Below are positions 1 to 64,000 of a DNA stretch of 64,000 bases, one piece after another. The notes under the pieces are model-generated. The model saw only the letters and a program-made list of their open reading frames with translations, was not told the origin of the DNA and did no database searches. Location: the NCBI RefSeq assembly GCF_020622265.1, contig NZ_JACNMQ010000005.1:1-64000 (forward strand), written 5' to 3'. A program made the position numbers and the translations under genes. Within the stretch, counting starts at the first letter, position 1, and each line of letters starts with the position of its first letter. The stretch comes from Halomonas sp. M20 (GTDB taxonomy: Bacteria > Pseudomonadota > Gammaproteobacteria > Pseudomonadales > Halomonadaceae).

Positions 1-1272
1 CAGCTCGCCGCCATTACCCGGGATTCGAAGAAAAGCGGCACCACCGGCGAGGCGGTGGATCTGGCATTGCTGGTGGACGGCTTGCAGTCCGAGCGTGAGC
101 AGGGCATCACCATCGACGTCGCCTACCGCTACTTCTCCACGGACAAGCGCAAGTTCATCATCGCCGACACCCCGGGCCACGAGCAGTACACCCGCAACAT
201 GGCCACCGGCGCCTCCACCGCCAGTCTGGCGGTGATCTTGATCGATGCGCGCCACGGCGTGCAGACCCAGACCCGCCGGCACAGCTTTATCGCTGACCTG
301 CTGGGCATCCAGCATCTGGTGATCGCGGTCAACAAGATGGATCTGGTGGATTTCTCCCAGGCGCGTTTCGATGAGATCGTTGCCGACTATCGTGCTTTTG
401 CGGAAAAGCTCACCGTGCGGGATATCCGTTGTGTGCCGATGTCCGCACTACAGGGCGACAATGTGGTGGACAGGAGCCAGCATATCAATTGGTACGCCGG
501 CCCCACGTTGCTTGAACTGCTCGAAAGAATCGAAATCGCTCAGGACAAGAACATCTCGGATCTGCGCCTGCCAGTGCAGTACGTCAATCGGCCCAATCTG
601 GACTTTCGCGGTTATTGCGGTACGTTGGCGGCGGGAACGCTACGGCCGGGGCAGGCAGTCAAGGTGCTACCTTCGGGCAAGACCGCCCGGGTGGAGCGCA
701 TCGTCACCTTCGATGGTGATCTGGCGCTAGCATCGCCGGGTCAGGCAATTACCGTCACCTTGAACAACGAGCTCGATATCTCTCGGGGCGACTGGCTAGT
801 AGAGGCGAGTAATGATATAGCGCTGGCGTCCAATATCGAAGCCGACATCGTTTGGCTGCACGACACGCCAATGGCGCTGAACAAGCTCTATGATATCAAG
901 CTGGCCACTCGAGAAGTGGCAGGGCAGGTGAGTGCCATTGACTACCAGATCGACGTCAATACGCTGGAGCATAAACCCGCTGAACAGCTGGAGCTGAACG
1001 CCATCGGTCGCTGCCGGGTCGCTCTGACCGCCTCGCTGCCAATAGATGACTACCGCAAATGTCCGGGCACCGGCAGCTTCATTGTCATCGATCGATTGAG
1101 CAACGTGACCCTGGGCGCCGGGATGATGCGCGGGGTGTGTGAGTCTGAGCGGAATGCGAATTCAGCTGATGGCGTCGATTGGCAGAACTTCGAACTCGAA
1201 CTCAACGGTTTGATCCGTAAATACTTCCCGCATTGGGAAGCCAAGGATATTCGCGAACGGTTCAAGCGCTGA
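1..1272 (+). CDS. cysN: Sulfate adenylyltransferase subunit 1 (CysN), 5' end cut by window
   Basis: This is the large GTPase subunit of ATP sulfurylase, which with CysD makes adenosine 5'-phosphosulfate for sulfate assimilation. The frame is open from base 1 and encodes 423 residues, so roughly the first 45-50 residues, including the P-loop, lie outside the window. Visible translation-factor GTPase motifs are DTPGHEQYT (G3) and NKMDL (G4), and [15 protein letters not shown] is typical of CysN. The C-terminal part holds the EF-Tu-like beta-barrel domains. No APS kinase (CysC) domain follows, so it is a stand-alone CysN. Its last 11 bases overlap the 3' end of the convergent nsrR. Identification is firm; only the start is missing. 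Confidence 0.96.
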
Positions 1273-1738
1273 CTTGGGGGTCGGGTTGGGGGGAGCTGTT
1301 GAGCTGTAGCAGCCGGATCAACTCGCTACGCATGCGCGGGTCCGGCCCCAGCATATCGGCCAGGGTGTAGCCATCAAGTACCCCCAAGAAAGCGTCCAAG
1401 GCCTCGGCGAGCATTGTCTTGATGCGACAGGCGGGAGTGATGACGCATTGGTTGCGGTCACCGAAGCATTCCACCAACTCTAGATCCTGTTCGGTGTCCC
1501 GTACCAGCGCACCAATATTGATATTCTCGGCGCGCTGCTTCAGCAGCAGCCCACCGTGCTTGCCACGAATCGCCTGAAGGTAGCCCTTGCGATTGAGTTC
1601 CTGGACAACCTTCATCAGATGGTTGCGGGAAATATTATAGCGCTCGGCGATTTCACTGATGGTGGAGCGCTCCTCGCCCTTGAGCGCCACATAAAGCAGT
1701 ACGCGTAATGAATAATCGGTATAACGTGTAATGTGCAT
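1262..1738 (-). CDS. nsrR: Rrf2-family NO-sensing repressor NsrR
   Basis: This 158-residue Rrf2-type transcription factor is expected to carry an NO-sensitive Fe-S cluster and to repress NO-detoxification genes. The start [12 protein letters not shown] at 1738 is chosen because it matches the family N-terminus and has AAGGA about 7 bases upstream; a longer frame to 1798 lacks support. The winged helix ([18 protein letters not shown], then RGKHGG) is followed by three cysteines in C-x6-C-x5-C spacing inside [16 protein letters not shown], the NsrR cluster-ligand pattern. IscR has a different spacing. It is divergent from nnrS, whose upstream region carries an NsrR-like operator, and similar operators precede norC and fdxA. 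The role is inferred from family and context. Confidence 0.92.
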
Positions 1739-1895
1739 GTTGGTGTCCTTGCAAACGTAGGCTTCCTTGCCTCTTGGTGAAGGTGCCAAAGCGACCACTA
1801 GCGTAGCGAACGGCGTTGGTTATTGATAAATCACAAGACAAATGAACAGACGCATCGTTCCATAGCAGGCTATTAAAAAACACGCCGTAGTTTAT

Positions 1896-1918
1896 AAGAT
1901 GTATATTTTATGTATGTT
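1896..1918. promoter_or_regulatory. NsrR-like operator upstream of nnrS
   Basis: The 23-bp imperfect palindrome is AAGATGTAT, five bases, then ATGTATGTT. It matches the known gammaproteobacterial NsrR half-site (AAGATGYAT class). It lies 38 bases before the nnrS start and within the nsrR-nnrS divergent region, so it could also autoregulate nsrR. Found by eye. Confidence 0.7.
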
Positions 1919-1955
1919 AGTTGTCAGTCATGGTGCGCACAAGCGAAAGGCCTAT

Positions 1956-3119
1956 ATGAATAATCAACGCAAGTTGCCGGCAAGGGTGCTGTTCTTCCCC
2001 GCGGCTGGCCTCTATGCGGCAGTGCTGGTGCCTTTGTCGCTATGGGCCTTGTTCTATCGCCCCTTGTTGCTGCCGGGTATCAACGGTGGGCTCGACCATG
2101 CGCGGGAGTTACTGTTCGGCTTTGCTCTGGCCGTGATCGCAGGGTATCTACTGGGTCCTTTGAGCTTGCAGCGTCTGATGACCCTGTTTGGGCTGTGGCT
2201 GGGTGCGCGGCTGGGGTATTTACTGGCACCTGAGAGCTTTCTGCCCCCATTGATCGGCTCGCTATTTGCGCTCGGGCTGGCGATGCACATCGTGCCGCGT
2301 TTTCATTCCGCCAAGAAATGGCGCAATCGCCTCTTGAGTCCGCTTCTATTATCGATTTGCCTGCTTGCATCGGTCCTGTTCTGGCTGATTCATACGGGCA
2401 AGGCACCAGGACTGCAACATGCCCTGGTGTATCAGGCCGTGCTGCTGTTGGCGCTGCTGATGCTGTTCATGGGAGGGCGGGTGATCGCACCGGCGTTAGC
2501 GGGGCATTACCAACGCCTGGGCGAGATCCTGAATGCCCGCGTGCAGCCACGTCTCGAAGGATGGCTCATTCTAAGCACGATCCTGGCTATCGTCCTGATG
2601 AGCTGGCCGGCTAGCCGTAGTTGGGCAGGGCCTGTGCTGATTCTGGCAGGCGCGCTGGCGTTCGTGCGTTTGCTACGCTGGCGATTGTGGTGGTGCGGGA
2701 AGCGGCCGGATCTGCTTTGTCTCGGTGTCGGGTATGGCTGGCTGGCGGTGGGGCTCGTGAGTAACGGTATCGCTCAGTGGCAACAGCAAATGACTTCGAG
2801 CTTGATCCATGTCATTACACTGGGGGCCCTTGGGACGCTTACGGGTGTTATCATGATGCGCTCTACCATCCTGCAGGCCGGCGGACGCGATACTGCGGAT
2901 CTCGCCCGCGAATGGCGGATTCCGGTGTTTACGGTGTTGATCGCAGTGGCGACTCTGTTGCGGCTTGCTGCACCGCACGTCGTATCGCTTCATCTGGCAC
3001 TACTGTGGAGCGCTTCTCTCGCCTGGTGTCTGGCTTGGTTATTGGCCACATGGTGCTTATGCCGAGCCACCAGCGATGGCTTGAAACGTCAGGCAGCGCG
3101 ACACCGCGAAGCTCAGTGA
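1956..3119 (+). CDS. nnrS: NnrS family haem-copper membrane protein
   Basis: A 387-residue polytopic membrane protein with about 12 hydrophobic segments. NnrS proteins bind haem and copper and protect cells against nitrosative stress; their exact chemistry is not settled. Family-typical features are the N-terminal ARVLFFPAAGLYAA segment, histidines in membrane segments (MHIVPRFH) and the late SLIHVITLGALGTLTGVIMMRST stretch. The start MNNQRK at 1956 is preferred over an upstream ATG at 1899 because AAAGG precedes it at good spacing, and because 1899 would place the NsrR-like operator inside the gene. It sits downstream of that operator, so induction by NO through NsrR is the likely control. 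Confidence 0.9.
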   Translation: MNNQRKLPARVLFFPAAGLYAAVLVPLSLWALFYRPLLLPGINGGLDHARELLFGFALAVIAGYLLGPLSLQRLMTLFGLWLGARLGYLLAPESFLPPLIGSLFALGLAMHIVPRFHSAKKWRNRLLSPLLLSICLLASVLFWLIHTGKAPGLQHALVYQAVLLLALLMLFMGGRVIAPALAGHYQRLGEILNARVQPRLEGWLILSTILAIVLMSWPASRSWAGPVLILAGALAFVRLLRWRLWWCGKRPDLLCLGVGYGWLAVGLVSNGIAQWQQQMTSSLIHVITLGALGTLTGVIMMRSTILQAGGRDTADLAREWRIPVFTVLIAVATLLRLAAPHVVSLHLALLWSASLAWCLAWLLATWCLCRATSDGLKRQAARHREAQ

Positions 3120-3181
3120 GGTTGAGCTTTCGGATAAACTGAAATTCTGGATGTTGTTGTCGTCACTGAAAGGAGATTCTT

Positions 3182-3586
3182 GTGTCCATTGCCTGTTTTG
3201 CCGATTTGCTGGCGGAAGCGCGCCAACAGCCTGAACCACAGCGTCTGCTGTTCGTGTTCGCCCGAGCCGAGTTGCCGGATCACCCCGATGCTCAGCAGCG
3301 TGAACGCTTCGAGCAGGGTGAGGGTGGCGTATTGGCGCCGGTGCTGTGCGTCGACAAGACCCTGGATGAGCTGAGTGATATGCAGGCGCTGGTCGAGGAG
3401 TCCCAGCGTACCGGTGTCGAGTGGGATATCGTCTTTGCCGCGGCCTTGGCCGGTGACGGCCGCCAGCCGCCCAGCAGCGAGGAAGCGGAACAACCCCTGC
3501 AGCGCATGGTGGAGTCGCTGCAGCAGGGCACCATCGACAACTTCCTGGCCTTCGATCGCAAAGGCGATGCGGTCAGCTTTCATTGA
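3182..3586 (+). CDS. Small conserved protein of unknown function (often named 'ribonucleotide reductase subunit alpha')
   Basis: A 134-residue soluble protein with a GTG start and AAGGAG eight bases upstream. Near its start it reads MSIACFADLLAEARQQPEPQ, and it ends AFDRKGDAVSFH. I recall similar small proteins in Pseudomonas and Burkholderia that carry the automatic name 'ribonucleotide reductase subunit alpha', but nothing in the sequence resembles RNR catalytic motifs. It lies between nnrS and hemN, 40 bases before hemN, so co-transcription with hemN is plausible. Function unknown. Confidence 0.8.
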   Translation: MSIACFADLLAEARQQPEPQRLLFVFARAELPDHPDAQQRERFEQGEGGVLAPVLCVDKTLDELSDMQALVEESQRTGVEWDIVFAAALAGDGRQPPSSEEAEQPLQRMVESLQQGTIDNFLAFDRKGDAVSFH

Positions 3587-3625
3587 GTCTGTGACCCTCG
3601 AGTTTTTGGAGACTGCGGAGAGATC

Positions 3626-5020
3626 GTGAAACCAAATGATTTGACCTTCGACCGAGCTCTGGTTGAAAAGTATGACCGACCGGGCCCGCGCTACACCTCT
3701 TACCCCACGGCGCCGCGCTTCAATGCCGCCTTTGCTCTGGACGACTACCGGGATGCGGTGAAGCGCAGCAATGCCGAGGCATCGCCTAAACCACTCTCGG
3801 TCTATATTCATATCCCGTTCTGCAAGAGCCTGTGCTACTACTGCGCCTGCAATAAGATCATCACCCACAAGACCGAAAAGGCGGTGGAGTATCTCGACTA
3901 TCTCAAGGGCGAGATTGCCATGCAGGCCGAGATGTTCGATACGTCCCGCAAGTTGACTCAGCTGCATCTGGGGGGCGGTACGCCGACCTACCTGACCAAC
4001 GATCAAATGGCGGAGTTGATGAATGCGCTCGATGCAGCGTTTACTCTGGAGCGGGGCGCGCAGCGGGAGTTCTCCTTGGAAGTGGACCCGCGTACCGTAT
4101 CGCCGCAACAGCTTCGTGAGCTGCATGCATTGGGATTCAATCGCCTGAGCCTGGGCGTGCAGGACTTCGATCCCGACGTTCAGCAGGCCGTCAATCGCAC
4201 CCAGAGCGAGCAGCAGATACAGGATCTGATCGAGACGGCGCGAGAGGTGGGGTTCGAGTCCATCAGCTTCGATCTGATCTACGGCTTGCCGCTCCAGACC
4301 GTCGAGAGCTTCACTACCACCCTGGACAAGGTAGTGAGCATGCGCCCGGATCGGGTGGCGACCTACAGCTATGCCCACCTGCCGGATACTTTTCGGGCCC
4401 AGCGCCTGATTCGCCCGGAAGATATGCCGCCCCCGGAGCGCAAGCTGGAGCTGCTGGAACTCACGATCGGCCACCTGCAGGCGGCGGGCTATGTCTACAT
4501 TGGCATGGATCATTTCGCACTGCCCGATGACGAACTCACCCGCGCCCGAGACAACGGCACCCTGCAGCGTAATTTTCAGGGTTATTCCACCCATGCGGAC
4601 TGCGACCTGATCGGTCTGGGCGTGTCCGCCATCGCCAAGGTCGGGGATACCTACAGTCAGAATGCCAAGGTGCTATCGGAATACTATGCGGCCCTCGACA
4701 AGGGCCAACTGCCCATTCAACGTGGTTACCGGCTCAACGCAGACGACCATCTGCGTCGCGATGTCATTCACCAGCTGATGTGCCATGGACGTGTCGACTT
4801 TGCCGAGATAGAGGCCGCCCACGACATTCGCTTTCGGGACTATTTCGCCGATGCCTTAGCGGGACTGGATGAACTGATGGCGGACGATCTGGTGAGCATT
4901 AACGGCGATGCCCTGGTGTTGCATCCCCAGGGCCAGCTAATGATGCGCAACGTGGCCATGGCCTTCGATGCCTATATCGTTGCGGATTCAAAAGAGCGGC
5001 GCTTTTCGCGCACGGTATGA
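3626..5020 (+). CDS. hemN: Oxygen-independent coproporphyrinogen III oxidase
   Basis: A radical-SAM enzyme that decarboxylates coproporphyrinogen III to protoporphyrinogen IX without O2, needed for haem under anaerobiosis. The 464-residue length is normal. The cluster motif CKSLCYYCACNK (C-x3-C-x2-C plus the extra cysteine of HemN) lies around residues 65-76. LHLGGGTPTYL and the late GYSTHADCDLIGLGVSAI motif are both HemN signatures. The start is GTG at 3626, which gives the expected N-terminus, including the early YDRPGPRYTSYPTAP motif. Its position next to NO and N2O reductase genes fits the haem demand of denitrification. No FNR box was seen directly upstream. Confidence 0.96.
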   Translation: MKPNDLTFDRALVEKYDRPGPRYTSYPTAPRFNAAFALDDYRDAVKRSNAEASPKPLSVYIHIPFCKSLCYYCACNKIITHKTEKAVEYLDYLKGEIAMQAEMFDTSRKLTQLHLGGGTPTYLTNDQMAELMNALDAAFTLERGAQREFSLEVDPRTVSPQQLRELHALGFNRLSLGVQDFDPDVQQAVNRTQSEQQIQDLIETAREVGFESISFDLIYGLPLQTVESFTTTLDKVVSMRPDRVATYSYAHLPDTFRAQRLIRPEDMPPPERKLELLELTIGHLQAAGYVYIGMDHFALPDDELTRARDNGTLQRNFQGYSTHADCDLIGLGVSAIAKVGDTYSQNAKVLSEYYAALDKGQLPIQRGYRLNADDHLRRDVIHQLMCHGRVDFAEIEAAHDIRFRDYFADALAGLDELMADDLVSINGDALVLHPQGQLMMRNVAMAFDAYIVADSKERRFSRTV

Positions 5021-5033
5021 GGTTACCTGGCTG

Positions 5034-5504
5034 ATGGAGCTAGCGTTGGCTCGGGTGCTGCATGTGCTGGCGGTGGTGCTGTGGATCGGCGGCGTGGCCA
5101 TGGTGACCACCGTGCTATTGCCTGCGGTCAGGCGCTTCAAGGATCCTTCGGAAGCCGTTGCCTTCTTCGAGCAGATCGAGGGGCGCTTCGCCTGGCAGTC
5201 GCGCATTACCACGCTGCTGGCCGGCGTTAGCGGCTTCTACATGCTGCACCTGTTGGGCTGGGAGCGCCTTTTCTCGGCGCACTACTGGTGGATACACGCC
5301 ATGATCGCGGTGTGGGCGCTGTTCACCCTGATGCTATTCGTGTTCGAACCGCTGTTCCTGCATCGCTGGTTTCATGCGCGGGCCGCCCAAGCGCCGCGTT
5401 CCACTTTTCAAGTGATACAGGGGCTTCACTGGGGGCTCTTGACGATCAGCCTGGTGACGGTGGCCGGCGCCGTGGCGGGAAGCCACGGTTGGTTTTGGTG
5501 GTAG
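5034..5504 (+). CDS. Four-helix CopD-like membrane protein
   Basis: A 156-residue protein with four hydrophobic segments. The first contains HVLAVVLWIGGVAM and the last GLHWGLLTISLVTVAGAVAG; histidines placed like this in helices 1 and 4 resemble CopD-type or cytochrome b561-type proteins that can bind haem or copper. The start at 5034 (MELALARVLHVL) is chosen over an upstream in-frame codon inside hemN. It begins 13 bases after the hemN stop, so the two genes are probably co-transcribed. It converges on nosL. Role unknown; a part in copper or haem handling is only a suggestion. Confidence 0.75.
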   Translation: MELALARVLHVLAVVLWIGGVAMVTTVLLPAVRRFKDPSEAVAFFEQIEGRFAWQSRITTLLAGVSGFYMLHLLGWERLFSAHYWWIHAMIAVWALFTLMLFVFEPLFLHRWFHARAAQAPRSTFQVIQGLHWGLLTISLVTVAGAVAGSHGWFWW

Positions 5505-5559
5505 ATTTTAAAAAGCAACCCTCGATGCGATGACCTTAGGCTGCTGTCTTCACCCTTCC

Positions 5560-6099
5560 TTAATGGTCTTGACTGGCGTTTATCTCGCCCCGCCCTAACT
5601 CACCCAGCAACTTCAGGTCGATATCCTCGAAGCGGATGACCTTGCCGCCATGTTCGTCGCTGAAATCCTTGGCCCGGTTCTGTTCGGCGAAGGAGGCGAG
5701 GGTGTGGCCCATGGCGCCGGGTTGATCGTGGCCGATCACGTACCAGGCATCCACCGCGCGAACATAGGCACCGTCGGCGGGGGCTTCCCAGGTCGTCTCG
5801 CCGATGTCGTGAACGTAGGCATGACTGATCTGGGTCTCGTTCTCCGGCTGCTTAAGGAAGGTGAATAGTTCGAGCGTCGAGCAGAATTTCAGGGCGTCGG
5901 GATCGCTCTTCATGAAGGCCTGCCCTTTAGGGCCGGGAAAGTTGGTGATGGTCATGCCGCACACGTGGCAGGCATCGCCGTCGGTGATGGGCACCGGCGC
6001 GGCCAGGGCGGTCTTATCCGCTTCTTGGCCGCAGCCCGCCAGGAAAAGAGCAAGCACCAGTGCGAAGGGCAAAGAAGCTGACGCGAGACGACGTGGCAT
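5560..6099 (-). CDS. nosL: Copper-binding lipoprotein NosL
   Basis: A 179-residue lipoprotein with a signal peptide ending in the lipobox LAGCG (lipidated Cys about residue 23). NosL delivers Cu(I) to apo-NosZ during CuZ assembly. The defining DACHVCGM motif follows at about residues 43-50, and the phenylalanine- and tryptophan-containing mid-region (DAWYVIG) is typical. It is the last gene of the minus-strand nosRZDFYL cluster, 31 bases after nosY. Firm by motif and context. Confidence 0.95.
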   Translation of the reverse strand: MPRRLASASLPFALVLALFLAGCGQEADKTALAAPVPITDGDACHVCGMTITNFPGPKGQAFMKSDPDALKFCSTLELFTFLKQPENETQISHAYVHDIGETTWEAPADGAYVRAVDAWYVIGHDQPGAMGHTLASFAEQNRAKDFSDEHGGKVIRFEDIDLKLLGELGRGEINASQDH

Positions 6100-6130
6100 A
6101 CGGGTATCCTTCTTAGGCTGGTTAGGCTGG

Positions 6131-6955
6131 CTATACGGAGCGATGACGAAAGCGCAGCAGCGCCAGACTCAGGGGCACCACAATCCACCCCAGCAGGATC
6201 AGCATCAGCCAGATGGGTTGGAAAGCGTTTTCTCGAGCGAGTGCGGTCAGGCCGGAATAGGCCTGGGCGGCCTCGATGCCTGCCAGGTTGATCAGACGGA
6301 AGCAGTCCGTGGGGTTCAGCAGCAGCAGGTAGGGCAGCCAGTCGCCGCCGTGTTGTGCTCCGACCAATAGCGCCAGCAGGGCCAGATCGAAGACCAGCAC
6401 GAACAGGAACCAGATAATCAGGGCGAGTCCCGCGGCCCGAGCCTTTTCCGCGACCCAGACGCTGATCAGGTAGGCGAAGGCGATAAACACCCAGCCCAGC
6501 AGTACGCTGCTGACGATCAGCAAGCCGATGCTTCTGGCAAGCGCCAGTAGATCGACGTCCGGGGCGCCGAGGGCGATGGCGATGCCGGCGATGCCGAACC
6601 CCGAGGCGGTGGCGACGCCAAGAATCAATCCATGCCCCAGGAACTTGCCCAACAGCAGCGTTGATCGGCTCATGGGATAGGTGAGCAGCAGCAGCAGGGT
6701 ACCGGCTTCCTGTTCACCGACGATGGCATCGTAAGCCAGTAGCAGAGCGATCAATGGGATCAGAAATACTGCCAGGGTCGACAGGCTGACCACGGTGGTG
6801 GCCAGGGACGTAAATCCCAGCCCGCCGCTGGCGGCGGCGCCGAAGTAGGCGATGCCCACCGCCATCAGCGCTAGCATCAGGGCGATGGCCAGCACCCAGC
6901 GGTTGCGCAGGCCGTCCTGGAACTCTTTGCGGGCGACGGTGAAAATGGCATTCAT
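6131..6955 (-). CDS. nosY: ABC transporter permease NosY
   Basis: A 274-residue membrane protein with about six transmembrane segments. NosY is the permease of the NosDFY complex needed for CuZ maturation in periplasmic N2O reductase. Its N-terminus FTVARKEFQDGLRNRW is the usual NosY elbow helix, and GEQEAGTLLLLLTYPMSRSTLLLGKFLG is the coupling region shared by ABC-2 permeases. Its start overlaps the end of nosF by four bases, indicating translational coupling. Confidence 0.95.
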   Translation of the reverse strand: MNAIFTVARKEFQDGLRNRWVLAIALMLALMAVGIAYFGAAASGGLGFTSLATTVVSLSTLAVFLIPLIALLLAYDAIVGEQEAGTLLLLLTYPMSRSTLLLGKFLGHGLILGVATASGFGIAGIAIALGAPDVDLLALARSIGLLIVSSVLLGWVFIAFAYLISVWVAEKARAAGLALIIWFLFVLVFDLALLALLVGAQHGGDWLPYLLLLNPTDCFRLINLAGIEAAQAYSGLTALARENAFQPIWLMLILLGWIVVPLSLALLRFRHRSV

Positions 6956-7878
6956 GACGGGTCTCGCGCAGGTAAAATAGTGGAAAGCGTGGCGGAAAAA
7001 TGGGTGTAGAGATGTTCAAGGCTGGGCGGCAGCAGCTCGATATCCTCGACGCCGGGAGCGGTGGTCAACTCTCGCAGCACCGTCATCTTGTTCGCGGGAT
7101 GCACGTGGAACTCCCGGGCGTGGCCGTTGAGGCGCTGCGTCTCCTGGATCGGCAGGTCTCTTGAAGGGGCGCCGGTCCAATTGCCCTTGACGCGAATGGT
7201 CAACGGCAGTGCCGCCTGGTGGCGAAGCTCATCGAGGCTGCCCAGAGCCAGGCGACGACCGGCGCCGAGAATCAAGGCGCGGTCGATATAGGGCTCGACC
7301 CCGGGCAGCACGTGTGAGGAGAGCAGTACCGTGCAGCCTCGATCGCGCAGGGTCTTGACCGTGGTGTAGAAGTCTCGGGTAGCGGCGGGATCGAGGCCGG
7401 TGGTGGGTTCGTCGAGCAGCAACAGTTGCGGTTCGCCGAGCAGTGTCTGGGCCAGCCCCAGGCGCTGGCGCATGCCCTTTGAATACGTCTTGACGCGACG
7501 CCGGGAGGCATCCGCCAGGCCGACCTGTCCGAGCAGATCATCAATCTGACCCCGGTCGACGCGCTTGAGCCGGGCGAAGTAGTCAAGCACTTCATAGCCG
7601 GTGAGCTGCTCGTAGAAGCCGACGTTCTCGGGCAGGAAGCCTAGGCGCTGGCGTAACTGGTTGGCCGCATTGCCCTGGGGTGTCGCGCCGAAGACGCGGA
7701 GCTCACCCTCGCTTGGGGCGATCAGTCCGAGAATCAGCTTCATGGCGGTGGTCTTGCCGGCACCGTTGTGACCCAGCAGCGCCAGCACCTCTCCCTGTCG
7801 CACTTCGAGATTGAGGTCATTCAGACTTGTGACATCGCCGTGACGCTTGGTCACGCCGTCGAAGGTGATAATGTTCAT
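6952..7878 (-). CDS. nosF: ABC transporter ATPase NosF
   Basis: The 308-residue ATPase of the NosDFY complex. It has Walker A GHNGAGKTTAMK, the ABC signature YSKGMRQRLGLAQ and Walker B LLLLDEPTTGLDP, all in standard order. The C-terminal extension after about residue 220 is normal for the NosF/ABC-2 type. It overlaps both neighbours (nosD and nosY) by four bases, so the three genes form one tightly coupled set. Confidence 0.96.
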   Translation of the reverse strand: MNIITFDGVTKRHGDVTSLNDLNLEVRQGEVLALLGHNGAGKTTAMKLILGLIAPSEGELRVFGATPQGNAANQLRQRLGFLPENVGFYEQLTGYEVLDYFARLKRVDRGQIDDLLGQVGLADASRRRVKTYSKGMRQRLGLAQTLLGEPQLLLLDEPTTGLDPAATRDFYTTVKTLRDRGCTVLLSSHVLPGVEPYIDRALILGAGRRLALGSLDELRHQAALPLTIRVKGNWTGAPSRDLPIQETQRLNGHAREFHVHPANKMTVLRELTTAPGVEDIELLPPSLEHLYTHFSATLSTILPARDPS

Positions 7879-9164
7879 ATATCCGCCTTATCCAAGGTGG
7901 GATCGGCCAGCAGCGGCGCACTGTCCTTGATGCCTTCGGCCTTGAAGACCGGAAACTGGCGCTGCACCCAGCGCAGCGCCAATATCGCCGGGCTATTCAT
8001 CAGCAGACGCGCAGCGGGATAGCGCCATAGCAGGCGGTCCATAGCGTCGTTGGGCTCGTAGGCAGTATCGCCAATGCCGTCGTTATTCATGTCCCAGCCC
8101 ATGTAGTCGCTCCAGTAGTTGCCGCTACCGTCTTTCGACCACTCCTGAGAGCGTGTCGCCACGTACTTGACCTGCTGGCGGTTATCGATGAAGGCGTTGC
8201 CAAGCACGACATTGTCTTCCGAACCGGCGGTGAGATGGATGCCGATATCGCTTTTTGCAAAGCGGTTATCGAGAAATTCGTTGAACTGGGAGTTGTAGAC
8301 GAAGATGGCCTTCCCATCGCCGCCCTGGAGCTTGCCTTCGCCCCGGGCGTTCACCGGCTGACGAATGCCCTCGATACGGTTGCCTTCCAGTCGTGAGCCG
8401 GTGATGTTGTTCATCAGGATGCCGTAGTTCTCGTCGTTGACGGAACGGTTGTTCAGTACCGTCAGGCGCTTGGACTGCATCAGTGCGTAGCCGGTGCGGG
8501 TGTCGAAGGTCAGGTTGCCTTCTAGGTGATTGTCGTAGGCGTACATGTAGTGAATGCCGTAACGCAGGTCATGAAGTTCGTTGCGGTTCAGAAAGCTCTG
8601 GCTGCTGTTGTCGATATAGATGCCGTCCCGGGTGCGGGCGATGTCGTTGCCTTCGATCAGAACGTCGCGCACGTTGAACAGGTGAATGCCGTTGCCGCGA
8701 TCCTGGGAGCGCAGCGCGGTGTCGCCGCGAATGCCGTTGTCGATGACCTTGACGTCCGTGACCGCGTCCAGCCAGATGCCGAAACCCGGCCCCTCGAGGC
8801 GGTTGTCGCGGATCACGCTGCCGGTGGCGTTTTCGGTGACGAAAACACCGGCGTCCAGGTCGGTGAGATTCCTGCCCCAGTTGACGATCTCGAGCCCTTC
8901 GAGCATTACCTGGGGAGCGTTGATGGTGACCGCATGGTCTTGGCCCTGGCCGTCGATTATCGCCTGGCCAGTGCCGCGAATTTCCATTGGATGGTCGATG
9001 GTTATCGACCCGGTATAGCGCCCAGGGGCGAGGATAAGACGATCCCCACTTTCAGTGCGATCGAGCTGAGCCTGCAATGGCTCGTCGGGTGTTGCCTGAT
9101 ACTCCGCCGCTAGGCTTGAGACGGGCAAGCTAAAAAATAGGAGAACCCAAAAAAGATAGCGCAT
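7875..9164 (-). CDS. nosD: Periplasmic copper-maturation protein NosD
   Basis: A 429-residue secreted protein with an N-terminal signal peptide (MRYLFWVLLFFSLPVSSLAA). The rest is a right-handed beta-helix of the CASH type: repeated short motifs such as VIRDNRLEG, VLNNRSVN and RLEGNRIEG are the rungs. NosD acts with NosF and NosY in loading sulfide and copper into the CuZ site. It is separated from nosZ by 283 bases that hold a long palindrome and a dispersed repeat, so its expression level may differ from nosZ. Confidence 0.95.
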   Translation of the reverse strand: MRYLFWVLLFFSLPVSSLAAEYQATPDEPLQAQLDRTESGDRLILAPGRYTGSITIDHPMEIRGTGQAIIDGQGQDHAVTINAPQVMLEGLEIVNWGRNLTDLDAGVFVTENATGSVIRDNRLEGPGFGIWLDAVTDVKVIDNGIRGDTALRSQDRGNGIHLFNVRDVLIEGNDIARTRDGIYIDNSSQSFLNRNELHDLRYGIHYMYAYDNHLEGNLTFDTRTGYALMQSKRLTVLNNRSVNDENYGILMNNITGSRLEGNRIEGIRQPVNARGEGKLQGGDGKAIFVYNSQFNEFLDNRFAKSDIGIHLTAGSEDNVVLGNAFIDNRQQVKYVATRSQEWSKDGSGNYWSDYMGWDMNNDGIGDTAYEPNDAMDRLLWRYPAARLLMNSPAILALRWVQRQFPVFKAEGIKDSAPLLADPTLDKADI

Positions 9165-9262
9165 GGAGTTCCTGGGTAGGAGAACAGTAGAAATCAGTCA
9201 GGGCAGGCCTTCGCTGCGATATGCCCCGGACCTTATATCAATGAAATCGAAATATCATTTCA

Positions 9263-9284
9263 AGGCCGGAGCATGCTCCGGCCT
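9263..9284. terminator. Perfect 22-bp palindrome between nosZ and nosD
   Basis: AGGCCGGAGCA is followed directly by its reverse complement, giving a strong stem in RNA from either strand. There is no U-tract on the minus-strand transcript, so a full intrinsic terminator is uncertain; it may attenuate or protect the nosRZ message. It lies in the middle of the nosZ-nosD gap. Confidence 0.55.
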
Positions 9285-9307
9285 GTTTCTTTGAATATGC
9301 GTAGAGT

Positions 9308-9422
9308 AAATCGGCGAGCGGTATCAAGCACAAGGCGCGCGGCGCGCAGGAACCGGAGCATATGGGTTATATGTGAGATTCCGACCGGGCTGGCGCACCA
9401 GCGGCGCGCAACACAGTGATTG
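9308..9422 (-). repeat. Dispersed intergenic repeat, copy 1
   Basis: Read on the minus strand this stretch closely matches 19044-19142 on the plus strand. The shared core is CCCATATGCTCCGGTTCCTG, followed after a variable patch by CCGCTCGCCGATTT; the other end shares CAATCACTG. Copy 1 is about 16 bases longer. Indels between the copies break any common reading frame, so the element is conserved as nucleotide sequence, not as protein. It lies just downstream of nosZ. Confidence 0.75.
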
Positions 9423-9447
9423 AGCCGCGCAGCCATTTATCACTCCC

Positions 9448-11334
9448 TTAGGCTGGTTCGACGAGCATTCGGCCGGTCATCTCCATATGCATCGCATGGC
9501 AGAACCAGTTGCAGTAGTACCAATGCACCCCGGGCTTGTCCGCGGTGAAGGTCACGCTCGCGGTCTGCTGCGGCGATATCTCCATGGAGACACCGTGGTT
9601 GACCATGCAGAAACCGTGGGTCAGATCCTCGATCTGGTCCAGGTTGGTCACGGTAACGGTCACCTCATCGCCCTGCTTGACCTTGAACTCGGTGAGGTTG
9701 AACTGCGGCGCCACCGAAGTCATGTAGACCCGTACCTTGTTGCCATCCCGGATGACCTTGTTGTCCGCCGTCAGCTCGATACCGTCTTTCTCGGCTCGCT
9801 CGCGAGTGGCCGCAAAGAAAGGATCGTTACGATCCCACAGCTTGCGTGGATTGACCTGGTCGGCACGCAGCAGGATGCAGTCGTGAGGCTCGGCGTAGGT
9901 CGGGCCGTCGTGCACCAGCTTCATCTCCTCGCCGGAAATATCGATCAGTTGATCGTTCTCCGGGCGCAGCGGGCCTACCGGCAGGAAGCGATCCTTGGAG
10001 AACTTGGACAGCACCACCAACCACTTGCCATCCGCGTCCCGGGTTTCGGTCAAGCTGGCGTGGTTGTGGCCGGGCTGGTAATGCACGTCGATCTTCTGAC
10101 GCAGATAGTTGACCTCATCACCGTTGTAGCTCTTGATGGCATCCTCGATATTCCACTTGGCCACCTGGCTGTCGATGAACAGCGTAGTGTAGGCGTTGCC
10201 ACGACCATCAAAGGTGGTGTGCAGCGGCCCCAGGCCCAGTTCCGGCTCGCCGACCACGGTATCCCGCGGCTCGATCTTGTCGGCAAACAGGTCCGGCAGC
10301 TTGTCGATGGCGATGATCGAGCAGGTGGGGGAGAGCTTGCCGTTGGCGATGAAGTACTTGCCGTCCGGCGACGTATTCAGGCCGTGAGGATTCTTGGGAA
10401 CCGGGATGTAGCGGGTCAGCTTGGAGCCGTGACGACCGTCCACCACCGGCACCTTGGAATCGCCGATGGTCTTGTAATCACCGGCGTCTACCGCCTTCTC
10501 GATGGCCTCGACGTCGAATACCACCGCCCAGTCCCGCTCCTCGCGCATGGTGCCAGCCAGGTCGGCGGCCTTTTCCGAGTTGTAGCAGGTTGAAGCCACG
10601 AAGCGGCCAGTGTAGTCGGCGTCGGTATTGTCCAGGTTGCCGTCGACGATCACCTGCCAGGCCACGTCCATGCTTTCCGCGTCCAGGGCGTTGAACATGG
10701 TGTAGTGGTTCTCGAGATCCGCCATGTTCTGCCCATCGTTGGGATGGGGGATGAAGTACTCGGCATTGGCAAACACGTACTTGGTATGCGGTACCTTCTG
10801 CAGACGCAGGCCGTGGATTGCCTGAACGTTGGGAATGGTAGTGATCTTGTCCGTCTTCATGATGTCGAGACGAATCCGCGCCACCCGGGTATTGGCCTTG
10901 TCGTTGATGAACAGGTACTTGCCGTCGTAGCGGCCGTCGGTCATCGAAACGTGCGGGTGGTGGGCGTCGCCATTGAGGAATTTCGCCGAGTCGCCGAGTA
11001 TCTGCTTGGACTCGTTGGTGATGCCCCAGCCCGAGGCGCTGTCGACGTTGAACACCGGAATGCGCATCAACTCGCGCATGGAGGGGACGCCGAGAATGCG
11101 CACCTCGCCGGAGTGGCCGCCACTCCAGAAGCCGTAGTATTCGTCGAGTTCGCCCGGAGCGATGGTGGCTTCGCCATTCTCGCTGGCCGCCTGGGCCTTC
11201 TGACTCTGCAGCAGCGCCGCAGCGCTACCGAAGCCGCCGGCGATTCCTGCGCCGGCAACACCTGCGATGCCGGTGTTGCGCAAGAAGTGGCGGCGGCCGA
11301 GGTTCTTCAGTTCGTTGGTTTTGTCATCACTCAT
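9448..11334 (-). CDS. nosZ: Nitrous-oxide reductase NosZ (clade I, Tat-exported)
   Basis: The periplasmic copper enzyme that reduces N2O to N2, 628 residues. The N-terminus has a Tat signal (RRHFLRNTGIAG), which marks clade I NosZ. The seven-bladed propeller carries CuZ histidines, including the GDAHHPHVS segment. The C-terminal cupredoxin domain has the CuA site in CNWFCHAMHMEM, with upstream HGFCMVNHG. It starts just after the nosR stop (gap of three bases) and is followed by a palindrome and repeat before nosD. Expression is probably driven from the nosR promoter with its FNR/DNR box. Confidence 0.98.
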   Translation of the reverse strand: MSDDKTNELKNLGRRHFLRNTGIAGVAGAGIAGGFGSAAALLQSQKAQAASENGEATIAPGELDEYYGFWSGGHSGEVRILGVPSMRELMRIPVFNVDSASGWGITNESKQILGDSAKFLNGDAHHPHVSMTDGRYDGKYLFINDKANTRVARIRLDIMKTDKITTIPNVQAIHGLRLQKVPHTKYVFANAEYFIPHPNDGQNMADLENHYTMFNALDAESMDVAWQVIVDGNLDNTDADYTGRFVASTCYNSEKAADLAGTMREERDWAVVFDVEAIEKAVDAGDYKTIGDSKVPVVDGRHGSKLTRYIPVPKNPHGLNTSPDGKYFIANGKLSPTCSIIAIDKLPDLFADKIEPRDTVVGEPELGLGPLHTTFDGRGNAYTTLFIDSQVAKWNIEDAIKSYNGDEVNYLRQKIDVHYQPGHNHASLTETRDADGKWLVVLSKFSKDRFLPVGPLRPENDQLIDISGEEMKLVHDGPTYAEPHDCILLRADQVNPRKLWDRNDPFFAATRERAEKDGIELTADNKVIRDGNKVRVYMTSVAPQFNLTEFKVKQGDEVTVTVTNLDQIEDLTHGFCMVNHGVSMEISPQQTASVTFTADKPGVHWYYCNWFCHAMHMEMTGRMLVEPA

Positions 11335-11337
11335 GCT

Positions 11338-13491
11338 TCATTCCTCGTGGTGGATGGGAATACGTTGCAGCGTGTCGCCCTGTGTGCTGGCGGCTGCAGG
11401 GTCGAAGGTTTGTGGGTTGGCGCCCGAGACCCGGGCGGCTTTCTCATAGCGCTTGCGGCGCTTGATCATCGGTGGGCAGCGCTGGTCGTCCCAATACAGC
11501 ACCTGGCAATCAAGGCAGTAGTGGCATTCGTTGGCATTGATGCGGCCATCGGGGTGAATGGCGCCCACCTCACACTCATGAGCGCAGATCTGGCATGGCG
11601 TGCCACAGCTGCCGCGATGGCGCTTGAGCCAATCGAAGATGCGTAGCCGCGAGGGGATCGCCAGCCCGGCGCCGAGTGGGCACACATAGCGGCAGTAGAA
11701 CTTGTGGTTGAATACCGAGACGAGCACCAGCCCTAGAGCGTAGAGCACGAAGGGCCAATCCCGCTGGAAGCGCAGGGTAATGGCAGTCTTGAAGGGCTCC
11801 ACCTCGGCGTATTGTTCGGCGGTGCCCAGCGAGTGCAGCGACAGGGCGAACAGCGCCAGCAGAATGATGTACTTGATCGCCCAGAGCCGTTCGTGCAGAC
11901 CGAAGGGCACTTCGATCTGCTTGACGCCGAGCTTACGCGCCGCCTTGTTGACCAGATCCTGCAGAGCGCCGAAAGGGCACAACCAGCCGCAGTAGACGCC
12001 ACGGCCCCACAGCAATAGGCTGACCGCAACGAACCCCCACAGGATGAACATCATCGGGTCGATCAGAAACGAGGTCCAGCTGAAGTCTGTCATCAGGGAG
12101 TGGGTGAACGTCAGGATGTTGACCACCGAGAGCTGGGCGAGGGCATACCAGCCGATGAATACCAGGGTGTAGACTAGAAAGCCGATGCGCAGTGGTTCGA
12201 GGATACGCGGGTAACGTACCAGCACATCCTGGAACAGCATGACCGCGGTCAACACCAGGAGCCCAGCACCGAGTACACCGATCTGAAAGGCCTTGTCGTA
12301 CCACACCTGCACCCAGATGGGACGTTCCACCACGGGTTCGGGCCGATCGACGTAGGCATCCGGGATGCTGTAGTCGGCGCTGAAACGGGTGAATTCGGTA
12401 TCCAGCGGGCCTGAGGCGCGGCGCACCAGCAGGTCCAGTTGCCAGGGGCGGCCAGGATCGAAGCTGGCTTCCTCGCGAATGATGAAGATGTCCTTCTCGG
12501 TCATGCGGGGCACGCCGTCGAGATCGAAACGGCCCACCCGCTGATGATCCAGATCGTGGAAGGTGATGGTGCGCCCATCCTGACTCAGCTCGATGCGATC
12601 GAATATGCCGCCGCGCACATAGCCGGAACCCTTGAAGGAGTAGTCGCCGTTGGCCATCAGGGCGACGGCGTGCTCGCCGGGCTTGAGACTCTCCATCAGC
12701 GCATCAAAGCGGGCGTCTCCAAGCATGTTTCGGCCCGCCATGGGGGCATTCAGATAGGTGTAATAGAGATCGATGAAGGTCTTGTCCGCAGGCTCGGGAG
12801 TGCCGCGCAGGTAGTCTTCCGCCGCGGTGCCGATGAAGGCTTCATTGACCTGACCGTGGGTCAGGTGCAGGCGGCGGATGGTGCCGTCCCCGGTCAGGGT
12901 CTGCCAGTCGGCTTTCTCGAATACACCCGGCTTGACCGTGGCGGCAGGCTGGGCGGAGGGATCCTCGATGATACCCAGGCTGGCAGCGACCTGGCGCGCG
13001 GCGCGCATGATGGTGTCGTTGACCACGATCACCGTGACCGTGGCGCCGGAAATGGCGTCGAGATTGGTACCGATCTTGGGGTTGTCGGTGACGCCGAAGC
13101 TGGTATGGGCATCGGCAAAGCTCTGGAGCTTCTCTTCCGGAATGCCCACCAACATGATCGGTTCGGCGTGGTCGAGCACCTCGGCCAACATCAGTTGTCC
13201 GGCGGGGCCGATACCTATCAGCAGATTGACCGGCTTGCCCGAGTAGGCGGGAATGGGCGCGATATCCACGCTCTCGAAAACGTACCCCAGGGTTTCGCCG
13301 CCACTCATGACCGCTTGAACCGGTAGTTCACTTTTCGTTTCTTCAAGGCTGCTGGCCTCGGGAAAACCCTTTTTTACCTGATCAAGTTCGATGGCGGCAG
13401 AAGCGGGCAGCGCCAGCAAAGTCAGGCATGACATGAACGCCAGCATGACCAGCATGATAAAAGGGCGAAAAGTAAGAGGCATCCACTTCAT
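11338..13491 (-). CDS. nosR: NosR flavoprotein / Fe-S membrane regulator of N2O reduction
   Basis: A 717-residue membrane protein required for nosZ expression and for electron supply to NosZ. In order it has a signal-like first helix, a periplasmic FMN-binding domain with GATVTVIVVNDTIM (the SGATVT flavinylation motif, around residues 148-151), further membrane helices, the CGWLCPFGALQ and CRYVCPLGAG motifs and a C-terminal ferredoxin-like segment with CGTPCQICAHEC and CHYCLDCQ. Length and order are normal for NosR. An FNR/DNR-type box lies 90-103 bases upstream of the start. Confidence 0.97.
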   Translation of the reverse strand: MKWMPLTFRPFIMLVMLAFMSCLTLLALPASAAIELDQVKKGFPEASSLEETKSELPVQAVMSGGETLGYVFESVDIAPIPAYSGKPVNLLIGIGPAGQLMLAEVLDHAEPIMLVGIPEEKLQSFADAHTSFGVTDNPKIGTNLDAISGATVTVIVVNDTIMRAARQVAASLGIIEDPSAQPAATVKPGVFEKADWQTLTGDGTIRRLHLTHGQVNEAFIGTAAEDYLRGTPEPADKTFIDLYYTYLNAPMAGRNMLGDARFDALMESLKPGEHAVALMANGDYSFKGSGYVRGGIFDRIELSQDGRTITFHDLDHQRVGRFDLDGVPRMTEKDIFIIREEASFDPGRPWQLDLLVRRASGPLDTEFTRFSADYSIPDAYVDRPEPVVERPIWVQVWYDKAFQIGVLGAGLLVLTAVMLFQDVLVRYPRILEPLRIGFLVYTLVFIGWYALAQLSVVNILTFTHSLMTDFSWTSFLIDPMMFILWGFVAVSLLLWGRGVYCGWLCPFGALQDLVNKAARKLGVKQIEVPFGLHERLWAIKYIILLALFALSLHSLGTAEQYAEVEPFKTAITLRFQRDWPFVLYALGLVLVSVFNHKFYCRYVCPLGAGLAIPSRLRIFDWLKRHRGSCGTPCQICAHECEVGAIHPDGRINANECHYCLDCQVLYWDDQRCPPMIKRRKRYEKAARVSGANPQTFDPAAASTQGDTLQRIPIHHEE

Positions 13492-13580
13492 GAGTCACGC
13501 CTTATCCGGCAGTGCGTTAACCTACCAATAGATGTAAATTCTATGAATCTTTAGCTTCGCAGTTTCATGAGTAACCAATA

Positions 13581-13594
13581 TTGATCTGCGTCAA
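13581..13594. promoter_or_regulatory. FNR/DNR-type box upstream of nosR
   Basis: TTGATCTGCGTCAA matches the FNR/ANR/DNR consensus TTGAT-N4-ATCAA at 9 of 10 fixed positions. It is centred about 97 bases upstream of the nosR start, the usual arrangement for anaerobic or NO-responsive nos promoters. Found by eye; the binding regulator is not in the window. Confidence 0.75.
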
Positions 13595-13622
13595 TAGTCG
13601 AGGTTTTTTATGGCAGGAAGTA

Positions 13623-13647
13623 CTCCGGCTTCAGAAGAGAGCCGGAG
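13623..13647 (-). terminator. Hairpin downstream of the small cytochrome c gene
   Basis: CTCCGGCT and AGCCGGAG form a perfect 8-bp stem with a nine-base loop, starting 10 bases past the stop of the cytochrome gene. There is no clear U-tract on the minus strand, so terminator activity is plausible but unproven. Confidence 0.5.
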
Positions 13648-13656
13648 CGATACGCT

Positions 13657-13974
13657 TTAAGGGGTTTGCTGGCTGTAATAAGCCGCGAGATCGGCGATGT
13701 CTTCATCGGACAGCGACTTGGCCATTGGTGTCATCATCATCGACATGCCCCCGCCACGCTGGCCTTCACGGTAAGCCTTGAGTGAGCTCTCCAGATACTG
13801 AGCGGATTGCCCTGCAAGGTTGGGATAAATTGGTGCCGTTGCCATGCCGTCTTTACCGTGGCAAGCCACGCAGGTAGTGATCTTCTCGGCGCCGGCTTCG
13901 GCATCCCCCGCAGCTTGGGCTGTAACAGCAAATGTTGCACAGCTTGCTAGCAGTGCAGTAGCCAGAATTTTCAT
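13657..13974 (-). CDS. Small periplasmic monohaem cytochrome c (c5/c552-like)
   Basis: A 105-residue secreted class I cytochrome c. It has a cleavable signal peptide (MKILATALLASCATFAVTAQAA), one CVACHGKDG haem-binding motif and a distal methionine-rich MSMMMTPMAKSLSDEDIADLAAYYS segment that provides the Met ligand and the last helix. It sits between nosR and norC, so a role as electron carrier to NosZ or NorCB is likely but inferred. It ends in front of a hairpin; an FNR-like box lies upstream. Confidence 0.88.
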   Translation of the reverse strand: MKILATALLASCATFAVTAQAAGDAEAGAEKITTCVACHGKDGMATAPIYPNLAGQSAQYLESSLKAYREGQRGGGMSMMMTPMAKSLSDEDIADLAAYYSQQTP

Positions 13975-14077
13975 AAACTAGACTCCAAAATGCTTCTTAT
14001 GTTCTTCAAGAAACCCACCATATGAAACACGGCGGGCCGGTCAAGAGGATAATGCCCGTACTCTAGATGCAAGTAAA

Positions 14078-14091
14078 TTGATGGAGGTCAT
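14078..14091. promoter_or_regulatory. Near-consensus FNR/DNR box in the cytochrome c - norC divergent region
   Basis: TTGATGGAGGTCAT matches 8 of the 10 fixed FNR-box positions. It lies about 110 bases upstream of the small cytochrome c gene and about 190 bases upstream of norC, in a 305-base divergent gap that also contains an NsrR-like site. It could serve either gene. Confidence 0.5.
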
Positions 14092-14182
14092 GTTTTTGCA
14101 TACAAAGATGACTTCTATCAATGTTGATGAAAGGAGATACTGACCTGGCAATTGACCAGGGGACAGGTAAGGCATAACCTTT

Positions 14183-14205
14183 AAGAAGTATTTTTAATGC
14201 ATATT
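14183..14205. promoter_or_regulatory. NsrR-like operator upstream of norC
   Basis: AAGAAGTAT, five bases, then ATGCATATT: the same 23-bp geometry as the nnrS and fdxA sites, with one weaker half. It ends 74 bases before norC. It suggests NO induction of norCBQD through NsrR. Confidence 0.6.
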
Positions 14206-14279
14206 AATGGCGCGCTCGGGTCCGTCGCTGAAAAGCCTCGATCAGTTGCGTCGAAAACGAGAAAAAAGGGGGGGATCAT

Positions 14280-14732
14280 ATGGCCGATGGACTAACAAGA
14301 TCGGCGGCACGCAATATCTTCTTTGGCGGGTCGCTGTTTTTCTTCTTGCTGTTCGCTGCGCTGACGGCTCACAGCCACTGGTACATGAAGACGTCATCTA
14401 CCAACGAGGAGACGCTGACCGCCTCGGTCAAGCATGGCAAGGAGGTGTGGGAGGAGAATAGCTGCATCAACTGCCATAGCCTGATCGGTGAGGGTGCCTA
14501 TTTCGCGCCGGAACTGGGCAACGTCTGGGACCGCTATGGGGGCCGCGAGAACCCCGAAGCCGCTCGTGCGGGCTTGAAGGCCTGGATGGAGTCGCAGCCG
14601 CTCAATGTGCCAGGACGCCGTCAGATGCCGCAATTCAATCTGAGTGACGATGAGCTGGACTCCCTGGTCGATTTCTTCCAGTGGACCGATTCCATCGATA
14701 CCCAGGACTGGCCGCCTACCAAATCAGGCTGA
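14280..14732 (+). CDS. norC: Nitric oxide reductase cytochrome c subunit
   Basis: The 150-residue membrane-anchored cytochrome c subunit of cNOR, which passes electrons to NorB. It has one N-terminal transmembrane helix (NIFFGGSLFFFLLFAALTA), then the haem motif CINCHSLIGEGAYFAPELGN and a C-terminal helix containing RQMPQFNLSDDELDSLVDFFQW with the methionine ligand. A strong GGGGGGA Shine-Dalgarno stretch precedes the ATG. It is the first gene of norCBQD; NsrR- and FNR-like sites lie upstream. Confidence 0.97.
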   Translation: MADGLTRSAARNIFFGGSLFFFLLFAALTAHSHWYMKTSSTNEETLTASVKHGKEVWEENSCINCHSLIGEGAYFAPELGNVWDRYGGRENPEAARAGLKAWMESQPLNVPGRRQMPQFNLSDDELDSLVDFFQWTDSIDTQDWPPTKSG

Positions 14733-14795
14733 TTGATCGCGCGCATCGAAGGTGCAAGAGAGACAAGGGTTCAAGAACACAGGAGCATCGAACCG

Positions 14796-16145
14796 ATGAA
14801 ATATGAAACACAGTGGGTGGCCTATCCCTTCTTTGCCGTCGCGATGTTGCTGTTCGCGCTGCAGATCGTGTTTGGGTTGTTGGCTGCCACCGTTTATGTG
14901 GTACCGGAATTCTGGGCCGAGTTCATGCCCTTCAATATCATACGCATGAGTCATACCAACCTACTGATCGTCTGGCTGTTGATCGGTTTCATGGGCTGTA
15001 CCTACTTCCTGATGCCAGAAGAGGCGGAGCGGGAGATTCATAGCCCGATGATCGCCTACATTCAGCTGGGTATTTTCGTTATCGCCGGGGTGGGCGCTTT
15101 GGTCAGCTATCAGCTCGGTATCCATGAAGGTCGCGAGTTCCTCGAGCAGCCGTTCTGGGTCAAGGTGCTGATTACCATCTCCTTTCTGATGTTTCTCTAC
15201 AACACCAGCATGACCTTGCTCAAGGGGCGCAAGACCGCAGTCAACATGATCCTGATGCTGGGCCTGTGGCTGGCGGCAGTATTCTGGCTGTTCGCTTTCT
15301 TCAACCCGAGCAATCTGGCCCTGGACAAGCTCTACTGGTGGTGGGTCGTGCACATCTGGGTAGAGGGCGTGTGGGAGCTGATCATGGCCTCGCTGCTGGC
15401 CTACCTGCTGATCAAGATGACCGGGGTGGACCGTGAAGTGATCGAGAAGTGGCTCTACGTCATCATCGGTCTGGCGCTGTTCTCCGGCCTGCTGGGGACC
15501 GGTCACCACTACTACTGGATCGGTGCGCCTGGCTACTGGCAGCCCATCGGCAGCATCTTCTCCACCCTCGAAGTATTGCCATTCTTCGTCATGGTGATGT
15601 TCGCCTTCAGCATGTTCTGGAAGGGTCGGCGCAACCACCCCAACAAGAGTGCCATGCTATGGACTCTGGGCAGCGCTGCCACGGCATTCTTTGGCGCGGG
15701 CGTATGGGGCTTCATGCACACGCTGTCCTTCGTCAACTACTATAGCCACGGCACCCAGGTCACTGCCGCCCACGGCCATCTGGCCTTCTACGGCGCCTAC
15801 GTGATGATGATACTGGCGGTGATCACCTACGCCATGCCGCAGATTCGTCGCGTGCAGCCCTACAATCAGATCATGAACATGTGGAGCTTCTGGATCATGA
15901 CCTCCGCCATGGCCTTCATGACCTTCACCCTGACCTTTGCCGGTGTGGTGCAGACCCACCTGCAGCGGGTGCTGGGCATGAACTACATGGAAGTCCAGGA
16001 CCAGCTCGTGCTGTTCTATGTCATGCGTCTGGGTACGGGGGTAGCGGTGGCCATTGCCGCAGTGCTGTTCCTCTATGCCATCTTTGGACGTGTGAAAGAG
16101 CAGTTGCCTGCCGGCGGCACCCAAATGACTTCTGGCGCCTACTGA
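14796..16145 (+). CDS. norB: Nitric oxide reductase catalytic subunit (cNorB)
   Basis: The 449-residue, twelve-helix subunit that reduces 2 NO to N2O at a haem b3-FeB site. The start MKYETQWVAYPFF at 14796 has AGGAG ten bases upstream; a longer frame from 14733 is not needed. Diagnostic elements are MSHTNLLIVWLLIGFMG, the VHIWVEGVWELI segment with its conserved glutamates, the GTGHHYYWIG histidine pair and the late AAHGHLAFYGAYVMM haem ligands. It is the short cytochrome c-dependent form, without a quinol-oxidase N-terminal extension. Confidence 0.97.
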   Translation: MKYETQWVAYPFFAVAMLLFALQIVFGLLAATVYVVPEFWAEFMPFNIIRMSHTNLLIVWLLIGFMGCTYFLMPEEAEREIHSPMIAYIQLGIFVIAGVGALVSYQLGIHEGREFLEQPFWVKVLITISFLMFLYNTSMTLLKGRKTAVNMILMLGLWLAAVFWLFAFFNPSNLALDKLYWWWVVHIWVEGVWELIMASLLAYLLIKMTGVDREVIEKWLYVIIGLALFSGLLGTGHHYYWIGAPGYWQPIGSIFSTLEVLPFFVMVMFAFSMFWKGRRNHPNKSAMLWTLGSAATAFFGAGVWGFMHTLSFVNYYSHGTQVTAAHGHLAFYGAYVMMILAVITYAMPQIRRVQPYNQIMNMWSFWIMTSAMAFMTFTLTFAGVVQTHLQRVLGMNYMEVQDQLVLFYVMRLGTGVAVAIAAVLFLYAIFGRVKEQLPAGGTQMTSGAY

Positions 16146-16176
16146 GCCGTAGCTGAATTGCCGCACCACGTAGCAA

Positions 16177-16214
16177 CCCGCGACTTCGACACAAGTTTTC
16201 AACGAGGTCGCGGG
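16177..16214 (+). terminator. Hairpin between norB and norQ
   Basis: CCCGCGACTTCG pairs with CGAGGTCGCGGG over 12 bp with one G-U wobble and a 14-base loop. It begins 32 bases after the norB stop and is followed by a short run of T (16220-16225). It could partly terminate or stabilise the norCB message so that norQD are made at lower levels. Confidence 0.55.
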
Positions 16215-16242
16215 ACATTGATTTTTCCCTGGAGTATCTCTT

Positions 16243-17058
16243 ATGTCCTCCTCATCTGCCCGATCCCACGAGGCTGATAGTGAGCTTCCTTTTTACCAAC
16301 CGGTCGGTAACGAACGCGAACTGTTCGAACATGCCTATCAGCAGCACTTGCCTTTGCTGCTGAAAGGGCCGACAGGCTGTGGCAAGACCCGCTTCGTTGC
16401 TCACATGGCGGCGCGGCTAGGCAAGCCTTTATTTACCGTCTCCTGTCACGATGACTTGACCGCCGCCGACTTGACCGGACGCTATCTACTGCAGGGCGGC
16501 GAGACGCGCTGGGTCGATGGCCCCTTGACCCGCGCCGTGCGTGAAGGCGGTATCTGCTATCTCGACGAGGTGGTAGAGGCACGCAAGGACGTCACCGTGG
16601 TATTGCACCCGTTGACCGACGATCGACGTTTGCTGCCTCTGGAGCGCACCGGCGAGCTGCTCGAGGCACCGGACGATTTCATGCTGGTGGTGTCCTACAA
16701 CCCGGGCTATCAGCACATCCTGAAGTCGCTCAAACCCAGTACCCGCCAGCGTTTCGTGGCCCAGACCTTCGGCTTCCCTCCGCCGGCGGTGGAGCGGGAT
16801 ATCGTCGCTCGGGAAAGCGGTCTATCCGCGGACAGATGTAGCGCCCTGGTCAACCTGGCCGCGCGGTTGCGCGACATGAAAGGCCAGGATCTGGAAGAGG
16901 GCGTGTCGACGCGTCTACTGGTCTACTGCGCCACCTTGATCGTCGCCGGCATGCCCATCATGCAAGCGGCCCGGGCGACTCTGGTGGAGCCGCTTTCCGA
17001 TGACGAGGATGTGCAAGAAGGACTACTCGAAGCTATCCGAGCCACCTTTGGTGAGTAA
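16243..17058 (+). CDS. norQ: MoxR-type AAA+ ATPase NorQ
   Basis: A 271-residue cytoplasmic AAA+ ATPase that with NorD inserts the non-haem iron into NorB. Walker A is GPTGCGKT (about residues 42-49), Walker B is ICYLDEVVEA and the sensor region is VVSYNPGYQ. The PLLLKGPTGCGKTRFVAHMAARL stretch is highly typical of NorQ/CbbQ. It ends 15 bases before norD and follows norB after a hairpin. Confidence 0.96.
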   Translation: MSSSSARSHEADSELPFYQPVGNERELFEHAYQQHLPLLLKGPTGCGKTRFVAHMAARLGKPLFTVSCHDDLTAADLTGRYLLQGGETRWVDGPLTRAVREGGICYLDEVVEARKDVTVVLHPLTDDRRLLPLERTGELLEAPDDFMLVVSYNPGYQHILKSLKPSTRQRFVAQTFGFPPPAVERDIVARESGLSADRCSALVNLAARLRDMKGQDLEEGVSTRLLVYCATLIVAGMPIMQAARATLVEPLSDDEDVQEGLLEAIRATFGE

Positions 17059-17073
17059 CAAGGGCTTGAGCCT

Positions 17074-19014
17074 ATGAGCAAGCTGGATTTTCTTGAAGTG
17101 GAAGAGTTCGTCGGGCGCCACTGGCACCGCTGGGCGTCCAATGCCACCAGTTATCCGCATCATCCCGAGGCAGCGGTTCAACTCGAGGATCTGCGCGTCG
17201 TGCTGGGGGTGTTTTTCCGTGCCAGCGGCGGAGAGGCAGGCCTTGAAGTGGCAGCCATCGCTGCGCGCAACTCGACCCATCGCCTGAGTTTGCGACAGCG
17301 CCTGGGCTTCGATGAGGAAATCCTCGATATCGCTCGGCGCGACGAGGAAAATCTGTTGCTGCCTCCCACTCTCGATCTGTTTGCCGATGCTGCTCTCAAT
17401 CGCGATCTTTACTTCTGGCTGGCGGCTTTCTTGGCGCTGGCGCGGCGCGTTCCACACCGTGGCGATCCACTGCGCCAGGACATTGCCTGGCTGCGTGACG
17501 TCCTGGGGGCGACTCATCGAACCCTGGCCCACTTTCCCGGGCTGCAGGAGCGCCATACGCGGCTCTGCAAGGCGCTGCTGACCGTTCGTCCCAAGCGCCG
17601 CCTTCCGGCGACCGAAGCCGCCGTTGAAATGGTCATCCTGCGCCTGCTCGGCGATTCGCAACCGTTGAACGGCGAGGCCGCCGAGCTGGAGGCGGCAATT
17701 AACGATCCCGATGCTTCCCTGGATGCCTTTCAAGCACCCCGGGGCTATCGCCCACCGCTTCCCGTACCGCTCTGGGCGCAGGTGGTCGATCTGGGTAACC
17801 AGGGCGAAACCCGCCCCCTGGGGGATGACGATGAGCCGGGCGATCAACAGGCGGAAGCGGTTGCTCAAGGCAAGCGCAAGGCGGAGCGCCGGCGCCAGGA
17901 CCAGAGTGAACGCAAGGATTCGCTGATCTTCAATCGCTTCGAGAAGATGCTGTCCTTTTCCGAGATGATCAATCTCAATCGCATGGTGGACGATGAAGAG
18001 GACAAGAACGCCAAGAGCACCGCGGAACAGATGGAGGAGATCACCCTAAGCCCTCACCAGCAGCGGGCGGCGTCTCAGCTCAAGATCGATCTGGACCTGG
18101 CGCCGGAGGCCATCAGCGGCGAGCGCCTGCGTGGCAAGCACCTTTACCCCGAGTGGAATCATCGCAAGCAGATCTATCTGCCGGATCACTGCGCGGTGCT
18201 GACGGACCTGCAAAGCGAAGAGGGCGAGGACTGGACACCGGACGAAACGACCCGGCGACGCATCCGGCGGGTGCGTCGGGAGTTCGAGGCGTTGCGGCCG
18301 CGTCGCGAAACCCTGCGGGGTCAGCTCGATGGCAGCGAGCTGGACATGGATGCGGTGATTCGCGCCCATTGCGATCTGGTTGCCACCGGTGAGACCAACG
18401 ATCGCCTGTATCTGGCAACCCGGCAGCAGGCCCGGGATCTGGCCGTGTCGATCCTTGTGGATGTGTCGCTGTCCACGGATGCCTGGCTGGAGGATAGGCG
18501 AGTGCTGGACGTGGAAAAAGAGGCTCTGCTGGTGCTCGGTCACGGACTGGCGGGCTGCGGCGACGACTACGCAATTCACTGCTTCACTTCCCATCGCCGC
18601 CAGAAGGTGTGGGTCAACACTCTCAAGACGTTTGAAGAGTCCATGAACGAGCGAGTCGATCGGCGCATCGCGGCCCTCAAGCCGGGGCGCTACACCCGCA
18701 TGGGGCCAGCCATCCGGCATATGACGCAAGAGCTTTCCAAACGGCCTAATCGTCATCGTTTGCTGCTGGTGCTCACCGATGGCAAGCCCAACGATACCGA
18801 CTATTACGAAGGGCGTTATGGCATCGAGGATACCCGCAAGGCGATCCGGGATGCGCGTCAGCAGGAGATCAAGGTATTCGGCGTGACCATCGATCAGGAG
18901 GCGCGGCAGTATATTCCGCATCTGTTCGGCCGTGGGGGTTATGCCATCGTGCAAAAGCCTGAGCACCTTTCATTGGCGCTGCCGGGGATATACCGTCAAA
19001 TCATTGCCAACTGA
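17074..19014 (+). CDS. norD: Von Willebrand factor A domain protein NorD
   Basis: A 646-residue partner of NorQ. The C-terminal third is a vWA domain with the metal-binding site DVSLSTDAW (DxSxS) and LVLTDGKPNDTDYYEGRYG, both canonical for NorD. The middle contains a charged, low-complexity stretch around the acidic MVDDEEDKNAKSTAEQMEE segment. The N-terminal helical part is the usual NorD/CbbO region. It is the last gene of norCBQD; a dispersed repeat begins 29 bases after its stop. Confidence 0.95.
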   Translation: MSKLDFLEVEEFVGRHWHRWASNATSYPHHPEAAVQLEDLRVVLGVFFRASGGEAGLEVAAIAARNSTHRLSLRQRLGFDEEILDIARRDEENLLLPPTLDLFADAALNRDLYFWLAAFLALARRVPHRGDPLRQDIAWLRDVLGATHRTLAHFPGLQERHTRLCKALLTVRPKRRLPATEAAVEMVILRLLGDSQPLNGEAAELEAAINDPDASLDAFQAPRGYRPPLPVPLWAQVVDLGNQGETRPLGDDDEPGDQQAEAVAQGKRKAERRRQDQSERKDSLIFNRFEKMLSFSEMINLNRMVDDEEDKNAKSTAEQMEEITLSPHQQRAASQLKIDLDLAPEAISGERLRGKHLYPEWNHRKQIYLPDHCAVLTDLQSEEGEDWTPDETTRRRIRRVRREFEALRPRRETLRGQLDGSELDMDAVIRAHCDLVATGETNDRLYLATRQQARDLAVSILVDVSLSTDAWLEDRRVLDVEKEALLVLGHGLAGCGDDYAIHCFTSHRRQKVWVNTLKTFEESMNERVDRRIAALKPGRYTRMGPAIRHMTQELSKRPNRHRLLLVLTDGKPNDTDYYEGRYGIEDTRKAIRDARQQEIKVFGVTIDQEARQYIPHLFGRGGYAIVQKPEHLSLALPGIYRQIIAN

Positions 19015-19043
19015 AGGAAACACCGAATAAATGTCTACGCGTC

Positions 19044-19142
19044 CCAATCACTGCGTTACGCGGTGCGCGGAATCCTCACATATACCCATATGCTCCGGTT
19101 CCTGTGCTCCGGGCGCCTTGCGCTTGACCCGCTCGCCGATTT
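19044..19142 (+). repeat. Dispersed intergenic repeat, copy 2
   Basis: This copy is the plus-strand counterpart of 9308-9422: CAATCACTG, then ATATACCCATATGC, CTCCGGTTCCTG and, at the end, CCGCTCGCCGATTT. It sits between norD and a small membrane-protein gene. The two copies are about 9.6 kb apart in opposite orientation, one next to each denitrification operon. Confidence 0.75.
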
Positions 19143-19170
19143 CTTCAGCGCTTCCTTGAGGAGAAGTTAC

Positions 19171-19377
19171 ATGAACACCCGCGCCGTGGTCGCGATACTG
19201 ATAGGTGGCTTGGTCTTTCTGGCGGTGGTGATTCCGGTGGCCTGGATCATCAATACGAAGGATTGGGGCGTGGCGATGATCTTCCCTGCGCCCTTTATCG
19301 TCTATGGCTTGATGGTCCTGGCGCGGCGGCTGGATGATTGGGTGCGCGCCGACCCGAAACGGCGTCGGCAGCCCTGA
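19171..19377 (+). CDS. Small two-helix membrane protein, unknown
   Basis: A 68-residue protein with ATG at 19171 preceded by GAGGAG at good spacing. It has two hydrophobic segments (AVVAILIGGLVFLAVVIPVAWII and a second around MIFPAPFIVYGLMVLA) and a basic tail ending DPKRRRQP. It lies between norD and the convergent norF gene, with a dispersed repeat upstream. I do not recognise the family; a link to NO reductase is suggested only by position. Confidence 0.65.
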   Translation: MNTRAVVAILIGGLVFLAVVIPVAWIINTKDWGVAMIFPAPFIVYGLMVLARRLDDWVRADPKRRRQP

Positions 19378-19420
19378 TCGGTTAAAAACGGTTAGCCAAA
19401 AACGGCAAGTCAAGAATGGT

Positions 19421-19471
19421 CAGCCAAGAGCGATCAGCCAAGAGCGATCAGCCAAGAGCGATCAGCCAAGA
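19421..19471. repeat. 14-bp tandem repeat at the 3' end of norF
   Basis: CAGCCAAGAGCGAT is repeated three times exactly, followed by a partial fourth copy that includes the norF stop codon (19462-19464). Degenerate copies (GTTAGCCAAAAACG, GTCAAGAATG) extend leftward to about 19380. There are no spacers, so this is a simple tandem array. Confidence 0.8.
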
Positions 19472-19773
19472 AGGTTGGCCCGGGCCGCGAGGTAGCCCGA
19501 CAGAATCAACCCCAGGATCACCAGCGCCAGCCCCAGGAAGGCACCTTTCCAGGCAGGTGACGAGACACGTAGGTTGAGATAGATCATCAACACCTGGTGC
19601 GCCTTGAAGCCGGTGCTGATCAAGACCAGCAGCGCCGACCACAGCGGCAATGCCAGCCACTGATCCTCGGCGTCGAGCCGGGAGGAGATCATCGATACCA
19701 GCGTCAGCCCCATCAGAATGATCCAGGTAATCGTCAGGCGACGGGTAGTGGGGTGCGTCATCGTCATGGTCAT
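19462..19773 (-). CDS. norF: NorF-like / cytochrome oxidase subunit IV family membrane protein
   Basis: A 103-residue protein with three transmembrane segments; the AHQVLMIYLNLR motif after the second helix is typical of the COX4/NorF family. NorE and NorF support cNOR activity, but their mechanism is not settled. The start is uncertain among close methionines in MTMTMTHPTTRR. It follows norE by 12 bases on the same strand. Its stop codon lies in a 14-bp tandem array, so its C-terminal residues may be repeat-derived. Confidence 0.85.
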   Translation of the reverse strand: MTMTMTHPTTRRLTITWIILMGLTLVSMISSRLDAEDQWLALPLWSALLVLISTGFKAHQVLMIYLNLRVSSPAWKGAFLGLALVILGLILSGYLAARANLLG

Positions 19774-19785
19774 CTCGACAGAGAG

Positions 19786-20415
19786 CTATCTCAACAAATA
19801 AATCAGCGGGTAGAGCAGAATCCAGATCAGATCGACCATGTGCCAGAAGGCCGTGGCGGTCTCCACATTGGCAAGCGTGGTGCGCCAGGTCACCAAGGCA
19901 AGCACTCCCAGCCCGAACAGCACGTGGGCGAAATGAAAGCCGGTCAGTAGATAATAGAAGGCGAAGAAGGTGTTGGTGTCCGGGGTCAAGCCGGCGCCGA
20001 ACTTGTCGATGTATTCGGTGATCTTGATTGCGCAGAACACGCCGCCGAGCACCATGGTCGCCAGCAGCCAATGCCGGCTGTGGCGTATTCGGCCCTGCGC
20101 CACCGCATTCACCGCCAGCGCCGCAAACAGCCCGCTGGTCAACAGCACCATGGTATTCAGGCCGCCCATGATGGGGTCGAGCTGTTGTTGAGACGCATCG
20201 AAAAGTGGCTGCTCCGCGGCGCGCATCCAGGCGTATAGGCCAAATGCCGCGGCAAACACCAGCATCTCGCTCAGGATCAGTACCCACATCAAGGGGTTGC
20301 CGGGCAGGGCGGAGAGTGGCCCCCAGTCGCTATCGGTATCGACGGCGTCGCTCTTGATAGCGTCGTCCGGCAGGGCGTCATTCTGCCCAGGCTGGGCGTG
20401 TTGCGATTCAGTCAT
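19786..20415 (-). CDS. norE: NorE, haem-copper oxidase subunit III-like protein
   Basis: A 209-residue membrane protein of the cytochrome c oxidase subunit III family with five or more helices. Recognisable segments are MWVLILSEMLVFAAAFGLYAWMR, FYYLLTGFHFAHVLFGL and FWHMVDLIWILLYPLIYLLR. In denitrifiers this short subunit-III homologue is NorE. Its first eight bases overlap the upstream 147-residue membrane protein, indicating coupled translation. Confidence 0.9.
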   Translation of the reverse strand: MTESQHAQPGQNDALPDDAIKSDAVDTDSDWGPLSALPGNPLMWVLILSEMLVFAAAFGLYAWMRAAEQPLFDASQQQLDPIMGGLNTMVLLTSGLFAALAVNAVAQGRIRHSRHWLLATMVLGGVFCAIKITEYIDKFGAGLTPDTNTFFAFYYLLTGFHFAHVLFGLGVLALVTWRTTLANVETATAFWHMVDLIWILLYPLIYLLR

Positions 20416-20851
20416 GGAAACTCACCGAGGCGCCACCGAACGTCAGGCTGCGCGGATTGTCGATGGGGCGGTTGGCCATCAGGCGATGGATGCCTACGCC
20501 GCAGCGTGCCACCATCCATATCAAGCACATCATGAAGAATAGATAGCCCAACCCCCAGGCGATGCCCGGCGCGGCATTGATATAGCCCAGCAGATTCCAT
20601 AACAGCAGTCCAATGCCACCCGCCACGATCCCCAACCAGAAAGTGCGAATCTGAAACCGCAGGTGCGTATCGACCCATTCGGCGCCGCGCCCCAGCTTGA
20701 AGTGAGCGATCGCTACGCCGAGCGGTGCCGTGACCACGGCCATGATGCTGCCCAGATACAAGGCATAGATCAAAACAGCAGCGCCGCGGCCCGGTGAGTT
20801 GGCTTTGAGGGCGGCGAAGTCGTCTTCGTTTCGTTCGAGATTGGTTGGCAT
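20408..20851 (-). CDS. Membrane protein of the DUF4870 (Tic20-like) type
   Basis: A 147-residue protein with three to four hydrophobic segments, including AAVLIYALYLGSIMAVVTAPLGVAIAHF and GLGYLFFMMCLIWMVARCGVGIHRLM. The pattern of a hydrophobic N-terminal helix, a central amphipathic FQIRTFWLG segment and a terminal HRLM/NRPIDNPRS tail resembles DUF4870 proteins. It lies between fdxA (13 bases after it) and norE (8-base overlap), so it belongs to the NsrR-linked fdxA-norEF unit. Function unknown. Confidence 0.65.
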   Translation of the reverse strand: MPTNLERNEDDFAALKANSPGRGAAVLIYALYLGSIMAVVTAPLGVAIAHFKLGRGAEWVDTHLRFQIRTFWLGIVAGGIGLLLWNLLGYINAAPGIAWGLGYLFFMMCLIWMVARCGVGIHRLMANRPIDNPRSLTFGGASVSFHD

Positions 20852-20864
20852 GCGTCATCCCTCT

Positions 20865-21188
20865 TCAGCGTTCAAGGTGGGGCAGCTTGTTGGGAACGCC
20901 ATCCCACTCTTCAGCGTCCTCAGGCGGGTCCTGCTTTTCGGTGATAACCGGCCACTGCTCGGCCAGCTCAGCGTTGAGTTCGATAAAATGACGCTGTGAA
21001 TCGGGTAGCTCGTCCTCGGCGAAGATTGCCTCCGCCGGACATTCCGGCTCACATAGCGCGCAATCGATACACTCATCCGGGTTGATTACCAGGAAATTGG
21101 GGCCTTCATAGAAGCAATCGACGGGACAGACTTCCACGCAGTCGGTGTACTTGCATTTGATGCAGTTTTCGGTGACGACGAAGGTCAT
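20865..21188 (-). CDS. fdxA: 7Fe-8S ferredoxin FdxA
   Basis: A 107-residue ferredoxin with one [3Fe-4S] and one [4Fe-4S] cluster. The first motif region is [21 protein letters not shown] and the second [17 protein letters not shown], the arrangement of the Azotobacter FdI / FdxA family. The long C-terminal tail ending LPHLER is normal. It is the first gene of a minus-strand unit with norE and norF, and a near-perfect NsrR operator lies 20 bases upstream. A role in electron supply during nitrosative stress is an inference. Confidence 0.95.
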
Positions 21189-21207
21189 GTTTCATCTCCC
21201 GATTTTT

Positions 21208-21230
21208 AAGATGCATATATTACACATCTT
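21208..21230. promoter_or_regulatory. NsrR operator upstream of fdxA-norEF
   Basis: AAGATGCAT, five bases, ACACATCTT: the best of the three NsrR-like palindromes here. It lies 20-42 bases upstream of fdxA, where a repressor would block transcription. Found by eye against the known AAGATGYAT half-site. Confidence 0.8.
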
Positions 21231-21414
21231 AAAGGGCGGAACGAATGGCAGCAATCACCACCCAAGCCCGGGCGAAGAAAAGCGGCGTGTTGAACCCTGG
21301 GAAGTCAGGTTCACATATGCCTGAAAATTCGAAATAGATTCCATATATTGTGTTTGTTATCATTATGGAGCCCATATGTAGTGTGTATATTTGCCGGTAA
21401 GAAATAACACTTTC

Positions 21415-21428
21415 TTGATGTGAATCAT
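21415..21428. promoter_or_regulatory. FNR-like box between fdxA and nrdJa
   Basis: TTGATGTGAATCAT matches FNR TTGAT-N4-ATCAA at 9 of 10 fixed positions. It lies 160 bases upstream of nrdJa and 227 bases upstream of fdxA. In the 399-base gap 21189-21587 I see this box, the NsrR site and AT-rich sequence, but no cobalamin riboswitch and no convincing small gene. Confidence 0.5.
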
Positions 21429-21587
21429 GATCGATAGAGGCCAGGGTGATTAGGATGGCCAGCATTCAAGCACCTTGAGCAATCAGAAAAATGATTGCAT
21501 TCGATTAGATTTTTACTCAGATTTTGCCGATGGGCCAGCTGTGGCTCCGGTTTTTCTTAATTTCAGAATGTTTGGAGATTTCTCCTC

Positions 21588-23699
21588 ATGAGCACTTCCG
21601 CCAAAGCCGTCAAGACATCCAATGAGGTACCGTTGCAGGTACCTTCCCGGGATATCTGGGATTCCAAGTATCGCCTCAAGGATCGTCACCAACGGCCTGT
21701 CGACAAGGATGTTCGGGCGACTTACGAGCGCGTGGCCAGCGCCCTGGCTGCGGTCGAAGGCGACAAAGCCCCCGAGTGGCTGGAGAAATTTCGCTGGGCC
21801 ATGGAAAACGGCGCCATTCCCGCAGGGCGCATTCTCTCCAATGCCGGCGCCGAGGATTACAAGCCTGCGGTCAGCCTGATCAACTGCACCGTATCCCGTA
21901 CTATCCACGACTCCATGCAGGACATTCTCGGTTCCGTGGTGGATGCGGGCATGACGCTGAAGGCGGGTTGTGGCATCGGCTATGAGTTCTCCACCCTGCG
22001 CCACAAGGGCGGCTTCGTGTTCGGTGCCGGGGCCGGCACCAATGGGCCGCTGGCCTTCATGGACGTGCACGACAAGATGTGTTTCACCGTGGCTTCCGCC
22101 GGCGGTCGGCGCGGGGCTCAGATGGCGACCTTCGATGTCGGTCACCCGGATGTCAAGGAGTTCATCGAGGCCAAGCGAGAGGCCGGGCGACTGCGTCAGT
22201 TCAACCTGAGTCTTCTGATCACCGATGAGTTCATCGAAGCGGTCAAGAACAACGCGGATTGGCCTTTGGCATTTCCGTTGCACCCGGGTGAAAAGGAGGA
22301 TGTGAAGCAAGATGAGCTGATCTATCGCGACTGGCCGGTGATCGAGCCAGGCTACACCGTCGACGACGAAGGCCGGGTGGCCTGTCGCATCGTCGAAGTA
22401 ATCAAGGCTCGCGAGCTGTGGGAGTCCATCATGTCCTCCACTTACGACTTCGCCGAACCCGGCTTCATCCTCATCGATCAGGTCAACCGCATGAACAACA
22501 ACTGGTTCTGCGAGGAGATCCGGGCGACCAACCCTTGCGGCGAACAGCCACTTCCGCCAGAGGGGGCGTGTCTGCTGGGATCGATCAACCTGACCCGGTT
22601 CGTGATCGAGCCGTTTGGCGACAATCCGCGCTTCGACTGGGAGCGCTATCGCAAGGTGGTGGCCATTTTTACCCGCATGCTCGATAACGTGGTGGAGATC
22701 GCTGGCTTGCCACTGCCCGGTCAGCAGCGCGAGATCGAGGCCAAGCGACGCCATGGCATGGGATTCCTGGGTCTCGGTTCGACGATGACCATGCTCAAGA
22801 TGTGCTACGGCAGCGATGACTCCCTAGCCTTTACCGATGAGGTAAGCCAGACGCTCGCTCTCGAAGGCTGGAAGGTGGCGCTCGAGCTGGCTCGGGAGAA
22901 GGGTATGGCGCCGATCCTGGCCGAAGAGATCGAGATCACCCCGAAGATGATGCGCGAGCGCCCGCAGCTGGCAAAAGACGGCTACGAGATCGGTGACAAG
23001 GTGCCTGGGCGTATCCTGCATGCCCGCTACAGTAACTACATGCAGAAGATCGCCGAAGTCGAGCCGGAGCTGGTGGCGGCGCTCGCCGAGCATGGCGCGC
23101 GCTTTACCCATCACTCGTCCATTGCGCCCACCGGTACCATCAGCCTGTCGCTGGGTAACAATGCCTCCAACGGCATCGAGCCGTCGTTCTCGCATCGCTA
23201 CTATCGCAACATCATTCAAGCCGGCAAGAAGACCAAGGAGCAGGTCGAGGTCGTCTCCTTCGAGCTTGCCGCCTATCGGCATTTCGTGGCCGCCGAGGCG
23301 GTGGAAAGCGATCTGCCGGATTACTTCATTACCGCGGATTCGGTGACGCCAAAACAGCATGTGGCGGTACAGGCGGCAGCCCAGACCTGGATCGACTCGG
23401 CCATTTCCAAGACCGTCAACGTGCCCACGAACTTCCCTTACGAGGCGTTCAAGGATCTTTATCTGGATGCCTACGCAAGCAGGCTCAAGGGCTGCACCAC
23501 CTTCCGCTTCAATCCCGAGAGCATACAGGGCGTGCTGGTGCGGGAAGAAGACTTGAACAACACCACCTATGTGTTCGAGCTGGAAAACGGCGAGTCCATC
23601 GAGCTTTCAGGCAATGAGAAAGTGGTCTACGACGGCGAGGAACACAATGTCGCCAACCTCTACGATGCGTTGAAGGAAGGCAACTATGGCAAGTGGTGA
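21588..23699 (+). CDS. nrdJa: Adenosylcobalamin-dependent ribonucleotide reductase, catalytic part (NrdJa)
   Basis: A 703-residue class II RNR catalytic protein that makes deoxyribonucleotides with a B12-generated radical, with or without oxygen. Signature segments are GRILSNAGAEDYKPAVSLINC, AGMTLKAGCGIGYEFSTLR, ATNPCGEQPLPPEGACLLGSINL with the thiyl-radical and redox cysteines, and SSIAPTGTISLSLGNNASNGIEP. The C-terminal redox-active cysteine tail is missing because it is encoded by the next gene, as in Pseudomonas nrdJa/nrdJb. An FNR-like box lies upstream. The start has GGAGA-type spacing. Confidence 0.95.
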   Translation: MSTSAKAVKTSNEVPLQVPSRDIWDSKYRLKDRHQRPVDKDVRATYERVASALAAVEGDKAPEWLEKFRWAMENGAIPAGRILSNAGAEDYKPAVSLINCTVSRTIHDSMQDILGSVVDAGMTLKAGCGIGYEFSTLRHKGGFVFGAGAGTNGPLAFMDVHDKMCFTVASAGGRRGAQMATFDVGHPDVKEFIEAKREAGRLRQFNLSLLITDEFIEAVKNNADWPLAFPLHPGEKEDVKQDELIYRDWPVIEPGYTVDDEGRVACRIVEVIKARELWESIMSSTYDFAEPGFILIDQVNRMNNNWFCEEIRATNPCGEQPLPPEGACLLGSINLTRFVIEPFGDNPRFDWERYRKVVAIFTRMLDNVVEIAGLPLPGQQREIEAKRRHGMGFLGLGSTMTMLKMCYGSDDSLAFTDEVSQTLALEGWKVALELAREKGMAPILAEEIEITPKMMRERPQLAKDGYEIGDKVPGRILHARYSNYMQKIAEVEPELVAALAEHGARFTHHSSIAPTGTISLSLGNNASNGIEPSFSHRYYRNIIQAGKKTKEQVEVVSFELAAYRHFVAAEAVESDLPDYFITADSVTPKQHVAVQAAAQTWIDSAISKTVNVPTNFPYEAFKDLYLDAYASRLKGCTTFRFNPESIQGVLVREEDLNNTTYVFELENGESIELSGNEKVVYDGEEHNVANLYDALKEGNYGKW

Positions 23700-23756
23700 C
23701 AGCGCCCCAACGTACCGTGGATTCAGCATTATGCCCGTTTATAGAGGAGCCTTGTG

Positions 23757-24533
23757 ATGGCCGTCGAAATCAAATCCAAGATCGTGGGTTACCGCGTCAA
23801 GCAGCCCCAAGCCGAATCGAAGGCAGGGTTGCAGACAGGACTGCAGGCAGAGTTGCCGCTAAGCGAAGAGGACCCGTTGACGCTGCGCATTCCATCGCGC
23901 CCGGAAGGCACGCTTGAAGCGGTCTCTGAAAAGATCTCCTACGTCGGCGCCGAAGGGCGCAAGAAGGTCTATGTGCTGGTGGCCTTCATGCCGGTGGAAG
24001 GGGTGCTCAATGGCAAGCAGGTAGTCATCGAACGCCCGGTGGAGTTCTTCTTCCCCTCGGGCCAGCTTTCCAGCGAGCATCAATGGATCACCGCTACCAT
24101 GCGAAGCCTGTCCCTGGCGGCCCGGGGCGGTTATGTCACCCAGGCCCTGGCGGATCTGCGCAAGGTGGCCTGGGACAAGGGATTGGTACGCTGCGGCATG
24201 AACCGCTGGAACAAGCCCATGTTTCACGACTCCGAGGTGGCGGCGATCGCCTGGTCGCTGCAGCAGATTCTTCACCGGCGTGGGTTTGTCGACGCCGATG
24301 GCATCCAGGTGCCGGTGGACGAGCTGGCTCGGGTTCACGCCCAGCGCCTGATGAACGGTCAGCCCTGGCAACCACCGGTAGAGGAGAAGGACGAGGCGCC
24401 TGCGGCGACCCAAAGCGGCAGCGGTGCCGGAGCGCCGGTGGTCGGCCACTGTCCGGAATGCCGTGGCGAGTTGATCATGATGGATGGTTGCCCTACCTGT
24501 TACGCGGGCTGCGGCTGGTCGAAGTGTGGGTAA
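23757..24533 (+). CDS. nrdJb: Class II ribonucleotide reductase, C-terminal part (NrdJb)
   Basis: A 258-residue protein that supplies the C-terminal portion of the split class II RNR. It ends with the cysteine-rich CPECRGELIMMDGCPTCYAG and CGWSKCG, which is the mobile redox and zinc tail found at the C-terminus of single-chain NrdJ. The ATG at 23757 is preferred over GTG 23754, given GAGGAG at 23744-23749. It follows nrdJa by 57 bases. Matches the Pseudomonas NrdJb architecture. Confidence 0.92.
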   Translation: MAVEIKSKIVGYRVKQPQAESKAGLQTGLQAELPLSEEDPLTLRIPSRPEGTLEAVSEKISYVGAEGRKKVYVLVAFMPVEGVLNGKQVVIERPVEFFFPSGQLSSEHQWITATMRSLSLAARGGYVTQALADLRKVAWDKGLVRCGMNRWNKPMFHDSEVAAIAWSLQQILHRRGFVDADGIQVPVDELARVHAQRLMNGQPWQPPVEEKDEAPAATQSGSGAGAPVVGHCPECRGELIMMDGCPTCYAGCGWSKCG

Positions 24534-24585
24534 ACAATGCAACTGAAATAGCCCCTGGGCATCAGTGTGACGTGGCTGGGCTATA

Positions 24586-24636
24586 AAGTTGGGTCATGAA
24601 GTTAGGTCATGAAATTGGGTCATGAAGCTGAGTCAC
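24586..24636 (+). repeat. 13-bp tandem repeat after nrdJb
   Basis: Four consecutive copies of a 13-base unit close to AAGTTGGGTCATG, with one or two changes in copies 2-4. It begins 52 bases after the nrdJb stop. There are no spacers. It is followed by a 10-bp-stem hairpin at 24646-24671. Confidence 0.8.
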
Positions 24637-24645
24637 AGGATCAAG

Positions 24646-24671
24646 CGCAGACACGTCAGAGCGTGTCTGCG
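24646..24671 (+). terminator. Strong hairpin between nrdJb and the DUF7282-like gene
   Basis: CGCAGACACG and CGTGTCTGCG form a perfect 10-bp stem with loop TCAGAG. There is no downstream T-run, so it may be a terminator of a non-classical type or a processing signal. The next gene starts 47 bases further on. Confidence 0.55.
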
Positions 24672-24718
24672 GAAAGAGGCTACACTGTAATGAGAAGCTA
24701 ATCACAAGGAGGTAAACG

Positions 24719-25150
24719 ATGAAAATTGTCAGCGCATCCTTACTCGCGAGCTTGATGTTGCTACCCATGGGGGCGGCAATGGCTAGTGAAGGCGGTGCAC
24801 CGAGCATGGAAATCGAACTTCAGGAACCAGGTGGCGATATCACCATTGCCACGCTCGTATCGAATGTCGATGGGTTTGTGGTGGCCCACGAGGCAGATGA
24901 CGAAGGCAAGCCGAATACAAAGGCCATCGGCCACACCCAGATAAAAAAAGGGTCTCAGGAGCGCATCGGGATCGTGTTGGATAGGGACATGGAATCCGGT
25001 GAAAAGATCTTCGTCATGTTGCATGAAGATACGGGCAAGGAAGGCGAGTACGAATTCGGCCCGGATAATACCGATGTGGATAAACCCGTCATGGTGGATG
25101 GCAAACCCTTCATGAAGTCTTTCCAGGTCAGCTGGACTGGCGATCACTGA
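24719..25150 (+). CDS. Secreted DUF7282-like protein
   Basis: A 143-residue exported protein with a signal peptide (MKIVSASLLASLMLLPMGAAMA) and strong AAGGAGG ribosome site. The mature part reads like the DUF7282 beta-sandwich: NVDGFVVAHEADDEGKPNTKAIGHTQIKKGSQERIGIVLDRDMESGEKIFVMLHEDTG, with the family's 'GFVVxH...G' and 'L.ED/D.G' pattern. The family is common in haloarchaea and some bacteria; its function is unknown. It is acidic, in keeping with a halophile's periplasm. It is followed by a 14-bp inverted repeat and precedes the molybdoenzyme operon by 470 bases. Confidence 0.75.
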   Translation: MKIVSASLLASLMLLPMGAAMASEGGAPSMEIELQEPGGDITIATLVSNVDGFVVAHEADDEGKPNTKAIGHTQIKKGSQERIGIVLDRDMESGEKIFVMLHEDTGKEGEYEFGPDNTDVDKPVMVDGKPFMKSFQVSWTGDH

Positions 25151-25161
25151 TTTGTTGAGCA

Positions 25162-25209
25162 ATTCAGTGGCTATCTATTTCGGCAGCATGTTGTTGATAG
25201 CCACTGAAT
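25162..25209 (+). terminator. Inverted repeat after the DUF7282-like gene
   Basis: ATTCAGTGGCTATC and GATAGCCACTGAAT are perfect 14-base arms around a 20-base loop, starting 12 bases past the stop. The following AATAATTT is only weakly U-rich; likely a transcription end. Confidence 0.6.
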
Positions 25210-25278
25210 AATTTCGGGCTAACGAACCGAGCAAGAAACTAGGATGAACGCCTGGTCAGCAAGCAAACGTTGCGTAAT

Positions 25279-25292
25279 TTGACGCAAATCAA
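25279..25292. promoter_or_regulatory. FNR-type box upstream of the molybdoenzyme operon
   Basis: TTGACGCAAATCAA matches FNR TTGAT-N4-ATCAA at 9 of 10 positions. It lies 328 bases before the alpha-subunit start, so a long leader is implied if it controls that operon. The rest of the 469-base gap 25151-25619 is AT-rich with no gene I can support. Confidence 0.55.
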
Positions 25293-25619
25293 TTTTAGTG
25301 CAGAAAGGGACTATTCGCAGGCTCATCTGACACCACTTCCACCCTCGCACTGCTAAACTACAGCACAACTTAAGTAGTAGTGCCTCGCCAATCAAAAAAT
25401 AACCGACTAGCTCAGGCCTTGCGTTAGCAAGCTTAATATTAGCCTAAATTAAAGTTGGCTTGCCCGATAGGATATTGGCATATCGATCTATATGGTGATG
25501 ATCGTAGGTATCTGATTTATAAATAAATTATAGGTACGGTTCATCCATGCCATCCCAATTGGCCATAAAAATGATGACAGGTGAGTCCCTGCAGACTCGC
25601 CAATGATGAGGAGAGAACC

Positions 25620-28382
25620 ATGGGGATGTGGAAACTCAAGCGCCGTGACTTCTTGAAAGGCATGGGACTAACCGGCACCGGCGTGCTGCTCAGCGGTAAC
25701 GTCTGGGCGCTCAATCGCCTCGAGCCCATCGGCGACAGCCTGAACGAAGAATATCCTTATCGTGGCTGGGAAGATCTGTACCGCAACGAGTGGGACTGGG
25801 ACAAGATTGGCCACGCCGCTCACTGTATCAACTGCATGGGCAACTGCGGCTGGGACGTCTATGTAAAAGATGGCATCGTGATCCGCGAGGAGCAGATCGC
25901 CAAGTACCCTCAGGTCAATTCCAAGGTGCCGGATGCCAACCCGCGGGGTTGCCAGAAGGGTGCCATCCACTCCGCCGCCATGTACGAGGCGGATCGCGTG
26001 CACTATCCGCTCAAGCGTGCCGGTGAACGCGGCGAGGGCAAGTGGCAGCGTGTATCCTGGGATCAGGCCACGGAAGAAATCGCCGACAAGATCATCGATA
26101 TCTTCGAGAAATATGGCCCGGGCAAGCTCAAGACCCACCAGGGTTCCGGCAATCAGTCCATGGTACGCCAATCCGCGGGCAACCGTTTTTCCTGCCTGGT
26201 CGGCGGCATTCAGCTCGACGGCTTCACCGTGGTCGGCGACTTGAACACCGGGGCGCACCTGGCCTATGGCAACCCGCTGGAAAGCTTCACCTCGGATGCC
26301 TGGTTCGATGCGGATTACATCCTGCTGGGCATGATCAATCCCAATGCCACTCGTATCCCGGATGCTCACTATATCTGGGAAGCGCAGCATAACGGCGCGC
26401 GTATCGTTTCCACCGCACCGGACATGAACCCCAGCGCCATTCACACCGACCTGTGGATGCCCATCAAGCACGGCACCGACCCTTACCTTGCCATCTCCAT
26501 GGTCAATGTGATCATCGAGGAAAAGCTCTACAAGCCCGAGTTCATGAAGGAGCAGACGGATCTTCCGATTCTGGTGCGCAGCGACAACCAGAAGATGCTG
26601 CGGGAATCCGATATGGAAGAGGGCGGCTCCGAGGAAATCTTCTACCACTGGGATCTCAACAGCAACAAGCCGGTCAAGGTCAAGGGCTCCATGGGCTCCA
26701 CGGACAAGACCATCAAGCTCGACGGCGTCGATCCCGCCATCGAGGGTGAGTTCGATTTCGACGGTATTGCAGTTGCCACCGTCTTTGAGTTCGTCAAGAA
26801 AGAGGCTGCCAAGTTCCCGCCGGAAGACACCGAGTCCCGCACGGGGCTGAATGCGGACATGGTGCGTCGCGAGGCGCGTCGCATGGCCGAGGCGCGCAAG
26901 GCCATCGTCATGCTGGGCTACATCACATCCTTCTATTCCAACTGCCTGTTCACCGGCTGGGGCTATGCGCTGGCGCTGGCATTGACCGGTCACGGCGGCA
27001 AGACCGGCGGCCTGGATACCTCCTGGGTGGTGTGGAACCACCCGCGCTGGACGGAGCTTGCCAACTTCGGCGGCAAGAAGCTGCCCCGTTACGAAGCCGG
27101 TGGCATCGGCGAATTCAAGCGCGGCAACATGATCAAGGGCGCGCGCAAGCATTTCGACAACGCCAAGCTCAAGGAGGCGGTGGGCTTCGATCTCGATGAT
27201 ATGGAAGAGATGATGCAGGAGTCCATCGATAAGGGCTGGATGCCCTATTACGGCGAGATCAAGGGCATGATCTCAGTGGCGGACAACACCTTCCGGCGCA
27301 ACAAGTACGTCGACGAGTACCGCCGGGTGCATCTGGAGCAGGCAAGCGAACTCTACGTCAACGTCAACGTGCGTCTGGACTCCACCGCGGAATGGGCGGA
27401 TTACGTGTTGCCCGCGGCCAGCCACTACGAGGCCTGGGATCTGCGTACTCAAGGGTTCCACCGCTTCTGTAACGTGTTCACTCGCCCGGTAGAGCCGATC
27501 TTCGAATCCAAGCCGGATTGGGAAATCATGGCGCTTTTGACCAAGAAGATTCAGGAGCGGGCTATCGCTCGGGGTATTGGCGCTATCGAGGACGGTGACG
27601 TGACCCGGGACCTGCATACCATTCATGACGACTTCACCATGAATGGCAAGCTGATGACTGATTATGACGTGACCAAGTGGATGGTGGAAAACTCACCGGA
27701 GTACGGTGACATAACCATTGAAGAGGCAGCTGAGAAAGGCTTTATCGTGCTGAACGAAAAGGCCGGCACCAATCAGCCCCTGGTAAAAGACGAGCCCTAC
27801 AATCCCTTTACCGCTCAGACCGATACCAAGAAGCCCTACGATACCCTGACCGGACGTATCACCTTCTACTGTGATCATCCGTGGTTCATGAAGATGGGGG
27901 CTGCGGTACCCACCGGGCGCGGAACCGCCGGACCGGCAGCATCGAACTATCCGTTGGCGTTCTATTCTCCTCACACCCGCTGGGGTATCCACTCCAACTG
28001 GCGGTCAAACAAGTTCATGCTGCGCCTGCAGCGAGGTGAACCGAACATCTACATCAATCCTCAGCTGGCGGATGAGAGAAATATCAAGGACGGCGATACC
28101 GTGCGGCTGTTCAACGCCAACGGCGAGTTCTTCGCCCAGGCGAAGTTCTACCCGAGTATTCCCGCCAACACGATCATGATGGAGCACGGCTGGGAGCCGC
28201 ATCAGTACATTCAAAGAAAGCCCATGAACAACTCCATGGCGACCTTCCTGCAGCCGCTCGAAATGGCCGGCGGTTGGGGACATCTAGGCTTCAAGTATGC
28301 GATGTGGAACGCCAACCAGTTGGCGCACGAGGGCAGCTACGACATCGAACTGGCCAAACCCGAAGACATCAGCTTCAGCTGA
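25620..28382 (+). CDS. Type II DMSO-reductase-family molybdoenzyme, catalytic alpha subunit (SerA/ClrA/DdhA/EbdA-like)
   Basis: A 920-residue bis-MGD enzyme exported by Tat: KRRDFLKGMG lies at residues 7-16. The FS0 cluster ligands are H68, C72, C76 and C111 (HCINCMGNC and NPRGCQKG), with the histidine first ligand of the type II subgroup. The likely molybdenum ligand is D207 in VVGDLNTGAHLAYG. Segments such as EQTDLPILVRSDNQKMLRE and PDAHYIWEAQ place it near selenate, chlorate, dimethylsulfide and ethylbenzene enzymes. Genes for beta, delta and gamma follow in the Ser/Clr/Ddh order. The ATG at 25620 has GAGGAGAG upstream. The substrate and direction of catalysis cannot be read from the sequence; no chlorite dismutase gene is nearby. 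Confidence 0.9.
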   Translation: MGMWKLKRRDFLKGMGLTGTGVLLSGNVWALNRLEPIGDSLNEEYPYRGWEDLYRNEWDWDKIGHAAHCINCMGNCGWDVYVKDGIVIREEQIAKYPQVNSKVPDANPRGCQKGAIHSAAMYEADRVHYPLKRAGERGEGKWQRVSWDQATEEIADKIIDIFEKYGPGKLKTHQGSGNQSMVRQSAGNRFSCLVGGIQLDGFTVVGDLNTGAHLAYGNPLESFTSDAWFDADYILLGMINPNATRIPDAHYIWEAQHNGARIVSTAPDMNPSAIHTDLWMPIKHGTDPYLAISMVNVIIEEKLYKPEFMKEQTDLPILVRSDNQKMLRESDMEEGGSEEIFYHWDLNSNKPVKVKGSMGSTDKTIKLDGVDPAIEGEFDFDGIAVATVFEFVKKEAAKFPPEDTESRTGLNADMVRREARRMAEARKAIVMLGYITSFYSNCLFTGWGYALALALTGHGGKTGGLDTSWVVWNHPRWTELANFGGKKLPRYEAGGIGEFKRGNMIKGARKHFDNAKLKEAVGFDLDDMEEMMQESIDKGWMPYYGEIKGMISVADNTFRRNKYVDEYRRVHLEQASELYVNVNVRLDSTAEWADYVLPAASHYEAWDLRTQGFHRFCNVFTRPVEPIFESKPDWEIMALLTKKIQERAIARGIGAIEDGDVTRDLHTIHDDFTMNGKLMTDYDVTKWMVENSPEYGDITIEEAAEKGFIVLNEKAGTNQPLVKDEPYNPFTAQTDTKKPYDTLTGRITFYCDHPWFMKMGAAVPTGRGTAGPAASNYPLAFYSPHTRWGIHSNWRSNKFMLRLQRGEPNIYINPQLADERNIKDGDTVRLFNANGEFFAQAKFYPSIPANTIMMEHGWEPHQYIQRKPMNNSMATFLQPLEMAGGWGHLGFKYAMWNANQLAHEGSYDIELAKPEDISFS

Positions 28383-28409
28383 TCCTGACCGGCGCGAGAG
28401 GAGAAAATC

Positions 28410-29390
28410 ATGGCCGTAAAACGTCAAATCAGCATGGTGCTGGACCTGAACAAATGTATTGGCTGCCAGACCTGCACATCCGCCTGCAAGCTGATGTGGA
28501 CCAACCGCAGCGGTCGCGAATACATGTACTGGAACAACGTCGAGACCATGCCTGGGGAAGGTTATCCCCGGGGCTACCAGAAGATGGGCGGCGGTTTCGA
28601 CAAGGACGGGGCGCTGAAGCTCAGCAAGCAACCTACGCTGGAAGATTATGGTATTCCCTGGGAATACAACTATGAAGAAGCCCTGATGACCGGCACCGAT
28701 CCCTGGCTGCGTCCCAACGTCAAGCCTACTTGGGGGGCCAACTGGGATGAAGATCAGGGCGAGGGGGACTACCCCAACAGCTACTACTTCTACCTGCCGC
28801 GTCTGTGCAACCACTGCGCCAACCCGGCCTGTTTGGCGGCCTGTTCGCGTAACGCCATCTACAAGCGCCAGGAAGACGGCATCGTACTGGTGGACCAGGA
28901 GCGCTGCCGAGGCTATCGCTACTGCGTCAACGCCTGCCCCTACAAGAAGGTCTACTTCAACGAGGAAATATCGAAGTCTGAGAAGTGCATCTTCTGCTAT
29001 CCAAGGATCGAAAAGGGCCTGGCCACCGCCTGTGCCCGCCAGTGTGTCGGTCGGATTCGCTGGATCGGCTATCGCGACGACGAGGAAGGCCCGATTCACA
29101 CTCTGGTGGAAAAGTACAAGGTCGCCTTGCCGCTGCATCCGGAGTGGGGCACCCAGCCCAACGTCTTCTATGTGCCGCCGATGTCTTCTTCGAAGTTCGG
29201 CCCCAACGGCGAGGAGTTGGATGAGCCGCGTATACCGCTTGCGTACCTGGAAAGCCTGTTCGGCGAACGGGTCGGCGAGGTGCTGGAGACCATCAAGCGT
29301 GAGCGCAAGGCTAAGAACGAAGGCCGGGAGAGCGAGCTGATGGATACGCTGATCGGCTTCAAGCACGCCGAAATGTTCAAGTTGAGCTGA
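28410..29390 (+). CDS. Molybdoenzyme Fe-S electron-transfer beta subunit
   Basis: A 326-residue four-cluster ferredoxin-like subunit related to SerB, DdhB, EbdB and NarH. Cluster motifs are CIGCQTCTSACK (residues 16-27), CNHCANPACLAACSRNAIYKR, CRGYRYCVNACPYKK and CIFCYPRIEKGLATACARQC. In CRGYRYC a tyrosine replaces the second cysteine, which in EbdB and NarH-type subunits gives one [3Fe-4S] cluster. It has no signal peptide and is expected to be co-exported with the Tat-bearing alpha subunit. It follows alpha by 27 bases. Confidence 0.93.
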   Translation: MAVKRQISMVLDLNKCIGCQTCTSACKLMWTNRSGREYMYWNNVETMPGEGYPRGYQKMGGGFDKDGALKLSKQPTLEDYGIPWEYNYEEALMTGTDPWLRPNVKPTWGANWDEDQGEGDYPNSYYFYLPRLCNHCANPACLAACSRNAIYKRQEDGIVLVDQERCRGYRYCVNACPYKKVYFNEEISKSEKCIFCYPRIEKGLATACARQCVGRIRWIGYRDDEEGPIHTLVEKYKVALPLHPEWGTQPNVFYVPPMSSSKFGPNGEELDEPRIPLAYLESLFGERVGEVLETIKRERKAKNEGRESELMDTLIGFKHAEMFKLS

Positions 29391-29400
29391 GGGCGACACC

Positions 29401-30144
29401 ATGACGACAGCTCAACGACTGCCTTCGGTGGATTCTCCCGCCCGCGCGGAAGCCAAGAGCACGATCTACCGCTTGGCGGCGGTAGCCTTCGGCCATCCGT
29501 TGCCGGAAACCCAGCAGGCCTTCGCCGACGGCAGCTTCAACCAGGCGCTGGATAGCGCCTGGCAGGCGGTCACCGGTCGCCCCTGGCCATGCCAGCCGGC
29601 AAGCAGCAGTTTTGCCGAACTGGAATCGGGCTATATCAGCACTTTTCGTCATGGTCAGAAAGGTAAGCCGCAGGTAGCACTGGTGGCAGGAGAGTACGAG
29701 GAGCTGCTCAAGGGCCAGACGCGTCCCACCTTCCTGCTGAACGTGCAGGCCTTCTACAAGCATTTTGGCCTGCAGGCCGCCGTGGGGGACGAGGGGCTGA
29801 CCGAAGAGCCGGATCACCTGAGCGCCATGCTCGAGTTCATGGCGGTATTGACCCATCTGGAGGCTCAGGCGCTTGCGCAGCATAAGGAGGCGAACCCCTA
29901 TCGTCTCGCGCAACGGGACTTTATCAAGCGGCATCTGGTGCCGCTGCTTGCGGCCATTCAACGAAAGGCCGGCAGCGAAAAAAGGCTGATCCTGGATGCG
30001 ACCCTGATACGCCTGATCGAGGACCTGCCAGAGTGGGCAAGGAACCAGCTGGTCGAGCTCGAGGCAAGAGTGGGGCCTTATGATGAAAAGGCCAAGGACG
30101 CCGCGATCAAGGGCCGCGTTCCCGATCAGAACCTGTGGAATTGA
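29401..30144 (+). CDS. TorD/DmsD-family assembly chaperone (delta)
   Basis: A 247-residue cytoplasmic, all-helical protein of the TorD/NarJ chaperone type. These bind the Tat peptide of the alpha subunit and help molybdenum cofactor insertion. Family-like features are IYRLAAVAFGHPLPE, a central YEELLKGQTRPTFLLNVQAFYKHFGLQ and DHLSAMLEFMAVLTHLEAQAL. It is placed between beta and gamma, the order of serABDC, clrABDC and ddhABDC. It starts 10 bases after beta. Confidence 0.88.
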   Translation: MTTAQRLPSVDSPARAEAKSTIYRLAAVAFGHPLPETQQAFADGSFNQALDSAWQAVTGRPWPCQPASSSFAELESGYISTFRHGQKGKPQVALVAGEYEELLKGQTRPTFLLNVQAFYKHFGLQAAVGDEGLTEEPDHLSAMLEFMAVLTHLEAQALAQHKEANPYRLAQRDFIKRHLVPLLAAIQRKAGSEKRLILDATLIRLIEDLPEWARNQLVELEARVGPYDEKAKDAAIKGRVPDQNLWN

Positions 30145-30156
30145 GGAGAGATGATA

Positions 30157-30993
30157 ATGCAGCGCTCAATCAACTACCTGGCCGCGCTCCTGATCGGACT
30201 GCCGCTGTCCGGCACCGCCCTGGCGGAGTTCTCGGAGTTTGAAAACCCCAATATTCAGGAGGTAGAGCCCTGGGATACTATCAGGATAGGCCGAGTACCG
30301 GATGACATCTATTTGAGGGATATCGATGACCCGGACGACATTATCTGGGATCGAATTCCTGCCTATCGCACTTATCTGAGCGTGGCGCCGCCGGTGCACC
30401 CCTCGACGAAGCTGCGCTTCAACGCGGATAGCGGCACGAACTTGTATTTTCAGGTCGCCCGCACCTCGGATTACTTTCTGGTGCGATTGCGCTGGAAGGA
30501 CACCACCCAAAACATCGGTACTACCATCGACGGCTTTCGCGATGCCGCTGCCATTCAGTTCGCCCTCAATGGCAGCACGGACACCTCTTACATGATGGGC
30601 TCGGGGCCGGATAGCCCGGTCAATATCTGGTACTGGCGTTCGGACCATGAGTTTCATGTGGAAGACCTGGCCGCCGGCGGCTATGGCAGTACGACCATGT
30701 TGCCGGATCAGCAGCTCAACGGACACGCCGCGTACAACGATGGCCGTGCACCCGTGGATCAGGAATGGCATCTGGTAATGGCGCGAAAAATCGGAGAGGA
30801 GGGCGATCACAAGATCGACCTGACCCAGGATCAGATTCCCATCAGCTTCGCCGTATGGCAGGGGGCGGATGGCGGACGAGACGGTAACAAGCACGTCACT
30901 CAAGGATGGATTCTGCTGGACAATAGTCTGGAAGGCGGCAAGTCCTTTGACGATGACAAGGCTCAGGCCTCCACTCAAACGTCCAATCAATAG
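30157..30993 (+). CDS. Periplasmic haem b gamma subunit of the molybdoenzyme (EbdC/DdhC-like)
   Basis: A 278-residue secreted protein with a Sec signal peptide (MQRSINYLAALLIGLPLSGTALA). The ethylbenzene-dehydrogenase gamma fold is indicated by YFLVRLRWKD, FRDAAAIQFAL, YMMGSGPDSPVNIWYWRSD and GRDGNKHVTQGW. By analogy with EbdC, a methionine in YMMG and the lysine in GNKH are likely axial haem b ligands. The start at 30157 is preferred over 30151 because GAGGAG lies eight bases before it. Electrons would pass from here to a periplasmic cytochrome or the reverse. Confidence 0.88.
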   Translation: MQRSINYLAALLIGLPLSGTALAEFSEFENPNIQEVEPWDTIRIGRVPDDIYLRDIDDPDDIIWDRIPAYRTYLSVAPPVHPSTKLRFNADSGTNLYFQVARTSDYFLVRLRWKDTTQNIGTTIDGFRDAAAIQFALNGSTDTSYMMGSGPDSPVNIWYWRSDHEFHVEDLAAGGYGSTTMLPDQQLNGHAAYNDGRAPVDQEWHLVMARKIGEEGDHKIDLTQDQIPISFAVWQGADGGRDGNKHVTQGWILLDNSLEGGKSFDDDKAQASTQTSNQ

Positions 30994-31001
30994 GTGTCGG
31001 A

Positions 31002-32165
31002 ATGTCGGTTTCCTACCTCAACGTAGGCAATGACTCAGCGGGCGATAACGAGGAACTCAAGCTCAGCCCGGCGAATTGCGGGCTGGGCCATTCCTGTCAG
31101 TTTTGTCCTCATGAGCCCCACTGCAGCCTGGACAAGCCCCATCACGAGAAACTGCTGATCGAAAGTTGCCTTGAGTGCATCGATCAGATCGTGCTGGTAA
31201 TGGCCAACAAGGGCGGCGTTGGCAAGAGCACCGTGTCTGCCAATCTGGCCACCGGTTTGGCTCAGCGCGGCTATCGGGTTGGCGTGGCGGATGCGGATAT
31301 CCACGGTCCCAATCAGAGTCGCTTCTTCGGCTTCGCCGGCGAGCACGTGCGTCTGAGCGAGCAGGGCCTGGCGACCAAGGATTTCACTGACGATGCTTTG
31401 GAGCATCCGGTCAAGGTCGGCTCGCTGGCCTTTCTGATGGAAAGCGACGATACGCCCATCGTATGGCGAGACGCCTACAAGCATGACTTCATGCATCATC
31501 TGGTGGGCTCCTTTGACTGGGGCGAGCTGGATTTCCTGATCGTCGATATGCCCCCGGGCACCGGCAACGAACTGATTACGCTTTCCGACATGCTGGAAGG
31601 CGCGAATGTCTCGGCCTTGCTTGCCACCACGCCGCAAGACGTGGCGCTGATGGACAGCTTGAAAGCCGTGCGCTTCTGTCATGAGCGGGGCCTGCCGATG
31701 CTGGGCGTGGTGGAAAACATGTCCGGCATCACCTGCCCACACTGCAGCGGTGAGTTTCATCTTTTCCCCCGGGATCATCTGGTGGAAAGCCTTGCCAAGG
31801 CCGGTATTGAATCCTTGACCCAGATCCCCTTGGCATTGGAACTTGCCTCGGGCTCGGACCTGGGCACGCCAGTGGTGGTCGCGCATCCTCAGAGCCCCGC
31901 CGCCCAGGCATTCACCCCGGTGGTGGAAGCCTGCATCACGAAGGCCCAGTCGGCGTTCTCCCAGGCTGCGGTGCACTCCCTGGGGGATGCGTTTGACAAG
32001 AATCTCGAGTCTTCCGATCTGGAAGACGCTCTGGCGGGTTTTCCCGAAGAAGAGCGCGACGCCATGCGCCAGGAACTGGAAGCCATGTTGAGCGCCGAGC
32101 AGCAACGTCTCTCCGGTGCCGATGTTTCCGTCGATTCATCCAGTTATGATGACAGCGATAAATAA
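31002..32165 (+). CDS. Mrp/Nbp35-like Fe-S carrier ATPase with extra N-terminal cysteine cluster
   Basis: A 387-residue P-loop ATPase of the Mrp/ApbC group, which carry and transfer Fe-S clusters. The deviant Walker A KGGVGKST is at residues 70-77, DADIHGPNQ and VDMPPGTGNE follow, and a C-terminal CPHC (about 245-248) is the usual bridging-cluster motif. Unusual for bacteria is the N-terminal C26-x5-C32-x2-C35-x5-C41, which resembles the ferredoxin-like N-terminal motif of eukaryotic Nbp35; C56/C59 form a further pair. An acidic 60-residue tail follows. It starts eight bases after gamma, so a dedicated maturation role for the molybdoenzyme's clusters is likely but inferred. Confidence 0.85.
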   Translation: MSVSYLNVGNDSAGDNEELKLSPANCGLGHSCQFCPHEPHCSLDKPHHEKLLIESCLECIDQIVLVMANKGGVGKSTVSANLATGLAQRGYRVGVADADIHGPNQSRFFGFAGEHVRLSEQGLATKDFTDDALEHPVKVGSLAFLMESDDTPIVWRDAYKHDFMHHLVGSFDWGELDFLIVDMPPGTGNELITLSDMLEGANVSALLATTPQDVALMDSLKAVRFCHERGLPMLGVVENMSGITCPHCSGEFHLFPRDHLVESLAKAGIESLTQIPLALELASGSDLGTPVVVAHPQSPAAQAFTPVVEACITKAQSAFSQAAVHSLGDAFDKNLESSDLEDALAGFPEEERDAMRQELEAMLSAEQQRLSGADVSVDSSSYDDSDK

Positions 32166-32173
32166 GGAATTAC

Positions 32174-34087
32174 ATGGCCATAACCGGCACTGCAACCAAC
32201 CCTGAGCGTCGTCGCCTATTTCGTGATCTGCTCGGCGGCGGCGATCCCGAAGCGCCGCATCAGGCGCCCTGGCATCGAGTACCGGAAGTCAGCGCCGGCG
32301 ATGGCGATGTGCTGTGGTCCGGCTGGGCATCCAGCAATGAAGTGTTCGTGGTGGGTGACGAAGGCATGATCCTGCACTTCGATGGCACTCCCGCGGAAGA
32401 CGGCAGCCTGTGGCATCACATGGAAACGCCGATACAGTTGCCGCTGCACGCCATCTGGGGCAACGATCGCTTGCGGCTCTACGCGGTGGGCTGGATGGGG
32501 TCCATCCTGCATTTCGATGGTGACCAATGGCACCTACAGCGTGGCGGCATCATCGATGAGAAAACCGAGCGCTTCGCTCCCTGCGAGGAAAACACCCCGC
32601 TGTTCGCCATCATCGGCGACGAGGCAGGCCGCGCCTGGGCGGTAGGCGACGACGGCATGATCCTGACCCTCGATGGCGATACCTGGCGGCGCGAAGCCAG
32701 CGGGACCACGATCAATCTGCGCGGCATTACGCGCACCCCCAATGGCCAGCTCTATGCGGTAGGCGGCGAAGGCACGGTGCTCACTAGCGCCGGCGACGGC
32801 CAGTGGCACCAGCTCGAGTGCCCCTTCGGTTCGGGCTTCATGACCGTGCTGGCGCTTGGTGACGATGAATTGCTGCTGGCCGGTGGGCGCTATTTCATCG
32901 ACCAGAACGGTTTTCGTGGCGAATTGGTACGTTATCAAAAGGGGCGTTTCGAGAACGTTCAAGTCGACAAGCCCATGCCGCGGCTGCGCTCTCTCAAGAC
33001 CTACAAGGACGGCGTGCTGATCGTTGGTGATCAGGGGCATCTCTACTATCTCAAGGACAGTCTGAAGGGCAGCAGGCTCGACCAGCTGCAAAGCAACAAC
33101 CGTCACGATCTGATGGATATCGTACCGCTGCCTACCGGGGAAGCCCTGGCGGTGGGTGATTTCGGCACCATCATGACCGCGGCGGCGGACTTTACCCAGG
33201 CCCTGGCGCCGGAGGTCGACCCCGATGCCGAACAGGCCATCGACTGGGAACTCATGGACTCCGGTACCCAGCGTCAGCTCTGGGGCCTCTGGGCCAGCCC
33301 GGATGGCACGCTCTACGCTTGCGGCGAGAGCGGCACGGTACTGCGTCATGCAAATGAAGGCCAAGGCGACAATGGCGACAACCGCTGGGAAACACTGCCG
33401 GCCCCCAGTGAACTCTCGGTGCACTGTGTATGGGATGCCGGGCAGGGCGGCCTGTATGCCGCTGGGCAGATGGGACAGATATTTCGCTTCGACGGCGAGC
33501 GGTGGGACAAGCATTACGACCTGCATCTGGATATCACCATTCTGGCCATGTGGGGCACCGGGCCGAACTCGATCTATGCGGTGGGAGACGAAGGGCTGAT
33601 CCTGCATTGGGACGGCCTGGGTTGGCAGCGCATGATCAGTAGCACCAAGTCCGCGCTCTACAATATCTGGGGTATGGACGACGATCATATCTTGGCAGTG
33701 GGCGACTTCGGTTTGATCTTGCGCTGGAATGGCGACAACTGGGCGGAGTTTCACGCCGGTACCGAAAATTTCCTCTACGATGTGTGGGGGGATAGCCTGA
33801 GCAACATCTTCATCGTCGGGCTTTCCGGCACCCTGGGGCATTTCGATGGCACGCGCTGGATGCTGACCCCGGCCCGAGCCCGGGACGATCTGCTGGCAAT
33901 TTCCGGCACGTCTGACGTTGGCCCTTACGTCGTCGGCACCGGCGGCAATATCCTGCGCTATGAAGGCGGAGAGTGGCAGCCGGAGAACGCTGGCACCACC
34001 ACCGGCCTGCGCGCGGTGCGAGTAACCGGCCAAGGCGATGTCTTCGCCGCCGGCGATAAGGGTACGATTCTCAAAAGAAAACGTTAG
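32174..34087 (+). CDS. Large beta-propeller-like repeat protein (Ycf48-like), unknown role
   Basis: A 637-residue protein made almost wholly of repeats of about 40-45 residues, each with a core like 'xxIWGxDDxxIYAVGDxGxILHWDGxxW'. Examples are AIWGNDRLRLYAVGWMGSILHFDGDQW, NIWGMDDDHILAVGDFGLILRW and DVWGDSLSNIFIVGLSGTLGHFDG. At least a dozen units can be counted, enough for two seven-bladed propellers. The repeat resembles Ycf48/BNR-type assembly factors. There is no signal peptide or Tat motif, so it probably stays in the cytoplasm. It starts eight bases after the Mrp-like gene and ends eight bases before the DCC gene; an assembly or scaffolding role is a guess. Confidence 0.75.
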   Translation: MAITGTATNPERRRLFRDLLGGGDPEAPHQAPWHRVPEVSAGDGDVLWSGWASSNEVFVVGDEGMILHFDGTPAEDGSLWHHMETPIQLPLHAIWGNDRLRLYAVGWMGSILHFDGDQWHLQRGGIIDEKTERFAPCEENTPLFAIIGDEAGRAWAVGDDGMILTLDGDTWRREASGTTINLRGITRTPNGQLYAVGGEGTVLTSAGDGQWHQLECPFGSGFMTVLALGDDELLLAGGRYFIDQNGFRGELVRYQKGRFENVQVDKPMPRLRSLKTYKDGVLIVGDQGHLYYLKDSLKGSRLDQLQSNNRHDLMDIVPLPTGEALAVGDFGTIMTAAADFTQALAPEVDPDAEQAIDWELMDSGTQRQLWGLWASPDGTLYACGESGTVLRHANEGQGDNGDNRWETLPAPSELSVHCVWDAGQGGLYAAGQMGQIFRFDGERWDKHYDLHLDITILAMWGTGPNSIYAVGDEGLILHWDGLGWQRMISSTKSALYNIWGMDDDHILAVGDFGLILRWNGDNWAEFHAGTENFLYDVWGDSLSNIFIVGLSGTLGHFDGTRWMLTPARARDDLLAISGTSDVGPYVVGTGGNILRYEGGEWQPENAGTTTGLRAVRVTGQGDVFAAGDKGTILKRKR

Positions 34088-34095
34088 GGAAAGCA

Positions 34096-34503
34096 ATGAG
34101 TGACGACGCAGTGCTGATCTACGACGGCCAGTGTCCCTTCTGTGCCAACTACGCTCGTCTGGTGCGATTACGGGGAACTGTCGATCGTCTCAAGCTGGTC
34201 GATGCCCGGGAAAAGCCCGCCATTATGGAAGAAATCAACCACGCCGGACTGGATATCGACCAGGGCATGGTGCTCAAGCTGAATGGCAACTTGTATCACG
34301 GTGACGAAGCGATGCAACGGGTGGCACTGATGAGTAGCCGCTCGGGCGTCTTCAACCGTCTCAATCACTGGATATTTCGCTCGCCTCGGCGCGCGCGCCT
34401 GCTCTATCCGCCGCTGCGGGGTATTCGCAATCTCGTGATCAAGGGGCTGGGGCGCAGGCCCATCGATAATCTCGCTCGCAAAGAGAAGGGTGAGGGTTCT
34501 TGA
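34096..34503 (+). CDS. DCC family thiol-disulfide oxidoreductase-like protein (DUF393)
   Basis: A 135-residue protein beginning MSDDAVLIYDGQCPFCANYARLVR; the D-G-x-C-x-x-C motif at residues 10-15 defines the DCC (DUF393) family, which is predicted to have a thioredoxin-like redox role. It starts eight bases after the propeller gene and is the last gene of the molybdoenzyme unit. No signal peptide. Function of the family is not established. Confidence 0.85.
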   Translation: MSDDAVLIYDGQCPFCANYARLVRLRGTVDRLKLVDAREKPAIMEEINHAGLDIDQGMVLKLNGNLYHGDEAMQRVALMSSRSGVFNRLNHWIFRSPRRARLLYPPLRGIRNLVIKGLGRRPIDNLARKEKGEGS

Positions 34504-34696
34504 TGCGCTTGCTACTGCCCAGTCCCGCATCTCGACTCGATCCTGGCCCTCAGTCGCGGCGAAGGCTCATTTGATAGAAATCCAGACAGTAGGTGGTCGA
34601 TTCTAGCGTGTTCGTTGCTGCTATCCGGATTCTCTGGTGTCGTGTGGGCGTTCACAGAACCCATTTTTGTTAGAAAAGTAACACCTGATGCTATAA

Positions 34697-34769
34697 ATTC
34701 CACTTCGGGAGCTGCGAATCGCTTTTGCGTGAACAGCAAATTCGCTGATTACAACGACAAAAGTGGAAT
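34697..34769 (+). promoter_or_regulatory. Possible RBS-sequestering leader of tsx
   Basis: ATTCCACTT (34697-34705) is the exact complement of AAGTGGAAT (34761-34769), which overlaps the only purine-rich ribosome-site candidate before the tsx ATG at 34775. Between them GCGAAT (34714-34719) pairs with ATTCGC (34740-34745) and CGCTTTTGCG can form a small hairpin. The nested pairing suggests a folded 5' leader. It does not match a riboswitch class I know. Confidence 0.4.
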
Positions 34770-34774
34770 CCGCC

Positions 34775-35596
34775 ATGCCCAAGTTCCTTCCTCGATCTGC
34801 TGCCGTCTTGCCAGTTGCTGCTGGCATCCTTTCTTTCGTCGCTTCCCCGGTGCAGGCCGAGGGGCCTCTTACGCCGCGTTGGTCTTTCGCCAACCTGTCG
34901 ATCAATTACCTCGACTGGTCGGATGGTACCGAGGCGCGCACCGCCGATAATGCCGCCAAGGGCGACTTCTTCTACCTTGAACTCGAAGGCGGTATCGGTT
35001 TCGATTGGGGAGAGTTCTATGGTTTCTACGATTTCGAGAACCCGCAGAACGATACCAGCGAGGAAGACGGTCGCGACAATCGACGCAGCGCCGCCAAGGT
35101 CACCTCGCATATCTATCTGGGCGAGACGCCTTTCTCGCTTTACTTTCACGTCTACGACTTTCGGGACTACGGTTACAACAGCGAGGAGCAGGATCGCATC
35201 GTTGGCCTGGGATACCGCCATACCTTCGATAATGGGCTGTGGTTCAAGCCTTTCCTGGGCAAGGCCTGGGTAGAGAGCCAGTCCGGTGGCTACAGTGGCG
35301 AGAATGGCTACATGCTCGGCTGGGTGCTGGGCTATGGCTTCGAGGCCTTTGGTGAAAACCTGAGTGTGACCAACTGGCACGAGCAGACCTTCGACCGAGA
35401 CGACGATTACCTGTCGCGTAACTACGTCAACGGCCCGGCCGGCAGTGTCGGTACCAACGGCGCCGTGGCCCTGTGGTGGCACCCCGTGGAGGCGATCACT
35501 ACCGGTGTGCAATATCGCTATTCAAATAACAAGTTGGGTACCGCCGACCATTATCAGAACGCCATGATCTACACCCTCAAATACAATTTTCTGTAG
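34775..35596 (+). CDS. tsx: Tsx-like nucleoside-specific outer-membrane channel
   Basis: A 273-residue outer-membrane beta-barrel with a signal peptide ending ASPVQA. Alternating aromatic strands such as WSFANLSINYLDW, FFYLELEGGIGFDWGEFYGFYDFENP and the C-terminal YTLKYNFL, which ends in a Phe-Leu strand, match the Tsx/OmpK family. It admits nucleosides across the outer membrane. It is followed after 15 bases by nupC and then deoC, giving a coherent uptake and breakdown set. Confidence 0.92.
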   Translation: MPKFLPRSAAVLPVAAGILSFVASPVQAEGPLTPRWSFANLSINYLDWSDGTEARTADNAAKGDFFYLELEGGIGFDWGEFYGFYDFENPQNDTSEEDGRDNRRSAAKVTSHIYLGETPFSLYFHVYDFRDYGYNSEEQDRIVGLGYRHTFDNGLWFKPFLGKAWVESQSGGYSGENGYMLGWVLGYGFEAFGENLSVTNWHEQTFDRDDDYLSRNYVNGPAGSVGTNGAVALWWHPVEAITTGVQYRYSNNKLGTADHYQNAMIYTLKYNFL

Positions 35597-35611
35597 AAAA
35601 AGGACTTTCCC

Positions 35612-36874
35612 ATGACATTGATCATGAGCCTCGTTGGGATGGCGACCCTGATTCTCATTGCGCTGCTGTTCTCCACCAATAGGCGGGCGATACGCCTGCG
35701 TACCGTGGGCGTCGCCTTCGCCATCCAGGCGGGTATCGGCGCCTTCGTGCTCTACGTGCCCTTCGGCCAGGCGGTGCTCAAGGCAGTCTCCGATGCGGTC
35801 AGCCAGGTCGTGCTCTACGCCAACGACGGCATCGATTTCCTGTTCGGCGGGTTGGCCAACGTGGAGTCGGTCGGCTTCGTCTTCGCGATCAAGGTGCTGC
35901 CGGTGATCATTTTTTTCGCCTCGCTGACCGCCGTACTCTACTACCTGGGCATCATGCAGTGGGTCGTGCGTATTCTCGGGGGCGCGCTGCAGAAGGCGCT
36001 TGGCACCTCTCGGGCAGAGTCGCTTTCGGCCACGGCCAATATCTTCGTCGGTCAGACCGAGGCGCCACTGGTGGTGCGCCCCTTTATCGCCGGCATGACG
36101 CAATCCCAGCTGTTCGCGGTGATGAGCGGCGGGCTCGCCTCGGTGGCGGGTTCGGTACTGGCGGGCTACGCCGCCCTGGGGATTCCCATGGAATATCTGG
36201 TGGCGGCTTCCTTCATGGCCGCACCGGGGGGACTGCTGTTCGCCAAGCTGATCATCCCCGAGACCCGGGAGGTGGGGGACGATGTGAATGAAGCCAATGA
36301 GGTGATCGAGGAGCAGGATCAGCCAAGCAACGTGCTCGATGCCGCTGCCGCCGGGGCCTCCTCGGGCCTGCAGCTGGCAGCCAACGTTGGTGCCATGCTA
36401 TTGGCCTTCATCGGCTTGATTGCGCTGATCAACGGCATCTTGGGCGGCATTGGGGACTGGTTCGGCATGGAGTCGCTGAGTCTCGAGTTGATCCTGGGCT
36501 GGCTGTTCGCGCCCCTGGCGTTTCTACTGGGGGTGGGCTGGGATGAGGCTGTGTTCGCGGGCTCCTTCATCGGCCAGAAGCTGGTACTCAACGAATTCGT
36601 CGCCTATGTCAACCTGGCACCCTATATCGACGGCGAGACGGTAGTGGCGGCCACGGGCGAGATGATTACCCCGCATACCGTGGCGATTCTGTCGTTTGCC
36701 CTGTGCGGCTTCGCCAATCTGTCGTCCATCGCCATTCTGTTGGGTGGGCTTGGCAGCATCGCCCCGAGCCGCCGTCACGATATCGCCCGCCTGGGTCTCA
36801 AGGCAGTATTGGCGGGCACGCTCTCCAACCTGATGTCCGCGACGATTGCCGGCTTCTTCATTGCCTTGGCGTAG
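35612..36874 (+). CDS. nupC: Concentrative nucleoside transporter (CNT family)
   Basis: A 420-residue inner-membrane nucleoside symporter with about ten helices. Family signatures are [50 protein letters not shown] and the late [24 protein letters not shown]. It can use Na+ or H+ as coupling ion; which one cannot be decided here. It lies between tsx and deoC. Confidence 0.93.
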
Positions 36875-36917
36875 AAAAGGCGGATGATCGACAGCACTTG
36901 ATCAATGAGAGGAAAGC

Positions 36918-37706
36918 ATGAGCCATTCTTCCGGTAACGAACTTCGCAACGCGGCCCGCCAAGCCCTGAGCCTGTTGGACCTCACCAGCCTCAACGACGG
37001 CGACAACGACGCTACCATCGAGGCGTTGTGCCGCCGTGCCAAGACCCCCGTCGGCACGCCGGCGGCGGTCTGCGTCTATCCCGGCTTCGTGGCGACCGCC
37101 AAACGCGCGCTCTCCGCCTATGGCCTAGGCGATAGCGTGAATGTCGCCACCGTTGCCAACTTTCCCAACGGCGATGGCGAGGTCATGGAGGTCGCCCGGG
37201 AGGTCAGGGCGGCGGTCGCATCCGGAGCCGACGAAGTAGAGGTGGTCTTTCCTTATCGTGCCTTGATGGCGGGGAACGAGGAGCAAGGCCATGACCTGGT
37301 GGATGCCTGCAAGTCGGTCTGCGCCGGTGCCACCCTCAAAGTGATTCTGGAAACCGGCGAGCTGCACGATCCGGCGCTGATCAGGCGTGCCGGCGAGCTG
37401 GCCATCGAGGCAGGGGCCGACTTCCTCAAGACCTCCACCGGCAAGGTGCCGGTCAACGCGACCCTCGAATCCGCGGAAATCCTGCTGAGCTTGATTCGCG
37501 ATACCGCCCCCGAGGTGGGCTTCAAGGCCGCCGGCGGCGTGCGCAGTGCCGAAGAGGCCCAGGCTTATTTGCAACTGGCGACGCGGCTCATGGGCAGCGA
37601 CTGGCTTACTCCGGCGCGCTTTCGTTTCGGCGCCTCGAGTCTGCTTGATGATCTGCTCGTCACTCTCGGCGTTGCCATCGCCCAGGACGAGGGCGATGGC
37701 TATTGA
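36918..37706 (+). CDS. deoC: Deoxyribose-phosphate aldolase
   Basis: A 262-residue class I aldolase that cleaves 2-deoxyribose-5-phosphate to glyceraldehyde-3-phosphate and acetaldehyde. The catalytic lysines lie in TLKVILETGEL and FLKTSTGKVPVNAT, and the substrate-binding GFKAAGGVRSAEEA motif follows. It completes the nucleoside-use unit with tsx and nupC, with AGGAAAG upstream of its ATG. Of normal length. Confidence 0.95.
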   Translation: MSHSSGNELRNAARQALSLLDLTSLNDGDNDATIEALCRRAKTPVGTPAAVCVYPGFVATAKRALSAYGLGDSVNVATVANFPNGDGEVMEVAREVRAAVASGADEVEVVFPYRALMAGNEEQGHDLVDACKSVCAGATLKVILETGELHDPALIRRAGELAIEAGADFLKTSTGKVPVNATLESAEILLSLIRDTAPEVGFKAAGGVRSAEEAQAYLQLATRLMGSDWLTPARFRFGASSLLDDLLVTLGVAIAQDEGDGY

Positions 37707-37735
37707 TGCTGGCCAGGAGGCGATTCGCTATAAAC

Positions 37736-37769
37736 GCGACGGTCGTGGGCTACCACCGGCGACCGTCGC
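37736..37769. terminator. Hairpin between deoC and nrdG
   Basis: GCGACGGTCG and CGACCGTCGC form a perfect 10-bp stem with a 14-base loop, 30 bases past deoC. A second small inverted repeat, CCCCAGA/TCTGGGG at 37847-37863, lies just past the nrdG stop. Neither has a U-tract, but the position between two converging operons fits bidirectional termination. Confidence 0.5.
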
Positions 37770-37869
37770 CGAATTCGGGCTGCTCCGCCACGCGGTAGAA
37801 GTCGCCGGCCTTTGCGAAGGGGCTGGCTACTAACGGATGCTTTTGGCCCCAGAAAATCTGGGGAAGGCG

Positions 37870-38634
37870 TCATTCGCGTAGCGTCAGCTGGTCGAAACGG
37901 GGGGCAAGGCGCTTGACGAGTCTCGCCAATTCTTCTGGCAGAGGGGCATCGACGACGGGTTCGGCGTAGGCGGAGGCCAGGCATTGCTCGGTACGGGCCA
38001 ACTGCAAAGCGTAGCGGCGCACACCACAGTCGGCCAGGCTTAGTGCCAGACGCTCCACGGCCTTGAGATCGAAATCCCGCCAATGGATAGTCGTGCGGCA
38101 CTCGAGATCGATATTGCTATCCAGCAGCAGCCCCAGGCTCTGGGCGTGGCGCGGCCAGGTGCCGAGCCGCCCGGCAATGTGCTCGAAGTCATCGACGTGG
38201 CCTTTGACGTCGAACCCCACCCAGTCGAGCCAAGGCAGCAGCGTCTCGAGGCGTCGCGGATAGACGCCCGCCGTGTGCAGCCCCACTTTGAAGCCCAGCG
38301 CCTTGGCATCCTTCATGGCCGCGACAAGGTCCGCGTGTGTAGTGGGTTCGCCGCCGCTGAATACTACGCTATCGAGTAGCCCGCGCCGATTCTCCAGGAA
38401 TTTGAGTATTTTCTCCCATTCCTCGCGCTTGCCTCGACGCGATGGAAGCATCTGCGGATTGTGGCAGTAGCCGCAGCGCAGCGGACAGCCCTGCAGAAAG
38501 ACCACACAGGCAAGATGGTCCGGGTGGTCCAGAGTAGTCATCGGCGTCAGGCCCGCAATGGGCAGTCGAATGCCGACCCGCGCGATAGGATCTTGATGCC
38601 GGGAGCGGGACTCCCGGCGAACATCGATATTCAT
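37870..38634 (-). CDS. nrdG: Anaerobic ribonucleotide reductase activating enzyme NrdG
   Basis: A 254-residue radical-SAM enzyme that installs the glycyl radical on class III RNR. The cluster motif is CPLRCGYCHNPQ (C-x3-C-x2-C, around residues 50-57), with SVVFSGGEPTTH behind it. It is the longer pyruvate-formate-lyase-activase-like version. Its ATG overlaps the stop of the small radical-domain ORF by four bases, giving the order nrdD - radical-domain ORF - nrdG in one transcript. Confidence 0.94.
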   Translation of the reverse strand: MNIDVRRESRSRHQDPIARVGIRLPIAGLTPMTTLDHPDHLACVVFLQGCPLRCGYCHNPQMLPSRRGKREEWEKILKFLENRRGLLDSVVFSGGEPTTHADLVAAMKDAKALGFKVGLHTAGVYPRRLETLLPWLDWVGFDVKGHVDDFEHIAGRLGTWPRHAQSLGLLLDSNIDLECRTTIHWRDFDLKAVERLALSLADCGVRRYALQLARTEQCLASAYAEPVVDAPLPEELARLVKRLAPRFDQLTLRE

Positions 38635-38798
38635 GAATTCAGCATCGTCTCGGTGAAGTGACGCCGCTCGCGATGCTCTGACTGCTTGCCGATGTTGAAC
38701 TGGCTGACTGGGCGATGATAGCCCATGACTCGGGTCCAGATCTCGCAGCGCTGGCGTTGTTCGCTCGGCAGGGTGTCGCGCAGGGTTTGATTGCTCAT
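38631..38798 (-). CDS. Separate NrdD glycyl-radical C-terminal domain
   Basis: A 55-residue ORF, MSNQTLRDTLPSEQRQ through RCEIWTRVMGYHRPVSQFN and GKQSEHRERRHF. This matches the last segment of ordinary NrdD proteins (in E. coli, RVCGYLG...RPFNAGKQEE), so the glycine in RVMGY is the expected radical site. The large NrdD ends just before this domain. The small ORF is in the same frame as nrdD, 22 sense codons after its TGA, but has its own AAAGGA nine bases before the ATG. It overlaps nrdG by four bases. Separate translation is therefore the simplest reading. Confidence 0.8.
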   Translation of the reverse strand: MSNQTLRDTLPSEQRQRCEIWTRVMGYHRPVSQFNIGKQSEHRERRHFTETMLNS

Positions 38799-38864
38799 GG
38801 TGATGAATCCTTTGTGCAATGGTAATGATAATAGAGCTTTGTTCACGAACTCGTGGACAGGCTC

Positions 38865-40592
38865 TCAGGCCGTGGCCTGGGTTTCTGCCAGCAATGCTTC
38901 ATCGCAGCGCGGGCAGAATTCGTGCTCGCCGGCCAGGTAGCCGTGTACCGGGCAGATCGAGAAAGTTGGGGTGACGGTCAGGTAGGGCAGTCGGAAGCGC
39001 GATAGCGCCCGCCACACCAGGGCCTTGCAGGCCGTAGCGCTGGAGAGCTTCTCGCGCATGTACAAATGCAGCACGGTGCCGCCGGTATAGCGGCTCTGCA
39101 GCGGGTCCTGATGAATCAACGCCTCGAAAGGATCGTCGGTGTGGCCCACCGGTAGCTGACTGGAGTTGGTGTAGTAGGGCGCTTCTGGCGTACCGGCCTG
39201 GAGAATGCTCGGGTAGCGGAGTGCGTCCTCCTTGGCGAAGCGGTAGGTGGTGCCTTCCGCTGGAGTGGCTTCCAGGTTGTAGAGGTGGCCGGTCTGCTTC
39301 TGGAACTGCTTCATCCGTTCGCGCACGTGATCCAGCAGTTCCAGTGCCAGGGTGCGCCCTTCCGTATTGGTGATGTCCAGACGGTCCTCGCTGAAATTGC
39401 GCACCATCTCGTTGAGGCCGTTGACCCCGAGCGTGGAGAAGTGATTGCGCAGCGTTCCCAGGTAGCGCTTCGAGTAGGGGTAGAGCCCCGCATCCATCCA
39501 TTGCTGGATGCGCTCGCGCTTGAGTTCCAGGCTGTCGCGCCCGAGTTCCATCAGCCGGTCGAGCTCCGCGTAGAGCCCGGCCCTGTCGCTGGCAAAACGG
39601 TGACCGAGCCGGGCGCAGTTGATCGTCACCACCCCCAGGGAGCCGGTCTGCTCGGCGCTGCCGAACAGGCCGTTGCCGCGTTTTAGCAGTTCGCTGAGAT
39701 CCAGCTGCAGGCGGCAGCACATGGAGCGCACCATGTGCGGTTCCAGGTCCGAATTGAGAAAGTTCTGGAAGTAGGGCAGGCCGTACTTGGCGGTCAAGGC
39801 AAACAGCCGCTCGGCGTTGTCGCTGTCCCAGTCGAAGTCCGGGGTGATGTTGTAGGTGGGGATGGGGAAGGTGAACACACGGCCCTGGCGGTCGCCGGTT
39901 TCCATCACTTCCAGATAGGCGCGGTTGATCAGGTCCATCTCGGCCTGCAGTTCGCCGTAGGTGAAGGCCTGCTCCTCGCCGCCGATCACCGGTACCTGCT
40001 CGCGCAGATCTTCAGGACACACCCAGTCGAAGGTGAGGTTGGTGAAGGGCGTCTGGCTGCCCCAGCGAGACGGCACGTTGAGGTTGTAGATGAATTCCTG
40101 GATCGCCTGCTTGACGGCAGCGTAGTTCAGGTTGTCCTTGCGCACATAGGGCGCCAGGTAGGTGTCGAAGGAGCTGAAGGCCTGGGCGCCGGCCCATTCG
40201 TTCTGCAAAGTGCCGAGAAAGTTGACCATCTGTCCCAAGGCGCTGGTTAGATGGCGCGGAGGCGTACTTTCCGCGCGATCCGGTACGCCGTTGAAGCCTT
40301 CTACCAGCAGGGTACGCAGCGACCAGCCGGCGCAATAACCGGCGAGCATGTCCAGATCGTGGATATGCAGGTCACCCTGGCGGTGAGCTTCGCCGACTGC
40401 TTGCGGGTAAACCTCATCCAACCAGTAATTGGCGATCAGCTTGCCGGAGACGTTGAGGATCAGCCCGCCCAGGGAGTAGCCCTGATTGGCGTTAGCGTGC
40501 ACCCGCCAGTCCGCGCGATTCAGATATTCATCGATGGTGGAAGCGACATCCAGACGAGACTTGCTGCCGATTTTGGTAGCGTGTGCGTTCAC
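38865..40592 (-). CDS. nrdD: Class III anaerobic ribonucleotide reductase NrdD lacking the glycyl-radical domain
   Basis: A 575-residue catalytic protein that reduces ribonucleoside triphosphates without oxygen. Catalytic-core motifs include DLHIHDLDMLAGYCAGWSL, VRSMCCRLQLD with the thiyl cysteine, and LPYLTVTPTFSICPVHGYL followed by EHEFCPRCDE, the zinc site. The usual N-terminal ATP-cone is absent: the core begins almost at once. The protein stops with TGA just after the zinc site, so the radical glycine must come from the following 55-residue ORF. A perfect FNR-type palindrome lies 86-99 bases upstream. Confidence 0.92.
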   Translation of the reverse strand: MNAHATKIGSKSRLDVASTIDEYLNRADWRVHANANQGYSLGGLILNVSGKLIANYWLDEVYPQAVGEAHRQGDLHIHDLDMLAGYCAGWSLRTLLVEGFNGVPDRAESTPPRHLTSALGQMVNFLGTLQNEWAGAQAFSSFDTYLAPYVRKDNLNYAAVKQAIQEFIYNLNVPSRWGSQTPFTNLTFDWVCPEDLREQVPVIGGEEQAFTYGELQAEMDLINRAYLEVMETGDRQGRVFTFPIPTYNITPDFDWDSDNAERLFALTAKYGLPYFQNFLNSDLEPHMVRSMCCRLQLDLSELLKRGNGLFGSAEQTGSLGVVTINCARLGHRFASDRAGLYAELDRLMELGRDSLELKRERIQQWMDAGLYPYSKRYLGTLRNHFSTLGVNGLNEMVRNFSEDRLDITNTEGRTLALELLDHVRERMKQFQKQTGHLYNLEATPAEGTTYRFAKEDALRYPSILQAGTPEAPYYTNSSQLPVGHTDDPFEALIHQDPLQSRYTGGTVLHLYMREKLSSATACKALVWRALSRFRLPYLTVTPTFSICPVHGYLAGEHEFCPRCDEALLAETQATA

Positions 40593-40677
40593 AGTTTACC
40601 CTATATATGCCGGTTTTTAAGTTTTTTAATACTATATGTTGTGTTAAGAAGCCTAGACGCTCCGGCAGCAAGAAAAG

Positions 40678-40691
40678 TTGACTCGAGTCAA
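40678..40691. promoter_or_regulatory. Perfectly symmetrical FNR-type box upstream of nrdD
   Basis: TTGACTCGAGTCAA is a full palindrome that fits the FNR/ANR core TTGA-N6-TCAA. It is centred about 92 bases upstream of nrdD, consistent with anaerobic induction of nrdD-nrdG. Confidence 0.7.
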
Positions 40692-40910
40692 TAAAACGGC
40701 TGATAACGATAAAACGACGACGCCCTTTGGGGGGAGTCAATGGATGCGTAAGCAAGGAGCGGATCTGTTGCAACTCTATAAGGAAGGGGTCGGATGATAT
40801 CTTTGCTATCTACTGAGAATCAGGGAGCGCGGCTTTGTTTTCATACCTCAAGTCCTGAGTGGATCGCTCTACTGGCAACGCGTATCCCGCTTCCGATGCT
40901 GTCGTACCAC

Positions 40911-41083
40911 TCAGACGCAGAACTGTTCGTGGAACGTCTGAATCACTGCCATGGCCTGTTCGCTGCTGATGCGGTAGTAGATCTTTTTGCCGTCACAATG
41001 TGTCGATATGAGTTCTTCTCGGCTCAGCACCGCGGTTTTTGTAAGCCTCGGCGCGATGTCGCGCGGAGTGGTATTACGCTCTT
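40911..41083 (-). pseudogene. Remnant of an ArsR-family regulator gene
   Basis: Read on the minus strand this gives RDIAPRLTKTAVLSREELIS, then THCDGKKIYYRISSEQAMAV and IQTFHEQFCV, then a TGA stop at 40911-40913. That is the wing and last helix of an ArsR/SmtB regulator (the 'GKKIYYRIS' wing is characteristic). No upstream DNA encodes the missing dimerisation and recognition helices in frame. It lies in the 584-base gap between nrdD and usp. Confidence 0.55.
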
Positions 41084-41096
41084 AGATTGATCCAGG

Positions 41097-41110
41097 TCAA
41101 GTAACTTTGC
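41097..41110. promoter_or_regulatory. FNR-type box upstream of usp
   Basis: TTGATCCAGGTCAA matches FNR TTGAT-N4-ATCAA at 9 of 10 positions and lies 67-80 bases upstream of the usp start. ANR-controlled usp genes are known in Pseudomonas, so this is a sensible target. Confidence 0.7.
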
Positions 41111-41176
41111 CGGCGTTGCGCTAACTTGGTTAACAGGAATGGATCATCGTCATCTCGACTATTTTCGGAGGTGTAT

Positions 41177-41611
41177 ATGTATCAATCGATTCTGGTACCC
41201 ATCGACGGCTCTGCCCAGTCCTGTGCAGCGCTCAAACTGGCTGCCAGCCTGACCAAGGCCGATGGAGGGCGCCTATACGCACTCAATATCCAGGAGCCAC
41301 CTCTTGCGGAGGATGCCATGGGCCGGGCTGCGGGCGCCATAGCCACTAATGCGGAGGCGATCGTGCAGCCGGCGGGACTGGCCATCATTGAACAGGCGTG
41401 TCAGCAGGCCGGACTCGACAGCAAGCAGCTGCAACCCATCGTACGAGCGGGTCAGCCGGCGCGGGTCATCTTATCGGAAGTGGAAAGCCTGGGTGTCGAT
41501 GCCGTGGTAATGGGAAGCCGCGGAAACAGCAATATTAAAAGTCTAGTGGTTGGCAGCGTCTCGCATCGTGTGCTGCATGTCGCGCCCTGCGCTGTTGTCA
41601 TCGTGCGTTAG
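41177..41611 (+). CDS. Universal stress protein (UspA family)
   Basis: A 144-residue cytoplasmic protein. It starts MYQSILVPIDGSAQSC, with GGAGG six bases upstream, and ends with the ATP-binding pattern GSRGNSNIKSLVVGSVSHRV (G-x2-G-x9-G-S). This marks the nucleotide-binding subgroup. With an FNR-type box upstream, it probably belongs to the anaerobic survival response. An alternative start at 41126 would remove the normal N-terminus and is rejected. Confidence 0.92.
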   Translation: MYQSILVPIDGSAQSCAALKLAASLTKADGGRLYALNIQEPPLAEDAMGRAAGAIATNAEAIVQPAGLAIIEQACQQAGLDSKQLQPIVRAGQPARVILSEVESLGVDAVVMGSRGNSNIKSLVVGSVSHRVLHVAPCAVVIVR

Positions 41612-41747
41612 TAGCAGCGGATCGAGACACGGAGGTGGCGCCCATGAATGAAGAGCCACTGACATCCTGCGCATTGTTTCATATGAAGGAAAGGTGACAG
41701 CTGGCCAGAGCGACTTGGCTTGCTGGCAAGAAGAGGAGTTCTTTATT

Positions 41748-41771
41748 AAGATAGTAATCAATTACTATCTT
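41748..41771. promoter_or_regulatory. Operator palindrome in front of the tetR-RND operon
   Basis: AAGATAGTAAT, two bases, then ATTACTATCTT: perfect 11-base arms. It ends 12 bases before the TetR-family start codon, just before the TTGGAG ribosome site. The position suggests autorepression by that TetR protein. Confidence 0.75.
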
Positions 41772-41783
41772 TTGGAGCATCTT

Positions 41784-42395
41784 ATGTCACGAACTCGTCA
41801 TCTGCCCTCTCGAGAACGCAAGGAGTTGACCGTGCGTGCCGTGGTGGAGCTATGCGCAGAGCAGGACCCGGCGCGTATCACCACTGCCTCCATCGCTCAG
41901 CGCATGAAGGTGACCCAGGGGGCGCTGTTTCGTCATTTCTCCGGCAAGGATGAGATATGGCAGTCGGTCATGACCTGGATCGCCGAACAGGTCTTGCAAC
42001 GTCTTGAAAAGGCCGTCGTCGGAACCGAGACGCCGTTGGCAACCCTGGAGGCGATGTTCACGGCACATATCGGTTTCATCACCGATCACCCGGGGGTGCC
42101 GCGGCTGATGTTCGGGCAGCTTCAGTACACAGAGCCAACCTCCGCCACACGACTGCTACGTTCCATGCTGGCGAAATATCGCGAACGGCTTGCGGCCATT
42201 CTCGAGGAAGGCAGGGCAAGCGGTGAATTGCGTGCCGATCTGGACACCGAAGCGGCGGTCACCCAGTTCATCGGCACGGTGCAGGGCTTGGTGGTGCAGT
42301 CGCTGATCGCCGGAGATGTCACGCGCATCACCGAGCAGGCGCCAGGTGCCTTCCTGCTTTATCGACGTGGCATTCAAGCGGGAGAGGCGTCATGA
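41784..42395 (+). CDS. TetR-family transcriptional regulator of the RND operon
   Basis: A 203-residue repressor with an N-terminal helix-turn-helix (ITTASIAQRMKVTQGALFRHFSGKDEIWQSVMTWI) and a C-terminal ligand-binding helical domain. The start MSRTRHLPSRE at 41784 is set by TTGGAG; an in-frame start at 41694 would read through the operator. Its stop overlaps the adaptor start by four bases, so it heads the efflux operon and probably controls it through the adjoining palindrome. Confidence 0.9.
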   Translation: MSRTRHLPSRERKELTVRAVVELCAEQDPARITTASIAQRMKVTQGALFRHFSGKDEIWQSVMTWIAEQVLQRLEKAVVGTETPLATLEAMFTAHIGFITDHPGVPRLMFGQLQYTEPTSATRLLRSMLAKYRERLAAILEEGRASGELRADLDTEAAVTQFIGTVQGLVVQSLIAGDVTRITEQAPGAFLLYRRGIQAGEAS

Positions 42396-43897
42396 GAATC
42401 CGCTGGGGTCGTGGCCTGCTGGTCGCATTGGGCCTTGCGATCGGCATTCTGCTGATCGTGATCTTCGTTATCAATCGTCAGACACCCTCGCGCGGCGAGG
42501 CCCCCTTGGATACACCCACAGTGCGTGTCATCGAGGCCGAGCTGATGCCTTTCGCCGTCGAGGCCCGGGGCTACGGCACCGCTCGCCCCGCACGACGCTG
42601 GGATGCCATCGCCAATGTGCCGGGGCGCGTCGTCGAGCGTCATCCCGGGCTGGAAAGCGGCACGCTGCTGGCGAAGGATAGCCTGTTGCTGGAGATCGAT
42701 CCCAGTCGCTATCGGCTTGCCGAGGCTGAAGCCAAGGCCGAACTAGCGAGTCTTGCCGCGGAGAAGGCCCAACTGGAAATGGAGGCCGAAAACACGGGGC
42801 GACTGCTTGCCCTGGAGCGTGAGCGCCTGCGTCTGGCGGAACAGGAGCTGTCGCGTATCCGGCGGCTGGCGAATAGCGGTTCGGTATCGCACTCTCGTCT
42901 GGATACGGAAGAGCGCGCAGCGCTTTCTCAACGCCAGACCGTGCAGTCGTTGGAAAATGAATTACAGCTGATTCCCTCGCGACGCCAGCGCCTGGAAGCC
43001 CAGAGCGAGCAGGCATCCACCAGGCTGGCCCAGGCCCGCCAGGATCTCGACGACACCCGTTTCGTCGCGCCCTACGATCTGCGCTTGGGCGGTGTCGAAG
43101 CAGAGCTTCATCAGTACATCAACGCCGGGCAGCGCTTGTTCAGCGCCGACGGCATCGAGGCCGCCGAGGTGGTGGCCCAGGTGCCGATGGACATGCTACG
43201 ACGCCTGCTCGGTACCCAGATCGTTCGTGATGCGGATGACGAGACTCTGGACATCGCCCAGCGCATGGATCTATCCGTCATCGAAGCCGAGGTGTCCCTG
43301 GTGGCCGGGAAGGGCGCACGCTGGCCGGCCCGGGTCGTGCGGATCGCCAACGGTCTGGACCCAGCCACGCGTACCGCTCAGGTCGTGGTGCGAGTCGACG
43401 AGCCTTATCGGCATGTGGCGCCGTTGACCCATCCGCCTCTGGTGCGGGACATGTACGTGCAGGTACGGTTGACATCCAGGGCACCGGAACCACTGATGGT
43501 GGTACCGGCCTCGGCGGTCCATCAAGGAGAGATATACCGGGTCGACGACGAACGCCGCCTGGTTCGTCAGCCGGTTCGAATCGCCTTCGAGCAGCACGAC
43601 CTGTCGGTGATCGCTGAGGGGCTCTCCATCGGCGAAACCGTGGTCGTGGATGACCTGATGCCGGCGATAAGCGGCATGACCATCGATCCGCGGCGCGACG
43701 ATGAATTGACACGTAGTCTTCGCCGCCAGGCGCTGGGGGAGGTAGCGGAATCGCTGAATAAATTGCCGAACGAGATGAAGCGCGAGACGCACGGAGCACA
43801 GAAGACGAGACATAACATGGGGTTAGGCGAGTCTTCGAGCACCGCGCAACGAAGCGATTCGTTCGTGCAGGCATTTAGTCAGGGGTTCCCGAAATGA
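42392..43897 (+). CDS. RND efflux periplasmic adaptor (HlyD/MFP family)
   Basis: A 501-residue membrane fusion protein. It has an N-terminal membrane anchor (GLLVALGLAIGILLIVIFVI), two lipoyl half-motifs flanking a long coiled coil (about residues 105-215: EAEAKAELASLAAEKAQLEME and onward), then a beta-barrel with RFVAPYDLRLGG. The tail carries an extra 60 or so charged residues beyond the usual end. Both neighbours overlap it by four bases. Together with the downstream RND pump it would export an unidentified compound. Confidence 0.9.
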   Translation: MRIRWGRGLLVALGLAIGILLIVIFVINRQTPSRGEAPLDTPTVRVIEAELMPFAVEARGYGTARPARRWDAIANVPGRVVERHPGLESGTLLAKDSLLLEIDPSRYRLAEAEAKAELASLAAEKAQLEMEAENTGRLLALERERLRLAEQELSRIRRLANSGSVSHSRLDTEERAALSQRQTVQSLENELQLIPSRRQRLEAQSEQASTRLAQARQDLDDTRFVAPYDLRLGGVEAELHQYINAGQRLFSADGIEAAEVVAQVPMDMLRRLLGTQIVRDADDETLDIAQRMDLSVIEAEVSLVAGKGARWPARVVRIANGLDPATRTAQVVVRVDEPYRHVAPLTHPPLVRDMYVQVRLTSRAPEPLMVVPASAVHQGEIYRVDDERRLVRQPVRIAFEQHDLSVIAEGLSIGETVVVDDLMPAISGMTIDPRRDDELTRSLRRQALGEVAESLNKLPNEMKRETHGAQKTRHNMGLGESSSTAQRSDSFVQAFSQGFPK

Positions 43898-46800
43898 TTC
43901 GCTGGTTCGCCGGCCACCCTACTGCCGCCAATCTGCTGCTGATCCTGCTGCTGGCAGCGGGATTATTCGCCGTTCCCGGCCTCAAGCGCGAGACTTTCCC
44001 CGACTACCTGCCCGGTGAAGTCAGTGTCGAGGTGAAATATCGCGGTGCCACCGCCGCGGACGTCGAGGATCAGGTCTGTCGTCGTCTTCACGATGCTTTG
44101 AGCGGCGTGGATTTTCTCGACGAGCTGGTCTGTGTCGCCCAGGACAACCTGGCCAGCGCCACGGCGACCATGGAGGACGACGGCGATATCGGCCGTTTTC
44201 TGGATGATATCTCCACCGAGGTCGAGGCCATCACCGATTTTCCCCAGCGCGCCGATCCCCCGGTCGTGCGCGAGCTGCATCGCAGCGATCTGGTGGCGGC
44301 GGTGGCGGTGGGCGGCGACATGCCGCTGTCCGATCTGGAGGATTACGCCAAGACCCTGGAGGATAGGCTGCTGCGTCTGCCCGGCGTCGCCAAGGTCGAT
44401 ATTCAGGGGCTCTCCCAGCGCCAATGGCAGATCGAGATTCCCCAGGAAGCGCTGGGCCAGTATGGGCTGTCGGCGAGCGAGCTGGCGGCGATCCTATCCC
44501 GCCAGAACATCGACATGCCCTTGGGTATTCTGGAAACCCCGAGCCAGGACATCCAGCTGCGTTTCACCGATCAGCGTCAAGCGCTGCGTGAGCTGCAGGA
44601 TGTGGTGGTCGTCTCCGGCACCGAGGGTGGCGAGCTGACCCTGGGACAGATCGCTTCGCTGCGGGAGAACGTCGAGCGCGAGGAAGAAAAAGTCTGGTTC
44701 GACGGCCAGCGCGCCCTGGTGCTGGAGGTGCACAAGACCCTGCGCGACGACGCCCTGGACGTGATGAATGCCCTGGAGTCGATGGTCGAGAACGAGCGCC
44801 AGCGCCTGGACGGCGATGTATCGCTGACCCTGACCCAGGACATGACCACCATCGTGCGCGATCGCCTGCAGATGCTGGTCGAGAACGGCATCCAGGGTTT
44901 TGTGCTGGTTGTGCTGATGATGAGCCTGTTCTTCCGGCCACGGCTGGCGCTGTGGGCGGTGCTGGGCCTGCCGGTGGCTTTCCTGGGGGCCTTTGCGGTC
45001 ATGGGGCTCGCCGGTTTGTCGTTGAACATGATCACCCTGGTGGCGCTGCTGATGGCGATCGGTATCGTCATGGACGATGCCATCGTGATTACCGACAACA
45101 TCGCCGAGCGTGCGTTGAAAGGCGCCTCGCCTCTGAAAGCCGTGGTCGAGGGAACCCTGGGCGTACTCCCCGGGGTGGTGTCGTCCTTCCTGACCACGGT
45201 GGCGGTCTTTCTGCCGCTCTCTTTTCTGGTCGGTGAGCTGGGCGACGTGCTCAAGGTGCTGCCGGTTGTCTTGATTGCCGCTCTGTCGGCGAGTCTGATC
45301 GAAGCCTTCTTCATCCTGCCGCATCATCTGAAAGGCAGCCTCCATCGCCTGCAGGCCGAGCCGTCGCGGTTGCGTGCCGGCTTCGATCGCCGCTTCGAGG
45401 CGTTCCGGGAGGGCGTCGGGCGTCTGGCCGATGCGGCGATTCGATGGCGCTACGCCTTGTTGGGCAGCGTGCTGATTCTGTTGCTGGGCTCCGGCGGCTA
45501 TCTTGCCGGCGGCCATATCGGCAGCGAAGCCATGCCGGAAATCGACGGCGACGTACTCGAGGCACGCATCCTGATGCCCCAGGGTACGCCGCTGTCGCGT
45601 ACCGAAGCGGTGGCTTCCCGCGTGGAGGAGGCCTTGCGCGAGATCGATGCGCGGCTGACGCCAGAGCAGCCGGATGAAACGCCTCTGGTGCGTGCCATCC
45701 AGGTACGCTTCAACCACAATCCCAGTGCTCGGGAGACCGGAGCCCATGTGGCGACGTTGATCGTCGATCTACTTGGCGCGGAGCGGCGCAGCCTGAGCCT
45801 GAATGAGCTGACTACCGCCTGGCAGAAAGAGATCGGCAATATTCCAGGACTACTTAGTCTGATCATTCAGGAGCCGGGGTTCGGGCCCGCGGGCATCTCT
45901 ATCGAAGTGCGTCTACAGGGGGAGAGCCTGGATGGGCTGAAGGCGGCTTCTCTGGAGCTCTCCGAGTATCTTGGCGGCTATACGGGCGTCTATAACGTCA
46001 TCGATGACCTGCGCCCGGGCAAGCCGGAGCGCCGCCTGTCCCTGGCCGAGGGCGCCCACGGGCTTGGACTGACCACCGAAGAAGCCGCCGTGCAGCTGCG
46101 GGCCGCCATGCTCGGGCAAATCAGCGATACCCTGCGCATCGGCCAGCGGGACATGGAAATCCTGGTGCGTCACGCCGAACAGGACCGCCGGAGCCTGGAT
46201 GATCTCCAGGATCTGACCGTGCAGCTCCCTGGAGGAGGCCGGGTGCCCCTTGAAGTCGTCGCGAACATCGAGAAGGCGCGTGGCTGGGCGCGGATCACCC
46301 GCGTCGATGGCCAGCGTACCGCTACCGTGACCGCCGACGTGGATGCGGCATCGGCCAATGCCCAGGCAATCGTCGACGACATTCGCCGACACTGGCTGCC
46401 GGATTTCCAGACGCGCCATCCTGAGGTGGCGGTCACCTTCGAAGGCCAGGTCGCCCGCTCGGCGGAAACCGGAGGCTCCATTCGTCGCGCGCTGCTGATC
46501 GGGCTGATCGGTATCTTCGTGATTCTCTCTTTCCAGTTCAGAAGCTACGTCGAACCGCTGATCGTCATGCTGTCGATCCCGCTGGCCTTTGTCGGCGCGC
46601 TATGGGGCCATGTGCTGATGGGCTTCTATCTATCGATGCCCTCGATGATCGGCGTGGCGTCCCTGGCGGGGATCGTGGTCAACAATGCCATCCTGCTGAT
46701 TCATTTCATCAAGAGCTACCGCGCCTCGGGACAATCCGCCATCGCCGCTGCCGGTCAAGCCAGTCGCGACCGCCTGCGCGCCATCCTGATTTCGGCGAGT

Positions 46801-47022
46801 ACCACCATCGCCGGGCTCTTGCCGCTGCTGGCCGAGACCAGCGCCCAGGCAGCGGCGGTACAACCATTGGTGATCGCGGTGGTGTTCGGTTTGCTGACCT
46901 CTACCATACTGGTGCTGATAGTGATTCCGGCACTCTATGTGATCTTCGATGATCTGGGATGGGCGCAAGTTGAGGATTCTACGCCACCAGATGCATTGAC
47001 CGATGCAAGCAAACCAACGTAA
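43894..47022 (+). CDS. RND-family efflux pump inner-membrane permease
   Basis: A 1042-residue pump with the usual twelve-helix plan: helix 1 (MIRWFAGHPTAANLLLILLLAAGLF), a large periplasmic domain, the second helix group with GIVMDDAIVITDNIAERALKG, and a second half with VGVASLAGIVVNNAILLIHFIKSYR. The paired acidic residues in GIVMDDA are the proton-relay position. No outer-membrane TolC-like gene follows; the pump must use one from elsewhere. Substrate not predictable. Confidence 0.92.
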   Translation: MIRWFAGHPTAANLLLILLLAAGLFAVPGLKRETFPDYLPGEVSVEVKYRGATAADVEDQVCRRLHDALSGVDFLDELVCVAQDNLASATATMEDDGDIGRFLDDISTEVEAITDFPQRADPPVVRELHRSDLVAAVAVGGDMPLSDLEDYAKTLEDRLLRLPGVAKVDIQGLSQRQWQIEIPQEALGQYGLSASELAAILSRQNIDMPLGILETPSQDIQLRFTDQRQALRELQDVVVVSGTEGGELTLGQIASLRENVEREEEKVWFDGQRALVLEVHKTLRDDALDVMNALESMVENERQRLDGDVSLTLTQDMTTIVRDRLQMLVENGIQGFVLVVLMMSLFFRPRLALWAVLGLPVAFLGAFAVMGLAGLSLNMITLVALLMAIGIVMDDAIVITDNIAERALKGASPLKAVVEGTLGVLPGVVSSFLTTVAVFLPLSFLVGELGDVLKVLPVVLIAALSASLIEAFFILPHHLKGSLHRLQAEPSRLRAGFDRRFEAFREGVGRLADAAIRWRYALLGSVLILLLGSGGYLAGGHIGSEAMPEIDGDVLEARILMPQGTPLSRTEAVASRVEEALREIDARLTPEQPDETPLVRAIQVRFNHNPSARETGAHVATLIVDLLGAERRSLSLNELTTAWQKEIGNIPGLLSLIIQEPGFGPAGISIEVRLQGESLDGLKAASLELSEYLGGYTGVYNVIDDLRPGKPERRLSLAEGAHGLGLTTEEAAVQLRAAMLGQISDTLRIGQRDMEILVRHAEQDRRSLDDLQDLTVQLPGGGRVPLEVVANIEKARGWARITRVDGQRTATVTADVDAASANAQAIVDDIRRHWLPDFQTRHPEVAVTFEGQVARSAETGGSIRRALLIGLIGIFVILSFQFRSYVEPLIVMLSIPLAFVGALWGHVLMGFYLSMPSMIGVASLAGIVVNNAILLIHFIKSYRASGQSAIAAAGQASRDRLRAILISASTTIAGLLPLLAETSAQAAAVQPLVIAVVFGLLTSTILVLIVIPALYVIFDDLGWAQVEDSTPPDALTDASKPT

Positions 47023-47037
47023 CGCGAGGTGTAAGTC

Positions 47038-47529
47038 ATGAACAAGGGACAGGCATGCCGAGCCATTCTGTCGGCTGCTATAGCAGTGAGCCTGACATGG
47101 AGTGCAGGTGCCGTCGCCGCGGAACCAGTGGGCCCAAGGCTGACCGAGAAGCTGCGTGGATTGCTGGTAAAGGAGATGGTCGAGATCGAGTCGGCGATGC
47201 AGGAGACCTATAGCGCCATCATTCAGGGCAAGCACGACGAGGTGGCGCAGAAGGGCCAAGCCATCCATGACAGTTTCATTCTCGAGCAGTCCCTGACCGA
47301 GCAGGATCGTCAGGATCTGATGGCGGCGGTGCCCAAGGAATTTCTGCAGATGGATGAGCGCCTTCACCAGTTGGCAGCGTCGCTGGCCGAAGCGGGGAAG
47401 CAGCAGGATTCCCAGGCCCAGGTCGAAACCTTCAACCGCATGACCGAATCCTGCGTGGCCTGCCACAGCCGCTACGTGACGGACCGCTTCGAGGGTCTGG
47501 AAGGTCAATCGAACTTGATGAGTTGGTGA
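47038..47529 (+). CDS. Cytochrome c'-like periplasmic haem protein
   Basis: A 163-residue secreted helical protein with a signal peptide ending GAVAA and a single haem motif near the C-terminus (ESCVACHSRYVTDRF), the layout of class II cytochromes c and c'. Such proteins can bind NO. It starts 15 bases after the RND permease, an unusual partner for an efflux pump, and is followed by a flavin reductase gene. Axial ligand type is not visible from sequence. Confidence 0.8.
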   Translation: MNKGQACRAILSAAIAVSLTWSAGAVAAEPVGPRLTEKLRGLLVKEMVEIESAMQETYSAIIQGKHDEVAQKGQAIHDSFILEQSLTEQDRQDLMAAVPKEFLQMDERLHQLAASLAEAGKQQDSQAQVETFNRMTESCVACHSRYVTDRFEGLEGQSNLMSW

Positions 47530-47590
47530 GCTGCCGTTCTTGTGGACTAGGCTCAGCGTTTGAGGGTTTTATTTCAGTTGTGGAGGAACC

Positions 47591-49009
47591 ATGGCACGAC
47601 AAGCGAAGTTGGTGATTTTGGGCGCTGGCACGGCCGGGTTGACTGCCCTGAGTGAAGCGCGGCGCTATACGGATGATGTGCTGCTGATCAATGCCGGTCC
47701 TTATGGCACGACCTGCGCACGAGTCGGCTGCATGCCCTCGAAGGCGTTGCTCGAGGTTGCCCATGCCTACGGTCGCCGCGACTGGCTCGAGGAGAGTGGG
47801 ATACGAGGCGCCGAAACTTTCGAGCCCGATTTGCCCACCATTATGGCGCATGTGCGCAAGCTACGGGATCGTTTTATCGCCGGGCCCATTGAGACGGCCG
47901 AATCCTTGGGAGAAAGAAGCATTCACGGCCAGCCGCGCTTTCTCGATCCCACCACCCTCGAAGTCAATGGCGAGCGGATTCAGGCCGAGACCATGATCAT
48001 TGCCACCGGCACTCGCCCCAATCTACCCGAAGCGTGGCGTGCTTTCGGCGATCGCGTAGTGACCTCGGATGAGGTCTTCGAACTCCAGGCGCCGGGTCGG
48101 CGCATCGGCGTGGTGGGGCTCGGACCGATCGGCGTGGAACTGGGCCAGGCCTTCGCTCAACTTGGCTGCGAGGTGCATGCTTTTACCAAGGGGTCGAATG
48201 TAGCAGGATTGAGCGATCCGGAGATCAACGCCAGCCTGCTCAAGGTGCTCAAAAGCCAGATGTCCGTCACTACCGGGGCGGATGTAACCCTGCGCCAAAG
48301 CGACGATGGCGTGATGATTCAAGGAGAGGAGCAAGAGGTCGTGGTCGATTGGGTGCTGGCCTCCCTTGGGCGGCGGCCCAATGTCGAAGGGCTGGGTCTT
48401 GAGAACCTTGGTGTGGAGCTCGACAAGCGAGGCGTTCCCCTTTTCGATGCGTCGACCCTGCAAATCGCCGACCTGCCGGTCTATGTCACCGGCGATGTGA
48501 GTGGCCTGCGCCCGCTGCTGCATGAGGCGGCAGACGAAGGGCGCATCGCCGCTTATCATGCCCTGCACCCGGAGGCCGAGTGTCTTCGTCGGCGTACCCC
48601 ACAAGGCATCGTCTTTACCGAGCCCGGCGCCGGGTATGCGGGGCTGACTCGAGCGGATCTGCCGAAGAGTGGAGTGGTGACCGGCAGCGTCGACTTTACC
48701 CAACAGGGCCGAGCGCTGATGGCGGGACGTAACGCGGGAATCCTGCAGCTATACGCTGACGAGAGTGATGGGCGCCTGCTCGGCGCAGAGATGGTGGCCC
48801 CGGATGCAGAGCACTTGCTGCATCTTCTTGCGTGGTCGATTCAGCAAGAGTTGACCGTTGATCAACTGCTCGAGATGCCGTTCTATCATCCCACCGTCGA
48901 AGAAGGATTGCGCACCGCCTTGCAGGCCGCTCGTCGTGAACTCGGTCAACGGCGCGCGCAGCCCGATCTGCCGCTGTGTCACGAACCGGCGGACTGGGCG
49001 TTGGGATAA
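47591..49009 (+). CDS. FAD-dependent pyridine nucleotide-disulfide oxidoreductase (dihydrolipoyl dehydrogenase family)
   Basis: A 472-residue flavoenzyme with FAD motif ILGAGTAGLTAL, redox cysteine pair in TTCARVGCMPSK, NAD motif GVVGLGPIGVELGQAF and a C-terminal dimerisation domain with MPFYHPTVEEGLRTAL containing the catalytic HxxxxE. It could act as dihydrolipoyl dehydrogenase, or as a mercuric- or other disulfide-type reductase; no lipoyl-complex genes are near. It lies 61 bases after the cytochrome c'-like gene. Its last 31 bases overlap the 3' end of the convergent CDF gene. Confidence 0.88.
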   Translation: MARQAKLVILGAGTAGLTALSEARRYTDDVLLINAGPYGTTCARVGCMPSKALLEVAHAYGRRDWLEESGIRGAETFEPDLPTIMAHVRKLRDRFIAGPIETAESLGERSIHGQPRFLDPTTLEVNGERIQAETMIIATGTRPNLPEAWRAFGDRVVTSDEVFELQAPGRRIGVVGLGPIGVELGQAFAQLGCEVHAFTKGSNVAGLSDPEINASLLKVLKSQMSVTTGADVTLRQSDDGVMIQGEEQEVVVDWVLASLGRRPNVEGLGLENLGVELDKRGVPLFDASTLQIADLPVYVTGDVSGLRPLLHEAADEGRIAAYHALHPEAECLRRRTPQGIVFTEPGAGYAGLTRADLPKSGVVTGSVDFTQQGRALMAGRNAGILQLYADESDGRLLGAEMVAPDAEHLLHLLAWSIQQELTVDQLLEMPFYHPTVEEGLRTALQAARRELGQRRAQPDLPLCHEPADWALG

Positions 49010-50202
49010 AGAGCAGTTTTGTCGGGCCTTGATGCGTGAGACGTTGCCAATAGACAGCGTATGCTCTCGATATAAGGCAGTTCTGCCGCTGCCTTCTGGA
49101 AACGGTCTTCGATCTCATCCAATCGGTGTGAGTCGATATGCTCTGCCGGAAGCTCCAGCACTACCTGCACGCGGCTGCCAAGATAGTGCAGGGTGGCCCG
49201 AGGCAGGCCGTTCGCTTCCGGCAGATCTACCCATGCATCCATCAAGTCCGCCAATATCTGATGTCGCAGCGGCGGGAGAGGTGCCGCTGTATCGCTTGGC
49301 TTCTGTGTATCTACATGTACCAGGACTTCGCTGGCCCGACTCGTCTGCTCGATCAAGCGCCTGCGGGCTTCCTCACTAATGCGGTGTCCTTCGGAGACGC
49401 TGATGTAGGGTGCCACGAGCAAATGGACATCAATCAGCACCTTGCCCGCCATCAATCGCGTGCGTAGATCGTGATGAGATCGCACTCCTTCCACCGCATC
49501 GATGACCGCAGCCAGTTCTTTCAGGGTCTGTGGATCTGCCCCCGTATCCACTAGTTCGCGGGTGGACTGCCAGACGAACTGCCAACCCATGACGCCTACC
49601 ATGGCAGCCACGATCACTGCGGCCACCGCATCGAGCCAGGTCAATCCGGCCAGGCTGCCAAAAAAGGCGCCGATGACGATCAGTGAAGAAAGCGCATCGG
49701 AGCGATGATGCCAGGCATTCGCTTCGATCAGCTTGGAGCCGACACGTCGTCCTACCCGAGCCGTATAGTGATAGAGCGCCTCGTTTGCCAGTACAGAGAC
49801 GAGCGCCGCAAGTAGTACAACCCAGCTCGGTGTCTGTAGGCGCGTGGGATCTAGTATTCCCAGCACGGCATCGTAAATGAAACTACCGGCGACGATCAGC
49901 AGCATGATTCCGATCACTACCGTCGCGGCAGTTTCGAAGCGAGCGTGCCCATAGGGGTGCTCAGCATCCGCCGCTTTGCTGCCGGAATGGCTGGCGAACA
50001 GCACTAAGGTGTCGCCGAGCAGATCCGACAATGAATGGACGCCATCGACCACCAGGGCTTGAGAATGGCCAGCGATTCCGGCAATTATTTTGAGGTTCGC
50101 GAGCAAAAGATTGACTACAGCCCCCACCAGGGTGACACGGGTTTTAAGCTGGCGCGTATTACGGTCGGTGATGGAAGGCTTTTCCGCAGAGGTCGTATGC
50201 AT
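48979..50202 (-). CDS. Cation diffusion facilitator (Zn/Fe/Mn efflux family)
   Basis: A 407-residue metal-proton antiporter with six helices. The metal-binding residues are in VVDGVHSLSDLLGDT (helix 2) and WHHRSDALSS (helix 5), the D/H-x3-D pairs of the FieF/YiiP type. A long cytoplasmic C-terminal domain follows (about residues 215-400), longer than in FieF. It is expected to export divalent metals. Convergent overlap with the preceding reductase gene. Confidence 0.9.
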   Translation of the reverse strand: MHTTSAEKPSITDRNTRQLKTRVTLVGAVVNLLLANLKIIAGIAGHSQALVVDGVHSLSDLLGDTLVLFASHSGSKAADAEHPYGHARFETAATVVIGIMLLIVAGSFIYDAVLGILDPTRLQTPSWVVLLAALVSVLANEALYHYTARVGRRVGSKLIEANAWHHRSDALSSLIVIGAFFGSLAGLTWLDAVAAVIVAAMVGVMGWQFVWQSTRELVDTGADPQTLKELAAVIDAVEGVRSHHDLRTRLMAGKVLIDVHLLVAPYISVSEGHRISEEARRRLIEQTSRASEVLVHVDTQKPSDTAAPLPPLRHQILADLMDAWVDLPEANGLPRATLHYLGSRVQVVLELPAEHIDSHRLDEIEDRFQKAAAELPYIESIRCLLATSHASRPDKTALYPNAQSAGS

Positions 50203-50536
50203 GCCTTGTTGCCTTTTCTAGCGGGGGACAATCCGACTGTGGTTATCCGATGTTGGCGCGAGTACTGCTGAATGTGAAGCCGCCAGCCGAGTCAGTCGAT
50301 CAGTTGCCATCCGATACGCCTCAAGGCGTACTGCCGATCGTCAACCGCGGCGACGATTTTCGTCGCTCCTCGAAACGGATATCGAGTTGGCGCTCGCCCT
50401 TGCCGACGGAGCTGGAACCCGACTCGTGCTGGAGTCCCGGTGTCAGGACGAAAGAATGGCGTCGAGGCGAGACTACTTGAACGACCGGCGCCCTCGAACT
50501 TGGACGCCAGCCAAGCTTGCATACATGAACTCCACG
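50203..50536. other. 334-base gap with no supportable gene
   Basis: All short frames here lack a ribosome site and family resemblance. The stretch is GC-rich with gene-like codon periodicity in places, so it may be a decayed gene end. I see no terminator, promoter box or repeat. Confidence 0.5.
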
Positions 50537-51568
50537 TTACTCGACGGTCAAGATCATCTTGATAGCCTTCTCCTTTGCCGCATCGGTGAAGATATCGTAG
50601 GCCTTCTCGATGTCGTCGAGCTTGAAGCGGTGGGTCACCAGCTCAGCGGGTTCGACGCCGCCGCTCTCGACGACGCGCATCAGCACCGGAATGGTGTCGG
50701 TGTTCACCAAGCCGGTGCGCAGGGTGATGTTTTTGATCCACAGGTCCTGCAGCTGAAGATCGACGCTCTTGCCGTGCACGCCGATGTTGGCGATATGCCC
50801 GCCCGGGCGGACGATGCGCTGGCAGACATCGAAGGTCTCGGGGATGCCCACCGCCTCCATGGCCACATCCACGCCTTCGCCGCCGGTCAGCTTGTCGATC
50901 GTCTCAAACGGATCACCGGCGATGATATCGGTGGCGCCGAGCTGCTTGGCCATGGCCAGGCGGTTCTCGTCCGGGTCGATCATGATGATCCGCGCCGGAG
51001 AGTAGAAGCGTGATGTCATCAGCGCTGCCAGACCGATGGGGCCAGCGCCGACGATGGCCACTGTGTCGCCGAGCTTGACCTCGCCGTTGAGGGCGCCGAT
51101 CTCGTGGCCGGTGGGCAGGATGTCGCTGAGCATTACCGCTGCGGCGCGGTCCATCTCCTTGGGTAGCGGATAGAGGCTGTTGTCCGCATGCGGGATGCGC
51201 ACGTACTCGGCTTGAGTGCCGTCGATCAGGTGGCCGAGGATCCAGCCGCCGTCGCGGCAGTGAGCGTAGACGCCGCGCTTGCAGTAGTCGCAGCGGCCAC
51301 AGGAGGTGACACAAGAAATCAGCACCTCGTCATCGACCTGGATATTGCTCACGCCATCACCGATTTCCTCAACCACTCCCACGCCCTCGTGACCCAGGAT
51401 GCGGCCATCCTCAACAGCAGGCACATCGCCTTTTAGAATGTGCAGGTCGGTGCCGCAGATAGTGGTATGGGTGATGCGGACCACCGCATCCGTGGGTTTG
51501 TCGATAGTTGGGCGAGGCTTGTCCTCCCAACTGCGTTTACCAGGACCGTGAAATACCAATGCCTTCAT
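50537..51568 (-). CDS. Zinc-dependent alcohol dehydrogenase
   Basis: A 343-residue medium-chain dehydrogenase. Catalytic zinc ligands are in TTICGTDLHILKGD and GHEGVGVVEEIGDG; the structural zinc site is CGRCDYCKRGVYAHC. The nucleotide-binding motif is VAIVGAGPIGLAAL with a following IIMIDPDENRL. It is of the threonine/ADH-like NAD-linked group; the exact substrate is not known. A perfect FNR box lies 93-106 bases upstream in the divergent region shared with the cytochrome c peroxidase gene, suggesting anaerobic control. Confidence 0.9.
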   Translation of the reverse strand: MKALVFHGPGKRSWEDKPRPTIDKPTDAVVRITHTTICGTDLHILKGDVPAVEDGRILGHEGVGVVEEIGDGVSNIQVDDEVLISCVTSCGRCDYCKRGVYAHCRDGGWILGHLIDGTQAEYVRIPHADNSLYPLPKEMDRAAAVMLSDILPTGHEIGALNGEVKLGDTVAIVGAGPIGLAALMTSRFYSPARIIMIDPDENRLAMAKQLGATDIIAGDPFETIDKLTGGEGVDVAMEAVGIPETFDVCQRIVRPGGHIANIGVHGKSVDLQLQDLWIKNITLRTGLVNTDTIPVLMRVVESGGVEPAELVTHRFKLDDIEKAYDIFTDAAKEKAIKMILTVE

Positions 51569-51660
51569 GACATTTCTCCCATGACGATGACAAAGCTTTC
51601 AGTGGCAGTCGATTGCCAAGTACCGCTAGTTCAAGATGACATGGGCCTTTTATAACCTTA

Positions 51661-51674
51661 TTGATTCATATCAA
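51661..51674. promoter_or_regulatory. Perfect FNR box between adh and the cytochrome c peroxidase gene
   Basis: TTGATTCATATCAA is an exact FNR/ANR consensus. It lies about 100 bases upstream of adh and about 172 bases upstream of ccpA, so it may serve either or both. Confidence 0.75.
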
Positions 51675-51839
51675 GGCAAGGTTCTATTAGTTAGTTAGAT
51701 TATAAAGTGAAACTGTACGTTCAGAACCGAGATGAGTGAAGGAATCGCTAATATTTCGAGCTTAAATTTCCTGTAAGGCGCCTGTGCATCAATGCGAGTG
51801 CAAGCAAGATAGTTCATCGCGCGAACAAGGGAGATCAGC

Positions 51840-52892
51840 ATGCAAAAGCGGAGTCTGATACTGATAATAGCTGGAGTAATAGCAGCGGGCGCGACGATGG
51901 CCGCTGAGGATGAGTTGATGAGTCGCGCCCAGGCGCTGTTCAAACCAATTCCCGAACAGCCGCCGGAGATGGAAGGCAATCCCAGTACACCGGCGAAGGT
52001 GGCGCTTGGCAAGATGCTCTTCTTCGAGCCACGACTGTCGAAGAGTAATACCATCAGCTGCAACTCCTGTCATCTGGTGGGGCTCGGGGGCACTGATATG
52101 CTGGAAACCTCGGTAGGCCATCGCTGGCAAATGGGTGGTCGCAATTCGCCCACGGTGCTCAACGCGGTATTCAATACCGCCCAGTTCTGGGACGGGCGTG
52201 CCGAAGACCTCGCCCAGCAGGCAGGCGGCCCTCTGGTCAATCCGGTGGAAATGGCTACCACTCACGAGAATGCGGTGAACATGCTCAAGGGTATCCCCGG
52301 TTATCAACCGTTTTTCGAGGAGGCGTTTCCCGAGGCGGAAGATGCCATCAACATCGATAATATCCAGGATGCGATTGCGCTGTTCGAGGCCACGTTGATC
52401 ACGCCCAACGCGCCTTTCGATCAATATTTGAAAGGAGATGCCGATGCCTTGAGCGATGAGCAGAAGACTGGGCTTGAGCTGTTCGTCAACAGGGGCTGCG
52501 CCTCTTGTCATAGCGGTATCAATCTGGGAGGTGATCAGTATCAGCCCTTCGGCGTAGTGGAAAAACCTGGTGCCAACTTTCTTCCGCCGGAGGATAAGGG
52601 GCGCTTTGCAGTCACGGAGTCTGCTTCCGATGAGTACGTCTTTAAAGTGCCGAGCCTGCGCAATATTGCTCTGACGCCGCCGTATTTCCACAGTGGCAAG
52701 GCCTGGGATTTGAAACAGGCCGTGGCGATAATGGGGTCAGCGCAACTCGGAGCCGAGTTGAACGATGAAGAAGTGGACTCGATCACCGCGTTCCTGCATA
52801 GCCTGACCGGCGAGCAACCCCGAGTGGAATATCCCATCTTGCCACCGAGCACAGCGGACACGCCACGCCCGAACCTGGAGATCGATCGATAA
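51840..52892 (+). CDS. ccpA: Di-haem cytochrome c peroxidase
   Basis: A 350-residue periplasmic enzyme that reduces H2O2 using cytochrome c, of CcpA/MauG family. It has a signal peptide (SLILIIAGVIAAGATMAA), haem motifs CNSCHLVGLGG (about residue 66) and CASCHSG (about residue 220), and the PTVLNAVFNTAQFWDGRA region normal to CcpA. The FNR box upstream fits the known anaerobic expression of these peroxidases. An intrinsic terminator follows 54 bases past its stop. Confidence 0.95.
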   Translation: MQKRSLILIIAGVIAAGATMAAEDELMSRAQALFKPIPEQPPEMEGNPSTPAKVALGKMLFFEPRLSKSNTISCNSCHLVGLGGTDMLETSVGHRWQMGGRNSPTVLNAVFNTAQFWDGRAEDLAQQAGGPLVNPVEMATTHENAVNMLKGIPGYQPFFEEAFPEAEDAINIDNIQDAIALFEATLITPNAPFDQYLKGDADALSDEQKTGLELFVNRGCASCHSGINLGGDQYQPFGVVEKPGANFLPPEDKGRFAVTESASDEYVFKVPSLRNIALTPPYFHSGKAWDLKQAVAIMGSAQLGAELNDEEVDSITAFLHSLTGEQPRVEYPILPPSTADTPRPNLEIDR

Positions 52893-52946
52893 CCAATGAC
52901 GGCGTAGCGCGATACCGGGCCACGTCACTCTCTCACCGCAAGATAT

Positions 52947-52980
52947 CGCCGCTATCTTTCAAGGATAGCGGCGTTTTTTT
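52947..52980 (+). terminator. Intrinsic terminator after the cytochrome c peroxidase gene
   Basis: CGCCGCTATC, loop TTTCAAG, GATAGCGGCG, then seven T. This is a textbook rho-independent terminator on the plus strand, in the gap before the converging phaC gene. Confidence 0.92.
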
Positions 52981-52995
52981 ACATCTACCACAGCA

Positions 52996-54753
52996 TTATT
53001 GCTGCAATACATATGTGCCTGGCGCATCCGTTATAGGCGAATAGTCCTGGCCGCCTATTTCCGGAGGCGCGACCTGTTCCTTGGATGAGCGTTCCACCAG
53101 CCAGGCCTGCCATACCGGCCACCAGGACCCTTGCTGGGTCGGCATCGTTTGCTGCCAGGTGTCCGGGTCGATATAGCTTTCTCTTTCCTTGCGCGTTTCG
53201 ACCTGATAGGTGCGGCGCGGATGTCCGGGCTCGCTGACGATGCCGGCGTTATGGCCGCCGCTGGTGAGCAGGAAAGTCACTTCCTCGGCATCGGACAGCA
53301 GGTGAATCTTGTAGGCGGAGCGCCAGGGGGCCACATGATCGCTTTGCGTTGCTACTGCGAAAAGCGGCACGTCGATATCGGTGATGGCGATGGGTCGGTC
53401 ACCGACGATATAGCGTCCGGCCGCCAGATCGTTGTCGAGATAGAGCCTGCGTAGATATTGGGAGTGCATCTGATAGGGCATGCGCGTTAGATCGGCGTTC
53501 CAAGCCATCAGCGCGATCATGGGCTGGCGTTCGCCCAGCATGTATTCGCGCACCATCCGCGACCAGACAAGATCGTTGGAGCGCAGCAGCTGGAAGGCGC
53601 CGGCCATCTGGTGCCCATCGAGATAGCCCCGCTCATGCATCATGCTTTCAAGGTAATCGACCTGGCTTTCGGTGATGAAAAGCGATAGTTCACCCGCTTC
53701 GGTGAAGTCGACCTGGGTGGCAAGGGTACTCATCGAACCCAGGCGGTCGTCACCGTCCCGGGCCATGGTAGCGGCCTGAATCGTCAATAGCGTACCGCCC
53801 AGGCAATAGCCCACCGCGTGAATCTTCTGATCGGGGATAATGGCGGATACGACATCCAGCGCCGCTGCAGGACCGAGCCTGCGATAGCTGCCCATGCCCA
53901 GGTCGCGATCTTCAGAGGTGGGGTTGCGCCAGGAGATCATGAACACAGTATGGCCCTGATCCACCAGATAGCGCACCAGGGACTTCTCCGCCGTCAGGTC
54001 GAGAATGTAATACTTCATGATCCAGGCCGGCACGATCAATACCGGTTCAGCGTAGACTTTCTTGGTGGTCGGGGTGTACTGGATCAGCTCGATCAGGTGG
54101 TTGCGATAGACCACCTTGCCTGGTGTGGTCGCGAGATTCTCGCCGACCTTGAATTCTTCCATACCAACCGGCGGACATCCGGTCATCTGTCGTTCCCGGT
54201 CCTCCAAGAAATTCTCCCAGCCGCGCAGGAAGTTCATACCGCCCTGCTGTACGGTCGCGTCGATCACCTCCGGGTTTAGCCAGGGAAAGTTGGAGGGCGA
54301 CCAGCGGTCGAGCACCTGCCGACCGATGAAGGACACTACGTTTTCGGTACTATCCGAGAGTCCGTTGATATTGGTGGTGGCGTTTTCCCACCACGCTTGC
54401 TGTAGCAGGAACGACTGATAAATAAAACTGTAGGGCCAGCGGGACCAGGCTTCATCAGAAAAACGGTCGTCCTGCAACGTTGGCTCGATACAGGGCTGTG
54501 TATCCAAGAATATGTTGGCTTGACGGATATGACGCAACAGGTATCCAACCTTGAAGCCCACATCTTCGGCCAGTTCCAGCTGCTTGCCCGGCGATATGGC
54601 GAGATGGGCGAGCCACTCATAAATGACCGTGGATACACCGGCCGGTGTAATACCGCCGGTGAGGGTGGACATGTTCGCCTTGAGCGATTGGTCCATCATG
54701 TGTGGCGCGTAGCGGCTGGAAAGTAGGGAAGATGGCTGACGATCTTGGTTCAT
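52996..54753 (-). CDS. phaC: Polyhydroxyalkanoate synthase (class I type)
   Basis: A 585-residue enzyme that polymerises 3-hydroxyacyl-CoA into PHA granules. The lipase-like box HAVGYCLGGTLL contains the catalytic cysteine; the catalytic His lies in FLLTSGGHNAGIV and the Asp in TQSDHVAPW. YYILDLTAEKSLVRYLVDQGHTVFMISWRNP is typical of PhaC. The start MNQDRQPSS at 54753 is chosen for GAGGAG nine bases upstream. It converges on the cytochrome c peroxidase gene and lies 87 bases downstream of atpA on the same strand. No phaE or phaR neighbour, so class I. Confidence 0.93.
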   Translation of the reverse strand: MNQDRQPSSLLSSRYAPHMMDQSLKANMSTLTGGITPAGVSTVIYEWLAHLAISPGKQLELAEDVGFKVGYLLRHIRQANIFLDTQPCIEPTLQDDRFSDEAWSRWPYSFIYQSFLLQQAWWENATTNINGLSDSTENVVSFIGRQVLDRWSPSNFPWLNPEVIDATVQQGGMNFLRGWENFLEDRERQMTGCPPVGMEEFKVGENLATTPGKVVYRNHLIELIQYTPTTKKVYAEPVLIVPAWIMKYYILDLTAEKSLVRYLVDQGHTVFMISWRNPTSEDRDLGMGSYRRLGPAAALDVVSAIIPDQKIHAVGYCLGGTLLTIQAATMARDGDDRLGSMSTLATQVDFTEAGELSLFITESQVDYLESMMHERGYLDGHQMAGAFQLLRSNDLVWSRMVREYMLGERQPMIALMAWNADLTRMPYQMHSQYLRRLYLDNDLAAGRYIVGDRPIAITDIDVPLFAVATQSDHVAPWRSAYKIHLLSDAEEVTFLLTSGGHNAGIVSEPGHPRRTYQVETRKERESYIDPDTWQQTMPTQQGSWWPVWQAWLVERSSKEQVAPPEIGGQDYSPITDAPGTYVLQQ

Positions 54754-54840
54754 GTCGATCAACTCCTCATCGGTAGGCCTCAGGAGCACTGCATCGCTTG
54801 AGCGAATGCGTGATTGCTCCATGCTGCCAAATAACCCAGG

Positions 54841-56700
54841 TTAGGTCGTACTCTGGGATGGTGCGCTGATTTCGAGCCCTGCATTTTTGACCAGCTTTTC
54901 GATCGCCGCGTAATGGCGTCGATGCTCGCTCGAATCGAGCGCCGCGTAATTAAGATTCTTCACCTCGCTGGCCAGGGCAGTGAAGTACTCGCGAATGGTC
55001 TCCTTGTCGTCGAAGGCATACTTCGAGCTGACCAACGGGTAGATCAACGCCAGATTGCGTCGCTGCCGCTCCGGAGAAGTGCTGCCATCCACGTCGTCGA
55101 AGGCGTCCTGCTGCAAGTAGACCAGGTCGAGAAAGCTCGCCTTGTGGTAGGTGAGAAAATCCTCGAGGGTGATGCCTTCGTCGCCGGTGACCAGCATCAT
55201 CTGGTTGACATCTTCGCCGTCATGCAGAAGCTTGAGCAGCTCGTCGATGCGTGCCGGCCACTCGGCGCCGAGGTGCTTGGCGATGGCGGGCTCGAGTTCG
55301 GCCCGGTAGCGGGACCAGGACAGCAGTGGGTCTACCGCGGGATAGAAGCGTTTGTAGGCACGCTCGGAAGACAGGCCAAGAAACGACTTGACCGTGGCAA
55401 GGGTCGCCTGGGTCACCGGCTCCTCGAAGTTGCCCCCGGAGGGCGAGACTGTGCCGATCAGGGTGAGGCTGCCGCTGTCCCCGGTATTGTTGCGAATCAC
55501 TCCGGCGCGTTCGTAGACACTGCGCACCGCCGAGTCCAGATAGGCGGGATAGGCTTCCTCTCCGGGAATCTCTTCCATGCGGCCCGAGGTTTCACGCATC
55601 GCCTGGGCCCAGCGCGAGGTGGAATCGGCGATCATTAGCACGTCGAGTCCCATCTGGCGGTAGTATTCGCCCAGGGTGATGCCGGTGTAGATGGAGGCTT
55701 CCCGGGCGGCCACCGGCATCGAGGAGGTGTTGCAGATGATCACCGTACGGTCCATTAGCGAGCCGCCGGTGGTGGGGTCGTTGAGCTGCGGGAACTCGGT
55801 GATGGTTTCCACGACTTCCCCGGCCCGCTCGCCGCAGGCGACGATGATCACGATATCCACGGTGGAATGACGGGCGATCAGGTTCTGTAACACCGTCTTG
55901 CCGGCACCGAAGGGGCCGGGAATGCAGGCGGTACCGCCGGTGGCGATGGGAAAGAAGGTGTCGATCACCCGAATGGTGGTATCCAACGGGCGAGAGGGGT
56001 AGAGCCGTTCGCTGGTGTAGCTGTCGAGCAGGCGTTTCGGCAGCGGGGTGCGCACCGGCCAGCGCTGGGCCAAGGTGACCTGGCGCTCGGTACCGGCCTC
56101 ATTCGCCAGCCGCGCCACCGGCACATCCACGGTAAAGCTGCCCTCCTGAATCCAACTGACTTCCTGCTCTCCATGGGCGTCGAAGGGCACCATGATGCGG
56201 TGGGTAAAACGGCCTTCCTGCACGGTGCCCAGGGTATCGCCGGCGCGTAGCTTGGTACCTATGCGCACCTGAGGAGAGAAGGACCATTTGGTGGTCTTGT
56301 TCAGCGCCTCCAGATGCAGCCCTCGCGGCAGGAAGAAGCCGGAGCGCAAGGCGATCTGCTCCAAAGGGTTCTGCAGGCCGTCATAGATCTGTCCGAGCAG
56401 CCCGGGGCCGAGAGTGACCGAGAGCATCTCGCCGGTCTGCTCCACCGCGTCGCCTATCTTGATGCCGCCGGTATCCTCGAAGACCTGGACATCCGCGCGT
56501 TTGCCCTGCACCCGCAGCACCTCGCCCTTGAGGCGCAGTTCGTGGCCTTGTTTACTATTTTCCTCGTCCTGAGCGAGAAGAATGTAGACCACTTCGTTCT
56601 TCATCAGCCCCGTCGAGCGCTCGGTGGCCTCGATGACCACGATGTCATCCTGAACGTTGACCACGCGGCAGTCGCGCTTGGCTTCCTGCTTAGTACTCAT
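54841..56700 (-). CDS. atpA: V/A-type ATPase catalytic subunit A
   Basis: A 619-residue hexamer-forming catalytic subunit. The start MSTKQEAKRDCRV at 56700 has GGGAG seven bases upstream. The P-loop is GPFGAGKTVL, and the V/A-specific bulge domain lies between the N-terminal barrel and the P-loop. Walker B-like LDVLMIADSTSRWAQAMRE follows, with GEEAYPAYLDS. It is the last gene of the operon, separated from DUF2764 by 240 bases of repeat-like DNA. It hydrolyses ATP to drive ion transport, or makes ATP. Confidence 0.95.
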   Translation of the reverse strand: MSTKQEAKRDCRVVNVQDDIVVIEATERSTGLMKNEVVYILLAQDEENSKQGHELRLKGEVLRVQGKRADVQVFEDTGGIKIGDAVEQTGEMLSVTLGPGLLGQIYDGLQNPLEQIALRSGFFLPRGLHLEALNKTTKWSFSPQVRIGTKLRAGDTLGTVQEGRFTHRIMVPFDAHGEQEVSWIQEGSFTVDVPVARLANEAGTERQVTLAQRWPVRTPLPKRLLDSYTSERLYPSRPLDTTIRVIDTFFPIATGGTACIPGPFGAGKTVLQNLIARHSTVDIVIIVACGERAGEVVETITEFPQLNDPTTGGSLMDRTVIICNTSSMPVAAREASIYTGITLGEYYRQMGLDVLMIADSTSRWAQAMRETSGRMEEIPGEEAYPAYLDSAVRSVYERAGVIRNNTGDSGSLTLIGTVSPSGGNFEEPVTQATLATVKSFLGLSSERAYKRFYPAVDPLLSWSRYRAELEPAIAKHLGAEWPARIDELLKLLHDGEDVNQMMLVTGDEGITLEDFLTYHKASFLDLVYLQQDAFDDVDGSTSPERQRRNLALIYPLVSSKYAFDDKETIREYFTALASEVKNLNYAALDSSEHRRHYAAIEKLVKNAGLEISAPSQSTT

Positions 56701-56940
56701 TTTCAAACTCCCGGCAAGAATGGGCTTTTCCGGCGGCAAGCCTGCGCGAGGGCGCTGTAAACCCGTCCTTGGGCGCTACTTTCGCTATCTGCCCGCCATG
56801 GATGGCGGAAATGCCGGAATTGCATGGAGCTTTTTCCGGCCATGGCAAAAGATCCTCGCTACGCCTTGCCGCCGGCGCCCCTTTCATCCACGGATGTTGA
56901 AAGAAATTCTCGGCGATGGCTCTCATCATTCCCGTTCTCC
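56701..56940. repeat. Non-coding, repeat-like insert between the DUF2764 gene and atpA
   Basis: 240 bases inside an otherwise tightly packed operon. Short inverted elements can be seen (CGCCATGGATGGCG, CCGGAATTGC, TTTCCGGCCATGG). The composition resembles dispersed intergenic repeats I recall from halomonads, but I cannot verify that. The atpA ribosome site lies at its right-hand end on the minus strand. Confidence 0.4.
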
Positions 56941-57639
56941 CTAAAAAAGCGCGCCGTAGTCGCCGAGCCCCCGCTCGATATCCGCCTGCAGTCGGCGCTC
57001 CACCGCCTCGGCGTTGTAGCGCTGCCAAGCGGCAATCAGGCGCCAGCGCAACCAGTAGATGACGACCTCGCGAAAATCGAAACGATCATACTGGCGCGCC
57101 CGGGTAAGTTGGCGCCCACACTCTTCCATCAATAGCCGTTCCAGTTCCCGGGGGCGGTCCTGCTCGAGATGCTCCCAAGCCTCACTGAGCCAGGGAAAGA
57201 CCGCCCCTACGCCGAACAGCGGCGCATGCCAGTGGGCGCTGATATGCGCCAGGCGCGGGCCGAACCCCCAGCGCTCGCCGAACGCCGGCGCAGGTTCACC
57301 GGACCGGCGCCGACGCAGGGCCGTTACCAAGGTATGGCGTTCGAGCATCGACACGAGGAGATCATTCACGCCGTGCTCGGCCAACTGCGGTGCCGCTTGC
57401 CGATAGCGCTGAAGATAGGCCTCGGTGGAAACGTCCAGGCCCAGATATTGCCAGTCGAGCAGCGTCTCCAGCTTCTGCAGGCTGTCTCGATGGCCCGCGC
57501 TCAGTGCCTCGAGACGATGTTCCAGTCGGATCGCCGAGATCGGCAGTGGCTCGCGTCCAAAGGGCATGACGGGCAAGACCGGCAGGCTGGCGAGCAGATC
57601 GACATACTGATGACGCGTTGACATGGCGATGAATGACAT
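56941..57639 (-). CDS. DUF2764 protein, putative V/A-ATPase subunit C equivalent
   Basis: A 232-residue soluble, mainly helical protein beginning with hydrophobic YVDLLASLPVLPVMPFGREPLPIS, a DUF2764 signature. In bacterial V/A-ATPase operons that lack a normal subunit C (Chlamydia, spirochaetes) a DUF2764 gene stands between atpE and atpA, as here. It is proposed to replace subunit C in linking rotor and membrane parts. The ATG at 57639 directly follows the atpE stop; 57624 is an alternative. Confidence 0.8.
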   Translation of the reverse strand: MSFIAMSTRHQYVDLLASLPVLPVMPFGREPLPISAIRLEHRLEALSAGHRDSLQKLETLLDWQYLGLDVSTEAYLQRYRQAAPQLAEHGVNDLLVSMLERHTLVTALRRRRSGEPAPAFGERWGFGPRLAHISAHWHAPLFGVGAVFPWLSEAWEHLEQDRPRELERLLMEECGRQLTRARQYDRFDFREVVIYWLRWRLIAAWQRYNAEAVERRLQADIERGLGDYGALF

Positions 57640-57641
57640 GG

Positions 57642-58334
57642 CTATTTGACGATACCCTCGAGCATGGCGCGAAAACGCGGCTGCAGGTGCGCCAGCAGAA
57701 GTTCCGCCACCGCCTCGTCGCTGATATCGAGCTCCATTTCCTGCTCGTGCAGGCGCACTCGCAGGCCGCTTGTCTGCTCGCCGATTGAAAAGCGCACGCC
57801 CTCTCGCAGTACCTCCCGGGCCTGGGCGACCACGAAGTAGGAGAGGGTGCCTTCCTTGAGTTCTTCCGGGCGGCGTCGCAACTCCTCGAGCCCCAGCACG
57901 TCCCGGGGTAGCATCATCTCCACGTCGTTTTCCGCATCCAGGGGCGTGTCGCTGCGGGTGCGGGCGGCGAGTTCGAGAATCAGCCGCTGCAGCAGGTCTT
58001 CCTGGGACAGCGTCTGACCCACTAGCCAGCGCAGATGATCGCGAAAGCGATGGGTCAGGGTCGCTTGCATCTCCAGCACCGCGTCTCGAGCGGCCACCCG
58101 CAGTGCTTCCCTGGTAGAATCCTCCAGGCGCTTGGCGTCTTCCCCGGCCTGTTCGCGCAGTGCCTTGGCGTCCTCTTCCGCCTGTTCGATCATCCAGGTG
58201 GCGCGCTTTTCCGCATCGTCCACGATGCGCCGGGCCTCTTCCCGGCCTTGCTCGACTCCTTCGCCTCGCAGCCGTTCGATCAGTGCCTCGACGCCGGAAG
58301 AGGCGCCTTGGGGAGCCGTTTCCGATTGACTCAT
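57642..58334 (-). CDS. atpE: V/A-type ATPase peripheral-stalk subunit E
   Basis: A 230-residue protein with a long N-terminal coiled coil (EALIERLRGEGVEQGREEARRIV and onward to about residue 100) and a globular C-terminal domain, the layout of subunit E, which forms the outer stalk. It follows atpK by 18 bases and ends next to the DUF2764 gene. Its usual partner, subunit G/H, has no recognisable gene in the operon. Confidence 0.85.
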   Translation of the reverse strand: MSQSETAPQGASSGVEALIERLRGEGVEQGREEARRIVDDAEKRATWMIEQAEEDAKALREQAGEDAKRLEDSTREALRVAARDAVLEMQATLTHRFRDHLRWLVGQTLSQEDLLQRLILELAARTRSDTPLDAENDVEMMLPRDVLGLEELRRRPEELKEGTLSYFVVAQAREVLREGVRFSIGEQTSGLRVRLHEQEMELDISDEAVAELLLAHLQPRFRAMLEGIVK

Positions 58335-58352
58335 AGGTTTACCTCCTCGGAA

Positions 58353-58802
58353 TCATTGCGCCGGGATGCTGCCACCGATTACCAGCGCGAAGATAAAGGC
58401 GAACACCCCGAAGCCTTCGACGATAGCTGCTGGCGCGATGGATAGCCCGAAAATCTCCGGCTTGCTCTTTGAGCTGTTGATCGCCGAAGCGCAGCAGCTG
58501 CCTTGATAGACCGCGCTCAACAGCAGCGCCACCCCGGCCAGAATGCCCACGGAGAACAGCCCCGGGGAGGTTGCGACGGTAACCGGGCGCTGCAGGGTGA
58601 ACATCACCACGATGCCGTAGATGCTCTGGGAGGAAGGCATTGCCGAGAGCCCAATGAAACGGCCGTGGCCGGACTCGGTCTCGAGCAGGGCACCAATGGC
58701 CGCTTGCCCGGCGATGGCGCAGCCGATAATGCTGCCGATGGCTCCCAAGGCCATGGGGCCGTAGAGTCCCGCCCAACCCAGTGCGATGATCAGTTGCTCC
58801 AT
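58353..58802 (-). CDS. atpK: V/A-type ATPase rotor-ring subunit K with Na+-site residues
   Basis: A 149-residue proteolipid with four helices (two hairpins). The ion-binding residues of the Enterococcus hirae Na+ subunit NtpK (T64, Q65, Y68, Q110, E139) are matched by S58, Q59, Y62, Q100 and E129, with conserved spacing (Q100 to E129 is 29 residues in both). This supports Na+ rather than H+ translocation, fitting a halophile. Its first 13 bases overlap the end of atpI. Confidence 0.92.
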   Translation of the reverse strand: MEQLIIALGWAGLYGPMALGAIGSIIGCAIAGQAAIGALLETESGHGRFIGLSAMPSSQSIYGIVVMFTLQRPVTVATSPGLFSVGILAGVALLLSAVYQGSCCASAINSSKSKPEIFGLSIAPAAIVEGFGVFAFIFALVIGGSIPAQ

Positions 58803-60571
58803 AGCGTGGTCTCCGTTTTCCTGAATGCCTTGAAGGGGTACCCTTCGTCCGAGATGCCCCAGTGATAGAACTCGATGAGGTTGAGCCGTAGCCCGTGCAC
58901 CACGCCGCTGACCACCGCCAGCACGAAATTCAGGGCGTGACCGATGACTAGGATCAGCGCGTAGAGCAGGATGCCGAGGCCGGGATAGGCCGCTGCCGCA
59001 TCCGCGGCGAGCTGATTGAAGGTGACTGCTAAAGAGGCGCTGGCGAGTCCAAGAGCGAACAGGCGCAGATAGCTCAGCACGTCACCGAAGGCCCGGGTCA
59101 CGTCCGTCAGGGCGTAAAGGCCGCCGCCGACGCGCTTGAGCAGATCCAGCGGCTCGTGGATAGGACGGGTGTCCGTGAATGCAAAAACGGCGATAAGCCC
59201 CAGGGCAAGAGCGAGTCCACCGCCAGGGATGGCGTAATAAAGCATGACTCCCGCCACCAGGGCGATGATCCAGCCCAGCGGCGCCAGCATGGCGCTACGC
59301 CCTCGGTGATTCCAGGCGACGGTGGCGTTGGCGATGATCAGGTGCGCCAGGCCAATGCCGATCGCCAGCTGCATCATCTGCCCGAAATCGTTGACATCGA
59401 GAAGCTTCAAGGATGAAAGCCAGCTTTCTGGCGGCGGGTTCCAGCCGAAATAACTGCCGGCCAGCACACCATAGACCAGGGTGAAGCCCACCAAGACGAA
59501 CCCCAGGGTGCGCACTCGCGTCCCGGCTCGGCTCTGCTTGAGCCGTTTTGAAAAGAACAGCATCGCGCCGAGCAGCAGCAGGGCGTAGCCGGCGTCGGCG
59601 AGAATCATGGCGAAGAACACCGCAAAGGAGAAAAATATCACTCGGGACGGGTCCCAGTTGCGATAACCGGGCATCTGATAGAAGCCCACGATCTCCGCGC
59701 CGCCGGCGGTTCGCTCATCGTTTTCGAGCAGGGTAGGGGGCTGATCTTCCGGCCCCACCGGCTCAATGAGCAGGGCGAGCCCTTTTTCTTCGGCGAGACG
59801 TTGAACGTTCTCAAGGGCCTCTTGGGGTACCCATCCCTGCACGGCGAAGATGGCGTCGTCGTCTCGGGTGAGATGCTGCGCTTGCTTCAGGCTCGCGGCG
59901 TCATCCGCCTGGGCCTGATGGCGATGCAGCAGATGAATCCAGCGAGTCAGCGCCTCTCGCTCGGCGACGGTTTCATCCAGGCGCACCACCAGGCGTTGTA
60001 GCTCCTCGCGCAACCGCCGGCGCGGCACGCTGCCGGTATGGGTGCGCGGCACCGGAAGGGCATCCGCTGCGGGCTCTTCCTGGCTGATCACCGCAATGTA
60101 GCGATTGCGGTTGTCGCGATGCACCTCCTGCCAGGGAAGCGCTACGTCAGCGAGCTGGCGCGCCCGATAGTTGGGCACCTCGTAGAACCACAGGCGCTGC
60201 CCGGCGAGGCTTTCCAGGGGCGGAAAGTCGAAATCTCCCCAGGGCTCGAGATCCTTCAGACGCCGCCGGGTGAAATCGATGCTGTCTTCCAGGTCCCGCA
60301 TCCGGCGTTGATTGTCCAGGGCGCGTTCGACGGTGACTTGATGATCGAAGTCCGGATCGTCCGGCACCTGATGGCGCTTGATCGGGCAGTCGAGCAAATA
60401 GGCCAGTGCCTTGCGGGTATCACTCGCGCCTGCGCTGGTGGGCGTATCCTGCTTTTCCGGTCCCAGGTCGATCAAATGCATGGCGTCAAGGCGCTGCAAG
60501 TCGCGCAGCGTGGCCTGCTTGCCGCCATGGCTGCCCAGCAGGGTCACTCGGCTCAGTGCCACGATACTCAT
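58790..60571 (-). CDS. atpI: V/A-type ATPase membrane subunit I (a-subunit)
   Basis: A 593-residue stator subunit. The first half (to about residue 310) is cytoplasmic and helical; the second half has about seven transmembrane segments, including VIFFSFAVFFAMILADAGYALLLLGAML, LSYLRLFALGLASASLAVTFNQL (with the essential arginine of the ion channel) and LVIGHALNFVLAVVSGVVHGLRLNLIEFYHW. It overlaps atpD by four bases and atpK by 13. It forms the half-channels for ion passage. Confidence 0.94.
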   Translation of the reverse strand: MSIVALSRVTLLGSHGGKQATLRDLQRLDAMHLIDLGPEKQDTPTSAGASDTRKALAYLLDCPIKRHQVPDDPDFDHQVTVERALDNQRRMRDLEDSIDFTRRRLKDLEPWGDFDFPPLESLAGQRLWFYEVPNYRARQLADVALPWQEVHRDNRNRYIAVISQEEPAADALPVPRTHTGSVPRRRLREELQRLVVRLDETVAEREALTRWIHLLHRHQAQADDAASLKQAQHLTRDDDAIFAVQGWVPQEALENVQRLAEEKGLALLIEPVGPEDQPPTLLENDERTAGGAEIVGFYQMPGYRNWDPSRVIFFSFAVFFAMILADAGYALLLLGAMLFFSKRLKQSRAGTRVRTLGFVLVGFTLVYGVLAGSYFGWNPPPESWLSSLKLLDVNDFGQMMQLAIGIGLAHLIIANATVAWNHRGRSAMLAPLGWIIALVAGVMLYYAIPGGGLALALGLIAVFAFTDTRPIHEPLDLLKRVGGGLYALTDVTRAFGDVLSYLRLFALGLASASLAVTFNQLAADAAAAYPGLGILLYALILVIGHALNFVLAVVSGVVHGLRLNLIEFYHWGISDEGYPFKAFRKTETTLWSN

Positions 60572-61173
60572 AAGCGCACTCCCTGGGCCTGCTTGCGTTT
60601 GGCAAGTTTGGCCCGCACCACCGCCGAGCGCTCGCCGTCGGCAAGATGGATATGGATACGGCGAATGTTCTCTCGAGTGCGGGGGATCAACACCTTGTCG
60701 AACAGGTTGACCCGCTGGGTGACCTGCTTGACCGCGCGCTCCAGACGCCGCAGCCGTTCCCGCTCCACCTGAAGGCGCACCGTCAGCGCCAGGGCGTCTC
60801 GCAGCACTTCTTGATAACGGTCCAGCCAGTGGGGCGTGGTCAACTTGGGATAGTTGGCGAGTTCGATGTCGACCTCCTCGAGAAGCGGCAGATGAACGCC
60901 GAGCAGGTTGTGCTCGCGCAGATGCACCTGGGTGACCCGAGCTAGATCCTTGAGCTTGAGGGTATCGTCACCGGCCATGGGCAACCGATCACGCACTTTA
61001 GCTATCAGGACCTCAAGCTCGGCTTCGCTTTCCTGCAGCGTTTTCCGGGCGTGCAAGCGCTCGGCGATCAGTTGACGACGCTTGAGATCCAGGGACGGCA
61101 ATAGTCGCTGAAACTGCTGGAGCCTGGACTGTTCCCGGTGCAGGGCGGTCTTGTTAAGTGAGAGTCTTGCCAC
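60568..61173 (-). CDS. atpD: V/A-type ATPase central-shaft subunit D
   Basis: A 201-residue protein with long N- and C-terminal helices forming a coiled coil. LNKTALHREQSRLQQFQRLLPSLDLKRRQLIAE at the start and RLEQVTQRVNLFDKVLIPRTRENIRRI-type text near the end are classic subunit D; the end segment reads RRLERAVKQVTQRVNLF. It follows atpB after a 170-base gap containing a nested inverted repeat. Confidence 0.9.
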   Translation of the reverse strand: MARLSLNKTALHREQSRLQQFQRLLPSLDLKRRQLIAERLHARKTLQESEAELEVLIAKVRDRLPMAGDDTLKLKDLARVTQVHLREHNLLGVHLPLLEEVDIELANYPKLTTPHWLDRYQEVLRDALALTVRLQVERERLRRLERAVKQVTQRVNLFDKVLIPRTRENIRRIHIHLADGERSAVVRAKLAKRKQAQGVRL

Positions 61174-61218
61174 GTCGTTTCCTCAAAACGATCTGCTGCG
61201 CGTTGGCCATACTTCGTT

Positions 61219-61276
61219 AAATCCGAGCGAAAAATGCTCATTTACCCCAGTAAACTGCGCGTTTTCGCTCGGATTT
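61219..61276. repeat. Nested inverted repeat between atpB and atpD
   Basis: AAATCCGAGCGAAAA (61219-61233) and TTTTCGCTCGGATTT (61262-61276) are perfect 15-base arms. Inside them TTTAC and GTAAA pair around CCCA (61241-61254). The result is a long stem with an internal bulge inside the ATPase operon. It has the look of a mobile intergenic repeat rather than a terminator. Confidence 0.75.
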
Positions 61277-61342
61277 GCCTTGTCTGGCTCTAGCTCGCTA
61301 GATCGTCGGCACGTTCTCTTTTCCGCTGACTGTCTTGCACTA

Positions 61343-62725
61343 TCAGCTTGCAGTACCAGCTTGGATTTCTTCCGCACTATGACGCTTCTTGTTGGGAAAA
61401 TACTTGTCGATGAGTTGCTGACGCATGACCAGTTCCTTGGGCTCGAAGCATTCCGCCAGGGTCTCCCAGGCCAGATCCAAGGCGCGTTCCAAAGGTAGGG
61501 AGACGGATACGTCCATGAAGCGTTTCTCGAACAGATCACCGAAGCGCAATAAGTTCTCGTCGAAGCTGGAGAGTTCGAAGGCCATGGCGCGCTTCTGCTG
61601 GGCGTCCCGGGCGCCGGCATACAGTCGAATCATGGTGTTCATCAACGCGCCGTGATCCTCCCGTGTGCTCTTGCCGATCACCCGCTGCTTGAGCCGCGAG
61701 AGCGAACCGAAGGGGTCGATCCGGCCGTCGCGTAGATAGAACTGCCCCTCAGTGATGTAGCCGGTGTTGTCCGGCACTGGGTGGGTGATGTCGTCCCCGG
61801 GCATGGTGGTGACGGTCAGTACCGTTACTGAACCGGCGCCGTGGAAGTCGCAGGCCTTTTCGTAGCGCCGCGCCAGTTGGGAGTAGAGATCCCCCATGTG
61901 GCCGCGATTCGACGGCACTCGCTCCATGCTGATGCCGACTTCCTTCAGGGCGTCGGCAAAGGCGGTCATGTCCGTGAGCAGCACCAGCACTCGCTTGCCT
62001 TCCTCCACGGCGAAACGCTCCGCCACCGCCAGGGCCATGTCCGGCACCAGTAGTCGCTCCACTACCGATTCCGAGGCCAGGTTTGCGAACATCACCGTAT
62101 GGGCGAATACCCCGGCATCGAGGAAGCGCTGACGAAAATAGTGGTAGTCGTCGAAGATCAGGCCCATGCCGCCGAACACCACCACGTCCGCGTCCGCGTG
62201 AATGGCGATACGTGCAAGCAAAGCGTTGTAGGGCTCGCCGGCCACGGAGAAGATGGGAATCTTCTGGCTTTCCACCAGGGTGTTGAAGACGTCGATCATC
62301 GGCACGTCGGTGCGAATCATGCGACTCGGCATTACCCGGCGCATGGGATTGACCGAAGGCCCGCCAATATCCACCCGACGATCCTCGGTAAGCGCCGGGC
62401 CGCGATCCATGGGTTCGCCGAGGCTGTTGAAGGCGCGTCCCAGCACGTTCTGGGAGCAGGTGACCTGCATGGGATGACCGAGAAAGCGAACCGATGCCCG
62501 GGTGGTCAGCCCGGCGGTGCCGCCAAAGACCTGCAGCGAGACCACGTCGTCATCGATGCGAATCACCTGGGCAAGCACCGTTTCGCCATTCGCCTTGCGT
62601 AGACTGGCAATATCGCGAAAGCGTGCTGGCGTAGACTGATTCCCATCGCCGGTGGGCACCCGCACCCGCACGATGCCGCCGACGATGCTGAGAATGTTGC
62701 GATAGTGACTGAGAGGTTGTGACAT
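61343..62725 (-). CDS. atpB: V/A-type ATPase regulatory subunit B
   Basis: A 460-residue non-catalytic subunit that alternates with A in the head. The start MSQPLSHYRNILSIVGGIVRV at 62725 matches the family N-terminus. RDIASLRKANGETVLAQVIRIDDD and LGRAFNSLGEPMDRGPALTEDR are typical, and the P-loop is absent as expected. LVLLTDMTAFADALKEVGISMERVPSNRGHMGDLYSQLARRYEKA is diagnostic. It is the first gene of the operon, divergent from lldD. An alternative start at 62767 adds 14 residues without a better ribosome site. Confidence 0.95.
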   Translation of the reverse strand: MSQPLSHYRNILSIVGGIVRVRVPTGDGNQSTPARFRDIASLRKANGETVLAQVIRIDDDVVSLQVFGGTAGLTTRASVRFLGHPMQVTCSQNVLGRAFNSLGEPMDRGPALTEDRRVDIGGPSVNPMRRVMPSRMIRTDVPMIDVFNTLVESQKIPIFSVAGEPYNALLARIAIHADADVVVFGGMGLIFDDYHYFRQRFLDAGVFAHTVMFANLASESVVERLLVPDMALAVAERFAVEEGKRVLVLLTDMTAFADALKEVGISMERVPSNRGHMGDLYSQLARRYEKACDFHGAGSVTVLTVTTMPGDDITHPVPDNTGYITEGQFYLRDGRIDPFGSLSRLKQRVIGKSTREDHGALMNTMIRLYAGARDAQQKRAMAFELSSFDENLLRFGDLFEKRFMDVSVSLPLERALDLAWETLAECFEPKELVMRQQLIDKYFPNKKRHSAEEIQAGTAS

Positions 62726-63140
62726 GCCAGGCCGATAGCTCCGCTCAATGGGGCCTTGTCTCGGCATGACTCAATCAACGCTGCCGAGGACAACGCGAGA
62801 TTCGTCTAGAGGAGTGCACACTGGTTTGCATGATTTTTACTATTCTTCTAATGAACATGCCTCCAGCTTGCCAAAGAGTCAACCAGAGACGCAGGCACTC
62901 ATGAGCTGGATCAAGATAGATGCGATGATTTGCCAGAGTATGTGCCCCGCCCTTGAAAACACCGGCGTTGAAGCGGCTTTTGCTGGAATCTGAAATTGAC
63001 GAGAGTTGGCATTTTTACTGCAAGTCTTGGTTTGCCCTAGGACTGCAAGCGAGGATGACGGCTTCGGATAGCGCCAAGGCCTGAAGGAAATGTACCATTA
63101 GCCAAGACGTCGACCCTGCGACCACAGAGGGACTTGCCTG
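62726..63140. other. Divergent promoter region between atpB and lldD
   Basis: 415 bases without a gene I can support. It must hold the promoters of the ATPase operon (minus) and lldD (plus). I see AT-rich patches around 62830-62860 and 63005-63020 but no FNR, NsrR or other clear box, no riboswitch and no repeat. Confidence 0.5.
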
Positions 63141-64000
63141 ATGATCATTTCCGCTTCCACGGATTACCGGGCGGCAGCCAAACGCCGGCTGCCACCTTTT
63201 TTGTTTCACTATCTCGACGGTGGCTCCTACGCCGAACACACGCTCCGGCGCAATGTCGAGGATCTGGCGGATATCGCCCTGCGTCAGCGGGTGCTCAACG
63301 ACATGTCGGAATTGGATCTGACGACTCGTTTCTTCGATGAGACCCTGTCGATACCCCTGGCCTTGTCGCCAGTAGGCTTGACGGGCATGTACGCCCGTCG
63401 GGGCGAGGTGCAGGCGGCCAAGGCCGCGGAGTCGAAGGGTATTCCGTTCACCATGTCTACCGTGTCCGTGTGTCCGATTGAGGAGGTCGCCCCGGCCATC
63501 GAGCGTCCCATGTGGTTTCAGCTCTACATCCTCAAGGATCGGGGTTTCATGCGGAATGTGCTGGAGCGGGCCAAGGCCGCCGGAGTGACCACGCTGATAT
63601 TCACCGTGGATATGCCGGTACCGGGTTCCCGCTATCGCGATGCCCACTCGGGTATGAGCGGCCCCAACGCAGCAGCACGCCGGGTGCTGCAGGCCATGAC
63701 CCATCCACACTGGGCCTGGAACGTGGGCCTGCGCGGCAAGCCCCATGATTTGGGCAACATATCTACCTATCGCGGCAACCCGACGGGCCTTGCGGATTAC
63801 ATTGGCTGGCTGGGAGAGAACTTCGACCCGTCCATCTCCTGGAAGGAACTCGAGTGGATTCGCGAGTTCTGGGACGGCCCGATGATCATCAAGGGTATTC
63901 TCGATCCGGATGACGCCCGAGATGCGGTGTCTTTCGGTGCTGATGGGGTGGTGGTCTCCAATCACGGCGGGCGCCAGCTCGACGGCACACCTTCTACCGC
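63141..64000 (+). CDS. lldD: L-lactate dehydrogenase (quinone, FMN-dependent), 3' end cut by window
   Basis: The first 286 residues of a membrane-associated flavoenzyme that oxidises L-lactate to pyruvate and reduces quinone. [38 protein letters not shown] is the LldD N-terminus. [37 protein letters not shown] and [24 protein letters not shown] follow, and the fragment ends just after [10 protein letters not shown], the FMN-binding and active-site segment. AGAGGGA precedes the ATG. The remaining 95 or so residues lie beyond the window. Divergent from the ATPase operon. Confidence 0.94.

Follow-up and report, generated by a model that had tools for sequence, protein, structure and literature searches.

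A probable DMS dehydrogenase locus in Halomonas sp. M20 with linked genes for an Mrp-type ATPase and a putative double-propeller protein

Described relatives and gene organization

The described enzymes closest to the locus analysed here are the dimethylsulfide (DMS) dehydrogenase DdhABDC of Rhodovulum sulfidophilum, the ClrABDC (Ideonella)/SerABDC-type enzymes, and the enzyme of Stutzerimonas chloritidismutans AW-1, a strain that is said to respire chlorate and from which a chlorate reductase was reportedly purified in a 2003 study. The genes downstream of the enzyme genes can be compared with the cytosolic iron-sulfur assembly (CIA) system of eukaryotes (Nbp35/Cfd1 with the propeller Cia1). 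This system is alike in working only: it combines a propeller with an Nbp35-type P-loop carrier, which bears four Cys in an N-terminal motif, and with a partner whose C-terminal tripeptide contains an aromatic residue.

The window (the whole 64,000-nucleotide stretch of DNA that was analysed) contains seven close-set genes, all on the + strand, at positions 25620–34503; an earlier note, made from the sequence alone, had described such a tight cluster, and all seven genes were located. The first gene (25620–28382) was assigned to the ddhA-type alpha subunit (Mo-bis-MGD, FS0, and the Tat signal KRRDFLK) by profile, alignments, and trees, and its start was placed at the ATG at 25620, a longer GTG ORF beginning at 25581. 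It is followed by the genes for the beta subunit (ddhB-type, Fe-S clusters; 28410–29390), the delta chaperone (ddhD-type; 29401–30144), and the gamma subunit (ddhC-type, haem b family, signal peptide recognized by eye; 30151–30993), all assigned by profile matches. The alpha, beta, and delta products exceeded the cut-offs of TIGR03479 (1207.8 bits against 984.75), TIGR03478 (580.3 against 480.7), and TIGR03482 (160.4 against 152.3), respectively, in agreement with the type II family assignment made previously. The proposed haem b gamma subunit was likewise supported, scoring above the cut-off of PF09459 (52.2 bits against 33.3) and slightly below that of TIGR03477 (164.9 against 169.85).

The remaining genes, each preceded by a gap of 8 bases, encode an Mrp/Nbp35-type P-loop ATPase (31002–32165; PF10609, 243.3 bits, together with alignment and gene linkage), a 637-aa putative double-propeller protein (32174–34087; sub-threshold profiles, a predicted model, and gene linkage), and a DCC-type thiol-disulfide protein (34096–34503; PF04134, 38.1 bits, and locus comparison), the last being a genus-level addition. 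The order of the first six genes is alike from Halomonas to R. sulfidophilum, which argues against a chance arrangement. The earlier view that the genes form one functional unit is also supported. The R. sulfidophilum locus shares with the window the alpha clade, the A-B-D-C order, the Asp ligand, a Phe gate residue, and the downstream Mrp and propeller genes, but its alpha subunit is 67% identical, with Ile instead of Gly at gate position 201. A hybrid histidine kinase gene adjoins its operon, whereas the window has an FNR-like box instead and an extra DCC gene. The Ideonella ClrABDC/SerABDC-type loci show the same gene order and architecture, but their alpha subunits are 43–45% identical and form a separate clade, and they have no Mrp or propeller gene.

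Alpha subunit phylogeny and gate residues

The window alpha and DdhA fall in a 54-row clade (SH-aLRT 100) that was also recovered with 100/100 support in a 39-row bootstrap tree; in these trees, which contain neither PcrA, EbdA, nor Thauera SerA themselves, the rows of the ClrA/SerA type, of NarG, of haloarchaea, and of other type II enzymes all fall outside it. The window alpha is 67.3% identical to R. sulfidophilum DdhA and 77.7% identical to the AW-1 enzyme; its greater closeness to the latter counts against the DMS reading. The DdhA reference was taken from a genome in which one contig matches 12,000 bases of the R. sulfidophilum DSM 1374 plasmid NZ_CP015419.1 at 100% identity. The alpha subunit encoded in this genome is 910 aa long, and the alphas of Labrenzia DG1229 and Stappia BW2 match it at 75.7 and 76.0% identity, respectively. 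This agrees with one report (PMC6524544), in which DMS-degrading isolates of Labrenzia, Stappia, and Oceanicola (strains other than DG1229 and BW2) are given 76% identity to R. sulfidophilum DdhA. The plasmid match, the length, and these concordant identities together identify this alpha subunit as DdhA. The substrate, described earlier as unknown, is thus narrowed by the nesting of the window alpha in a clade with DdhA and the AW-1 enzyme. The alpha tree and the neighbourhood comparison, both suggested beforehand as checks, revealed a characterized clade in which the Mrp and propeller genes are conserved and the DCC gene is not, and thereby go half-way to refuting the earlier reading. We know of no biochemically tested gammaproteobacterial member of this clade besides that of AW-1.

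Alpha D207 (codon 26238–26240) aligned with the Mo-ligand Asp of PcrA and EbdA. D207 and the FS0 residues H68, C72, C76, and C111 are invariant in a seven-row alpha alignment, and the twin-Arg signal is present, so that the Asp ligand, the His-first FS0 motif, and the Tat signal predicted along with the alpha-beta-delta-gamma order were all recovered. According to a study of PcrA (PMC8301774), Asp198 is its Mo ligand and Phe192/Tyr193 are gate residues; the latter aligned with G201-F202 of the window alpha (codons at 26220–26225, + strand). Phe202 is present in 51 of the 54 clade rows, including the window, and the Gly-Phe gate of the window occurs in 31 of the 54, whereas DdhA has Ile-Phe. 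The AW-1 enzyme and that of a MAG designated CAL have His-Val and His-Ile, respectively; among the remaining 52 rows, the gate is Gly/Ile-Phe in 51 and Gly-Met in one. Position 202 is the sole position that is at least 95% conserved in the other rows and changed in both AW-1 and CAL; at a limit of 85%, seven more positions behave in this way. The AW-1 and CAL alphas are 99% identical, so that one lineage lies behind this contrast.

Ethylbenzene dehydrogenase (Ebd) is not supported by the NCBIfam equivalog profiles: the window alpha scored 438.5 bits where the cut-off is 2000, and the beta subunit 435.3 where it is 740. The window alpha lies outside the Ideonella ClrA/SerA-type clade, in which the gate is Ala-Thr or Val-Ser, neither of which it has. 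The features of perchlorate reductase (Pcr) are also not matched, Gly-Phe standing in place of the Phe-Tyr of its Phe-Tyr-Trp gate and a gamma gene being present; Pcr is described as lacking a gamma subunit (PMC6650914). Selenate, hydrocarbon, nitrate, and chlorate were ranked down as substrates on the basis of the clade, the gate residues, and the absence of a match to chlorite dismutase (Cld).

A rival reading is that the unit reduces chlorate or another oxyanion, as the AW-1 enzyme does. The AW-1 alpha (78% identical to that of the window) belongs to the DdhA clade and lies about 2.3 kb from a Cld gene, and no further alpha was detected in that genome at E ≤ 1e-40 except a second, C-terminal piece of like kind; we infer that this alpha gene encodes the AW-1 chlorate reductase. 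The beta, Mrp, and propeller proteins of AW-1 are 88, 65, and 62% identical to those of the window, the latter two being encoded on the contig of the second copy. However, AW-1 has Cld and an adjoining c-type cytochrome gene and lacks an FNR-like box of at least 9/10, which the window has. Cld (PF06778) gave no match in the genome of the window, and matches were obtained in three of the 28 genomes searched (AW-1, Tropicimonas, and Sedimenticola; one genome or more of this set, G004/L029 among them, was apparently counted twice). The genomes of other Halomonas and of Marinobacter, Oceanimonas, and Colwellia in the search gave none. The Gly-Phe gate also differs from the His-Val/Ile gate of the AW-1 type, known from one lineage, and we regard a chlorate-reducing function of the window unit as very improbable.

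The CAL MAG has an AW-1-type gate without a Cld match, which weakens the argument from the gate, although an incomplete MAG could lack the gene.

The gammaproteobacterial branch might instead act on another small thioether or organosulfur compound, or use DMS as one donor among several. The window alpha differs from DdhA at 33% of positions and has Gly instead of Ile at residue 201, and position 209 is variable inside the clade, but R. sulfidophilum has the same Phe beside the Mo ligand, a matching operon, and the accessory pair, which makes this quite doubtful. The unit is best read as ddhABDC, probably encoding a soluble periplasmic DMS dehydrogenase, and the Mrp and propeller proteins are proposed to serve in Fe-S maturation before export.

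Mrp, propeller, delta tip, and DCC

All 49 clade loci with room for it carry the Mrp gene, and 44 of 47 carry the propeller gene; the R. sulfidophilum locus has both, and each was found in 0 of 12 ClrA/SerA-type loci. Of the accessory genes previously called uncommon, the Mrp and propeller genes are accordingly the rule in this clade. In the loci examined, DCC was confined to close Halomonas relatives (four distinct genomes); it may aid thiol chemistry and is dispensable to this kind of enzyme. The propeller is absent genome-wide from two Rhodospira and four Rhabdochromatium-group genomes and is thus not essential to the enzyme everywhere.

The Mrp protein carries an N-terminal C-x5-C-x2-C-x5-C motif (C26, C32, C35, and C41; 31077–31124), the four Cys of which are invariant in a 35-row alignment and were found by pattern in 49 of 50 rows. 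The CxxC motif (C245 and C248) of its P-loop domain, which would bind the cluster, is also invariant in the alignment. The C-terminal tail of Mrp (residues 311–387; 31932–32162) is long where the propeller is present, with one exception, L069, in which the tail is 14 residues long and the propeller is present; in L076, one of the 45 rows in this count, the propeller reading frame is partial.

The propeller protein probably consists of two seven-bladed propellers, as judged from a predicted model. Its Pfam matches were limited to sub-threshold ones to PSII_BNR/Ycf48 and HVO_0234, and the 50 Foldseek matches listed against the PDB were generic double-propeller matches with a TM-score of about 0.3–0.4. 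The proteins of the window and R. sulfidophilum are 46% identical. A twin arginine (R12-R13; 32207–32212) is conserved in all 44 aligned propellers, and a stricter N-terminal motif pattern was found within the first 80 residues in 37 of the 44; residues 10–20 are helical in the model at low confidence, and no export signal was recognizable. The delta subunit ends in LWN (30133–30141), an example of an [LM]-W-x tip shared by 50 of the 53 delta sequences from clade loci and by none of 23 from outside the clade. Binding of this tip to the propeller alone was also considered and is weakened by L061, L063, and L164, which keep the tip without a propeller match in their genomes; in L163 the tip is altered.

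We propose from these sequence patterns that Mrp, the double propeller, and the delta chaperone may form a dedicated Fe-S maturation module. A literature search limited to open papers yielded no published description of the Mrp/propeller pair. Unlike CIA, the window system is bacterial and would have one client and two propellers, and no homology of the propellers is claimed. Its Cys spacing and its [LM]-W-x tip also differ from the Cys spacing of Nbp35 and the client tripeptide of CIA. The maturation role itself is read from sequence and propellers are versatile, so the propeller could be a sensor or pathway regulator and Mrp could deliver Moco or haem b, in keeping with the generic two-propeller proteins, sensor domains included, among the best Foldseek matches. 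Against this stand the invariant CxxC and four N-terminal Cys of Mrp, as in Fe-S carriers, the absence of a DNA-binding or kinase domain in Pfam from the propeller, and the co-directional position of both genes behind those for the enzyme, and we consider such roles unlikely.

Neighbourhood, proposed working, and implications

A box, TTGACGCAAATCAA, lies at 25279–25292 (+ strand), starts 341 bases before the alpha ATG, and has 9 of the 10 bases of the FNR/Anr consensus. Boxes of at least 9/10 occur in 21 of 56 clade alpha upstreams (0.63 expected from mononucleotide shuffles); among the four nearest relatives, L032 alone has one, L017, L029, and L019 scoring 8, 7, and 7. Genes named nos (6131–13491, − strand) and nor (14280–19014, + strand) from Pfam matches lie nearby. 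The family of c-type cytochrome genes represented at 13 other loci has no member next to the unit; this and the lower box scores of three of the four nearest relatives count against the DMS reading. Promoter and terminator scans were near chance (5 against 4.8 and 11 against 8.2).

In the preferred reading as a DMS dehydrogenase, alpha would be folded in the cytoplasm with DdhD, holding Mo-bis-MGD and FS0, and exported together with beta by Tat, whereas gamma, holding haem b, would be exported on its own. DMS would be oxidized to DMSO at Mo, and electrons would travel along FS0, the clusters of beta, and haem b before a periplasmic c-type cytochrome accepts them, probably feeding microaerobic or denitrifying respiration, as suggested by the FNR-like box and the nearby nos and nor clusters. 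Ahead of export, Mrp would bear a [4Fe-4S] cluster and pass it to apo-alpha/beta, with the cytoplasmic double propeller as a scaffold joining Mrp and the chaperone-bound enzyme. In vitro transfer of Fe-S clusters to its protein partners has been described for MrpORP, a member of the Mrp family (PMC6345978). What the analysis itself shows is the family, the clade, the gate residues, the linkage of the genes, and the co-variation of the parts; the substrate, the electron partner, and the role in maturation are inferred from these.

A wider reading, which we offer as a tentative possibility, is that DMS dehydrogenases have a private, as yet unnamed CIA-like Fe-S module and that AW-1 chlorate respiration was derived from them through a gate change. 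The C-terminal tail of the Nbp35-type Mrp would dock on the double propeller, and DdhD would present the apo-enzyme via its [Leu/Met]-Trp-x tip. Within the DMS dehydrogenases, AW-1 would have changed two gate residues beside the molybdenum, in parallel to the Ideonella enzyme, which has Ala-Thr against the Val-Ser of its clade.

The gas DMS is relevant to climate, and metagenome studies use profile searches to count ddhA. In one survey (PMC7039863), ddhA was predicted in Rhodocyclales, Mesorhizobium, and Sterolibacterium. None of these names is among the clade records sampled and the Rhodocyclales rows group with the ClrA/SerA type in the alpha tree, suggesting that some such counts may be paralogues. 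Simple markers of ddh loci are provided by the Phe that precedes the Mo-ligand Asp by five residues and by the pair of Mrp and propeller genes. If the proposal is true, the pair would amount to a kit for Fe-S maturation that is client-specific and genetically testable, and the gate change in AW-1 would offer a possible, testable path from DMS oxidation to chlorate reduction.

The probable ddh unit and its genomic setting

The unit, read here as ddh, comprises seven + strand genes separated by short gaps (25620-34503). By profile search, the first four genes (alpha, beta, delta, and gamma) belong to type II DMSO reductase families; gamma scored 164.9 bits, slightly below the NCBIfam cut-off (169.85) and above the PF09459 cut-off. 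The fifth gene encodes an Mrp/Nbp35 P-loop ATPase (PF10609 match), the sixth a 637-residue propeller protein with weak Ycf48-like matches only, and the seventh a DCC-type protein (profile match). Alpha D207 is aligned to the Mo-ligand Asp of PcrA and EbdA. The coordinates, family profiles, and D207 alignment bear out the earlier note's description of a seven-gene type II DMSO-reductase-family unit. The Mrp gene (31002-32165) encodes ESCLEC immediately ahead of the P-loop, whereas four near Halomonas relatives have ESRLER; in this comparison, the two Arg-to-Cys changes occur only in the window.

Ahead of the unit (3626-24533) lie a hemN-like gene, nosRZD with an ABC pair (nos genes, 6131-13491), norCBQD (14280-19014), these being named from Pfam matches, and then a ribonucleotide reductase gene; this region up to the ddh unit is an anaerobic-respiration island. 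In the genus mate L017, a long in-frame intein-like insert lies within the ribonucleotide reductase gene that precedes the unit (14858-18100, - strand); the window copy has no such insert. A DUF7282 protein gene (24719-25150) lies directly upstream of the ddh unit; it is also found there in the four near relatives and is absent there in every other locus examined. The DCC gene occurs in four distinct genomes, each close to the window. Elsewhere in the window, V/A-type ATPase subunit genes (54841-60571, - strand) adjoin a polyhydroxyalkanoate synthase gene (52996-54822).

The genome that holds the window measures 3.9 Mb. Alpha matches were identified in 9 of 117 related genomes (E <= 1e-100). 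The six near matches (77-100%) come from the window's own genome, three genus members out of 13 others, and two members of the family, and the unit is thus patchily distributed.

Alpha phylogeny and substrate

A genome contig scan gave the best 78 of 551 confirmed stretches as loci. The alpha tree has 78 rows: once 4 duplicate loci had been removed, 94 rows were left, from which 16 were dropped, each of them lying outside the clade described here; two clade loci lacking an alpha frame of >820 residues (L030 and L045) were likewise excluded. The tree gave a long-branch warning that included L069. In this tree, a clade of 54 rows (SH-aLRT 100) holds the window, Rhodovulum sulfidophilum, and the chlorate respirer Stutzerimonas chloritidismutans AW-1, and its sister group includes Ideonella ClrA and Sedimenticola. 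A 39-row bootstrap tree recovered the same clade at 100/100, with an unsure branch for L060, L062, and L063 (82/42). PcrA, EbdA, and Thauera SerA themselves are absent from both trees. Two unit copies were seen in Oceanisphaera, Oceanimonas, and a MAG (L038, L043, and L068), one copy being incomplete or without a propeller gene in the stretch seen.

Contig C2 of genome G151, the source of the R. sulfidophilum row, is 100% identical over 12,000 bases to the R. sulfidophilum DSM 1374 plasmid NZ_CP015419.1; its alpha was taken as DdhA, the DMS dehydrogenase subunit. The gene is present in 2 of the 16 genomes of that genus. The 910-residue product is 75.7 and 76.0% identical to the alphas of Labrenzia DG1229 and Stappia BW2, respectively; Carrion et al. 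(PMC6524544) give 76% identity to R. sulfidophilum DdhA for three DMS-degrading isolates (Labrenzia, Stappia, and Oceanicola), whose strains differ from those compared here.

The window alpha shares 67.3% identity with DdhA and 77.7% with its AW-1 counterpart. AW-1 carries two near-identical unit copies (L125/L126; contig ends overlapping by 1641 bases with 3 mismatches) and a chlorite dismutase (Cld) gene ~2.3 kb from alpha. Cld matches were found in 3 of 28 genomes, two of which (G004 and that of L029) seem to be one and the same: AW-1, Tropicimonas, and Sedimenticola, the latter two with Cld genes adjoining other molybdoenzymes (L127 and L129). This 28-genome search gave no Cld match in the window's genome or in the CAL MAG, a near-identical relative of AW-1.

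The substrate gate of PcrA includes Phe192 and Tyr193, with Asp198 as the Mo ligand (PMC8301774). At the two aligned positions (gate pair), the window has Gly-Phe (G201-F202), as in 31 of the 54 clade rows; the others have Ile-Phe (20), Gly-Met (1), His-Ile (1, CAL MAG), and His-Val (1, AW-1). The 14 ClrA/SerA-type rows have Val-Ser (13) or Ala-Thr (1, Ideonella ClrA, L026); Ideonella is another chlorate reducer whose gate has changed. Of 26 other rows, NarG included, 19 have Phe-Tyr. Only position 202 combines at least 95% conservation among the remaining clade rows with a change in both AW-1 and CAL; lowering the limit to 85% adds seven further positions. Because these two alphas are 99% identical, their gate change represents one evolutionary event, and because the CAL MAG has no Cld match, the link between gate and chlorate rests on AW-1. 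We read the window unit as a DMS dehydrogenase.

Possible regulation and probable electron partner

An FNR-like box lies upstream of the ddh unit (25279-25292). Boxes with at least 9/10 consensus bases occur in 21 of 56 clade upstreams, whereas mononucleotide shuffles give an expectation of 0.63. All 21 fall within the window's 33-row branch, which includes the Alcaligenaceae row L031, and none was found in alphaproteobacterial rows. Among the window's four nearest relatives, only L032 reaches this level (L017, 8; L029 and L019, 7). A hybrid histidine kinase family occurs near the unit in 20 alphaproteobacterial and Rhabdochromatium-like loci (L051-L059, L061-L063, L070-L072, L076, L088, L124, L163, and L164), and a response regulator family in 18 of these (all but L055 and L124); domains were verified on L124 and L063. 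In the rows with these families, alphaproteobacterial and Rhabdochromatium-like, no FNR-like box of 9/10 was found.

In 13 loci (L031, L033-L035, L039, L040, L042, L044, L045, L048, L064, L067, and L125), the ddh-like unit has a small c-type cytochrome gene (CxxCH by eye) as its neighbour, head-to-head with alpha in 10; the product of this gene is the probable electron partner. No such gene adjoins the unit in the window.

The proposed Mrp-propeller module

After removal of L016, L018, and L046 as duplicates, 53 distinct clade loci remain; the Mrp gene is present in all 49 with at least 3.7 kb after alpha, and the propeller gene in 44 of 47 with at least 5.7 kb (missing in L055, L061, and L063). 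Neither was found in the ClrA/SerA-type group (0/12 each; duplicate L128 dropped), and more distant rows yielded 2/19 and 0/16, respectively. At a haloarchaeal type II enzyme locus (L027), Mrp is matched in part and a P-loop NTPase is annotated; an Mrp/NBP35 gene is also present at the Alisedimentitalea and Tropicimonas loci with Cld-linked molybdoenzymes (L028 and L127). Mrp partners recur in this superfamily. Propeller profile searches scored at most three candidates in most genomes. Among 369 genomes of the class (E <= 1e-30), they returned the window copy plus partial, repeat-type hits in three others; among 398 genomes of the phylum (E <= 1e-60), they returned the window copy alone. In Labrenzia DG1229, only the first 88 residues of the propeller frame (L076:16400-17290) match the family, and the frame is broken or frameshifted.

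In Mrp, C26, C32, C35, C41, and a CxxC at 245-248 are kept in 35/35 aligned proteins. Of 46 complete rows with a propeller, 45 have a C-terminal Mrp tail of at least 50 residues; L069 is the exception, and L076 was counted despite its partial propeller frame. The tail is 3 to 18 residues long in 4/4 complete rows without a propeller, two further incomplete rows being skipped. The propeller-less units L163 and L164, from the order of Rhabdochromatium, have Mrp frames that stop within ~6 residues of the conserved part. This co-variation rests on about two independent losses.

The propeller protein has thirteen blade signatures and one double-length gap, which fits 14 blades. Its AlphaFold2 model (pLDDT 88.9, pTM 0.55, 31 sequences) is nearly all beta, and Foldseek matches, including the two-propeller protein Aip1, had TM-scores near 0.37. 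R12-R13 is kept in 44/44 rows; hydrophobicity is low over the 40 residues after this pair (best 15-residue hydropathy, median 0.28, maximum 1.06), compared with a median of 1.23 and minimum of 0.8 behind the alpha Tat motif, and ordinary Tat export is therefore unlikely, although the two ranges overlap.

Among rows of clade loci, 50 of 53 have [LM]-W-x as the delta C-terminal tripeptide (tip), versus 0 of 23 others. The exceptions are both Rhodospira rows and L021. The delta of L021 is part of a different type II unit, and the locus was included via an alpha fragment of 44 residues at the end of a contig. In Rhodospira, propeller, Mrp tail, and delta tip are all lost together. L061, L063, and L164 keep the tip with no propeller match genome-wide, which speaks against a simple tip-propeller pairing.

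In the type II family, maturation of alpha and beta takes place in the cytoplasm, together with the delta chaperone, before Tat export. The eukaryotic CIA system combines Nbp35, a propeller, and a C-terminal client tripeptide. Mrp may deliver clusters before export, with the propeller as a putative scaffold for this delivery; MrpORP, an Mrp-type protein, is able to transfer clusters to partner proteins (PMC6345978). The module would resemble CIA (PMC10623007) in working principle, not in membership. Searches of open-licence literature found no account of Mrp and propeller genes as a pair alongside ddh or clr genes; the pair may be mentioned in the 2002 Ddh, 2003 AW-1, and 2013 chlorate transposon papers. 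The enzyme probably belongs to an already known kind, DMS dehydrogenase, and the part worth testing is the Mrp-propeller accessory module.
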